Origin: Diprion similis
Taxonomy: Eukaryota > Arthropoda > Insecta > Hymenoptera > Diprionidae
Reading direction: 5' to 3'
Assembly (NCBI RefSeq): GCF_021155765.1
Contig: NC_060106.1
Location: 11,663,501 to 11,727,500, forward strand
Length of the DNA stretch: 64,000 nucleotides
This document shows, piece after piece, positions 1 to 64,000 of this stretch. The notes under the pieces are model-generated. The model searched no databases. It saw only the letters and a program-made list of their open reading frames with translations, and was not told the DNA's origin. A program made the translations under genes and the position numbers. Numbering within the stretch: the first letter of the stretch is position 1; the number at the start of each line of letters is the position of its first letter.

Positions 1-3000
1 GCGCTGCGAGCAACGGATCAAAAGTTACAGCCAAAAAACGAAAAACGTATTTTCTCAATTTTTCTGCTGCTGGTTTTTCCGTCGTCATTTCTCTGCTGTT
101 GGTCCTACGCCTTTTTTGTTGTGTTTTCTGAGTTCCTGGGCGTCCAATTAGTCTAGAGAGGGTCATACAAATCGATTCGGAGACGAAAAATTCTCGGCTC
201 CAAAAATGACCAAAAAAGTAAGGCTAACCCCTTTGGATTTTATGCGAAAATTTCGACGATTCTGACAAGTGCTGCAATAAATTCTTTCAAGCCCTATTCC
301 GACGTAATTTCGCGAGAGAAATCGATTGGCCGCAGTCCGAATGCGCTGCGAGCAACGGATCAAAAGTTACAGCCAAAAAACGAAAGACGTATTTTCTCAA
401 TTTTTCTGCTGCTGGTTTTTCCGTCGTAATTTCTTTGCTATTGGTCCTACGCCTTTTTTGTTGTGTTTGCTGAGTTCCTGGGCGTCCAATTAGTCTAGAA
501 AGGGTCATACAAATCGATTCGGAGACGAAAAATTCTCGGCTCCAAAAATGACCAAAAAAGTAGGGCTAACCCCTTTGGATTTTTTGCGAAAATTTCGACG
601 ATTCTGAAAAGTGCTGCAATAAATTCTTTCAAGCCCTATTCCGACGTAATTTTGCGAGAGAAATCGATTGACCGCAGTCCGAATGCGCTGCGAGCAACGG
701 ATCAAAAGTTACAGCCAAAAAACGAAAAACGTATTTTCTCAATTTTTCTGCTGCTGGTTTTTCCGTCGTCATTTCTCTTCTGTTGGTCCTACGCCTTTTT
801 TGTTGTGTTTTCTGAGTTCCTGGGCGTCCAATTAGTCTAGAAAGGGTCATACAAATCGATTCGGAGACGAAAAATTCTCGGCTCCAAAAATGACCAAAAA
901 AGTAAGGCTAACCCCTTTGGATTTTTTGCGAAAATTTCGACGATTCTGAAAAGTGCTGCAATAAATTCTTTCAAGCCCTATTCCGACGTAATTTTGAGAG
1001 AGAAATCGATTGGCCGCAGTCCGAATGCGCTGCGAGCAACGGATCAAAAGTTACAGCCAAAAAACGAAAGACGTATTTTCTCAATTTTTCTGCTGCTGGT
1101 TTTTCCGTCGTAATTTCTTTGCTATTGGTCCTACGCCTTTTTTGTTGTGTTTTCTGAGTTCCTGGGCGTCCAATTAGTCTAGAAAGGGTCATACAAATCG
1201 ATTAGGAGACGAAAAATTCTCGGCTCCAAAAATGACCAAAAAAGTAAGGCTAACCCCTTTGGATTTTTTGCGAAAATTTCGACGATTCTGACAAGTGCTG
1301 CAATAAATTCTTTCAAGCCCTATTCCGACGTAATTTCGCGAGAGAAATCGATTGGCCGCAGTCCGAATGCGCTGCGAGCAACGGATCAAAAGTTACAGCC
1401 AAAAAACGAAAGACGTATTTTCTCAATTTTTCTGCTGCTGGTTTTTCCGTCGTAATTTCTTTGCTATTGGTCCTACGCCTTTTTTGTTGTGTTTGCTGAG
1501 TTCCTGGGCGTCCAATTAGTCTAGAAAGGGTCATACAAATCGATTCGGAGACGAAAAATTCTCGGCTCCAAAAATGACCAAAAAAGTAGGGCTAACCCCT
1601 TTGGATTTTTTGCGAAAATTTCGACGATTCTGAAAAGTGCTGCAATAAATTCTTTCGAGCCCTATTCCGACGTAATTTTGCGAGAGAAATCGATTGACCG
1701 CAGTCCGAATGCGCTGCGAGCAACGGATCAAAAGTTACAGCCAAAAAACGAAAAACGTATTTTCTCAATTTTTCTGCTGCTGGTTTTTCCGTCGTCATTT
1801 CTCTGCTGTTGGTCCTACGCCTTTTTTGTTGTGTTTTCTGAGTTCCTGGGCGTCCAATTAGTCTAGAAAGGGTCATACAAATCGATTCGGAGACGAAAAA
1901 TTCTCGGCTCCAAAAATGACCAAAAAAGTAAGGCTAACCCCTTTGGATTTTTTGCGAAAATTTCGACGATTCTGAAAAGTGCTGCAATAAATTCTTTCAA
2001 GCCCTATTCCGACGTAATTTTGAGAGAGAAATCGATTGGCCGCAGTCCGAATGCGCTGCGAGCAACGGATCAAAAGTTACAGCCAAAAAACGAAAGACGT
2101 ATTTTCTCAATTTTTCTGCTGCTGGTTTTTCCGTCGTAATTTCTTTGCTATTGGTCCTACGCCTTTTTTGTTGTGTTTTCTGAGTTCCTGGGCGTCCAAT
2201 TAGTCTAGAAAGGGTCATACAAATCGATTCGGAGACGAAAAATTCTCGGCTCCAAAAATGACCAAAAAAGTAAGGCTAACCCCTTTGGATTTTTTGCGAA
2301 AATTTCGACGATTCTGAAAAGTGCTGCAATAAATTCTTTCAAGCCCTATTCCGACGTAATTTTGCGAGAGAAATCGATTGGCCGCAGTCCGAATGCGCTG
2401 CGAGCAACGGATCAAAAGTTACAGCCAAAAAACGAAAGACGTATTTTCTCAATTTTTCTGCTGCTGGTTTTTCCGTCGTAATTTCTTTGCTATTGGTCCT
2501 ACGCCTTTTTTGTTGTGTTTTCTGAGTTCCTGGGCGTCCAATTAGTCTAGAAAGGGTCATACAGATCGATTCGGAGACGAAAAATTCTCGGCTCCAAAAA
2601 TGACCAAAAAAGTAAGGCTAACCCCTTTGGATTTTTTGCGAAAATTTCGACGATTCTGAAAAGTGCTGCAATAGATTCCTTCAAGCCCTATTCCGACGTA
2701 ATTTTGCGAGAGAAATCGATTGACCGCAGTCCGAATGCGCTGCGAGCAACGGATCAAAAGTTACAGCCAAAAAACGAAAAACGTATTTTCTCAATTTTTC
2801 TGCTGCTGGTTTTTCCGTCGTCATTTCTCTTCTGTTGGTCCTACGCCTTTTTTGTTGTGTTTTCTGAGTTCCTGGGCGTCCAATTAGTCTAGAAAGGGTC
2901 ATACAAATCGATTCAGAGACGAAAAATTCTCGGCTCCGAAAATGACCAAAAAAGTAAGGCTAACCCCTTTGGATTTTTTGCGAAAATTTCGACGATTCGG

Positions 3001-6000
3001 AAAAGTGCTGCAATAAATTCTTTCAAGCCCTATTCCGACGTAATTTTGAGAGAGAAATCGGTTGGCCGCAGTCCGAATGCGCTGCGAGCAACGGATCAAA
3101 AGTTACAGCCAAAAAACGAAAGACGTATTTTCTCAATTTTTCTGCTGCTGGTTTTTCCGTCGTCATTTCTCTGCTGTTGGTCCTACGCCTTTTTTGTTGT
3201 GTTTTCTGAGTTCCTGGGCGTCCAATTAGTCTAGAAAGGGTCATACAAATCGATTCGGAGACGAAAAATTCTCGGCTCCAAAAATGACCAAAAAAGTAAG
3301 GCTAACCCCTTTGGATTTTTTGCGAAAATTTCGACGATTCTGAAAAGTGCTGCAATAAATTCTTTCAAGCCCTATTCCGACGTAATTTTGAGAGAGAAAT
3401 CGATTGGCCGCAGTCCGAATGCGCTGCGAGCAACGGATCAAAAGTTACAGCCAAAAAACGAAAGACGTATTTTCTCAATTTTTCTGCTGCTGGTTTTTCC
3501 GTCGTAATTTCTTTGCTATTGGTCCTACGCCTTTTTTGTTGTGTTTGCTGAGTTCCTGGGCGTCCAATTAGTCTAGAAAGGGTCATACAAATCGATTCGG
3601 AGACGAAAAATTCTCGGCTCCAAAAATGACCAAAAAAGTAGGGCTAACCCCTTTGGATTTTTTGCGAAAATTTCGACGATTCTGAAAAGTGCTGCAATAA
3701 ATTCTTTCAAGCCCTATTCCGACGTAATTTTGCGAGAGAAATCGATTGACCGCAGTCCGAATGCGCTGCGAGCAACGGATCAAAAGTTACAGCCAAAAAA
3801 CGAAAAACGTATTTTCTCAATTTTTCTGCTGCTGGTTTTTCCGTCGTCATTTCTCTTCTGTTGGTCCTACGCCTTTTTTGTTGTGTTTTCTGAGTTCCTG
3901 GGCGTCCAATTAGTCTAGAAAGGGTCATACAAATCGATTCGGAGACGAAAAATTCTCGGCTCCGAAAATGACCAAAAAAGTAAGGCTAACCCCTTTGGAT
4001 TTTTTGCGAAAATTTCGACGATTCGGAAAAGTGCTGCAATAAATTCTTTCAAGCCCTATTCCGACGTAATTTTGAGAGAGAAATCGGTTGGCCGCAGTCC
4101 GAATGCGCTGCGAGCAACGGATCAAAAGTTACAGCCAAAAAACGAAAGACGTATTTTCTCAATTTTTCTGCTGCTGTTTTTTCCGTCGTCATTTCTCTGC
4201 TGTTGGTCCTACGCCTTTTTTGTTGTGTTTTCTGAGTTCCTGGGCGTCCAATTAGTCTAGAAAGGGTCATACAAATCGATTCGGAGACGAAAAATTCTCG
4301 GCTCCAAAAATGACCAAAAAAGTAAGGCTAACCCCTTTGGATTTTTTGCGAAAATTTCGACGATTCTGAAAAGTGCTGCAATAAATTCTTTCAAGCCCTA
4401 TTCCGACGTAATTTTGAGAGAGAAATCGATTGGCCGCAGTCCGAATGCGCTGCGAGCAACGGATCAAAAGTTACAGCCAAAAAACGAAAGACGTATTTTC
4501 TCAATTTTTCTGCTGCTGGTTTTTCCGTCGTAATTTCTTTGCTATTGGTCCTACGCCTTTTTTGTTGTGTTTTCTGAGTTCCTGGGCGTCCAATTAGTCT
4601 AGAAAGGGTCATACAAATCGATTCGGAGACGAAAAATTCTCGGCTCCAAAAATGACCAAAAAAGTAAGGCTAACCCCTTTGGATTTTTTGCGAAAATTTC
4701 GACGATTCTGAAAAGTGCTGCAATAAATTCTTTCAAGCCCTATTCCGACGTAATTTTGCGAGAGAAATCGATTGGCCGCAGTCCGAATGCGCTGCGAGCA
4801 ACGGATCAAAAGTTACAGCCAAAAAACGAAAGACGTATTTTCTCAATTTTTCTGCTGCTGGTTTTTCCGTCGTAATTTCTTTGCTATTGGTCCTACGCCT
4901 TTTTTGTTGTGTTTTCTGAGTTCCTGGGCGTCCAATTAGTCTAGAAAGGGTCATACAGATCGATTCGGAGACGAAAAATTCTCGGCTCCAAAAATGACCA
5001 AAAAAGTAAGGCTAACCCCTTTGGATTTTTTGCGAAAATTTCGACGATTCTGAAAAGTGCTGCAATAGATTCCTTCAAGCCCTATTCCGACGTAATTTTG
5101 CGAGAGAAATCGATTGACCGCAGTCCGAATGCGCTGCGAGCAACGGATCAAAAGTTACAGCCAAAAAACGAAAAACGTATTTTCTCAATTTTTCTGCTGC
5201 TGGTTTTTCCGTCGTCATTTCTCTTCTGTTGGTCCTACGCCTTTTTTGTTGTGTTTTCTGAGTTCCTGGGCGTCCAATTAGTCTAGAAAGGGTCATACAA
5301 ATCGATTCAGAGACGAAAAATTCTCGGCTCCGAAAATGACCAAAAAAGTAAGGCTAACCCCTTTGGATTTTTTGCGAAAATTTCGACGATTCGGAAAAGT
5401 GCTGCAATAAATTCTTTCAAGCCCTATTCCGACGTAATTTTGAGAGAGAAATCGGTTGGCCGCAGTCCGAATGCGCTGCGAGCAACGGATCAAAAGTTAC
5501 AGCCAAAAAACGAAAGACGTATTTTCTCAATTTTTCTGCTGCTGGTTTTTCCGTCGTCATTTCTCTGCTGTTGGTCCTACGCCTTTTTTGTTGTGTTTTC
5601 TGAGTTCCTGGGCGTCCAATTAGTCTAGAAAGGGTCATACAAATCGATTCGGAGACGAAAAATTCTCGGCTCCAAAAATAACCAAAAAAGTAAGGCTAAC
5701 CCCTTTGGATTTTTTGCGAAAATTTCGACGATTCTGAAAAGTGCTGCAATAAATTCTTTCAAGCCCTATTCCGACGTAATTTTGAGAGAGAAATCGATTA
5801 GCCGCAGTCCGAATGCGCTGCGAGCAACGGATCAAAAGTTACAGCCAAAAAACGAAAGACGTATTTTCTCAATTTTTCTGCTGCTGGTTTTTCCGTCGTA
5901 ATTTCTTTGCTATTGGTCCTACGCCTTTTTTGTTGTGTTTTCTGAGTTCCTGGGCGTCCAATTAGTCTAGAAAGGGTCATACAAATCGATTCGGAGACGA

Positions 6001-9000
6001 AAAATTCTCGGCTCCAAAAATAACCAAAAAAGTAAGGCTAACCCCTTTGGATTTTTTGCGAAAATTTCGACGATTCTGAAAAGTGCTGCAATAAATTCTT
6101 TCAAGCCCTATTCCGACGTAATTTTGAGAGAGAAATCGATTAGCCGCAGTCCGAATGCGCTGCGAGCAACGGATCAAAAGTTACAGCCAAAAAACGAAAG
6201 ACGTATTTTCTCAATTTTTCTGCTGCTGGTTTTTCCGTCGTAATTTCTTTGCTATTGGTCCTACGCCTTTTTTGTTGTGTTTTCTGAGTTCCTGGGCGTC
6301 CAATTAGTCTAGAAAGGGTCATACAAATCGATTTGGAGACGAAAAATTCTCAGCTCCAAAAATGACCAAAAAAGTAAGGCTAACCCCTTTGGATTTTTTG
6401 CGAAAATTTCGACGATTCTGAGAAGTGCTGCAATAAATTCTTTCAAGCCCTATTCCGACGTAATTTTGCGAGAGAAATCGATTGACCGCAGTCCGAATGC
6501 GCTGCGAGCAACGGATCGAAAGTTACAGCCAAAAAACGAAAGACGTATTTTCTCAATTTTTCTGCAGCTGGTTTTTCCGTCGTAATTTCTTTGCTGTTGG
6601 TCCTACGCCTTTTTTGTTGTGTTTTCTGAGTTCCCGGGCGTCCAATTAGTCTAGAAAGGGTCATACAAATCGATTCGGAGACGAAAAATTCTCGGCTCCA
6701 AAAATGACCAAAAAAGTAAGGCTAACCCCTTTGGATTTTTTGCGAAAATTTCGACGATTCTGAAAAGTGCTGCAATAAATTCTTTCAAGCCCTATTCCGA
6801 CGTAATTTTGAGAGAGAAATCGATTGGCCGCAGTCCGAATGCGCTGCGAGCAACGGATCAAAAGTTACAGCCAAAAAACGAAAGACGTATTTTCTCAATT
6901 TTTCTGCTGCTGGTTTTTCCGTCGTCATTTCTCTGCTGTTGGTCCTACGCCTTTTTTGTTGTGTTTTCTGAGTTCCTGGGCGTCCAATTAGTCTAGAAAG
7001 GGTCATACAAATCGATTCGGAGACGAAAAATTCTCGGCTCCAAAAATGACCAAAAAAGTAAGGCTAACCCCTTTGGATTTTTTGCGAAAATTTCGACGAT
7101 TCTGAAAAGTGCTGCAATAAATTCTTTCAAGCCCTATTCCGACGTAATTTAGCGAGAGAAATCGATTGACCGCAGTCCGAATGCGCTGCGAGCAACGGAT
7201 CAAAAGTTACAGCCAAAAAACGAAAAACGTATTTTCTCAATTTTTCTGCTGCTGGTTTTTCCGTCGTCATTTCTCTGCTGTTGGTCCTACGCCTTCTTTG
7301 TTGTGTTTTCTGAGTTCCTGGGCGTCCAATTAGTCTAGAAAGGGTCATACAAATCGATTCGGAGACGAAAAATTCTCGACTCCAAAAATGACCAAAAAAG
7401 TAAGGCTAACCCCTTTGGATTTTTTGCGAAAATTTCGACGATTCTGAAAAGTGCTGCAATAAATTCTTGCAAGCCCTATTCCGACGTAATTTTGCGAGAG
7501 AAATCGATTGGCCGCAGTCCGAATGCGCTGCGAGCAACGGATCAAAAGTTACAGCCAAAAAACGAAAGACGTATTTTCTCAATTTTTCTGCTGCTGGTTT
7601 TTCCGTCGTAATTTCTTTGCTATTGGTCCTACGCCTTTTTTGATGTGTTTGCTGAGTTCCTGGGCGTCCAATTAGTCTAGAAAGGGTCATACAAATCGAT
7701 TCGGAGACGAAAAATTCTCGGCTCCAAAAATGACCAAAAAAGTAAGGCTAACCCCTTTGGATTTTTTGCGAAAATTTCGACGATTCTGAAAAGTGCTGCA
7801 ATAAATTCTTTCAAGCCCTATTCCGACGTAATTTTGAGAGAGAAATCGATTGGCCGCAGTCCGAATGCGCTGCGAGCAACGGATCAAAAGTTACAGCCAA
7901 AAAACGAAAGACGTATTTTCTCAATTTTTCTGCTGCTGGTTTTTCCGTCGTAATTTCTTTGCTATTGGTCCTACGCCTTTTTTGTTGTGTTTTCTGAGTT
8001 CCTGGGCGTCCAATTAGTCTAGAAAGGGTCATACAAATCGATTCGGAGACGAAAAATTCTCGGCTTCAAAAATGACCAAAAAAGTAAGGCTAACCCCTTT
8101 GAATTTTTTGCGAAAATTTCGACGATTCTGAAAAGTGCTGCAATAAATTCTTTCAAGCCCTATTCCGACGTAATTTCGCGAGAGAAATCGATTGGCCGCA
8201 GTCCGAATGCGCTGCGAGCAACGGATCAAAAGTTACAGCCAAAAAACGAAAGACGTATTTTCTCAATTTTTCTGCTGCTGGTTTTTCCGTCGTTATTTCT
8301 TTGCTGTTGGTCCTACGCCTTTTTTGTTGTGTTTTCTGAGTTCCTGGGCGTCCAATTAGTCTAGAAAGGGTCATACAAATCGATTCGGAGACGAAAAATT
8401 CTCGGCTCCAAAAATGACCAAAAAAGTAAGGCTAACCCCTTTGGATTTTTTGCGAAAATTTCGACGATTCTGAAAAGTGCTGCAATAAATTCTTTCAAGC
8501 CCTATTCAGACGTAATTTCGCGAGAGAAATCGATTGGCCGCAGTCCGAATGCGCTGCGAGCAACGGATCAAAAGTTACAGCCAAAAAACGAAAGACGTAT
8601 TCTCTCAATTTTTCTGCTGCTGGTTTTTTCGTCGTAATTTCTTTGCTATTGGTCCTACGCCTTTTTTGTTGTGTTTGCTGAGTTCCTGGGCGTCCAATTA
8701 GTCTAGAAAGGGTCATACAAATCGATTCGGAGACGAAAACTTCTCGACTCCAAAAATGACCAAAAAAGTAAGGCTAACCCCTTTGGATTTTTTGCGAAAA
8801 TTTCGACGATTCTGAAAAGTGCTGCAATAAATTCTTTCAAGCCCTATTCCGACGTAATTTTGCGAGAGAAATCGATTGGCCGCAGTCCGAATGCGCTGCG
8901 AGCAACGGATCAAAAGTTACAGCCAAAAAACGAAAAACGTATTTTCTCAATTTTTCTGCTGCTGGTTTTTCCGTCGTAATTTCTTTGCTATTGGTCCTAC

Positions 9001-12000
9001 GCCTTTTTTGTTGTGTTTTCTGAGTTCCTGGGCGTCCAATTAGTCTAGAAAGGGTCATACAAATCGATTCGGAGACGAAAAATTCTCGACTCCAAAAATG
9101 ACCAAAAAAGTAAGGCTAACCCCTTTGGATTTTTTGCGAAAATTTCGACGATTCTGAAAAGTGCTGCAATAAATTCTTTCAAGCCCTATTCCGACGTAAT
9201 TTCGCGAGAGAAATCGATTGGCCGCAGTCCGAATGCGCTGCGAGCAACGGATCAAAAGTTACAGCCAAAAAACGAAAGACGTATTTTCTCAATTTTTCTG
9301 CTGCTGGTTTTTCCGTCGTAATTTCTTTGCTATTGGTCCTACGCCTTTTTTGTTGTGTTTGCTGAGTTCCTGGGCGTCCAATTAGTCTAGAAAGGGTCAT
9401 ACAAATCGATTCGGAGACGAAAAATTCTCGGCTCCAAAAATGACCAAAAAAGTAAGGCTAACCCCGTTGGATTTTTTGCGAAAATTTCGACGATTCTGAA
9501 AAGTGCTGCAATAAATTCTTTCAAGCCCTATTCTGACGTAATTTCGCGAGAGAAATCGATTGGCCGCAGTCCGAATGCGCTGCGAGCAACGGATCAAAAG
9601 TTACAGCCAAAAAACGAAAGACGTATTTTCTCAATTTTTCTGCTGCTGGTTTTTCCGTCGTAATTTCTTTGCTGTTGGTCCTACGCCTTTTTTGTTGTGT
9701 TTTCTGAGTTCCTGGGCGTCCAATTAGTCTAGAAAGGGTCATACAAATCGATTCGGAGACGAAAAATTCTCGGCTCCAAAAATGACCAAAAAAGTAAGGC
9801 TAACCCCTTTGGATTTTTTGCGAAAATTTCGACGATTCTGAAAAGTGCTGCAATAAATTCTTTCAAGCCCTATTCAGACGTAATTTCGCGAGAGAAATCG
9901 ATTGGCCGCAGTCCGAATGCGCTGCGAGCAACGGATCAAAAGTTACAGCCAAAAAACGAAAGACGTATTCTCTCAATTTTTCTGCTGCTGGTTTTTTCGT
10001 CGTAATTTCTTTGCTATTGGTCCTACGCCTTTTTTGTTGTGTTTGCTGAGTTCCTGGGCGTCCAATTAGTCTAGAAAGGGTCATACAAATCGATTCGGAG
10101 ACGAAAACTTCTCGACTCCAAAAATGACCAAAAAAGTAAGGCTAACCCCTTTGGATTTTTTGCGAAAATTTTGACGATTCTGAAAAGTGCTGCAATAAAT
10201 TCTTTCAAGCCCTATTCCGACGTAATTTTGCGAGAGAAATCGATTGGCCGCAGTCCGAATGCGCTGCGAGCAACGGATCAAAAGTTACAGCCAAAAAACG
10301 AAAAACGTATTTTCTCAATTTTTCTGCTGCTGGTTTTTCCGTCGTAATTTCTTTGCTATTGGTCCTACGCCTTTTTTGTTGTGTTTTCTGAGTTCCTGGG
10401 CGTCCAATTAGTCTAGAAAGGGTCATACAAATCGATTCGGAGACGAAAAATTCTCGACTCCAAAAATGACCAAAAAAGTAAGGCTAACCCCTTTGGATTT
10501 TTTGCGAAAATTTCGACGATTCTGAAAAGTGCTGCAATAAATTCTTTCAAGCCCTATTCCGACGTAATTTCGCGAGAGAAATCGATTGGCCGCAGTCCGA
10601 ATGCGCTGCGAGCAACGGATCAAAAGTTACAGCCAAAAAACGAAAGACGTATTTTCTCAATTTTTCTGCTGCTGGTTTTTCCGTCGTAATTTCTTTGCTA
10701 TTGGTCCTACGCCTTTTTTGTTGTGTTTGCTGAGTTCCTGGGCGTCCAATTAGTCTAGAAAGGGTCATACAAATCGATTCGGAGACGAAAAATTCTCGGC
10801 TCCAAAAATGACCAAAAAAGTAAGGCTAACCCCGTTGGATTTTTTGCGAAAATTTCGACGATTCTGAAAAGTGCTGCAATAAATTCTTTCAAGCCCTATT
10901 CTGACGTAATTTCGCGAGAGAAATCGATTGGCCGCAGTCCGAATGCGCTGCGAGCAACGGATCAAAAGTTACAGCCAAAAAACGAAAGACGTATTTTCTC
11001 AATTTTTCTGCTGCTGGTTTTTTCGTCGTAATTTCTTTGCTATTGGTCCTACGCCTTTTTTGTTGTGTTTGCTGAGTTCCTGGGCGTCCAAGTAGTCTAG
11101 AAAGGGTCATACAAATCGATTCGGAGACGAAAAATTCTCGGCTCCAAAAATGACCAAAAAAGTAAGGCTAACCCCTTTGGATTTTTTGCGAAAATTTCGA
11201 CGATTCTGAAAAGTGCTGCAATAAATTCTTTCAAGCCCTATTCCGACGTAATTTTGCGAGAGAAATCGATTGACCGCAGTCCGAATGCGCTGCGAGCAAC
11301 GGATCAAAAGTTACACTCAAAACACGAAAGACGTATTTTCTCAATTTTTCTGCTGCTGGTTTTTCCGTCGTAATTTCTTTGCTATTGGTCCTACGCCTTT
11401 TTTGTTGTGTTTTCTGAGTTCCTGGGCGTCCAATTAGTCTAGAAAGGGTCATACAAATCGATTCGGAGACGAAAAATTCTCGGCTCCAAAAATGACCAAA
11501 AAAGTAAGGCTAACCCCTTTGGATTTTTTGCGAAAATTTCGACGATTCTGAAAAGTGCTGCAATAAATTCTTTCAAGCCCTATTCCGACGTAATTTTGCG
11601 AGAGAAATCGATTGACCGCAGTCCGAATGAGCTGCGAGCAACGGATCAAAAGTTACAGCCAAAAAACGAAAAACGTATTTTCTCAATTTTTCTGCTGCTG
11701 GTTTTTCCGTCGTCATTTCTCTGCTGTTGGTCCTACGCCTTTTTTGTTGTGTTTTCTGAGTTCCTGGGCGTCCAATTAGTCTAGAAAGGGTCATACAAAT
11801 CGATTCGGAGACGAAAAATTCTCGGCTCCAAAAATGACCAAAAAAGTAAGGCTAACCCCTTTGGATTTTTTGCGAAAATTTCGACGATTCTGAAAAGTGC
11901 TGCAATAAATTCTTTCAAGCCCTATTCCGACGTAATTTTGAGAGAGAAATCGATTGGCCGCAGTCCGAATGCGCTGCGAGCAACGGATCAAAAGTTACAG

Positions 12001-15000
12001 CCAAAAAACGACAGACGTATTTTCTCAATTTTTCTGCTGCTGGTTTTTCCGTCGTAATTTCTTTGCTATTGGTCCTACGCCTTTTTTGTTGTGTTTTCTG
12101 AGTTCCTGGGCGTCCAATTAGTCTAGAAAGGGTCATACAAATCGATTCGGAGACGAAAAATTCTCGGCTCCAAAAATGACCAAAAAAGTAAGGCTAACCC
12201 CTTTGGATTTCTTGCGAAAATTTCGACGATTCTGAAAAGTGCTGCAATAAATTCTTTCAAGCCCTATTCCGACGTAATTTTGCGAGAGAAATCGATTGGC
12301 CGCAGTCCGAATGCGCTGCGAGCAACGGATCAAAAGTTACAGCCAAAAAACGAAAGACGTATTTTCTCAATTTTTCTGCAGCTGGTTTTTCCGTCGTAAT
12401 TTCTTTGCTATTGGTCCTACGCCTTTTTTAATGTGTTTTCTGAGTTCCTGGGCGTCCAATTAGTCTAGAAAGGGTCATACAAATCGATTCGGAGACGAAA
12501 AATTCTCGGCTCCAAAAATGACCAAAAAAGTAAGGCTAACCCCTTTGGATTTTCTGCGAAAATTTCGACGATTCTGAAAAGTGCTGCAATAAATTCTTTC
12601 AAGCCCTATTCCGACGTAATTTTGCGAGAGAAATCGATTGGCCGCAGTCCGAATGCGCTGCGAGCAACGGATCAAAAGTTACAGCCAAAAAACGGAAGAC
12701 GTATTTTCTGAATTTTTCCGCTGCTGGTTTTTCCGTCGTCATTTCTCTGCTGTTGGTCCTACGCCTTTTTTGTTGTGTTTTCTGAGTTCCTGGGCGTCCA
12801 ATTAGTCTAGAAAGGGTCATACAAATCGATTCGGAGACGAAAAATTCTCGGCTCCAAAAATGACCAGAAAAGTAAGGCTAACCCCTTTGGATTTTTTGCG
12901 AAAATTTCGACGATTCTGAAAAGTGCTGCAATAAATTCTTTCAAGCCCTATTCCGACGTAATTTTGCGAGAGAAATCGATTGGCCGCAGTCCGAATGCGC
13001 TGCGAGCAACGGATCAAAAGTTACAGCCAAAGAACGAAAGACGTATTTTCTCAATTTTTCTGCTGCTGGTTTTTCCGTCGTCATTTCTCTGCTGTTAGTC
13101 CTACGCCTTTTTTGTTGTGTTTTCTGAGTTCCTGGGCGTCCAATTGGTCTAGAAAGGGTAATACAAATCGATTCGGAGACGAAAAATTCTCGGCTCCAAA
13201 AATGACCAAAAAAGTAAGGCTAACCCCTTTGGATTTTTTGCGAAAATTTCGACGATTCTGAAAAGTGCTGCAATAAATTCTTTCAAGCCCTATTCCGACG
13301 TAATTTTGCGAGAGAAATCGATTGACCGCAGTCCGAATGCGCTGCGAGCAACGGATCAAAAGTTACAGCCAAAAAACGAAAGACGTATTTTCTCAATTTT
13401 TCTGCAGCTGGTTTTTCCGTCGTAATTTCTTTGCTATTGGTCCTACGCCTTTTTTAATGTGTTTTCTGAGTTCCTGGGCGTCCAATTAGTCTAGAAAGGG
13501 TCATACAAATCGATTCGGAGACGAAAAATTCTCGGCTGCAAAAATGACCAAAAAAGTAAGGCTAACCCCTTTGGATTTTCTGCGAAAATTTCGACGATTC
13601 TGAAAAGTGCTGCAATAAATTCTTTCAAGCCCTATTCCGACGTAATTTTGCGAGAGAAATCGATTGGCCGCAGTCCGAATGCGCTGCGAGCAACGGATCA
13701 AAAGTTACAGCCAAAAAACGGAAGACGTATTTTCTGAATTTTTCCGCTGCTGGTTTTTCCGTCGTCATTTCTCTGCTGTTGGTCCTACGCCTTTTTTGTT
13801 GTGTTTTCTGAGTTCCTGGGCGTCCAATTAGTCTAGAAAGGGTCATACAAATCGATTCGGAGACGAAAAATTCTCGGCTCCAAAAATGACCAGAAAAGTA
13901 AGGCTAACCCCTTTGGATTTTTTGCGAAAATTTCGACGATTCTGAAAAGTGCTGCAATAAATTCTTTCAAGCCCTATTCCGACGTAATTTTGCGAGAGAA
14001 ATCGATTGGCCGCAGTCCGAATGCGCTGCGAGCAACGGATCAAAAGTTACAGCCAAAGAACGAAAGACGTATTTTCTCAATTTTTCTGCTGCTGGTTTTT
14101 CCGTCGTCATTTCTCTGCTGTTAGTCCTACGCCTTTTTTGTTGTGTTTTCTGAGTTCCTGGGCGTCCAATTGGTCTAGAAAGGGTAATACAAATCGATTC
14201 GGAGACGAAAAATTCTCGGCTCCAAAAATGACCAAAAAAGTAAGGCTAACCCCTTTGGATTTTTTGCGAAAATTTCGACGATTCTGAAAAGTGCTGCAAT
14301 AAATTCTTTCAAGCCCTATTCCGACGTAATTTTGCGAGAGAAATCGATTGACCGCAGTCCGAATGCGCTGCGAGCAACGGATCAAAAGTTACAGCCAAAA
14401 AACGAAAAACGTATTTTCTCAATTTTTCTGCTGCTGGTTTTTCCGTCGTCATTTCTCTGCTGTTGGTCCTACGCCTTTTTTGTTGTGTTTTCTGAGTTCC
14501 TGGGCGTCCAATTAGTCTAGAAAGGGTCATACAAATCGATTCGGAGACGAAAAATTCTCGGCTCCAAAAATGACCAAAAAAGTAAGGCTAACCCCTTTGG
14601 ATTTTTTGCGAAAATTTTGACGATTCTGAAAAGTGCTGCAATAAATTCTTTCAAGCCCTATTCCGACGTAATTTTGAGAGAGTAATCGATTGGCCGCAGT
14701 CCGAATGCGCTGCGAGCAACGGATCAAAAGTTACAGCCAAAAAACGAAAGACGTATTTTCTCAATTTTTCTGCTGCTGGTTTTTCCGTCGTAATTTCTTT
14801 GCTATTGGTCCTACGCCTTTTTTGTTGTGTTTTCTGAGTTCCTGGGCGTCCAATTAGTCTAGAAAGGGTCATACAAATCGATTCGGAGACGAAAAATTCT
14901 CGGCTCCAAAAATGACCAAAAAAGTAAGGCTAACCCCTTTGGATTTTTTGCGAGAATTTCGACGATTCTGAAAAGTGCTGCAATAAATTCTTTCAAGCCC

Positions 15001-18000
15001 TATTCCGACGTAATTTTGCGAGAGAAATCGATTGACCGCAGTCCGAATGCGCTGCGAGCAACGGATCAAAAGTTACAGCCAGAAAACGAAAAACGTATTT
15101 TCTCAATTTTTCTGCTGCTGGTTTTTCCGTCGTCATTTCTCTTCTGTTGGTCCTACGCCTTTTTTGTTGTGTTTTCTGAGTTCCTGGGCGTCCAATTAGT
15201 CTAGAAAGGGTCATACAAATCGATTCGGAGACGAAAAATTCTCGGCTCCAAAAATGACCAAAAAAGTAAGGCTAACCCCTTTGGATTTTTCGCGAAAATT
15301 TCGACGATTCTGAAAAGTGCTGCAATAAATTCTTTCAAGCCCTATTCCGACGTAATTTTGAGAGAGAAATCGATTGGCCGCAGTCCGAATGCGCTGCGAG
15401 CAACGGATCAAAAGTTACAGCCAAAAAACGAAAGACGTATTTTCTCAATTTTTCTGCTGCTGGTTTTTCTGTCGTAATTTCTTTGCTATTGGTCCTACGC
15501 CTTTTTTGTTGTGTTTTCTGAGTTCCTGGGCGTCCAATTAGTCTAGAAAGGGTCATACAAATCGATTCGGAGACGAAAAATTCTCGGCTCCAAAAATGAC
15601 CAAAAAAGTAAGGCTAACCCTTTTGGATTTTTTGCGAAAATTTCGACGATTCTGAAAAGTGCTGCAATAAATTCTTTCAAGCCCTATTCCGACGTAATTT
15701 TGCGAGAGAAATCGATTGACCGCAGTCCGAATGCGCTGCGAGCAACGGATCGAAAGTTACAGCCAAAAAACGAAAAACGTATTTCCTCAATTTTTCTGCT
15801 GCTGGTTTTTCCGTCGTCATTTCTCTGCTGTTGGTCCTACGCCTTTTTTGTTGTGTTTTCTGAGTTCCTGGGCGTCCAATTAGTCTAGAAAGAGTCATAC
15901 AAATCGATTCGGAGACGAAAAATTCTCGGCTCCAAAAATGACCAAAAAAGTAAGGCTAACCCCTTTGGATTTTTTGCGAAAATTTCGACGATTCTGAAAA
16001 GTGCTGCAATAAATTCTTTCAAGCCCTATTCCGACGTAATTTTGAGAGAGAAATCGATTGGCCGCAGTCCGAATGCGCTGCGAGCAACGGATCACAAGTT
16101 ACAGCCAAAAAACGAAAGACGTATTTTCTCAATTTTTCTGCTGCTGGTTTTTCCGTCGTAATTTCTTTGCTATTGGTCCTACGCCTTTTTTGTTGTGTTC
16201 TCTGAGTTCCTGGGCGTCCAATTAGTCTATAAAGGGTCATACAAATCGATTCGGAGACGAAAAATTCTCGGCTCCAAAAATGACCAAAAAAGTAAGGCTA
16301 ACCCTTTTGGATTTTTTGCGAAAATTTCGACGATTCTGAAAAGTGCTGCAATAAATTCTTTCAAGCCCTATTCCGACGTAATTTTGCGAGAGAAATCGAT
16401 TGACCGCAGTCCGAATGCGCTGCGAGCAACGGATCAAAAGTTACAGCCAAAAAACGAAAAACGTATTTTCTCAATTTTTCTGCTGCTGGTTTTTCCGTCG
16501 TCATTTCTCTGCTGTTGGTCCTACGCCTTTTTTGTTGTGTTTTCTGAGTTCCTGGGCGTCCAATTAGTCTAGAAAGGGTCATACAAATCGATTCGGAGAC
16601 GAAAAATTCTCGGCTCCAAAAATGACCAAAAAAGTAAGGCTAACCCCTTTGGATTTTTTGCGAAAATTTTGACGATTCTGAAAAGTGCTGCAATAAATTC
16701 TTTCAAGCCCGATTCCGACGTAATTTTGCGAGAGAAATCGATTGACCGCAGTCCGAATGCGCTGCGAGCAACGGATCAAAAGTTACAGCCAAAAAACGAA
16801 AGACGTATTTTCTCAATTTTTCTGCTGCTGGTTTTTCCGTCGTAATTTCTTTGCTATTGGTCCTACGCCTTTTTTGTTGTGTTTTCTGAGTTCCTGGGCG
16901 TCCAATTAGTCTAGAAAGGGTCATACAAATCGATTCGGAGACGAAAAATTCTCGGCTCCAAAAATGACCAAAAAAGTAAGGCTAACCCCTTTGGATTTTT
17001 TGCGAAAATTTCGACGATTCTGAAAAGTGCTGCAATAAATTCTTTCAAGCCCTATTCCGACGTAATTTTGCGAGAGAAATCGATTGACCGCAGTCCGAAT
17101 GCGCTGCGAGCAACGGATCAAAAGTTACAGCCAAAAAACGAAAAACGTATTTCCTCAATTTTTCTGCTGCTGGTTTTTCCGTCGTCATTTCTCTGCTGTT
17201 GGTCCTACGCCTTTTTTGTTGTGTTTTCTGAGTTCCTGGGCGTCCAATTAGTCTAGAAAGAGTCATACAAATCGATTCGGAGACGAAAAATTCTCGGCTC
17301 CAAAAATGACCAAAAAAGTAAGGCTAACCCCTTTGGATTTTTTGCGAAAATTTCGACGATTCTGAAAAGTGCTGCAATAAATTCTTTCAAGCCCTATTCC
17401 GACGTAATTTTGAGAGAGAAATCGATTGGCCGCAGTCCGAATGCGCTGCGAGCAACGGATCAAAAGTTACAGCCAAAAAACGAAAGACGTATTTTCTCAA
17501 TTTTTCTGCTGCTGGTTTTTCCGTCGTAATTTCTTTGCTATTGGTCCTACGCCTTTTTTGTTGTGTTTTCTGAGTTCCTGGGCGTCCAATTAGTCTAGAA
17601 AGGGTCATACAAATCGATTCGGAGACGAAAAATTCTCGGCTCTAAAAATGACCAAAAAAGTAAGGCTAACCCCTTTGGATTTTTTGCGAAAATTTCGACG
17701 ATTCTGAAAAGTGCTGCAATAAATTCTTTCAAGCCCTATTCCGACGTAATTTTGCGAGAGAAATCGATTGACCGCAGTCCGAATGCGCTGCGAGCAACGG
17801 ATCAAAAGTTACAGCCAAAAAACGAAAAACGTATTTTCTCAATTTTTCTGCTGCTGGTTTTTCCGTCGTCATTTCTCTGCTGTTGGTCCTACGCGTTTTT
17901 TGTTGTGTTTTCTGAGTTCCTGGGCGTCCAATTAGTCTAGAAAGGGTCATACAAATCGATTCGGAGACGAAAAATTCTCCGCTCCAAAAATGACCAAAAA

Positions 18001-19875
18001 AGTAAGGCTAACCCCTTTGGATTTTTTGCGAAAATTTCGACGATTCTGAAAAGTGCTGCAATAAATTCTTTCAAGCCCTATTCCGACGTAATTTTGCGAG
18101 AGAAATCGATTGGCAGCAGTCCGAATGCGCTGCGAGCAACGGATCAAAAGTTACAGCCAAAAAACGAAAGACGTATTTTCTCAATTTTTCTGCTGCTGGT
18201 TTTTCCGTCGTCATTTCTCTGCTGTTAGTCCTACGCCTTTTTTGTTGTGTTTTCTGAGTTCCTGGGCGTCCAATTGGTCTAGAAAGGGTCATACAAATCG
18301 ATTCGGAGACAAAAAATTCTCGGCTCCAAAAATGACCAAAAAAGTAAGGCTAACCCCTTTGGATTTTTTGCGAAAATTTCGACGATTCTGAAAAGTGCTG
18401 CAATAAATTCTTTCAAGCCCTATTCCGACGTAATTTCGCGAGAGAAATCGATTGGCCGCAGTCCGAATGCGCTGCGAGCAACGGATCAAAAGTTACAGCC
18501 AAAAAACGGAAGACGTATTTTCTCAATTTTTCTGCTGCTGGTTTTTCCGTCGTCATTTCTCTGCTCTTGGTCCTACGCCTTTTTTGTTGTGTTTTCTGAG
18601 TTCCTGGGCGTCCAATTAGTCTAGAAAGGGTCATACAAATTGATTCGGAGACAAAAAATTCTCGGCTCCAAAAATGACCAAAAAAGTAAGGCTAACCCCT
18701 TTGGATTTTTTGCGAAAATTTCGACGATTCTGAAAAGTGCTGCAATAAATTCTTTCAAGCCCTATTCCGACGTAATTTTGCGAGAGAAATCGATTGGCCG
18801 CAGTCCGAATGCGCTGCGAGCAACGGATCAAAAGTTACAGCCAAAAAACGAAAGACGTATTTTCTCAATTTTTCTGCTGCTGGTTTTTCCGTCGTCATTT
18901 CTCTGCTGTTGGTCCTACGCCTTTTTTGTTGTGTTTACTGAGTTCCTGGGCGTCCAATTAGTCTAGAAAGGGTCATACAAATCGATTCGGAGACAAAAAA
19001 TTCTCGGCTCCAAAAATGACCAAAAAAGTAAGGCTAACCCCTTCGGATTTTTTGCGAAAATTCCGACGATTCTGAAAAGTGCTGCAATAAATTCTTTCAA
19101 GCCCTATTCAGACGTAATCTTGCGAGAGAAATCGATTGGCCGCAGTCCGAATGCGCTGCGAGCAACGGATCAGAAGTTACAGCCAAAAAACGAAAGACGT
19201 ATTTTCTCAATTTTTCTGCTGCTGGTTTTTCCATCGCAATTTCTTTGCTATTGGTCCTACGCTTGTTTTGTTGTGTTTTCTGAGTTCCTGGGCGTCCAAT
19301 TAGTCTAGAAAGGGTCATACAAATTGATTCGGAGACAAAAAATTCTCGGCTCCAAAAATGACCAAAAAAGTAAGGCTAACCCCTTTGGATTTTTTGCGAA
19401 AATTTCGACGATTCTGAAAAGTGCTGCAATAAATTCTCTCAAGCCCTATTCCGACGTAATTTTGCGAGAGAAATCGATTGGCCGCAGTCCGAATGCGCTG
19501 CGAGCAACGGATCAAAAGTTACAGCCAAAAAACGAAAGACGTATTTTCTCAATTTTTCTGCTGCTGCTTTTCCCGTCGTCATTTCTCTGCTGTTGGTCCT
19601 ACGCCTTTTTTGTTGTGTTTTCTGAGTTCCTGGGCGTCCATTCAGTCTGGAAAGGGTCATACAAATCGATTCGGAGACGAAAATTTCTTGGCTCCAAAAA
19701 TGACCGAAAAAGTAAGGCTAACCCTTTTGGATTTTTCGCGAAAATTCAGACGATTCTGAAAAGTGCTGCAATAAATTCTTTCACGCACTATTCCGACGTA
19801 ATTTCGTGAGAGAAATCGATTGAGCGTAGGCCGAATACTCCGCGAGCATTGGGTTAGGAGGTACAGCTACATTGA
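1..19875. repeat. 342-bp satellite DNA array, about 58 head-to-tail monomers
   Basis: The same 342-bp unit recurs from the first base. Taking the 10-mer GCGCTGCGAG as unit start, it begins at 1, 343, 685 and so on; the degraded equivalent of unit 59 is still in phase at 19,837, so about 58 units pass with no net insertion or deletion. Monomers differ by scattered substitutions. Two recurrent states are GTCGTAATTTCTTTGC versus GTCGTCATTTCTCTGC, and the CGAGAG or GAGAG motif is preceded by TTTTG, TTTCG or similar. The 9-mer AAATCGATT occurs twice per unit, 150 bp apart, which is not a half period, so the unit is not an obvious dimer of 171. The array continues beyond the left edge. Short open frames recur on both strands in every unit, but their differences change amino acids freely, so I treat them as non-coding. 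Family identity is unknown to me; satellites of this kind usually lie in pericentromeric or other heterochromatin. Confidence 0.97.
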
Positions 19876-20239
19876 TCGCAATCTGCAGAGGGATTTTTCT
19901 AACGGTGGGGAAGATAAATCAGAAAATCACAGTTACTATCAGTAATCGTTTATTTAACGAGCCTTAGTACCAGTACAAGAGGTTGGGCGTCAGTGTCTCG
20001 TAATTCACCAAGTTTTCACATAATATAAAAGTATTGACAAAAGAATTGTAGCACGTAGTATGAACGAACATTGAACAATGTGTCTGAGTAATAAAATTGG
20101 AAGATGGTACGCAATTTATATCACCTTCAGCAGAATAAGAAAAACATTATATCAGACAGTCATTGTCACAGACACTTTGTATAGTTCACTCAATAAATGC
20201 TGATGTATCGTATTTATTCCACGTCATCTGGACCAAAAT
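19876..20239. other. Spacer between satellite edge and remnant monomer
   Basis: After the last in-phase satellite similarity (to about 19,875) the sequence becomes unrelated AT-rich DNA. I see no coding frame, RNA gene or repeat in it. Confidence 0.5.
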
Positions 20240-20550
20240 AAACTAAAGTATTGAATTTTTCCATAATTAATACATATTCGCTTTGCCGCCTTCCAACGAC
20301 GATTAAAACGGCTGTTTTGGAATACTCGAAATCCAATCAGTCTAGAAAGAGTCGTACGATTGCATTCTGAGTGAAAATTTGATGCTTCAGCAATCCTGAA
20401 ACAAATAAAGCTTGCCCTCCTCGATTTTTGGTGAAAACTTCGACAATTCGACAAAATGATGGAAATGTATGATAATGATAAATTTACCAGAGAAATGGAT
20501 TGCGCTTAGTTTGAATACGCTGCGAGCAACGGATCAAGCGTTACAGTCCA
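20240..20550. repeat. Isolated diverged satellite monomer remnant
   Basis: A partial, strongly mutated copy of the 342-bp unit in the same orientation as the array. Clear anchors are TCCAATCAGTCTAGAAAGAG at 20,332 (array: TCCAATTAGTCTAGAAAGGG), AGAGAAATGGATTG near 20,490, and ACGCTGCGAGCAACGGATCA at 20,517. Order and spacing of the anchors match the unit with small length changes, unlike the indel-free array. It ends near 20,550. It is out of the selection or homogenisation that keeps the main array uniform. Confidence 0.85.
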
Positions 20551-21618
20551 GCTCTTTGGGAAGAATTCACACTACACCTACGCCTACCGAGACCAAGGGC
20601 TCAGCTGACGGACGTGTCTAGTGGGACAGCCTGTACTTTAAATTCTATTTCTGTTTCCAGTTATAATTAACCACTGAAGAAAGCGCTGCGTGCTGTAGGC
20701 ACAAGACCACTCGTGCCGGGTGTTCGTTAGTCCGCGGCGAATAGGCGTTTGGGTTCTTCGTCCGTGAAGGACTCGAGTTGGTAAATTAGACTTATGTCTT
20801 TCCACCGGTATGTAGGAATTAAGTTCGTCGTGACGGTGTATTCAGTCTAATCGGTGAGTCGTAACGAAACTGTGTGATTGAGGCATCTCATTGTGCCTAA
20901 TTATATATAGATTTCGAACTGTAGCTAGACCGTCCGCCAGAATTTCCTCCAAAAATTTGTATTCGAATAAAATAGTTGATGATATAATCGGTCAGTGTAT
21001 CTCGTGCAGATTCCTTCTGTGAGGTATAATCATAAAAGTGGCTCGCAGGGTGGGCTATCTCAAGTCTAAGATATTTCGTGATTACTCACGAAATATTTAC
21101 CAATTGGAATGAAAGGGTATTTTCGGGTAACCGTGATCCTATAGAATTGGTGACATACACTTTTGCAATTTTTCCAAAATTGTATATGAAAATTGAGAAA
21201 CAGTGACAGTGAGGTTTATTTAAGCCACATAGCCTTATCGCATCAGCACTGATAACTACGCATACATTCGTAATTAGTTGTTTCATGCTAGTGGACTGAA
21301 GTTCGCAGTCTTGATAGATGGAAAAGTAGTCACGATTATGCAAAGACTAAGGATCTGCCGGAGGATTGTAATAATACAAGTCGGCTCAATCTCTCGCGAT
21401 CACGAAACAATTGATGGATTTACGAGCGCGTTTGAGGTATTTTAAATATTCTCGTGTTTTTGCAGTATAGGGAGTAGCCGTAAATCAGATAGATTTACGA
21501 TAAAATATGCATTTATTATATGGCACACAATTTGGTAGATAACTTTTATGGGACAGCAGGTATAGTTATCATCGATCAAATACGCGCCTCGTCCGGTTGA
21601 CTGCCGAAAGATACAGCG
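20551..21618. other. Intergenic region, 5' flank of the SmydA gene
   Basis: No supported coding frame or RNA gene. The 20,640-20,920 part is richer in G and C than its surroundings and has several short CG-containing words, but I could not assign it to a known element. The segment just before 21,619 should hold the promoter and 5' leader of the SmydA gene; I see no convincing core promoter motif. Confidence 0.4.
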
Positions 21619-23439
21619 ATGGGGTCTGATAACGTCGAGGGTGCCTGTGCGATCTGCGAAAAACTTGCGACGCTGAGATGCAGTAATTGCAAGGCGCAAT
21701 TCTATTGCACCAAGGAACATCAGAAGGATGACTGGTCCCGGCACAAGACCGCTTGTAGATCATGGGAGATCCGCGAGAGTCGGGAACTGGGTCGGCACTT
21801 GTTGGCCGCCAGGGACTTGGACGCCGGTGACCTCGTGGTCTGCGAACCGCCTTTGGTCTGGGGTCCAGCACCCCATTCTCTCGAGCGGGTCTGCGTTGGT
21901 TGCGGAAGTCGACAGACCCACGGTAGGTGTCCAGGGTGTACCTGGCCCGCTTGCAGCCCCCGATGCCTGGGCCTGATGGACCACGACCGGCACGGAACGG
22001 AGTGTGCCATTCTGGCCAAATGCAGGATATTGCCAAGGTACGTACGGTCGAGCTTTTTGCAGACTTTCAAAGTGATTAATGTCGAATGGAACTTGTTCTG
22101 ATCACACCAGGACATATCGCCGGTCAAAATCTAAATATTCTTTCGTTGAGAAATGTAGTTGAGCAATAAGTCAAATACGAAATAAATTTTCAGATGCGAC
22201 CTCCTATTGCCTCTACGTTTCTTGCTGCTTCGGAGGCGAAGCCCGAAACGTTGGGCTTTGCTGGAGGCCCTTCAAAGCCACGATGACTCACGTGGTCCTG
22301 GCACCGAAGCCCACGAGGAAATGCTCAGCCTGAGAGAACACTTGGCACCGTTTCTGGCAATGGACCAGGCGGCAGCTGACGCATTTCCTCGGGTCTGTGG
22401 TCTCATCGACGTCAACGCGCTGGAGACAAACCCACCCGAGGGTTCTGCTGCTCTCTACGAAACGGCCTGCCTCCTCGAGCACAACTGTATCGCAAACACG
22501 AGGCACAGCTTCTCCATAGACGCCAAAGGTCGGCCCTGCATCACCGTTCGCACCGTTACCACCGTCCGGAAGTCAGTTCAGGAAACCACCACAAGTCTCG
22601 ATTTTTATTTGTGATAGTTTTCTGTCATTCGTCAGTCAATATACATGCATTTACCCTCCACCAGGGGAGAGCACCTTAGCACCACCTACACGCACGCCTT
22701 GTGGGCAACCCGGAGTCGCCGCGAACACCTCCTTGCAACGAAGTACTTCTCATGTCGTTGTCAACGTTGCGCTGACCCCACAGAATTAGGAACACATCTA
22801 GGCACTTTAGTCTGCCCATGTGGTCCAGGCCTTGTCTTGCCCAGAGATCCCTTGGACTCGGAGACCGAGTGGTTTTGCAATGCTTGCCCGGGGGTGCTGA
22901 CCTCAATGGAAGTGATGCAGCTGACAGAGAGACTCGGCGAGGAAGTTGAAGGTGCCATGGAGCTCGCGAGTCGAAATGCCCTTGCGGATTTATTATCCAG
23001 GTAAGGATGGTTTGGAAAAAATGTCCTCTCATTCAGCTGTCTAAGAATTTGATGATAGGTCAGGCTCTTCGAGGAAGAAGAATGCCGATTTTTCTCTATT
23101 CAAGAACTTGGTTTCTCGCTTTGTTTCAGACTACAAGTACTACTGCATCCTGGGCATCAACACTGTCTCACTGTTGGCCATTCATTGATGCAGCTTTTGC
23201 CCCCTGATGACCATCAGAAGGCCGAAATTTGCAGACGTGTGATACAGACAACCCAAGTGCTAGACCCTTACGGCAGTCGCCTCGCTCTCTACACAGCGGT
23301 GGCCCTTAGGGAGCTATCATTGGCCCCAGGGGAAGACCGCGTGGACCTGCTCTGCAGGGCAACCAAACTTTTAAAACTTGAGCCGCCGAACAGCCCCGGA
23401 GAGAAACTTCTCAGGCTGCTAGAAGCGGAACTGCTTTAG
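21619..23439 (+). CDS. SmydA-type SET and MYND domain protein (480 aa, 4 exons)
   Basis: Exons 21,619-22,037, 22,194-22,571, 22,665-23,000 and 23,130-23,439; all introns are GT-AG and the joined frame is 481 codons with stop. Residues 10-46 form a MYND zinc finger (C10, C13, C21, C24, C30, H34, H42, C46) with the usual YCTKEHQ and RHK stretches. A split SET domain follows: GRHLLAARDLDAGD in exon 1, the LLEHNC-IANTRHSF core in exon 2, GEHLSTTYTHALW in exon 3, then a cysteine-rich post-SET segment (FSCRCQRCADP, CPCG, FCNAC). Exon 4 encodes a helical tail beginning LQVLLHPGHQHC. This is the arthropod SmydA layout, the family of Drosophila msta. Members are presumed protein lysine methyltransferases or protein-binding adaptors, in nucleus or cytoplasm. 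The SET core reads EHNC-IAN rather than NHSC-xPN, so catalysis is uncertain. The start was chosen because the MYND finger begins nine residues later, as in the family. It lies beside the satellite and converges on the GPCR gene. Confidence 0.9.
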
Positions 23440-23881
23440 ATTTATTAAGTTCCGTCGAGGAATCAAGATTAACCCCTTCCATCCGCTCCAGATCGCATTC
23501 GGAATGTTAGGTTTAGATTTCGGAGTAAGGTTCGATTTGCATTGCCTTGGAACTCAGCTCAGTTTGACATTAAAAAATATGGAGAATTGGAGGCAAAGGG
23601 ACGACTGGAGTGGGTTCTTATAATTTATACCACAAGACAATAAACGCATAGATGTATTCCTTTATAATGCTGTATAAAAGTCCAATGGAAATAAGGATAA
23701 GGGTGCGTTTTTCTATTTTCTACCTGTCTACCCTCGTATATCAGGACCTTGGCTAGTTCAATGTGAGATTGTTGGCAAAAAACAGTGACTTAGAGTATCC
23801 ATTGTATGATACTTAATATATGATAAAAGTAGGTGAACAATTTGCTACAGTCATAAATAATGTCAAATAAAACAGTTAAGT
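23440..23881. other. Convergent intergenic space, 3' UTRs of SmydA and GPCR genes
   Basis: Tail-to-tail spacing of 442 bp between two stop codons. Apart from AATAAA signals on the plus strand I see nothing else; no canonical AATAAA is visible on the minus strand for the receptor. Confidence 0.5.
23639..23644 (+). promoter_or_regulatory. Candidate polyadenylation signal AATAAA of the SmydA gene
   Basis: AATAAA lies 200 nt after the SmydA stop codon. Another AATAAA on the same strand at 23,866 is almost at the end of the opposing receptor gene, so the nearer one is preferred. Confidence 0.5.
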
Positions 23882-25511
23882 TTACGGAGAATAGGGTCCT
23901 CTGGGAACCTTAATGCTGCTCATGTTGCTCTTTATCTTCTCCCGGCTGACTGTCGTGACATTTGCATCGTCAGTTTTGGTGCACCAGGATCTGACCCAGG
24001 CAACGGTGGACAACGCCTCGTTGATAAAAGCGTACATGAACGGGTTAGCAGCGGTGTTGAAGAGCGACAGAGTGGTGACGACCGCTTGTACGTGCCACCA
24101 GATCGTCCCCGAGAGGGTGATGTAGAGCTTGATAACCACGAAGGTCCACATCGGTAATCTACAGACAATGAAGACGAGAATCAAGGCCAGTACGACCTTG
24201 ACTGTTCGCTTATTCCGGTGAGCGAATGGTGGGGACGACATGGGTCGTCTCAGGGTGACTGGTGTGGTCATGGTTGCATTCGATGTGGCTGCAAAAGTCG
24301 AACTCTCGTTACACATGGTGCTCGGAAACGCCGATTTCAAGCAGCGATAATTCTGAGCTCTTCAAATGTCAAATTCTCTAACCTGTGGAAGTTTCGGTGA
24401 ATTGTGACTCACTGCTGCTCGCCAGGTTCAATTTGTCGCCGCGTCTTCGCCGCCGCCATATCTTCAACGCCAGGAGTAGGTGAACACCCACGAAGGCGAT
24501 GGCCAGAGGTAGGAATATCGCAACGTACATAGCCACGTAGGTCGCTGCAGCTTTCGACCGGTCCGCTGTTAAGCACAAGGAAGCCCTAAGATCGGAAAAA
24601 TTGTTTTTGTTTAGTTTGAACCGTATTTGTCGTTGGTCAAACTATTATTGTAAGTGGCAGTAATTTTGCTTTCTGCTCTATTTTCGTAATGTCTTCAAGC
24701 TCTTTCTTTCTAGAGACTATTATTTACTCTTGGAAATTGAACCAGGAATACGAAAAGCGTGAAAAGCGACTTTGATTGATGATAGATAGAATGAGTTTTA
24801 TAAAATTTCCGCACCCAAATTGCGAGAAAATTCTGTTTGAATGCCCTCGTTTCTTAATATTGGAGAATAAGAATGATTTCACACCTGTAGTACGAGACGT
24901 CAGTCAATACGATCAGAGTACCGGTGGCGTAAAGTTCGAGAATGGGGTAAGTTGCGCCAATCGAAATACCCCAGATGAAGAAGACGAGAAGAGCGACTAT
25001 CGGCCATGTTGGTCCAGTAGGTGGTGGATAGGTTGGCTTGATAGCACGGTACCTCGAAAGATTTAATGAAAAGTGATAATCCAGGTCCGTTTTGGCTCCA
25101 GGTAATTGACAGAATGGTTTAAGATGCACAAGAATTATTGTGAAAATAAAATTATTACCGATCGGCAGCAACTGCTGCCAAAGTAAGGGAACTCGACAAT
25201 GCTGCCGTCGTCTGGAGGCACGGTAAGACAGAGCACGCCCAATCCGGAAGCGTCCAAAGAATGTTGGAACGAACAAAGCCTGACAAAGTGTTGTAACCGG
25301 AAGTAGCGAGCAGCAGAAGATCCGACAAAGCGAGGGATAAAAGCACCCCGCGGTACATCGGCTTCAGGGGCGAATTGATACCGATTCCAAAACTGACTCG
25401 CCATAGGACGGAGAGGTTACCGACTGTGCCGACCACCACGATGGGCCAGATTACGATCTGGTAGCCGACTCGAGCCCCGAAGGAATACATCGAGAGGTCA
25501 GACTCGTTCAT
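23882..25511 (-). CDS. Orphan rhodopsin-class (class A) GPCR, peptide-receptor-like (376 aa, 4 exons)
   Basis: Minus-strand exons 25,511-25,159, 25,052-24,885, 24,585-24,383 and 24,288-23,882; introns are 106, 299 and 94 bp, GT-AG, and the frame closes at 377 codons with stop. Class A marks are in order: an N-glycosylation sequon at the start (NES), TM1 with GNLSVL, TM2 with LALSDLL, a TM3 cysteine (WACSVL), DRY split across the first intron (AADR|YRAI), TM4 with FFIWG, the ECL2 cysteine in YYRASLC, TM5 (AMYVAIFLPLAIAFVG), a basic third loop (RRRRRG, HRNKR), TM6 with FIVCRLPMW and TM7 with NTAANPFMYAFI (NPxxY). The tail is short. TM6 has CRLP where most class A receptors have CWxP. It should be a plasma-membrane receptor coupling to a G protein; the ligand cannot be told. 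The MYSFG start has good context (GCCATGA) and no earlier exon is needed. I do not recognise the exact orthologue. Confidence 0.85.
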
Positions 25512-28130
25512 GGCCGTGGCGAACTTCAGACCTCGTTAACTTCGTGTCAATTTATTTATAGACTACCTTTAATACCTTCACAGGGTTATTCCATGGAATT
25601 ATACAATGTCTCTCGGCTCTTGACTTGCGGTTGGCCTGTGGTTGGTGACTTTATTATGGTACTACAGGTTGCGGCGATAAAGATGAGAATTTATATTCAC
25701 CCTAACGAATCGGGTGCGGCTTACGAATGACTTTCTCAAAATTGTAGCGTCATTTTCTTGTATTATATTATGTGATTTACCACGTGTTCCGTGCCAGATT
25801 TGTTGGCCAATATCCTCGCGATGTTCGCGTTGTAGATTCGGGAATTTTAATTTTTAGTATCTATATGTCTCCAAGGATCACACTTCTATTCAAGCGACCA
25901 AACGCATAATTCCCGCTAATTTATAGATACGGTACTTATTCGAAATTCCGTAACTAATGAATGGCAGAAGGAAATTAAAGGGCAGTATAAGTTACAATTT
26001 TGAGAAATGGGGAAAATATAACTTAAGTATCGCGTTCTAATGATTATCTGACAATGCGGCGTAAGCATACCAGAGTTCATTTTAGTCTATTATATTCATT
26101 AACTTTCTGTGACAGTTATATTCAAGTTGTAGAAATTCTTTTTCTGGATATTGAGTCGACTGTGTGAAGTTCCACGTGTTGATTATTACTTCGATCCTGT
26201 TGGCCAGGGTCTCTAAATCTTTAGAAACAAGTTAGGTCTATTGTTCCAACGATGGAAATTCGGTTTTCAAAACACTTTGCAAAATATATTTCAATTCCCA
26301 TTATGAGGTTTAAAAACGTGAAGGAAAAAAATTGTGATGTTCGAGAACAAGGGCAAAACAAATATTACCAAAATTTCCAGTATTCATACCAATAGAGGCT
26401 TCTTGTCTAAAGAGTTAGAGATCACTGATCAATTTGGAACCTAACAGTACGGCAACAACTTAGTTTTATCGATAAATATTAACAGATATGATGCACACAG
26501 AATAAATAAAGTTTATCAAAAGATAATTTCAACAGGATTGAATCCGTTAAAAAGTTTCCCAAAATTTCAAAGATAACACAAGCTGCTCCCCGCAAACCTG
26601 CTGCGTATATTAAATTAGAAGAGAATTTCGCACGGCCAGCAATCACGAACTGAGCCCACCTGGTGTCGGAATTTCGGTAATATACGAAAACTCGTTCACC
26701 CTGGCGAACGCGTCAGCGACATTGTCACACCTGACAAGCGATTAGCTGGGTAAAGGCCATCGAGAGTGGAAAAGGCACACGGGTGAGTAGCGTCACGTAT
26801 GTGGGTGAATATACGTATATGTAGAATAACGTAGATATGTGACTTGCGTATACATAAGTTTGCACCTATGTGGATGAGGAGAACATAGAGACAGACACAG
26901 AGGAGGCGGACGGGACTCGAGAGGGCAGAACGGCCGACATATGGCCGTTGGTTGGCTGGCGTTTGTTGCTTTGTTTGCACGCGGTCACGCGCCATCGGAC
27001 AGATCTGCGTTTAAACCTTTTATTACCTAAATATATTATACAAAACATTTGCTGTATGAAACGATAATTCTCGTCCCTCTCCCCCGTAGACAAGACGGGA
27101 GAACGCTATGAGACTGCATTCAGTTTTTGCTATTATCGCGGTGTCTCAGCAGCATGCAATTACTGTCGAGTAACTTTTCATGCGGCTAATTCACGCTTCG
27201 AGGGTGACCCTCGTCCAACTTTACCTCTCTTCTGTTCGCATTTTTCATCGAGAAACATTTGGATTTTCCATCAGTGCTTTCATTTCGTTTTGGTGAACTT
27301 GATTCCATTTTTTTGCCACACATCTCATTGGAGGCAGTTTTGTCAATAAATTTTGCTAAATGCGATTATTGTGACGTAAAAGTTAGTCGTTGGATTTTGA
27401 ACCGTCGTAAAGAAATATGCGAGGTATGATTGACTTTGTGGTATCAGATGAAAATGTGACAGGAACAGGAAGATGTGACGCCCAGAGATGTACGTTGAAT
27501 TGCAGTTGCTTCTTGAAACTTCATAATAAATACTTCATCGGAAGGCGATCATGGACAGTACTGGTGTGCAAACATCTCACGCCTCTTAAGTAATATTGAC
27601 GCAAACCCACTTAACACTTGACATTTAACAATGCAACCGGATTTGCTTGGCTGCATCGTTCCACGGCTCGAGAACGCAATATTTGCAGCATCCTTTGCTG
27701 TACTTGCATACCTCAAACTGCATTTTTGTGTAAAGAATAGAGATTTAGAGAAGAAAAATTTGATTTGTTGGAACATGCAGACAGTCTTTAGAATTTGGTA
27801 ATTCGACGTTAAATTCAGTCTTAAACGTGGTATATCATTCTATTTTTCTCAATAATGTGTTCACCGAAAGGCATACGCGAAATTTCCGGTCAGAAGTAAA
27901 ACGAGAAGTCGGACCGTTGCCAATCGTGTACGGAAGTTGAATATTGAACAATAGATGGAACAAACGGTGCCAGAGTTCAATGTTCGAATGATTATTCGTA
28001 AATCGTACGACAACGCCGTGCAGTTGGAGATACGCCAGTAACGCAATTACGGTACAGCGCTAATTTTCAACAGCCGTCTCGTTCACGCGCCACGATTGTT
28101 CGCGTCCGACGGTGTCGAGGTGCGTTCATT
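25512..28130. other. Intergenic region between the GPCR and Nord-like genes
   Basis: AT-rich, with only short open frames on both strands and no recognisable protein, RNA or repeat. It carries the GPCR 5' flank at its left end. I searched its minus strand for a further fibronectin-type exon of the Nord-like gene and found none. Confidence 0.5.
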
Positions 28131-28136
28131 TTTATT
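28131..28136 (-). promoter_or_regulatory. Polyadenylation signal AATAAA of the Nord-like gene
   Basis: TTTATT on the plus strand, AATAAA on the coding strand, 41 nt after the proposed stop codon. Its position supports the short last exon at 28,248-28,177 as the true terminal exon. Confidence 0.6.
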
Positions 28137-28176
28137 CCTCACTCAGATATCCGAAAGCGAGCAGATGGGTCGCTGA

Positions 28177-31100
28177 TTAACCCTGAACCGCTTCCTTAAC
28201 CTCGACCATGAAGACCCTCTGGGGAATCGATTTTCTCGCGACCGACTCCTGTTGGGTGCCTGCGGAGTAATCAAGAAGAATTAATCCCCGAAAAATGCAT
28301 CTCTGCAGAAATAAAGCTAAACAAGCAATGCATAGGCCTAATGTGCAACTCTACCTTCTGATTCGCAGACGTGGGCACGTCCTCCCGTGCGATCACCTTC
28401 ACCGTCGTCACAGTCTCGAGTTCCTCGGGGGTCACCGATATCCTCAGGACGTACCTTTTCCCTGACTCCAGGGGCGCCGCCACCAGCTTGAAGACACTGT
28501 CGGTCACCTTTTGGTCACTGACCACCCCTGCGGGCCCCCTAAGAAGGACCCGAAAGGACCCCCCGCTGCAGGAACGCATCAGGAATACGGTCCTCGCGTT
28601 GCTTCGCGGTCGGTACTGGAAGTTCACCAACCCGCTGTTCTTCCGGAGGTTGGTCGTCTCTGGACGGCCGGTGCGCAGAGTCTGCGTCGGATTTCGACGA
28701 AACTTGTGACTCTCCACAGTTACTCGGCGCGACACGTTGTTCGTCCTACTCACCTGCGTTCAATTTCGAGGTATTTTAGGGGCTTAACTAAGGCAACTCT
28801 CCGTTTTTGAATGATCTCGTGAAACGTTGAGAAACGATACGACAAAGAATTTACACCTATGGTTTTGTAGTGAATGTTATTAATCGTTCGGTCTTTACAG
28901 TCTTTGTTTAGGATTTCTGTAACCATGGACCACTCAAAGATCCAAATGCATTTAAGTGAGAACTCGGACGCACACAGGAGGTGAAAAATGCAAAAATTTT
29001 AGGATAGTTAAAAAAGATGCCGAGTTTTAGGATTCGTTCACAATTAATTGAATCCATATGATCCAGTATAATCAATTATCACAACTGATTCGCTCCAACG
29101 TTTGTTGTAATACCAAATCCTCTTTTGAATAACCTCTCGTGCAGATCGAGGAGATATCCCCATCCGATTCCACTGCCAACATTATCTCATGCCGTTTGAA
29201 GTTGAAGTTTTCGTAACTCTCGTCTCCGTTTCATTAATTTATAAAATACAATACAGCGCTTCCTTATGCGCCCCATAACGCGAATGTCGTTTATAGTTAC
29301 CTATCGGCACCCACATAGACCAAGTAAGTAAGGTAATATGATATAATACGAACCGCGTAGAGTGCGAAATGGTAAGTGGTGTTGAACCTCATTCCGTTAA
29401 GGGTTAGCCTGGCTTCCCTGGGGCAGTGAAGGCCCTCGGGAATGGGGCGTCGCCGTTGATGCCCGGAAGTCTGAATCTTGTCTAGGGGCCAAGTCGAGGT
29501 TGACTGCAGCACGTTTTGCGCGGCGCACAACGTCGCCGGGGGTCTGCGCTGCCCAGATGTCACGGCAAGGCAGTATTCAGTCAGATTGGTAACGGCCCGA
29601 CTGTAAGTCAAGAGAAGTGTCGTTGTTGCAGACTTTGAGCACGTATTCTCACGTCAATATTTACCTTAGCCAGTGTTAACTGAATACCCGACAGCCGTTC
29701 GCCGCCGTCAGCCCGGGGCCACCCGCACGCGCAACACCGACGTGTATTCAATCACGGAATCGGCTGCTGACGCGTCGCGACGCCGCGTTATATGCACCGT
29801 GTGCTCGGCAACCACGGACTGTTTTCACTTACCAGTCTGACCGCTAACGGCTGAACTACTTGCGCATTTCGTGGTCCGGGAAAACGACACCGCGTCAATC
29901 AGCTCTCACGGTTGAAAATAATTAGCGTGAAATCGACGGAGATATTTTATTTTTGACAAAATTTAGAAACTACCTCGTTAATCGTTAACGACAGATTCAA
30001 GTTTTATTTTGGTCAATTATAATTTTTCTTTTTTTCCTACAATCGAAATGGATCATCTTAACGTTTCTATGCGGCGCCAGACAACATTATGCAACTGAGA
30101 ATATTTATCGTTTTCAACGAAACGGTATAGGTATTATACTGCTATGCTTACTGGGATCTACAATGTTTACGTGGCAGAGGATCATGGCGCCGAATAAAGT
30201 AATCAGCTGATCGTTAGATCTGTATATTTCAGTACGGATATAAAGGCGAAAAAGGCTTCGTACAAACTGTTTACAGGTTCCCGTTTCGGTGTATTTGATA
30301 AATACTGTGAGTTGAAAACGAACTTCGTGAATTAGATATTTGCGATATGTAATTTTGCAAACAAACGCGGTATTTCTTCCAGGTGCTTGAATAAAGAAAC
30401 GAAAAATAGAATAGACATTTCGGTATTACATTTAAACAGAAATGTGAAATACCAACCGAATATCGATTAAGCAAGATTTATAATAACCTTATTAACCGGT
30501 AGAACGAAGTGGAAAGGAGCGTAGTTCGATATCAACCTTCGGTTAGCGCTGCGCGATGAGGAGAAAAATGAAGAAAACTAACCGCTTCTGCTCCCAGTGC
30601 AGCTGTTTGCTGCACGAGAGCAGCGACAAGAAGGTAAGAAGTGAAATATATTGACGCCGGTAGACGAATCGATTGATTGATCGACCTATGGTTTCTCTTG
30701 GTTTCTCACGGCTTCCTCCTCCGTTTCTTACGGTTTCTTACAGTTTCTCGTACGCGGTAGGGGTCAACCGGGTACAGGACCGTTATTACCTCCAGCTCCA
30801 CGAGACGCCGAGACGTCGTTTGCTCCGTCGCTGCTGGAACCGCAGAAGATGACGACGGTGTCCCCTGCTGCCGTTCCCAAAGTCGACGATGGATTGGTGC
30901 TCCAGAATCTCCGTCGTGGCATAGAGACGGACCGTGTCGACGCCCCGACGCTCCGTGCTGCCGTTTGACGTCGTCGTTGATCTTATCTCGAAGCGGTAAA
31001 CGCCCTCCTGTGCTCTCGTCATTGAGAAATTTCGCGCCTCGACTCCGGCGTAGGTGAACAACGGCGAACCTGGTACGAGCTTCGTCACTGGCCATCGCTC

Positions 31101-34100
31101 TAGTCATAAAGAACAGCATTCTCACAATCGCAGTCATAATAGGGTTCATGCGTTCACGATTATTTACGGCATTGGCTCATCAAGGTTTTTTGGAAAACAG
31201 ATTCACAATATGTTTGACGGCGATGAGTAAAATAAAGATATCAGAACTGATATGAGATTGATCTTCGATTTACAGGGTTCAGAATTTCAGGAGTTTAGTA
31301 TCTGGCACTGATCTCAAGCTTATACATTGCACTGTCTATATCTCCTAATGCACGGATAGACGTAGCTGGATGGCACAGAATTGGAGCAAAGACTTTCATG
31401 AATATTACGTGTCAGATAGTTATATATGTGTGTTATCGATTGCACCGATTTGGGTAGTAATCGAACATGCAGCTAGTCTCTTTCGATCCCAGTATCCTAG
31501 ACTAATCTAAAATTCTGTACTTCGTAGGAAGAAAAATAAAAAAAACAGTGAACATAAATAAAATACAAGTATAGATATTTCCCTCCCTCCGCGGTGAGAC
31601 GGATGAAAAAATAGGAAGATGCAGCGAGTCGGCTAGGATACAGGAGGATCCTACTGACATGCGATGTATGTGTGTACTTATGACGCGTATATGGCTCTTC
31701 GCCTTGGCAATATGCTCTGTCTCCGTTGTTCGGTCAGAAAACGGCTTGTTAGCGCATTCCAGGAGTGCGGTACGTTACGGGTTTTGCCGCTAGAAACTTG
31801 AGTTTCGTTGACTCTTTGAAGAAGGGATTTATTGCTGAATGTCTCGTGTTCTATGCCGGACTAGAGATAGACTCGCGACTCCCGTTTGTCGCGAGGCTTC
31901 ACTTGTCACATTTTCGCCGTGGTACGACGAAACAATTTTCGCTCAATAAATCTTGAGGCGAGATATAGTTTTCGTACTGAATATTCGTACGAGACGATGA
32001 ATCCAACGATAGAATTGGCGTAGGTATAGCGGTAAGGAAAATATTGAAGGAAAAATAAAGTGGTCATCTCACCCGCGAAAATAGTAAATTTCATCAACAA
32101 AGGTGAACACAGTCCGACCCTAGGCTCGTTATTCAAGGCACGGTACAAACGGAATTTGAAGTTTTCTACGTCGGGCTGAAAGCGCATAAATTGAGCATCT
32201 CGAACGAATAAATTCAGAGCAACATGACAGCTAAAAGAAACTCTGCACCATGTGACAAACGGTAGTAAATCTCTTTCGCGATAATATATAATGTTATTTA
32301 GGAGTTCCCGATGCGCCTCGCTCTGTTACCAAAAAACCGAAAGTCATCCGGACCTGCGTTTCAAAAAACATTGGTCAGTGAAATTAAAAGAAATAAAAAA
32401 TCGGATCACTCACTCTTCCCTTCCTCAGCATCCGACTCGTTTTCTGGCGGACGGACGTAGCTGACCGTCCAGGATATTGGGCCGCTGCACGGGCTGACCA
32501 GCAGCGTAAAGGGCGTCCCTTCGTGATGAATCAAGTAGTAGAACCTGAAATCATTTAATCGAATAGTTCAGCGTCGAGAGCAGGAGCAGAGAAGGAAGGG
32601 AAGCGAACCTTGAGTCACTCGAGGTGATGCAGTAAAGGTGAAATGTGAGTCAACTGCGACGGGACGTATGCATGCAGGCGATTTTGCATAAATGCATGTA
32701 ACGTTGACTTTCGAGTATTCGTGCTTGAGGACGTAGGACACGGTATCGTATATCCGTACGTTCCTTACAGAGCGAGAATTTCACGTCTTTAAACCCGCAA
32801 AACGCACGCAATACTCGCATTTTCAGGCCTGTGTTCGCTCGAAATGGGTCATAAATTAATCTCAAGCTTGGCCAGGTTTCACATGCTCATTTTCTAACAA
32901 CATCAAAGCCACCCGCATTTGCACGTGTCTCGTTAAGTATACAATGTCTGTGCCATTTCTTTGCTACTTAATTGCAGACTTACAGACCCCTCCCAAGTGA
33001 CGCCACATTGCAAGCCGGAGAGTTTTAATTATGGAATTGGGAACCATTCAGCACACGGATACTTAGTCAGGATTGTGCAGTGGGACTTGAACTATCCGAA
33101 TTAATTTGGCACTGGTTCCAGTTTGGATGATTGAAAGTTTGAATGATGGAAGAGAGGTGTTGAATGAAACGATGCTACGTTATAAAGAATGCTAGATACG
33201 TAACGTTTCTGTTATTTTTACACACACACATAAAGTATTGCTTTACTCCACGTCGTAAATTACATATTCTACGTGTAAAGTTACTGGAAATATTATTATT
33301 TATAACATAAGACTGTGAACAGACCTTCATCGATACTTTGTTTTCTAACACGTAGGCCAAATGTTGATGATGGTTTCACGTCAGAACATCTCACTAACGA
33401 ATATATCGAAATTGGTTTCGGACCATTTGGAACATTGTACATTCGACCTCGACCGTTTCGATGATCGAAATTCGAGGAGCCTTGAAGTGCGCGACGTGAC
33501 GATAAAGGGTTGTAGATCGGGGTACGAAATGGAGTGTCGAGCTACGTGGAGCGAAGACGAAAAAATCGAGGAAGATGCGCTGAAATATGTACATTTTATA
33601 TATAGGTATAAAAACCATGGCCCAGTTAAACGCGCGGGACGTTTTTTTACCGCGTCTGCCATGACTGTCTAAAGAGGTTGACTCTCCGCAGAACAGAGGT
33701 AGTCGGAGATAAAAGAGAGAAGTGCAGCAATAAGGCTGCAGGGGGACCGCGAACGGCAGAGGCAAATGCAGTAACGGTGCAGCAATAAGCGTGCCGCCGA
33801 TGCTGAACGGCAGCATCGGTGGCGGGCGTCGGGACGCTGCTCGCTGCACGTGCTTGCCAGTCACCGAGCTATTGTAAAATTAGCGTCGGGGCACAATGCC
33901 GGCGTCGCGGCGTCTGGGGTCGCGCGCGCGACCCCCGGTCTAAATCCGGCACCGGCTTTGCACAAACCTCGAATCAATTCTGGTATGCACCGCGAGGGGG
34001 ACCGACGACTTCCCTGGAAACCCATCTGATAGCGAGATTTTATTAGCCGTGACGTCGCGACAGGACGCGCCGTTTGGTGCACGTGGGTTCTCGCCACGAC

Positions 34101-35674
34101 GCGGACGCAATGCCCGACCCTCTTTTCGGCGTCGGGACGCGCTGCAGGTGACCGACGATAGACTCGCTGGCAGGATACCACCGCCGGAGGAAGCTTTTCT
34201 ATTCTTTTTTTCATACGTCAATCATTCCCTCGAAGCCTCAGAGTTTTTAACTGTCTCACCATTATACCAAATTCCAACGATAAATGCCTTTCCTTGTATT
34301 GGAATACGATCAACGGTACGGATAACTAGAATTTCATTCTACATTTCTAATGTCCGATCTTAATTTTTATTATTAGTGCCACGCGCAGAGAAAGGATTCG
34401 TTGAAGATCCGAAATATGGCGTTAAAAATGGATTATTGATTCAAAAGAACATCATTTGATTAGTGAAGAAAAAAATTAATGATCAGGATAACAATTTACG
34501 TGTCAATTCAAACTGCGTTTACTTGAACTAGAAAAGCACTTCCTTGGACATATTTGGTAAAATCGACAGAAAAGACGTTTCTGCATGTATATGTATATAC
34601 ATATATTTGATACAAGGTTTAATATGTGTTAGTGTTCCGGACTTCGAGGGGATAGCATTGAACACCGTTTTAGAATTCAAACTCAGAACTAATGATGCCT
34701 ATTTTAGCCAGGCTCATGAAGACTTCCGCAGTATAATCGCTTTAGAAATTTTCGCAAACTGTGTGGTATAGAACTGTCAGCAGCGTTATCGAATGTTACA
34801 CAACACAGTAAGTAACTGTAAGGAACTGACTATATGGTAGTTTCGGAAAATATCAACAGCATACCGAGCGTGATCGGAAGCTAAATAACAATTCCTAATA
34901 AGCGACTGGAAGTTTATGCTCACGGCATGCTCGTTCTAGAGATTGCATTGCTTTTAGAAAACACGTAAAATTTGAGAAAAATTTTCTGCGCAGTGGTAGT
35001 ATTTCTGAGAACATTTTCACTGTTGCAGACTGTCATAAAGAGGGGCCTAGAACTTTTGCTGTGTAATAAAATCATGACTACCACAAGCAGTTGATGCTGT
35101 CCCTGAATTCGTTGAGAGTTCGTTTTTACCGTCGATAGATCTAACTAATCGATGACACATTTTGATTTCAGTGAAGAATTTATTCTCTAACCGATTCGAA
35201 TAAGCTTAAAATTATTCTAAATCTCGTTCCTAAGACGTTGAATTGTATGAAAGATACATTCAACTCCGTCGGCACAATTTTGATAGCTCGAAAACACTCT
35301 GTCACACTGACGTACGTAACTTTGGAGAAACTATTTTCGTAACTGTCAGATCGTAGAGTACCGACAGGTACGATCTTATAATTAACGATTGGCAATGACC
35401 GTGTTCGTCGTACTGAAGAAAAAAAAAGGACTTGGCGAGCCCGGAAGAAAGCATGCGGATAAAGTAATTAAGGTTCGACTTACTCTGAGTTCGTTCCGGG
35501 GCGAAGGGTGGCGGTGATCTGACTGTCCGGCTGGAGAACACCGGTCCGATCGAACTCCTCGGCGCGCGAGGCTTTCCCTTGGCCAAAGGGTCGGGGGCTG
35601 TCAAGAGGCGACTCACCCTCGGCCTTGTCCATCCGTGCCACAACAAGTACGAGCCCGATCAGAAGTGGCGGCAT
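28177..35674 (-). CDS. nord: NDNF/Nord-like secreted protein (about 460 aa, 6 exons)
   Basis: Minus-strand exons 35,674-35,484, 32,544-32,414, 31,087-30,790 (or from 31,099), 29,600-29,301, 28,745-28,355 and 28,248-28,177; splice phases agree throughout. The protein starts MPPLLIGLVLVVAR, a signal peptide, followed by an acidic stretch. The NDNF domain follows: ITATLRPGTNSE joined to FYYLIHHEGTPFTLLV, then SPCSGPISW. Exon 3 has YRFEIRST and ends with the start of a fibronectin-type fold (RRLGVSWSW); exon 4 continues it with TEYCLAVTS, TLCAAQ and FNTTYHFALYAV. Exon 5 carries FQYRPRSNARTVFLMRSC, matching the mid-region of NDNF proteins. Family members are secreted; Drosophila Nord is reported to modulate Hedgehog and BMP signalling, and vertebrate NDNF acts in neurons and vessels. 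The last exon is a short basic tail (ESVARKSIPQRVF), so the second fibronectin domain of fly and vertebrate relatives is not seen. The frame is open upstream of this ATG, so a longer start at 36,013 is possible but would bury the signal peptide. First exon edges are accurate to about one base. Confidence 0.8.
33700..34200. promoter_or_regulatory. GC-rich, CpG-dense island in Nord-like intron 1
   Basis: Inside an otherwise AT-rich intron this stretch is markedly rich in G, C and CpG. It contains a 13-bp hairpin (33,793-33,823) and a perfect 20-bp palindrome (33,916-33,935). Open frames here run on several frames of both strands, as expected from composition. It may be an intronic enhancer or alternative promoter; this is inference. 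Confidence 0.3.
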
Positions 35675-36168
35675 CGTGGCGTCCGGCCTCGAGAGGCGAG
35701 GGAGTTCGACTGTGCGTGGAAACGCAACGCGGTAGCTTTCTCGGAGAGGAGGGCGCGCTGCTGCACCACGGAGCCCGATGCCGCCGACATTGTGCAACCC
35801 CTCTTGGTCCCTCCCACCTCCCGCTTCTTCTTCTATCCCGTTCCCTTCCTGGTTCCTCCTGGGACGCCGAAGAGGATACTCCAGCAACGTTGTTTTCTCT
35901 CCCTTCAACCCGGAGGCTGCATCAAACGCGTGTATCGCACGATATGCACTTGCGGCCACGTCAAACGTCGCGATTTTTGCTCTTTTTAACCGATCCAAAT
36001 TCGCGGGGTACATCCATGACTGTGTATGCAGAAGGGGCGAAGCAAACGTGGAGCACGGTTCAATGGCTGATTCGTCGATTTGATGTACAAATTGAAAGAT
36101 TCACTCTGTTTCCACTACCCGACACCGTTGTTCTCCATCTCCGACCAAAGTCATCCTCGCTTCTGTTA

Positions 36169-36399
36169 GACTGAGAAAAGAGTTAATTTACTGTTAACAA
36201 ACGTATATTTGGACAAGGCAAAATAAATGTTTTGTCATTAGGTATATTTTAGTTGAGAAAAAAGGTGATTTGTTAGTTGTTAACAAATTTCAATCGATCG
36301 TTATTTCCCTCACCTAAAATTGAACAATAACAACGAAACATTTTTTTCAACGCATCCAAATATACGTTCGTTAACAGTGAATAAACACTTTTCTCAGTG
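36169..36399. mobile_element. Foldback MITE, 231 bp, TA-flanked (Tc1/mariner-type candidate)
   Basis: The two ends are inverted copies. Left: ACTGAGAAAAGAGTTAATTT at 36,170. The right end, read in reverse complement, gives ACTGAGAAAAGTGTTTATTC. Both continue with ACTGTTAAC, then AACGTATATTTGGA, and weaker similarity (AAATGTTT, ATTTTAG, TGAG) runs nearly to the centre, so the whole element is an imperfect palindrome. A TA dinucleotide flanks each end (36,167-36,168 and 36,400-36,401), the target duplication typical of Tc1/mariner transposons. There is no room for a transposase. It lies about 0.5 kb upstream of the Nord-like start codon. Confidence 0.7.
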
Positions 36400-37363
36400 T
36401 ACGAGGATAACCCTCGGTTCGTTCCGCGGGTTAAACCTGCCCCGTGCTTAAGCACGATGTCTTAACGAACTTTACGGTTTTACTAGCTACTCGGGGGCGA
36501 TCGCCGGGTTCGCGGTAAATTTTTCTAACAACCGCCACGATGATGGACATACTTACGACCGTCAAACGGAGAGTACATAACTCAATGGTCGCTCTGATCA
36601 TCTCCTCCGCGGCAGAGTTCAGAGCCGGTATTCTGCGCGTACGTTACGATAGTCTATGTAGGGTGTGGGTTAGAACCATAAAATATTGAAACGGGAAAGG
36701 GTTTTAGGCCGGTTAGGGAGCGTGGACCCGCGCGGGGTCGACGCGCGGAAGATCCGCATCGTGCGTGCCCGGCAAAACGGGGCGAAGACAGGGCCACAAC
36801 CTCAACCGGGATTCACCCCATGGCTGCACTGTCGACGAGAGCCTACCTGAAGGCTCTAGACGTGCGGCAATTTCTGAGGAACGGCCCATTTCGGAGGTAG
36901 TAAAGCCGTGCCTCGAGGCAACTCGTATATCAGCCCCCCCGTAAACTTCTATCGGTTCGATTATATATAGGTGCATATATAGAGGCGTGCATGACGGCGG
37001 ATTCACCCACACGCGGCAGCCTCCCTCCGCAGCGAAGAAACGGTCTTCCGATCGAAAATTGCTGCCCACCTACGAGATCAATCCTTCGATCATCGTGATA
37101 CAAATTGGAGGCGAGCGAAATTCGAAGCCCACCTCCCTCCCCCCTCCACCCCGCCGGTTGTTCCACGCGTGCAGGTCTGCTGTTCCTCGTCAGAATCGCT
37201 TACGCGTCGTGCAGGACGGTGCAGCCCGATGTGCGTGCAGATTGTTTGAACCAACGATATACAAAGAGCCGGGATTAATTTAGAAAGAAATGAACCGTAC
37301 GTTAGCCGCGCGGATCGACTCGTTTCCCTAAAAGTAGAATCTGCGTTCTTACTTTCTTTTCGC

Positions 37364-37404
37364 TCCCTCCCTCTCTCTCTCTCTCTCTCACTCTCTCTCT
37401 ATCT
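37364..37404. repeat. CT-rich microsatellite
   Basis: A near-perfect CT dinucleotide run, interrupted twice, at the edge of the GC-rich segment upstream of the Nord-like gene. Confidence 0.8.
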
Positions 37405-40400
37405 CGGGCAAGGGTGGGGGGAACGAATCCGTCCGAGTTCAAGATTTTCTGTGATTTATTTCGGCGTGACGCACTACAGCGAATTCCAAGCAGTCGGTTC
37501 GGTTCGACCTGGTGTTGCGACGACGGTGCAGCCAGCGTTCGTGGAGGACATCTGGGTGGTTGACCGTCGACTCGGACCCCAATCGGTGACTTCATTCGGT
37601 CTCTCGGGTCATGTTTACGGGGGCAGGGGCGAAGACCCGCAAAGCTGAGCATTTTGATGTTGACCCCTCCCGCCGGTTGAACCCGCGGCTGCGACACCTC
37701 CTGCGAGTGTTGCGTCGCACGTTTCACCTGCACCCGCACACACCGCCGAGCCGCGTAGTTAGCCGGGCAAGTCCTCGTCTCCGCAGTGCGCGGGCCGACC
37801 GCCGGCCGCCGGCCGCCTTCCTTTCCCCGACTCGGGTGTCGCCCGCCTGCACCGCAACTTGAGACCTTGTTCCGCTGCACCCTATATACCTGTATACTTG
37901 TATAGCTGTAGGAGCCCACCTTCGATCCTTCTGCAGTTTCGTACATCGCGAGGCTGCGACCCCCGCCACCGCGACCCCTCGCCCGATCCTCCTCTTCCGT
38001 TCGCCAATGCATTACTTATTTATTAGGGCCTTACGGGTGGTCCGCGACATGACGGAATCGATTACTCGAATTCGCGGAACCAGCCCGAACTCGGCCGAAA
38101 CCCCCCTTTCGAATTATGCCTCCACCCCGGGCCCTTCTACCCCCTTCGCCGTACCTCTGGCTTATTATGTAATCAGAATAACAATAATTGCTTCGACCGA
38201 CTACTCATCAATCCCGGAGACAGTCGCCCCGGGCCACTGATCGCGCTGCTTAGGTCCCAACCGGGACCCGGACCAGATCCAAGCCGAGGCGAACCTGGAT
38301 CGACTGGGCATCTATAACCCGGGCACGACGATCGTTTTCCGCGGCCCATCGCCGGCCCTTTTTTATTATTATTAGATCGTTCCCCGCTCCCGACCGATTT
38401 CCGACTGCCAGCTGGGTTTCATCGCTTCGGAGATTGCACGGAACCCCCCCGTTGCAACGTACGACAGATTGATCCAGCATGCCGCTGCATCGATCGTCTG
38501 ATCCAACCGACCGCTGCGCAGTATCTTAATTTTTGGTGCCTGGAAAGAGAGAATGGGGGAGATCTTTCTCCGTGATCTTATAGGTATACTACAAGTATGC
38601 CAAGTGGTATGAAAAATAGATGGCCCTCATTATATTCGCAGGCTTGCGGTTTCTCTTTTCATCCGTTGCAGATAATCGGTGGAAACGTACCGTACCGAAT
38701 ATTCTCAAGTTAGCACTTTTCTCTGGTGGAGCATGTAACGACAACTTCTTTCTCACGCGTTGGAATTCACTGGTCCGTTCATCGTAATTCATTATTACAT
38801 GTTGAACGTGATTATAGAACCTGAATTGCACAGTGTCAAATCAGACAAGCTTCCATCGGCAGAATTAGAGCGTTTCCTTAAATTTGTCGCTCTGTATGGC
38901 TTGTGAGAGTGAAAAAAACGAAGGTGAAACTTTATCTCTTCGGTCAATATACCGCTTCGTTAGCTACATACGTGCGAACGCTGCATTTTGTTCGCTCAAG
39001 AAATTGAGAAGGTCTTTGAGACGTCGTCATGCGCTTGATCCGAGCACTGCACTCCGTTTTTTTTTCGCACATCAGGTGAGAAGAAGGATCGCTGAAGACC
39101 CGCAACTGCCGAATACACTAGCCGCTCACCCTTTGGTGTTCTGCAGGGTTATCATATGACATCGAACAAGATTAAAGTTACAACCTTGGACAAGCATATA
39201 CGTACACACAGTTATGCGTGAGGTACACGACCAGGTCATGATTTCAAAATTACACTGGTTTTACTCGAACTGAGGAATTATTCTTGTTTAATTTTAATGA
39301 CAATTTCTTCTCAATAAACACGTATCACCAATTCTTGTCAATTGTCTGTTGTCTTGATAACATCATTCCTTATTATTCATGTGGTGCTAAGCAGACACGT
39401 TAGTTGGGTTGCTGGTAGGTCAGGCGTAACCGTTGACAGAGTTGGATCAAGAAACAGTGATTCATTCAAGGCTTCTATTACTCCACCTACAGTTGGCACG
39501 GACATAAGTCCTAGCGGAATTAAAATGAACGTCAAAGAGCTGGTCCAGTACAATCGATAGAGTAAGTTTGGCAGCTGGTTAAATATATGAACCAACTGAC
39601 GATGAATGTGTAGAAATCGGCATATTTAGTTGGTTGCCATGAGGTTGACGTTGCCCTTCGTCGGAGAGTAGTATCGAAGTGACAAGTGGTAAGTACAACG
39701 CTTATGGCTATGCGTCATAAGTGTAGTTCTGTCGGTATTCCACCGGTGCTGACTTAACCGTCTGCAGTATTTTCCACTGAAACTCCCAGCTGCAGCACCA
39801 GACACTGAAAGGGTCTTGTAGCTCGGATCCTTTTACCGACTGCCGAGCAGCTTCCCTTATCCGTACGGGACAGCGAACGGTCATCTGTTTACAGCTTATT
39901 TCTATCCTCCTGCAGTTTGTTGCAAGGTGTTAAGCATAGATACCTTCTGTATCGACTTTGGATCCACGGCTCACGCCATTGACGTCAAATTGCAGCTTGA
40001 AATCCTCATTATCAGTGTGTATTTAAGGGATTTGTTATCGACTGCGTAGACACTATAGGATCACCACAGATGGTATCAGCTATGCAGACGTAAGCTACAC
40101 TACGAATGCATAAAATGTATAAATATAATATGACTCCTTAAAAATGATTAATCCTCTGTTCCTTTTTTACCCTAATTTTTTTTTTTTTTGAAAACGAAGT
40201 CTGATGCTAACCCTAATATCTGAATTAGGTCACAAGCGACACGATTGTAGATTTAGTGTGGATATTATACTAATTTATTGTACAAAAATTAAAACTACGA
40301 GTGTCTAGACTTTAATTCAATCTCGCAAGATGGCTCACTCGTGTTTCATACATTTACTGATCTTTTTCGTTTGCTGAAGCTTCAAATAACTTATGATGTA

Positions 40401-41222
40401 GAGTTATTATGATTATTGTATACCGATTTAAAACGGATTTGACAGAGCAAGTTTTTTTTCAATCGAAGAACGATGGAAGAAGCATACAGTTGCCTCAGCA
40501 CGTATTCTGTAAAAAAATGTTGCGTAGATTTCGTGTAGTTTGAATTTTATTCAGGCTCGTGCAAATTTTAATTTAACTTGTGCAAATTGTACTTAAGCTC
40601 ATCAAAATTACCACGAATTTCACTTCAAATAAGAAAATTCACGCGAACTTTAGACGAGTTTGTGCAAATTTTACACGACTCCGAACGAACTACTCGAAAG
40701 CACACGGAATTTTTTAGCAGAATAGTTTGCGAAAATATGTGTATTTTGAGTAAAATGCCAGGGTTGTACCAAAACGCTAATAGAATGTAATGCGAAAAGT
40801 GATCGAAAATTTTTAAAGAAAAGTAAACTAAATTTTTTATTGTTTTTACTTTGTGAAAAATGATGAAAAAAGTCTTACCGTCCAGATGATCAAGGAATGC
40901 GTAAAGGTACCAAAGTAGAAACGAGCGTTACAATTGTATTTACAGTTTATTGAGGTTATATAATAATTCTCATTATCAGGGCAGGTGAGTATGGTTTTCG
41001 GGTGAATTATTTCGTAAACTTGTGTCTTAGTTTCAGGATAAGGTTCAAGGTAGGTAGCTAGCCTCGCCCTAGCCTCGTGCGCATTTTGTATTATATATAT
41101 CCACAGTTCATCTGTATTTATTCACTTATAAATGTTAATATGTATAATTTAATTAGTATAATTAATTAATTAATGATAAATCGTATAAACGTGAATTATG
41201 TGTGCGTAAGTGAACTAGTGGC

Positions 41223-41245
41223 GTCGGCCCTGTTGTAGGGCCGAC
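41223..41245. other. Perfect 9-bp stem hairpin with 5-nt loop
   Basis: GTCGGCCCT, loop GTTGT, AGGGCCGAC. The stem is GC-rich inside AT-rich surroundings. It has no poly-T tail and no adjacent gene, so its role is unknown. Confidence 0.6.
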
Positions 41246-42923
41246 TAGGAAGTCTCTGTAGTAACCAGCAGTAAACATATCACAAGTATGCAGCATCCGT
41301 TAATTATCGGTACGAGCGTCGGAGGGATTTGCCGCCGATCCGCACTTGCCGTCGATATTAGAGAACTTTATCTCAATTTGAATGTCTAATCCTATCAGCC
41401 GACTTGATTCAATAGAGTGGGCCGAACACGAGGTGTTTTTCAAAAACTAGCACTTCCTCGAAAGTTTTTCTTACTTTTTTGCTACGTATACGTATTTTAC
41501 GTGTGTGTGTGTGTTTAAAAAAAAAAAAAAAAAATTATTTTCTCTTTCTTGTTCAACGGCAACGCATCAACGACGGGATCCCGGCTCGATGTAATGTATA
41601 TTGTAGTTATAGTATATAGAATGGCTTGCCCCGCGGGCGACAGGGTTCAAAATTCTGTGACAAATGAATTGTCAAGTCTTAGGATAGACGACCATTGCCG
41701 CCTACAGGGTGCAGCACAGCGAGATAGGTAGGTAATTGTATTGTATCGTTAATATCAAACATTATAAACTGTAATATAATGTAAACCTGTAAAAAATATA
41801 CTGGGTGTCGGCGGCTCTGTATAATATAATTAATTGTAATATTAAAATTGTATTATGGTACATATTGTTAATCAGTATAAATATATCGTATATTATAATA
41901 TATTCTGCAGTGTGGAATTTGTCTGTTTGTTTGTATTTTTTTTTCATTTACTTTTTTTATTTTCTATTATTTTTTTCCTTCTTTCCTTTTCATTATACTC
42001 CTGCTATCTTATAACAAGCAATCACTTGATACCAGGTTTCTGTTATTATACGCGCTTTCCGGGGCTAGGGCGACTTAGGAACTACGTGACAGCACAACCG
42101 ACTCAAGTCACTTACTATAGTCATCATGTATGTGTGTGTTCATCTTCGGCCATACGTTTTATTATAGCTGCAAGTGTCACGGCGAAACGATTACTAATTG
42201 TTTTGTTATCAAGTTATTTTACATCGCGTTTTATACCAATTCCTGACGACAATAAAATTGCACATTTCAAATCTCCTCGATAGCGTTATACTCTTCGAAA
42301 ACAGTAACAGCTCTTCCCCGTGACACGGAAGCTTTTTCTCTCAACATATCTTGTTAAACGTTTTCGCATTCTCTTTCTCTCTTTCTTCATATTCCTGTCT
42401 CAAGTTTTCTTTTTATTTTATTCTCTTCCTCTCCCTCTCACTCTCTTGCTCTCTCTTTCGCTTTCTCTACCTCATTCTGTCGTCGTATAGTATAAGGTTG
42501 CATCCGAAATATAACACTGGATGTCGATACCCGCGTAATAATACACATGTATAATAATCCTGTTCATAAACGAAATACATACATATATATATATTTATGT
42601 GCGTATAATGTCATACGCATAAATAACCAATTGCCTATTATGTACAAATTACAAATTATAGATAATTAATCTTATACGAGAAATAAAAATGAAACAAAAA
42701 ATTGATTTACTTAAATTAAGCACAAAAAATGAAACAAAGAACATTTCAACGATAAAAACAGAACTTTATTGCGTGTCATCATATATGATTTCATCCCCGT
42801 GCGCTAGGAACTTGATTCGCGGCGACCTCCCCGTCATAAATATATAATTATTACATATTACCGTCGAGGAGTCCCGGAAAAATTGGTCGTATAATTTAAC
42901 TAGTAATAATAATAGTAAGAAGC

Positions 42924-42924
<1 letters not shown>

Positions 42925-42954
<30 letters not shown>

Positions 42955-42962
42955 TATTAATA
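42925..42962. repeat. ATA trinucleotide microsatellite
   Basis: Run of AAT/ATA units; related imperfect ATA repeats continue to about 43,130 with GATA-like interruptions. Confidence 0.85.
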
Positions 42963-43280
42963 ATAACAACAGCTGCGAATTTAACGAATATTCGTTGCCA
43001 TAATACTAATGATAATAAAAATAATAATAATAATACGAATAATGAGAATAAGAAAGATAAGAATAATGATGATAAAAAATAGTAATAATAATAATAATAA
43101 TAGTGATAACAGTGATAATGATAATTACAAATTAGGATATACACCCTGAAAATTCGAATACAACCTTTCTCGTTTTTCATTTTCTTACAATTATTGTTTC
43201 TATTCACCTCGTGTCATCCGTGTTTGTGTACGTGTGTATTCTGTGTCCGTGGTCGTGTGTGCGCGTGTTGAGGGAGGTTG

Positions 43281-43281
<1 letters not shown>

Positions 43282-43312
<31 letters not shown>
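43282..43312. repeat. TTA trinucleotide microsatellite
   Basis: About ten ATT units in a row. Confidence 0.85.
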
Positions 43313-43314
<2 letters not shown>

Positions 43315-44093
43315 TTGTTTCCTCTTTAATTATTATCGTGCGTATGAAAAAATGTATCCAGATCCAAGTTCATAACAATTAATAATAATAGGTATTATTG
43401 ATTACCGTCGTCGTCGGCGACCCCCACCGTGTCCCGCCTGGGCACCCCGGTGCAATAATTCAACTATAATACATATATAATATAATATTCTTTCGTCTCG
43501 ATTCGACAAACGCGCGGAATGATATACATACTATTTATAGTAAGGTAATTAATTAATAAATAAATTAATTAATTAATTAATAAAGTAACCGACGGCGTTC
43601 CTCTAGCTATACCTCTATCATATATTATTATACAATACGATAAGTATCATCGATTATACAGACTCCGGGGCCCTAGAGGGCGGAATTCTAGAGCATTTTA
43701 TCTTATACGGTGGTGGTTTTGATAGTCGCGAAAATTTTGTGCGGGGATGGCAACGGTCTACCGAATTCCTAATGACGGCCCCTCCTTCAACCAATCCATC
43801 CATCCGCCCTGCACGCGGCGAAGCCGAGCCGTCGCCGCAACCCCGGGGCGACCTGACGAATTTGCCAAATCCTCCGAGAATAATTATAAATATGGTACGG
43901 GGTCAACGGCGACGACTCAGGCTCGGCCGATCGTCATCATCATCATTATCATCATCATATATGCTCTCTTTAAAGGACTCACAACAACGAAAAAACAGCG
44001 TTTACTTTTTAATTCTAACTAACGTATTTATTTATTTATTTAATTTTCATGTACTTTTACTTTTTATTAAACTTCATTCTCGTTCATCACTCA

Positions 44094-44124
44094 CTCTCTC
44101 CCTCTCTCTCTCTCTCTCTCTCTT
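44094..44124. repeat. CT dinucleotide microsatellite
   Basis: Near-perfect CT run followed by pyrimidine-rich sequence. Confidence 0.85.
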
Positions 44125-44303
44125 TCACTCTCCTATTCTCGATCTTTCATTCTTCATTATATAACCGCAAAATAATACTGAAGTCCGCACATGGTGCCTA
44201 TCACATATTTCTACAAACCTCTCTCACTCGAAATTTGTTAAATTTGTTAAATTTGTAATTTTTTTCAATCTTTTTTTTTAATTTTTATATATTTTTTTGG
44301 ACA

Positions 44304-44317
44304 GGGGGGGGGGGGGG
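44304..44317. repeat. Poly-G run of 14
   Basis: Fourteen consecutive G in an AT-rich context; a homopolymer able to form G-quadruplexes and prone to assembly length error. Confidence 0.9.
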
Positions 44318-45396
44318 ATTTCTTTTGAGTTAAGGGTCTCACACACACAAACACACACACACACGACAGTCAGAAAATGTTTCTCTCTCTCTATCTGTCT
44401 ATCTCAATTTCTCATCGCTTGTCGTCAAATAGTTTCATTTACACGAACTAGGTATACGCACATTACAACATAATCTCTCGTCTCGACAGAGTGGATGAAA
44501 AAAGGAAATGGTTAAAACCGTTTTAGACGCAACCGTAACATCAGCGTACACGTATAGGTATATGTATGTACAATATTACACAGACGTCCGTAGACTTTGT
44601 TCCTTCTGAGAATAGGTCAAGCGATTGGTCAACTCTTATCGGTCTTTTCTTCTTTCTTTCTTTTCGAAGTTATCTCTGGGGAGAATTTTCGGCGGGTGTC
44701 GAAATCCCGTGTAACTAGCCTTGAAGAATATAGCTAGTCAGATTGCAGAATGCAAAGTGAGTGATAGCGAGTGGGCCGATTTTACCGTTTCGTTCGCCAG
44801 CATAGAGCGCGACGTCGCGTGGCGTGCGTGATTTCTTGGATATGCGTGCGTTAACCAACTGATGTTTGGCAAATCTCTGGAAATGTGTTGGTGAGGGTGT
44901 GTACATGTACCTGTAGGACTGTGTCGGGCGAGAGCCGCACGTTAATTCGGAAACAAATCATGACTTTAGCCAATGGGAGTGATATATACACAGCGTCAGA
45001 GGCAACTCCTGGCGGCGGGGTGGGCTGAGAATCAATTAGATCAGAGGGAATCAGAGGGAATCAGAGGGGTATATTATACATAGAGGTCTACGTATACATA
45101 TACATACACGTATACATATGCCGATGCAAGGAAGTGGGGGAAGCATTACCTTAATTAAAGCGATAAAAAGTGACAGCGGTATAGCGAACAGCTGCCTCGT
45201 TCGATAAGTTTGAACAATTGTGCGAACGATAGTCCACGCGGTAAATTTTGACTAAAATATTATACATGACGTGTATTACAGCTGTGTGTACGAGTACTGC
45301 ATCACGTGCACATACATAAACCTATGTGTTTACGAATAGGTTACGGCTCGACGAAACACTAATTTCGTAAACTCTTCTGAAACACCCTGTACACGT

Positions 45397-45400
<4 letters not shown>

Positions 45401-45456
<56 letters not shown>

Positions 45457-45470
45457 ATACATATATATAT
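45401..45470. repeat. AT dinucleotide microsatellite with GT interruption
   Basis: A pure AT run from 45,401 to 45,448, then GTGTGTGTATAC and a second AT run. Confidence 0.9.
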
Positions 45471-46401
45471 TAATAATCAATAATATATAATATCAGTTTG
45501 TATTGTACAGGCTGTTTTTGGGGCTGGAAGCCTGTGTGGTCTATACATTTATTATTTTACTATTTATATTTCCGTATCCGAAACACTCTCTGTGTGTGAT
45601 TTTGATATATATATATATATATATTTTTTTTTTCTTGATTTTTGTGGGTTTTCTTTTTTGAGTTTTTTCCCCCCGTTTTCTTACTTTACTTTATCCTAGC
45701 TCATTATATCAATAATCATCTATTTATATCTCGGTTCTCTCGCTTCCACGGTAGGTATAACATGTGTACATAACATGAGACATAACGGCGTGAATGGATC
45801 TGCTCCTTTATCTCTTTTTGTTTCATTTTCTGTTATTTAAGCTTTCAACGAAATAGTCGTATATTGTATTATTAATTTTTTTCTTCTTTATTCTTTATAG
45901 TATGTATTATGAATTAATTTATAGTTTAATACCTATGTAGTTTTTTTTTTTAATCATTTTTTTCATTAAATCTTCTTTATCTATCGTAGATTTGTCTGTG
46001 GCTATCCCTGATGTGTTAGTTACCCTGCGCTTCCGTCTGGTTGTCGAAATATTGTGTCAAATTGTGAATTTCTTTTACAAGATAAAATTATTTTTTTCGC
46101 TATGCAGTTTAGTTTGTTTGTATTTCCTTTATTTTTGGTATTATTTATTATTTCACTCTTCATATTCTTTTCCCGTTTTGCTTTACAAGAACGTATATTG
46201 GTACAACATTGTTCGATCAAAGCGAGGTTAATACAACGTTTTATGGAGCTTGCCAAACTTTCTATTCAGAAAAGAAAGCAACGGCAATTATACAATTCTG
46301 TTCCTTCAAGATTATATCGCATATGTACAGCACCCTCAACGTTAATTAAATATCATAATTTAAATATATAGCAATAGGTGTTATATAATAATGTATTATA
46401 C

Positions 46402-46515
46402 TCGTTTATTCGTTGCTGAACGCGAGATTCGAATGAGAAGGAGTCGCTTTTGCTATTGCCAGGTATCATAGAACGGCTGCGCGAGTCGCACTCGTCTTCA
46501 GTAACGAATAAATGA
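46402..46515 (+). ncRNA. Candidate RNA hairpin, miRNA-precursor-like (114 nt)
   Basis: Arms 46,402-46,426 and 46,491-46,515 pair over 25 positions with a single mismatch (46,421 against 46,496): 19 consecutive pairs including two G-U, one C-C mismatch, then five pairs. The loop is 64 nt and weakly structured. Stem length and near-perfect pairing resemble an animal miRNA precursor, but the loop is long and I recognise no known mature sequence. It lies in the AT-rich region downstream of the BTB gene. The reverse strand would fold similarly, so the transcribed strand is unknown. It could also be a small inverted repeat. Confidence 0.35.
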
Positions 46516-47930
46516 CCCTGTGTACACACCTATTATCGTCCTAGAACACGTTAAAAGTCTATTTAAAACAAATATTAAAAACCAATTAAAACACCGATAA
46601 CACAACGGAAATAAAAAAAAAAATCTCATCAAATATTTCACTCTCAGGCTCACACTCTTTCTCTCGCTCTCTCGCTCTCGTTTCTCTCTTTTTCAATGCT
46701 TCATACCGGCAAAGGGGAAACGTATAATTATTGTACGATAATATTGCAGTCGTTCATTCGTGTCTAATTTTTATTCGATTCAGCATATCCTAGCTTCTCA
46801 TCGATCACAACTTCTAATATCAACTATGCAACATTTAACAAACTATTTTTCTTTTTCTAGCACATACATGTCTCGTCCAGAGCGCGCAATTGTCTGTTTT
46901 TCTCTTTCGTTTCCATAATTCACATTTTCATACCCTCTCGCTCTGAATCTTTCCAACTTTTCTCGTTCAATCTATCTCTCCACTTCGCTAAAACTGCGTT
47001 TAGTAAAGTTGTAACGACATTGCATACAGCCCTTACGATCCTACGTATATTATATGCACAACGACATTGTAATCAAGGATGTACGAACACTCCGAACGTC
47101 ACGTATTTCGGTTATTGCATTATCGACAGATGGTAAATTTTTAACTCAGAGATATTTATCCGCGTATGTTTAATTTTCACCGTCAAATTGGCTGAAATTC
47201 GATTTTAAAGAATTTTCTCTCCAAAGTGTCTTGAACGTTTAAAGAATGAAGGACAACCAATTTTTTTGCTCAAATCCTCAACGTTTTATCTTCCAAGAAA
47301 TATTTTAGATGGTGGATAAGAGTTGCACCCGAGGGGTTATTCATTTATAGATCGGGTGACAAACGATCGCAATGATTTTCATGCTTCCATACGATTTCAA
47401 CTGTGAATTTGAACATCAACCCGACTTTAAACTAACCGCTTTCCAAAGTGGTTTACGATTCCAACAAGTGAATACCCCCTCGGCTGCATCTCCATGGTTT
47501 ACGTTACGCGATACACCCTCTGAATGACGCAAGCGTTGCTTGGGAAATACCATAAGGCGAAAAGTGAAAGTGATTGAATTTTGAAAACTCGTACGCGCGC
47601 GCCTGCAGCTCCGACTCTCAAATGACTAACTAATTATTACAGATTATTGCACAAGCCCAAAGGACTGCACATTTGCGATGTAACCCTGCGCCCTCTTGGC
47701 GGGCCCCGACTTTAATAAGATTCTCAATTTCTCTCTCTACCCTGCAGCCTACTTCCTTTATCTATAATACGTATGTATGCATGGTTATACGCTTTTCCTA
47801 CATGTATACACGATCCGATTTTATTATCAACGAAACATAGGTACACGTCCACATATGTTATATTTATTCTCAGAGAAAGCCTGGCAACCTCGCGAAACCC
47901 TGTGGTTACCCCTGGCCATCGTAGAAAGTA

Positions 47931-47933
<3 letters not shown>

Positions 47934-47962
<29 letters not shown>
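47934..47962. repeat. TTA trinucleotide microsatellite
   Basis: About nine ATT units. Confidence 0.85.
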
Positions 47963-47963
<1 letters not shown>

Positions 47964-48172
47964 TTAATTGAAGATGTTGTTTCGTCGCTGTTACTTTTAC
48001 AATATAATTATTATCAGTACACTCTGTATTTCTCGTTTCTTGGTTGTTTTTTTACTTTTTGCTTTTGTTTGTTGTCTGATTTCGTATTGTGTCTGTACTT
48101 TTTTTCCCTTTTTGCGTTCAATAACGAGGATTTTTACTTTCGCAAAGGCGCGTTTAAGTATCCCTTATACGA

Positions 48173-48549
<377 letters not shown>

Positions 48550-49349
48550 CTTATTACTTGCTGTTTTGTGTTTTCTTTTCTTTTTGTGATACGAATTCGC
48601 GGATCAAACTCGAAGTCACGAGCAAGGACAGAGGACAGTGACGTGATTGTTTCAAGTTTAATGCGATATGTAAAAATTGTTGGGGTTAGATATACGCTTC
48701 GAATTTGATCTGCAATTTCACGAATATTGCGATGCGAAAAAAATTGTATTTCCTTGGTGATCTTGTTTGTAGATTTGACAAACCTGTTACTGGTGAATTG
48801 AAATTAACTTGGATGGCGCTTCGCGGATACCGTCTCAGGGTAGCGTGGCGCACTCCGTTTCGAATATTTTTTTCCCTTTCTTTTAGTTTCACCGATAATT
48901 TAATACAGTACTATTTGGTATAATCGCTCAAGGTAGCAGGAACTGTTCATAGTGGTGCTGTGAAACTGCGATCATCGGACGAATAACCAGTTCGCGTTTA
49001 TGTCAATCTAACCAATTAAGGTACATCAATAATTTGAGTATATAATTGAATAGTTGAAGATGTTAAATTTGCAGTAAAGAGATTTTAACGCACGCAATGG
49101 CGACGAGCGCATTTATAGCCGGGAATTGTTTAATAACCTTAAGAGAAATATCAACGCGACACTGGATGACTTTCGTCCTTTGGAATTGACTTACTGATCT
49201 CGCATGATAATACATACACAGTGTATATACATGCATACGGGAAAAGTAAGTAAAACACTATAGAATGATCGTCGATATTAAAGCCGAAGAATAACACAGC
49301 GAGATGTGGTCTTGCGAGTAGTAATGCATATTATACGCGTATTGTAAAT

Positions 49350-49389
49350 GTAAGTAAGTAAGTAAGTATGTAAGTAAGTAAGTAAGTAA
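49350..49389. repeat. TAAG tetranucleotide microsatellite
   Basis: About ten TAAG units with one T for A change. Confidence 0.9.
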
Positions 49390-49595
49390 TATTACAGCTT
49401 TGTATAGTGAGAAACTTGCGTCGTTTCAAAGAGGGAAGTAAGCACCGCATTATCGCAGTTTGAACCACCACTCGTTGATGAGGGGGTGGGGGGGTAGGGG
49501 GTCAGTCTTTGTGTGAAGAGCATTCTGTTATTACAATGATGGGCGAGTGTTTCCGTTTCTTTTTTTGTCTTGTTTTTAACATGTTCACAATATCC

Positions 49596-49682
49596 TATAT
49601 GTATATATATATATGTGTGTATATATATATATATACACACACACACATAGATTGTATTATATATGTATATGTATATATGCAT
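49596..49682. repeat. AT/GT/CA mixed microsatellite
   Basis: Alternating purine-pyrimidine stretch (TATATA, TGTGTG, CACACA) ending about 135 nt from the BTB gene stop codon, hence probably in its 3' UTR. Confidence 0.85.
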
Positions 49683-49817
49683 ACAACTCTTGTTTTCTAC
49701 ATACGTGCAGCGTCAAAGTCTCGTTTATATCAACTGGCTACTCCTACCGCTCCCCCGTCGAACTCCGAGGACCCTTTCGAAGCGTAGCGTCGCTCCATTC
49801 CTGTTCCCGTTCCGTTC

Positions 49818-52800
49818 CTAGTCGGATCCGTTCTGCTGAAGCAGGGCAGTGGGTGGCTGCGTCGATTGCACCAAGGAGTCGTGGGCGACTGGTGAGGGGC
49901 TCCTGCTCCGGGGGTTCGCGTCGCTGCTGCCGCCCCCGGCGCTCGGTGGCGGGGGTTCGTAGGCCTTCTGTTCGCTGGGGGGCAGTAGATGGACCATGCT
50001 TACTGGGACCGGAAAAGCCGCCCCGAAGTCGGGGAAGAAGCCCTGGGGAAGATTGCCGCCGAGAAGGGGATGCGAGAAGGCCGCCTCGTCGCCCGGGTGC
50101 GGGAGGCCCGCCAGGGCGTGGGGCATCTGCGAGGGCGGCTGGGCCGCCTTGACGTTGTTGTTCAGGGAGTTCATCACCTCGCCGGTCGTCGACCCCGTGC
50201 AGTCCCTCCTCAGCTGTTCGAGCTTGAGGCTCTTCCCGTACTTCCCCCTGACGTACATCAGCAGGCTGTTGTACGGGATGCCGAATATCCGGCTGGCCTG
50301 CGAGGTGGTCATCTTCTTGTTCCAGACGTGCTGCAGCGCCTCGGTCAACTCCGCGTTCGTCCATGACCTCGGAGGGCCGCCGCGAGGCGCGCTGTGCTGG
50401 CCCTTTGGCCGCCCGACCGGAAGTCGTCCGTGGTCGCTCCACCGCCTCGGACCTTCGCCGTCGCCTCGGTGCTTCTTCGACTTCTTCACCGGGTGGTGTC
50501 CCAGGCTCGCGCCCCCGAACAAACCGTGAAGCGTTTCCGGTTTGAAGCTGTCGTGAAGATCGGCCAGCAACGAGCCCCGGTCCAGTCCGCTTCCGGGGGG
50601 AAAGAGGCTCCCGGCACCCCCCAGAGGCCCCGCACCGTCCATCGGGAAAACGGCGACGGACCGCCTCGACGTCAGCGGCGAATCCTGCTGCTGAAAGGGA
50701 TGCGATCTGCTGTGAGGACTTCCCTCTCGGGGGTGGTGGGGTAGCTGGTTCTGCGGATGACTGGGCAGCCACTGAGCCGCGAGCTGGCCCAGGCTAGTCA
50801 GGTACTCGCTGTGGTGATGCGGCGGTGTGAGCGAAAGCCCCGACATCCCGGGGAGGCTGCCCGCCGGAAAATCCTGGAGGGATCCGTCGGGGTGAAGACT
50901 GGTACCGGTGAGAGGAGAGCCGCGGGGACTGCTCGCCGTCTCGCTTTCCGTCTTTATCACGTGATCGCCGGGGGCGGGTGACGTCGACCTCTTCATCGAT
51001 AGGTTCTCGGCCATGTCTTCTTGCTGTTGTTGCTGCTGTTGCTGTTGCTGTTGGTTGTTCTGGCTCTGCTGCAGTCCCGCGGGCTGCTGCTGACTGCTAA
51101 GGTTCAGGCCGCCGGCCGGGGGCGGACTCGGTGTCGGGTTCGTATGGGGGCGGCTAAGATCCTGGGGAAGGAGCTCCCCCGATCTTCTTCTCGGGCGAGC
51201 TTGCTTCCTCCGCGGCATCAGCGGCGAGCCGCAAGAGTCCCTCAGCTCTCTAAGGGAGAAGCTGAGGTGGCCCATGTGCGGCAATCTGTTCTCTCGGTGG
51301 TCCCGGTGGTGGTAGAGGTCTCGGGGTGGCGCCGGACTCTCCGACGCGTTGTCGTCGTCCTCCGGTGTTCCTTGGGCGCCTTCCGGCGTCGATGGCTCGC
51401 CGAGGAGGAGGTCCGTCGTCGGTGTTTCGGGCGGGCTCGCGAGTCGCGGTTCGGACGACGCCAAGCCCCGCACTTGAAGACTCTCGGCGGCTCGCATGAG
51501 GCCCGGAAGCTCCTCACGGCCGACGCGGACCTCGCCACGGTACATGAAATCCACAAGCGCGGCCACTTCTCGCCCGGGGAAATCCTTCAGGACTATAACC
51601 GGGTGCTTGCAGGGGTGCTCCGCGAATATCCGCTCAAAGAACGGGCTGCAATATTTCAAAAAAAAAAATTTTTTCTGTTTTCTTTCGCTTTTTTTTTTTT
51701 TTGCTACTAAGCTGCCGTGTTTTTGAGCTTGCGGTAAATTCGACGACTCCTCGCTAGTCTAATCGGATACTGGAAAAATCTCTTAAGCCGACAAATTCTG
51801 TGAATTACTGTGCGCGACGGTGCAAATAATTTTTATTACGCAGTCGCACTGCACTGATAAATATGCCATTTGTCTTATAGGGTACGTCATTGTTCGCACA
51901 ACAACGGAACAATGTCTACAAAATAAAACCAGTATTTGGTAAAAGCAGAAATTTTCTATTTGCCCTACAGTTTGTTCAACCGTAAAGAGTTCCAGCACCG
52001 TTCTTGCCAACAAGTTTTTAAATGTAATAACGTTTTTTAAGACACAGATTAAACATCAGTTGAATCAAGTAAATCGGCGATCACTGGCGGCTAGATAAAT
52101 ATTTAGTCGCTGGAGTTGAACATTAATAGGTTCAATCGTTGCTATATTGACTTCAAAAAATTTTCAGTTAATATTCAGCTGCAGAGACTAAATCCTTTAT
52201 ACTCGGACACCCGTGATCGTGCATTTAGTCGATTGAACCGATTAATTATTTTTCTCCGTCAAAGAACCGTGCGAACTTGAAGGTTTTCTCGTTGTGTTCT
52301 CCTACTAACGAATATCTTGTATTTAGTGTATAGAATTAACAAACTTTCATTGCTGACAAGCTTACTCTTAAAAAAATAACCAAAAAATTACGCATCTATC
52401 CTTGTTACAGTTTCAGATCTTTCCAATGATAAGTGTAATCGTAATAAAAATATAACTTATTACAGATCGAGTCGGATAAGCTTTGATTTTAACCCATCCT
52501 ATCTTCACCGGTATTACTATTAACGTACCACAGTAACGTTGATTTGAAAATGAGCCGAAAAAAACGACAACACTTCAAAATGGTGTGACTCTACGCAAGC
52601 CTATAGATCATTGAGTAAGAAAAACCTTCTCTCGTCATGTTTAACGCGATTATTTTAGTGGTTTTCTCTCGTAATTTGTGATTGTCAGTTTTGGTACACC
52701 TGAACCCCGACGCAGGAGCTCCAACGAAGCGATAATTTCGAGGATGTTTCTTACCTGCACGCGCTGAGGACGACTTTGTGGGCCCTGAGGCTCGTCTCCG

Positions 52801-52945
52801 CGCAGACCAAGGTGACGTCGACGAGCGTTTCCGCGTGAAGGAGGGCCTCGAATGCCTGCAGGATGTGCGCCTGATGATTGTTCCACCTCAACGAGTAGTG
52901 GGACTGGAGGCCCATCTCGTCAGGACTCTCCGCGGCGCTGGACAT
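49818..52945 (-). CDS. lov: BTB/POZ and Psq-domain transcription factor, jim lovell-like (672 aa)
   Basis: Minus-strand coding exons 52,945-52,755 and 51,645-49,818, split by a 1,109-bp GT-AG intron inside the BTB domain (LSAC|SPFFERIF); the frame closes at 673 codons with stop. BTB domain, residues about 16-125: HYSLRWNNHQAHILQAFEAL, VDVTLVCAETSLRAHKVV, then PCKHPVIVLKDFPG, DFMYRGEV, AAESLQVRGL. A long low-complexity middle is rich in P, S, H and Q, with a glutamine run near residue 260. An AT-hook-like GRPKG precedes a Psq helix-turn-helix at about residues 489-545 (RSWTNAELTEALQHVW, MTTSQASRIFGIPYNSLL, KYGKSLKLEQLRRDC). Such proteins are nuclear DNA-binding factors of the TTK-type BTB group; Drosophila lov acts in neurons and affects behaviour. 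The BTB sequence favours lov over bab or ribbon, from memory. The ATG is the first in frame in its exon, with A at -3; no ATG precedes it up to the splice acceptor. Confidence 0.85.
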
Positions 52946-53097
52946 CTTTCCTCTTCGTCGTCGGCACGGAGCGTCGCGAAGCCACCGTTTCCCCTTCCTT
53001 GTCGCCTTCACACCTCGTCTTATTCTTTCTGATTTTTTTGCCTCTCTTCCATATATGCGGGCACGATCCGTCCTCACTGCTGCATCGGACGCCGTTT
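52946..53097 (-). other. 5' UTR part of the lov-like first coding exon
   Basis: On the minus strand a run of seven T ending in AG (acceptor at 53,098-53,099) precedes this stretch, which leads to the ATG at 52,945. It suggests at least one further, non-coding exon upstream, so the promoter lies to the right; I could not locate that exon. Confidence 0.45.
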
Positions 53098-53099
53098 CT

Positions 53100-55890
53100 A
53101 AAAAAATAAGAAATTGAAATGTAAATCACCCCATCATGACTCGTTTTTTAAAAACAATTTTTCCTTTCTCTCCTCCGTTACAACTTATCCCATACCGTTT
53201 TACCGTTTTACGTTAAATATCTTGTTTCTCATTTTACATGATTCGCGATCGATCGACAATGGCATTTGACCTATTTCGCGGATTTGTGAACAATGATGCA
53301 GATGCGGCTCGAAGTCGGGACTTACTCTTCTTAGAATCCAAACTTACCATTATATCAACGGTGATGGTATGAATAGCAATGTTGGAATATCAAGGCGAAG
53401 GATTCGAGCGGTGCGGCTCCCGGAGTCAGGGGCAACAAACGGTTCAGCGACGGAATAATTTTGTGCGGTGCGATTGAGTAATAAACAAGCATGTCAAAAA
53501 TCGTGTCTGACTAATCCGTTCATGCTAAACGTTCCCATGGTCACGATCCACGTAGGAAATGCGTTGATAATTGAAGAAGTCTTCGCGGTTAGGGAAAAAC
53601 GGAACAAATATTTATTCCCCAGCTGGAAACGGTCGTAAATATAGTTGCGGGTAGATTTAACTAGGAGAAAAGTTCGATCCCGTTCAAACGATCGGTCCTC
53701 ACTAACGCTTCTCATCGTCAGACCATAATGAGATACGGTGTTATGTAGAATTGATTGACGATGCAGTATTAAAGATTTTATCGTCGGAATCAACGAATCA
53801 GCGTTTACCTACTGCACTTTCTAAGCCGGTACAATTGATTCTTGCTTTTCACTCATCGGTGAAATGGACCGAAAAAGAATACCGCAAGTCACGAGTCTAT
53901 TAAAAGTTTGAAAAAATTTCATCGATTATTGCCGCTATGAGCCGTACGATCGAATATATCCGATGGCAAAGGCAAACGTGTGATGTGTAACATACTGCCA
54001 GGATTGATAAGGACGCTTGGATGATCAGCAAGAAAACTCGTCGAGCTGAATTTTAACTGAACGTCGTATTATCTCGAGCTAGTTCCTTTCGTCGGTCTTC
54101 GTTTCTTCGACGGTTCTTCTGTCAAACGCAGAGATTTATCTTCTAGGTTCCACAGATTGGGATTTATACGTACGCAATCAGCCTTGAAATTGACAATTAA
54201 AACAAACTTTCATAGAAATCTTTACTTTCTACGAAGTTAACGAGTTATTTTTACGATCTACATCCGACTTTGTGATCGGCAATAACACGCATGTGGTTCT
54301 GTAGCAGGTCACGATTCAATTGGACTTTTCGTGTAACGTGATGCGTGAACGGATTACACGAAAGCGACAGACAATCCGGCGACGTGATGTATCTGCTATC
54401 TCGAATTCCCCCTCTGGCAAGCACAAGGTATGCCTATTTTTGTTTACCGGTGTAGGTATAACGTCGCTCCGACGACAAACGGCAACGTGCCAGCCAGGCG
54501 TCGACGCGCCGTCGTAGCGCCGCCCAAAATTTCCCGCGAAGTTTACTGTCAATCTCACGTGCTCCGCGGTGTATGAAAGCTTTGAGGAGCAGGAACAGCC
54601 GCAGGTCTAATAATATTAATTAAAAAATTAGGTACACGAGCTAACAGAGCTGTGGTTTACACTTTTTGGGATCATTTTTATTCTTTTTTTTTTTTTAATT
54701 GGTTAACCGGAGAACCGGTGACTCGTGAGTAGTCAGTTTTTCACGCAAATTTTGTTCCACGAATAATAAACATTCTACGCTATTTCGGAGCGATAAGCGT
54801 TGCAAGGGCACAACAGATTCGATGCTTGTGTTATGTTGTGGATTAGCCAATAATGCGCATATGTGTCGAGAATCTATAGATTTCGTGTGTGTCTGTAGAC
54901 AATGGGTAAGATAAACATATACGAAGAGGAAGCAATTGACAATCTTGAAGTTTCGAACGCGTTACGAGTTGAGTGAAGACTTGTCAAGTTTGAAACAAAC
55001 CTCATACGCGTCTCGTTTTTGAGTGAGAAAGTTTTGGTACACGTTTGAAACGAAATTAACTGCAGACACACGTACACACGGAGCGTTGAAACTCTCTGCT
55101 TGTTAGAACTGAAATAATAATTCTATACTGAAATTGTGTGGATATAAAGGCGATGCGCGGATCGCGAATCAGACTGGCAGAATATCTCATATCGCAATAT
55201 AATTGTAGTAAAAGAGGCGTACGTAGTAGGCAGGGGTAGCTGCTCGTCACGAACAAAAGACAACTGAACTTTGTTGACCCGTGCAAGCCTTGTCGAGAAA
55301 CTGTTGAAAAGTTTGAAAACACCTTGAACTTTGCCGTGAATTCTTTGACACCGAGGGCGGGAGTCGCGCAAGAAGATCGCGTAGAATTTTATGGTTTTGC
55401 GGTTGCAATAACCGATCGGATTGAGAATCAAGAAGAAATCCAACAATAATCACTTACAAAATTTAACACAACGCTGAACGCTGATCCGTTTTCACACAAT
55501 CAGCGGGAACCGCGTTTAAATATCGGTCGTTATTATGTTACATTATGTCACTGCAGGATCGAACAGCGTTACGATACGTCGTGTTGTGAAAAATCAGCTG
55601 TCACCTGCACTGTTCACCCACAAGATTACATATTGGAACGAGCACTTTGCCGATCGACAACAAAAACAACCGCAAACATCAACAACAACAAGAACATCGC
55701 CGTCAACTTCTAAGCATGCGTTTCAGCAGCCCGGCGTAAATTATTCGTTTGAACAAGAATTAAAAACAGATATCGCCGAGGTGTTAATAATAATATTAAA
55801 AATGAAACTTGAACAATATTAAGTTATCACTGTTTTCATGTATACATGTTTTTTTTTCTCTCTTCCCTGATACGCTAATGCAGCGATTAA
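53100..55890. other. Upstream flank or first intron of lov-like gene, no gene seen
   Basis: AT-rich, with short open frames only. A 95-codon plus-strand frame at 55,535-55,822 begins with ATG, but has no recognisable motif and no splice partners, so it is not annotated. Confidence 0.4.
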
Positions 55891-56740
55891 TCACGCGGTT
55901 ACGTTGAATTTATTTTCTGTTTTTCTTTGATCAATCGCGAATCGCTTCGTTCTTGCACTGAACACAACAACGTGGGACCACCGGCCGGTGTATCCAACCA
56001 CGGCGAGGGTGAAGGAGGCAGAGGGGTACGTGGGTTGTCGAGAGGGGGGGGGGGAGGTTGTCAAAAGTGCGGGGGACGGGGATGGGGGAGAGGGGGGTGG
56101 GGGTGGGGGTGGGTCAACAAACAACTTGGAGTAAAACGTCCGGCGTTGGTAACACTTGGCACATATCGACGGTCGGTTTTTTACGAAGGAACGTGTACGG
56201 CGCGAGGTATTTAAAAAGGCTGGTGAACAAGTAAGGCAGAACTGCAACTTTGCAACGTGTGTCGTCGACTTGGGGGGCGCCCTCTGTGATAGACGTACCG
56301 TGACTCTTGTTTGCGTGCGTTGTGGCGGCGTCGGCGACGGCCGATGAGTGAATGCGCCGTGAGGTTCGGCGCCTCTTCCAAGACCCCCACCCTCGCCCCC
56401 CTCCCTTACGACCCCTCCGCTCAAATCCACCCCCAGAGCGCCCTTCCAGTACGCGGGCCGCGGCCAACGTACGTGCCGTACTACCCTTCCACTCTCCAAA
56501 CCGACCCCTACTCGCCCTCGGCCGCCCGCAGGACAGGGATGGATGACGCCACGCACGAGGTGTCCCGCCGTCGCGAAAACCCCGCGCCTGCGCTCGTCTT
56601 CGACGAGAACCCCGAATAACACCGCGCGATCGCTGATTTCGGCGCGAGTATCGTGTTTTTGATTTTTACTTTGCACCGTCGATCGGGGGACGATCGGGGA
56701 CTCTGCAGGGGGCGGTTTGCGGAAGGGGTGCCTACCACGG
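55891..56740. promoter_or_regulatory. GC-rich segment upstream of lov-like gene, possible promoter
   Basis: A sharply GC- and CpG-rich block with long open frames on both strands, including 261 codons on the minus strand (55,891-56,676) and 102 on the plus (56,311-56,619). Opposing long frames and P/R/G-rich translations point to composition rather than coding. It contains a G-run cluster at 56,044-56,113. Its position fits a promoter or 5' leader of the BTB gene; this is inference. Confidence 0.3.
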
Positions 56741-56903
56741 GGCCGTATTATCTGAGATATATGATAAATTTGTTATTCTACTTTTTTGGTCAATGGCATC
56801 CACGGCGAGGGAGTCTCGAGGTGAGCTCCAAACTGGCGCGATATCCTAGCACAGCATGCTTACTCCTCTTATGATTGAGATTTTACACAGGTTGTGCACA
56901 CAT

Positions 56904-56950
56904 CGTCATTATCATCATCATCATCATCATTATCATCATCATCATTATCA
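56904..56950. repeat. ATC trinucleotide microsatellite
   Basis: ATC/ATT units, about 15 copies with three interruptions. Confidence 0.85.
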
Positions 56951-57725
56951 CCAACACTCGTGACAAACTTTGTTTTATATACTATGTTAGGTGCAATTCG
57001 TTAGACACTTGGAATTTGAGATATAGGTATATATTATATGTATGTCTTCTGTCATACGATGTGGATACCTCAGATCGTAATAGTCTTGATACGTGAATCG
57101 CACCTGACCATCCGCTCTTCCGACTCACGTTGTGCCGTCATGCCCGATTTCATAACTATTCTCGTTCATCGATAGTTTTTTTTTCTTTTTCTTTCTTTTC
57201 TTTCTTTTCTTTCCCTATATATATTTATTTTGTCGAGTGTTTTGAGAAGAGCACATGTCACCACCGATCAACGTCACACTGTCGTACTTCACGTCTTGGA
57301 CGCTTTTGTAATTCCTATCCTTGTCACTCACTGTACAAACTCACACTTCATTGGTCACGTGCACATGGAGCCTGGCCGTGTCTCGATACGGCATAATAAT
57401 GCTGTGGGGGCTAAAACTCGTTACTTGGGGGATCGGAGCGAGCGGTGAAACGACTGTTATTATACACGAGCGGCACTTGGAACGGTCGCGATATGACTGC
57501 CTCCTCAGGCTCGCCTCTGGAAGTGGAGGAACTGAGGAAGTGACGAGGGGTCCCACCTCCATGGCTACCTCCACCGGGGTACCTGCCCACCGACCGGGCC
57601 CTCTCCCCACCAGATGTGGCAATCCTCGTGCCCGCGTGTAGATCGGTTGGTAGAATGGTCGGCAGAGAATGGTAGGTAGGTGGCAGCTATAGGTGGAACG
57701 TAGGTGGAACGCGGCCGGACAATCG

Positions 57726-57879
57726 TCTCCTCCTCCTCCTCCTCCTCCCCCTCCTCCTCCTCTCCCTATCCCTCCCCCTCACCCCATCCCCCCCGCCTTT
57801 TTTCTCCTTCCTTTTCCATATCCTCCTCCTTTTCTTCTTCTTCTTCTTCTTCTTCTTCTTCTTCTTCTTCTTCTTCATC
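57726..57879. repeat. Polypyrimidine tract of TCC then TTC repeats
   Basis: TCC units to about 57,770, a C-rich linker, then TTC units from 57,832 to 57,879. The strand asymmetry is extreme: almost no purine on the plus strand for about 150 bp. Frames of poly-P, poly-S, poly-L, poly-K and poly-E here come from the repeat. Confidence 0.9.
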
Positions 57880-58929
57880 TTCCTCAGGAGTGTCTTCCTG
57901 GATTCCGGTTGGCGCGTTGCAGGTACAACAGTAACGCGTGCGAAACGACGATTCTGCAGTTTGCACTGCACTCTTGAGGTCAGGTTTACCTGCTTCTGCC
58001 ACCCTGCAGCCACCCTCAATACCAGGAAGGATAACCTTCCCCGCACCTGTGGCCATGTAGCTGAAAGGCCGCTGTCCCTTTTGTTAATTTTAATTTTACA
58101 AGATGCAAAGCAGCTGTGTGAATTTATATAAAGTGCACTTGAACAGGTTATATGCTGTTGCAACGAATTTTCCAGAAACATTTTGCGATACGGTTGAATA
58201 ATACGTTCTCACCGAGAGTCGTGATCTGAGATGAATCATTTCAGCGGTATGACACGGTTTTGAACTACCGATATCTATATGATTTTAACATTAATTCGCT
58301 ATTCCGCCTCGATCTTAGTCCAAGAGTATATAACCCACGCAAGTTTTAATAGAAATTATTACGGTCGATTTCAACAGGTGCTCCATTCGCAACAATTACC
58401 ACCAGTGATTTAGCAAAAGCTGTGTTGAAGCTCAGCAGGAACTCTCCGAGGTGATGATGGCGGATGCAGGACGGTGCAAACTGTCCATGCGATGCATGAA
58501 AAGAGAAACTTGTAATACACAACGGTGAGATAGTATAAATACAATTACTCGAGCTGCGCGATTTTTACTATTAGAAACGATTATCCGCGGCTAAAAAAAA
58601 ATATCGGCTTTTAGATCGGTTGTATCTATAATCGTACATTATACCTATTTAGTCAGCAGTGACTAGAAACACCTGTCGATTTACCGGATGAAAGAATATT
58701 TGTACATTTAATCCGGACATAATCACACCACCGTCCCGCGGCTTCAAAAGAGTAGAAATTATCAGGGTGCTGACGGAATTCTTCTGCATGACATAGGTAA
58801 CATGGCGGTGTCAAAGGGTGGGAGAGTAAGAGAGAGAAGAGAGCAAAAACGGACCTGATCAGCCGTCGCACAATCACCTGTTTGACACCTGAGCGCCCGC
58901 AAGTGGTTTCGAAAACTTGCAGGGGTTCT

Positions 58930-58956
58930 CCCCCCCCCCCCCCCCCCGCCCCCCGA
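58930..58956. repeat. Poly-C run (18) followed by C-rich sequence
   Basis: Eighteen consecutive C, one G, six more C. On the minus strand this is a long G run. Confidence 0.9.
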
Positions 58957-59250
58957 CCATCAATTCCTCGGCGAAGGAACCCCCGGTAGGTGCGGAACAG
59001 AGCCGAGCGCCTAGTGGCACCGGATCCGTGGCTATCTGGCCAGCCACCCCAGTGCCAGCAGAGGTTCTCATCGGGACAACGAAATGTGCACATGCGGGAT
59101 CGGGCGTAATGTAGGCGCGCACAACCCCGTCGTTTGCTAGAAGAGTGAAGAGTGAAGCCCGCCTATGGATGTATTTTTTAATTATTGATTTTAATGACGA
59201 GGGGGGCAGCTGCCAACGCCATCTTGGATGCTGGGCGGAGTAAGACGCGT

Positions 59251-59460
59251 CCCCTCTCACTCGTCTCTTTCTCTCTTTCTCTCCTTCTCCCTCTCTCGTT
59301 AACTCTCCGCACTCTCTCGCCTCTTCTTTCACTCCGGATGCACGACATCTCTCTCTCTCTTTCTCTCTTTTCTCTCTTTATCTCTTTCTCTCTCGCTTAC
59401 TCCCTCGCTCTTTATTCCCCTTCCAAACGACTCTTCACCCTCTTTCTCTCTTACGCCGAG
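59251..59460. repeat. CT-rich low-complexity tract
   Basis: About 200 bp of CT, CTTT and TCTC units with few purines on the plus strand. Confidence 0.85.
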
Positions 59461-62400
59461 AGATAGACAGATGATAATTAAGAAAGCGACGCGACGAACC
59501 ACCGAGCGTCGCGACGCCGTTGCTTCGAGAGGATGCTGCCTTCTTTCATACATCTCCGTTTGTTAACGCGACTGTTCGGTTTTTCCTTCAAGTTCACCCG
59601 CATCTTATGAACAACTGGCACCGGTATGTACTCTTAAAAATTCATCGAGAACTTCTTTTCACCCGCCGATCTTACTACAGATAGATATGACATTCAAATA
59701 ATCAAGGGGAATCTTTTCCTCATATCGGAATCTTCACTCCGATCAACCTATACACCGCACGATTTCAACTAAACTTCTGACCAATTACCGATCCGGGAAC
59801 TGCGACGCTGGCGCCCATTAGACGAAGGAAGACGAGCCAGCGCCGCCAGAAGAGAAACTGAAAAGGAAGGAAAAGGGTCTCCAGCTCGAAAAGAACAAAA
59901 AAGAAAAAGTTGAGCCGCAGGAGCTGTCTTGGGTGCAAAATGTAAGGACCGGATGGTCGCAAAGACCGTACAGTGTCTCAGAATTCTTGTCTTAGAGGTC
60001 GTACACTTGGTGCAAATCACCTTTACTTTCCACCATAGCCATCGCGAAACGATTGACGCGATGCTAATTTTACAAAATTCCAACCAGCGAAAATTTCACA
60101 AAAATATATAGTATATCCCCTGTCGAATATTATACCCTCCACAATAGATGATATGGAATCCAAATATGATCCATACCTGCAGTCAAGGTGTCACTTAACG
60201 AAGAAGCACATGCAATATCTATCGACTCAGCCATTGTCTCGGAGGTTAATTTATACCCGTGCAAGCTGTATAAACGTACGAGTATTTTTGTAGGGGAGGA
60301 AGGCTAGACGTCAGTGTAATTTGTGCGAGATACAGGTCGACTCGCCCTGCGAACAATACACCGTCTTTCTGTAGTTTTGTCTTTCTTTGGCAAGTTTCGG
60401 GACTCTCGCCCAGGTAGGTATGCGTGCCCGTACAGTTAGCCCCAGCGGGGTGCCTGCCTGCACGTAGGTATATAATACCCTGCTCGTGCATGGGTCACGC
60501 GGTGTATTTGTTCGGTCAGCACCGCCAACTCCTTGAAAGTCCTTTGGCGTAGCGAAGGAATTAATTACGATAGGCGAACGCGGAGGGTAGAACCCGCCAA
60601 CCCCCCGTTGGGAGAGCGAAGCAAACTGACGGAAGGAAGAGAGAGGGTGGAATGAGGGAGGGAAAGATGGGGAGAGAGAGAGAGAGGGTTAGCTATACCG
60701 TCATTTCCACGTGCGTGCGTAACTCGGATCGGCATGTGGAATAGGCGACGCACTTTTTACCCGAAATCCTTCTACACCCAGACTTTCGACGTTGGTGATA
60801 ATCGTTCGAAACCGGGTTGAGAATCACGCAAAGGGAAGACTGAAAGGTATGAAATTCCGTGTAGGTACATCTTAAAGGTGACACAGTCGGCGGACGGTGA
60901 AATACAACGCGAGTCGTTTTTATATGGAGATGAAAATTGGAGGTGAGGAGGTTGAACAAGTTTTATCTTCAAACCGAGTTAGAAATCGATCGATGCTTGG
61001 GGGGATTTGCCTCTGGCAATGATCTGCAGCAGTTCAGGTTGTACATAGTATATCTTATATTACGATATTACACGTATAATTAGGTAAAACACCGCCAGAG
61101 GTGTGACGCTGTCGGTTTAATCTGCACGATGAATTTAGTACAAATTTTATGATCACATTGTGCAGATGAGCGGTTACTTTGACCATCGGCGGAAATCGCG
61201 CCGTTTCATTCGGTTCTGGCGGATTGAATAGGAGATGTACTACAATAATATACGGGATGAATGTATCAGGATCGAGGAATTTATCGATACCTCGATTACG
61301 GCATCCTCCAGAACGCGATCTTGCAAATGACACGATGATTCCCATCGCAATTAATTTTCTTCATAATAAAATTCACCCCTTGTTCGGAGCTGAGCTGTGA
61401 GTGAACTCGTTCTTTCCGCGGAGTCCAAGAGATTTGAGGGAACGACGAGGCTTCGAGAGTCCCCGAGTCGTCATCTCCGGATGTAATCATCCCGAAGGAC
61501 TCCTCGATACTTCGGGGGCTCGCCGCAAGGCCCCGCGGAACCCTGTCGAGAATTAATTAGCATCGTTCTCCGCGGGGGGCATCAACGCCGTCGACGCCGC
61601 TTAGGCCGGTGCTGAGTCACCTGGAGGTGATGGAACCAGAGTCCTCCGTACACTTCTGTATGCCACGAGGCCCAGCATCCTCCTCCTATCACGAGACGCT
61701 ATCCTGGCCTCCGCGGCTGGGCGTGTGAACTCGCATCAACCGCCGTCAAAGGACTCCAAATCGTGTTTGATGTCGTACGTACAAGGTGTGCCGGTCACTT
61801 CGAACCGGGGGCCGGAATCGTCGTTCTGGTTCTTTACGATTGAGACGTTGGGAAAATATGTAATTTACCTATCGAAGTAAGACCGAATTAAGAGCGTCGT
61901 TAGGCACGGCCCTACGGTTCCGACGCTCATCCGCCGTCCATTCCCAGAAGCTAAATACGAGCGATTTCGAATTTCGGTCAGGAACGCTCTCATTTAGTCC
62001 CCGCTAAATTTGCATTTCTCCAAAAGGGTTTCCTTCGATCGAGTATATAAGATCTGAGGAATTTGCCTTATAACTGTATTCTTGAAACAAAGAGGGCTAA
62101 TCTGACGCGTGCAGAAATCAGCTCGCAGCCGACTTTAATCGCCATACTTTTACTCCGGTTTCTGATTTTATTTTTGTTGTATTGTCTGCGTGTGTGTGTT
62201 TTTTTTTTTCTTTCGTTTCCCTGCACAATTATGTTACTACAATCCAAGTTTTGAAATATTCGTTACTTTTGTTCAGTTTCCGTTGAACGTGAATGTAATA
62301 ATAATAACTGAAAATCGTGTAATTGACAATACAGCGAATTCGCAAATTCTACGGAGAAACGATTTGGAAACTCTGTAATCCCTACTTCGTGGAATTTCCT

Positions 62401-62863
62401 TATTCACGAACTTATGGAAACTCATACACCACGGCTTATAATACGATATTGACACCTGGCACCGAGGATCAATAAATCACACATAATCGTAAATAAATCT
62501 TGAGCCGAATTACTTGGATCCCGATTAGTAAAATAGGCAAATACGTTCCTTGAAAATTATCGGGTCAAGCTGAAGACATATGTCAGATTCAAATCAATAT
62601 CGCTGAAAACCGTAATCACGTGTGTGATAAAAAATGGTTCGCTGCGAGGTATGTGGAAAGCTAATGAAGCGGCAATGAACCGGAGATCGGAAACCGCTGC
62701 ATCCTCCCCTGATGAAACGAACCGAATCGCTGGTCTGCCGATGATGCGTTGTTTCCAGTTCCCACAGGATGGAGGAACGTCGTAGCCACTGGACGAGGTG
62801 AAGATCAAGTCAGTCTCACTGCGTCCTCTCGTCTTGATCTTCTCTATTCTCGGCAAAGTTTTC

Positions 62864-62930
62864 CGTCTCTCTCTTTCTCTCACTCTCTCTATCTCTCTCC
62901 CTCTTTCCTGTTCTTTCTTTCCTCTGCCGC
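62864..62930. repeat. CT-rich low-complexity tract
   Basis: TCTC and CTTT units; no coding frame beyond the repeat. Confidence 0.75.
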
Positions 62931-63294
62931 TTATCCTGGCAAAAAGAAGCGGGAGGAAGAGGGTCGGCGGCAGTGAATTGAGAGCCAGGAGAAGAAATAA
63001 AACGAAATCAGATCAGAGCGGAATCCGCGTGGTCCGGCAATTACTGACGGCCGGCCACGATCGCGTCACTCGGTCCTTCGCTCGTCCCGTTCATCCTGCA
63101 GGACTGTCCCTGCCGGGATAGCCAGCCGTGACATCCGCGTGTGTGACGGCGATATACGAAAACATTGAGGCTTGATCGGACGTGTTCTGTAGGCAGTCCG
63201 CATTTGTCCGTGGCAACTGATCCGGCTGATATCTCTTCCCAGGATTCGACTCCAGCAGCTTTCCCCTATTTTCTTCGTCTTTTCTCTGCCCTTG

Positions 63295-63344
63295 TTCTTC
63301 TTCTTCTTCTTTTTCTTCTCCTCTCCTTCTTCTTCTTATTCTCC
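63295..63344. repeat. TTC trinucleotide microsatellite
   Basis: TTC units with TCTCC interruptions. Confidence 0.8.
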
Positions 63345-64000
63345 AAGGTACAGTTAGAATCGCGGAAGAAATGACCAGCCTCTATCAGCGAAGGATGCTG
63401 AGGGTCGCTTGACGTGGCTTTCGCACTCTGATGAACCCGCGGTAGTCGAGTCATTCAGGAACTCACCAGGTCATATCTGAATCCGCAAACGCGTGCAGTA
63501 AAATAAATTTTTCTTGCAGAAAAAAAATATGTGTTCAAATGCTAAAAATTATAAGAACACAATGAATTATAGACATACAACTGGAGCTGTCGTCTTTTGG
63601 TTTGAGTGAAATTCTCATCACGCGTTATAATTGCATCTCGTAAATTGTCACACTTTCGTCTTAAAAACAAGATCACTTACAACTAGTTATCGAGATGTGA
63701 AATACAGCGAGTCTCAGACGTCAACCCATTCGAACGAAAAAAGAGAAAAAAATCATCCGAGATCCCGATTCTAATACTGGCAAATATACTGGTCGACAAT
63801 CAGATGATCCTAACCGGGTGGGATGTAACAGACGGTAAGATTTTAATGCCGAGTATTCATAGCTATAAGCGTCGATCTAGTCTGACATGGCGCGGGGCTA
63901 TTCGCCTATCGCGAAGGCGTGATCTAAGTTTTCTTATTTAATTATCTCAACGAGATGACTTAATGAGATGCCCGGAGCCGATACTGAGCCCGCAGAGGTG

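Follow-up and report, generated by a model that had tools for sequence, protein, structure and literature searches.

The closest described systems are dispersed, partly euchromatic insect satellites. Array-dependent homogenisation is described for those of Tribolium castaneum and for the Drosophila 1.688 satellite in passages of a review (PMC10048060), and both concerted evolution and dispersed insect satellites are treated in parts of that review and of a second paper (PMC8122249). Primate alpha satellite has a 171-bp unit and, in New World monkeys, a 343-bp dimeric form, according to a section of PMC4053949 that also finds the length of centromere repeats not to be conserved across 282 species. 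Here we describe a family of 342-bp and related units from Diprion similis, one array of which runs into the window, by which we mean the whole stretch of 64,000 nucleotides that was analysed. This family resembles the satellites of Tribolium castaneum and Drosophila in that its noncoding tandem arrays are scattered over many sites, some of them close to genes, and differs from them in that the array on the window's contig (C2) has as many as 141 units of strikingly uniform length; the likeness is drawn from descriptions of the families. Literature searches found no published description traceable to the family. We regard it as a new family within a known kind of satellite, its one oddity being a possible depletion of indels.

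The 342-bp unit is like primate alpha satellite in length and in having an internal block structure. In contrast to alpha satellite, it has no 171-bp half-period (self-match of 0.30 at lag 171 vs 0.974 at lag 342, so that an alpha-satellite-like dimer of two 171-bp halves was rejected), and the window contains no exact CENP-B box (0.79 expected). The host also has an insect-type telomere repeat, with CCTAA/TTAGG at the starts of contigs C1, C2, C3 and C13, and a single centromere-like array per chromosome was not seen. The C2 array, which sits at 51% of its contig (11.65 of 22.78 Mb), may or may not be centromeric: the family lies at several places on each contig listed below, C2 included, and the array adjoins gene-bearing DNA. 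Given the (TTAGG)n telomeres and the lack of a 171-bp half-period, the match of 342 to 2 x 171 looks like a coincidence.

Extent, register and variation of the array

The part of the array that falls within the window is the following.

Positions 1 to 19,836, forward strand: 58 satellite units of 342 bp, arranged head to tail without any loss of register, which form the downstream end of an array of 141 units

The window edge cuts the array. Adjacent stretches contained 83 further units upstream in the same register, with the array starting 28.4 kb before the window, and the whole array spans C2:11,635,115-11,683,336 (141 units, 48,222 bp). Its last in-register base is window position 19,836 (58 x 342), after which comes the brief, degenerate beginning of a further unit. 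TRF reported a period of 342 over positions 1-19,848 of the window (58.0 copies, 97% matches, 0% indels), and over positions 1-19,875 the self-match seen at lag 342 dropped to ∼0.35 at lags 341 and 343. The earlier note had described about 58 monomers with zero net indels, and its coordinates and the lack of net indels were correct. We also looked for compensating indels unit by unit and saw none: 0 of the 141 C2 units had a gap in optimal global alignment to the consensus, and the MAFFT alignment of 139 anchor-to-anchor units was free of indels and 342 columns wide.

Sequence variation was counted in these 139 of the 141 units, the first and last being left out. The units had 114 variable columns and 133 substitution types (80 transitions and 53 transversions, 66 of the types seen once) and comprised 88 distinct sequences, with a mean identity to the consensus of 98.5% and a unit-to-unit identity inside the array of ∼97.5–98%. 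A change in length would be expected first at the eight A/T runs (five or six bases) and the single C run (four bases) of each unit, and no run-length change was seen at the A/T runs of the C2 units. All six frames of the consensus have at least one stop per unit; the unit is therefore noncoding, and a protein-coding tandem repeat (342 = 3 x 114) was ruled out. Being noncoding, arranged head to tail and present in many copies, the array and its family are satellite DNA.

Typical accurate long reads are shorter than the 48-kb array, which could on that account be a collapsed or over-corrected consensus produced by the assembly. However, errors in a consensus tend to appear as extra indels in A/T runs, and these were absent, while the units comprised 88 distinct sequences and no N occurred in the assembled stretches covering the array. 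Both sides have low-copy flank sequence, and the edge units are degraded, the first matching the consensus at 330 of 342 positions and the last at 319 of 342, instead of ending in a sharp break. An assembly artefact is thus hardly credible.

The family across the genome and its unit lengths

The genome comprises 269 Mb in 60 contigs; the 14 at the head of the list measure 10.9–28.0 Mb each, and C2, one of these, 22.78 Mb. Copies of the family were found at 5,483 places genome-wide with a 24-mer at up to 3 mismatches. At least 10 of the 14 large contigs carry it at several places each (C1, C2, C3, C4, C6, C8, C9, C10, C11, and C12), the other places on C2 being at 10.12, 10.50, 12.14, and 13.14 Mb. 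With arrays in many chromosomal places and several per chromosome, the family is a dispersed satellite. Among the smaller pieces of the assembly, contigs C15–C18 are exactly 125,000, 250,000, 125,000, and 2,500 bases long and look like cuts at fixed scaffolding bins.

Unit spacing was surveyed genome-wide from neighbouring pairs of exact matches to a 17-base anchor, for spacings of 312–373 bp only. Exactly 342 bp separated 1,013 anchor pairs, while 49 pairs were 343–373 bp apart (45 at 343 and 4 at 344), 109 were 317–341 bp apart (mostly 341 among the matches listed), and 4,692 were 312–316 bp apart (4,801 minus 109). Among the spacings surveyed, the commonest found for the family is ∼312 bp. 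Even within the 342 class, 158 of 1,036 pairs outside the C2 array have another length. Individual arrays had the following unit lengths, in bp.

C3:15.69 Mb: 343, 342 and 344 mixed
C10:4.42 Mb: 342 and 343 mixed
C3:11.27 Mb and C4:18.73-18.76 Mb: mostly 341
C11:4.65 Mb: one unit of 340
C1 array: 311, 312 and 313

The sister arrays are small samples of 12–22 units each, restricted to spacings of 300–360 bp between anchors that had at most 3 mismatches. Unit length is a local, array-specific property.

These lengths bear on the idea that selection or chromatin holds the unit at 342 bp, as two nucleosome repeats, with other lengths being removed. Zero indels in 141 units would be expected under such a regime, as would the pooled depletion reported below (8/378 vs 29/315 in the control) and the lack of gaps in a sampled 279-bp satellite, but a length of 279 bp corresponds neither to a single nucleosome repeat nor to a pair, and the family peaks at 312–316 bp rather than at 342 bp (4,692 vs 1,013 anchor pairs). 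Entire arrays at 341 or 343 bp and the deviating pairs of the 342 class also argue against it, as do the AA/TT/AT/TA periods of the consensus, which, in a comparison made with no null, were strongest at 12.7, 19, and 9 bp and not at ∼10 bp. We therefore consider selection on length very improbable. These results caution against inferring a functional length from the constancy of a single array, given that its sisters within the family differ in unit length.

The 312-bp and 342-bp forms of the unit differ by one segment.

Positions 46 to 75, forward strand, of the first unit, with a counterpart at the corresponding place of every other unit: 30-bp segment without counterpart in the 312-bp form, from the alignment of modal units

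The alignment of modal 312-bp (C1) and 342-bp (C2) units needs no gap other than this one of 30 bp, and the remaining sequence is 88.5% identical. Given that the segment resembles neighbouring sequence at 15 of 17 bases (a match without shuffle control), the difference likely reflects a short tandem duplication or its loss, in either direction. The earlier note's finding of no internal dimer stands for halves of 171 bp, while a short and diverged internal duplication had been overlooked.

A 19-mer within the 30-bp segment (consensus unit positions 51–69) is identical to part of the 279-bp satellite of the same genome, with a score of 38 vs a maximum of 28 in 200 shuffles. This second satellite was seen at the starts of contigs C8 and C12, having been sampled at contig starts only. 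It is like the 342-bp array in the exact 19-mer and in the lack of gaps in the sample (0 gaps and 42 substitution types in ∼15 copies), and unlike the 342-bp unit in the remaining sequence, where the next best local scores were at shuffle level and the two are otherwise unrelated. That it is gapless hints that tandem arrays in this genome may share a scarcity of indels.

Conserved functional boxes within the unit were considered and dropped, although one 19-base box is intact in an isolated decayed unit described below. Across six modal consensuses, 67 of the 342 compared columns were variable, the longest invariant run was 30 (permutation p = 0.079), and the variance among bins gave p = 0.26; the 133 variant types of the C2 array were evenly spread along the unit (p = 0.89).

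Probable turnover of whole units and an apparent scarcity of indels

Exact, non-overlapping repeats occur within the C2 array, of 2,474 bp at an offset of 17 units, of 2,150 and 1,599 bp at 31 units, and of 1,502 bp at 7 units, and combinations of variants recur in blocks along it. No regular higher-order period was found in the array, identity being nearly equal at the best unit offsets of 41 (0.9820), 3 (0.9811), 31 (0.9811), and 10 (0.9806). Consensus identities between six sampled arrays ranged from 85.3 to 98.8%, and those of the C2 or C8 consensus to the consensuses of C1, C3, C10, and C11 from 85.3 to 94.7%. Units are thus more alike within than between arrays, the pattern of concerted evolution, with the exception of C8:8.96 Mb, whose consensus is 98.8% identical to that of C2. 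This exception to array-specific divergence indicates that transfer of the family between chromosomes happens as well.

The units in the window are the right-hand end of an array of a dispersed noncoding insect satellite, in which unequal exchange and the duplication of blocks have very probably kept the units of each array alike. Blocks of whole units would have been duplicated and exchanged repeatedly, by unequal exchange, gene conversion, or similar turnover; such block copying would propagate the length of a single founder along the array, in steps of whole units only, and an array young enough for the rate at which it gains indels would then show a constant unit length. The earlier note had left the choice between homogenisation and a length constraint such as nucleosome phasing. 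The long exact repeats of up to 2,474 bp spanning several units, the variant blocks without a single period, the array subfamilies, and the degraded right edge fit turnover of whole-unit blocks and favour the former, whereas the commonest family length of ∼312 bp and the lengths of 340, 341, 343, and 344 bp in other arrays speak against the latter. As the process we infer unequal exchange or conversion, in preference to the reinsertion of rolling circles or to slippage of blocks during replication, and we infer that selection on length need not be invoked.

What plain turnover leaves unexplained is the pooled scarcity of indels relative to a control. In the sampled sister arrays, the numbers of indel and substitution types were 0/47 (C8), 1/43 (C11), 2/59 (C1), 3/47 (C3), and 2/49 (C10), which gives 8/245 for the five arrays pooled vs 0/133 for C2. 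Fisher tests of C2 against the sister arrays gave p = 0.055 (two-sided) and 0.033 (one-sided), and the Poisson chance of zero C2 indels at the sister-array rate was 0.013. On these values, the C2 array lies marginally at the low edge of the family for indels and not outside it. The satellite arrays taken together (8/378) were also compared with non-satellite repeats near the window (29 gaps/315 mismatches), with an odds ratio of 4.35 and p = 1.3e-4, and for C2 alone the comparison gave p = 6.8e-5. Per substitution, satellite indels look ∼4-fold rarer than in this control, which is small and imperfect: it comprises only six alignments of 70–84% identity, two of which overlap at a single place, and it is more diverged than the satellite. 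Given these properties, we give the control little weight.

One way to account for such a depletion is a mutational or repair bias, in which recombination in tandem arrays or heteroduplex repair rejects partners mismatched in length and satellite length drifts slowly as a class. The ∼4-fold pooled depletion, the unchanged lengths in C2 of the eight A/T runs that each unit contains, and the lack of gaps in an unrelated 279-bp satellite are consistent with this bias. However, the control has few alignments and a higher divergence than the satellite, and indels do arise and spread in the sister arrays, where three of the eight indel types are common to several units (2, 6, and 4 units); we therefore regard a bias acting on satellites as a class as improbable. 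That the tandem arrays of this genome in particular are shielded from small indels and not from substitutions, with exchange or heteroduplex repair rejecting partners of unequal length, seems unlikely to us. If true, the copying process itself would keep the unit length of satellites, without selection for nucleosome spacing. Should the depletion hold with a proper control, the length-proofing effect of repeat exchange would become directly measurable, given that one genome offers many arrays in which substitutions and indels can be counted side by side.

Edges of the array and neighbouring DNA

To the right of the array, the window contains the following features.

Positions 19,837 to ∼20,430, forward strand: right flank, with a degenerate unit start at its onset, recurring at C2:13.139 Mb
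Positions 20,233 to 20,550, forward strand: isolated decayed satellite unit, its BLAST stretch 68% identical and its last part nearly intact
Positions 21,601 to 22,101: MYND finger, from the domain scan
Positions 49,818 to 53,125: BTB and Psq domains, from the domain scan

The right flank recurs at ∼71% identity and on the other strand at C2:13.139 Mb (within C2:13138000-13140500), ∼1.46 Mb away, where it again adjoins a tandem array of these repeats, here of the form without the 30-bp segment, and meets the unit at the same phase. This right-junction pattern was found only at these two places, and a third, weak match of the flank lies at C11:7,757,532-7,757,719 (68%). We take the pair to be probably an old inverted duplication or rearrangement and not a mobile module. 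A mobile-element carrier was rejected on the count of two places, a count to be read with the caveat that very diverged modules are hard to detect. The decayed unit keeps 19 bases fully identical to the array consensus (window positions 20,519–20,537).

On the left, a dispersed repeat lies ∼270 bp from the array (C2:11634518-11634846) and has 16 other places at 69–79% identity; the left flank has a weak similarity to the unit, with a score of 53 vs 39 in 30 shuffles. The domain scan took in ten of the 59 open frames that were listed to the right of the array. The gene pieces that it found lie within window positions 21,601–53,125 and include, in addition to the MYND and BTB/Psq domains, two stretches that resemble a rhodopsin-family receptor below the Pfam cut-off. 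Given the MYND, receptor-like, and BTB/Psq pieces, the array borders gene-bearing DNA. The same side of the window also contains an ATT microsatellite at positions 48,173–48,549 (377 bp, 125.7 copies of 3 bp, 92% matches).
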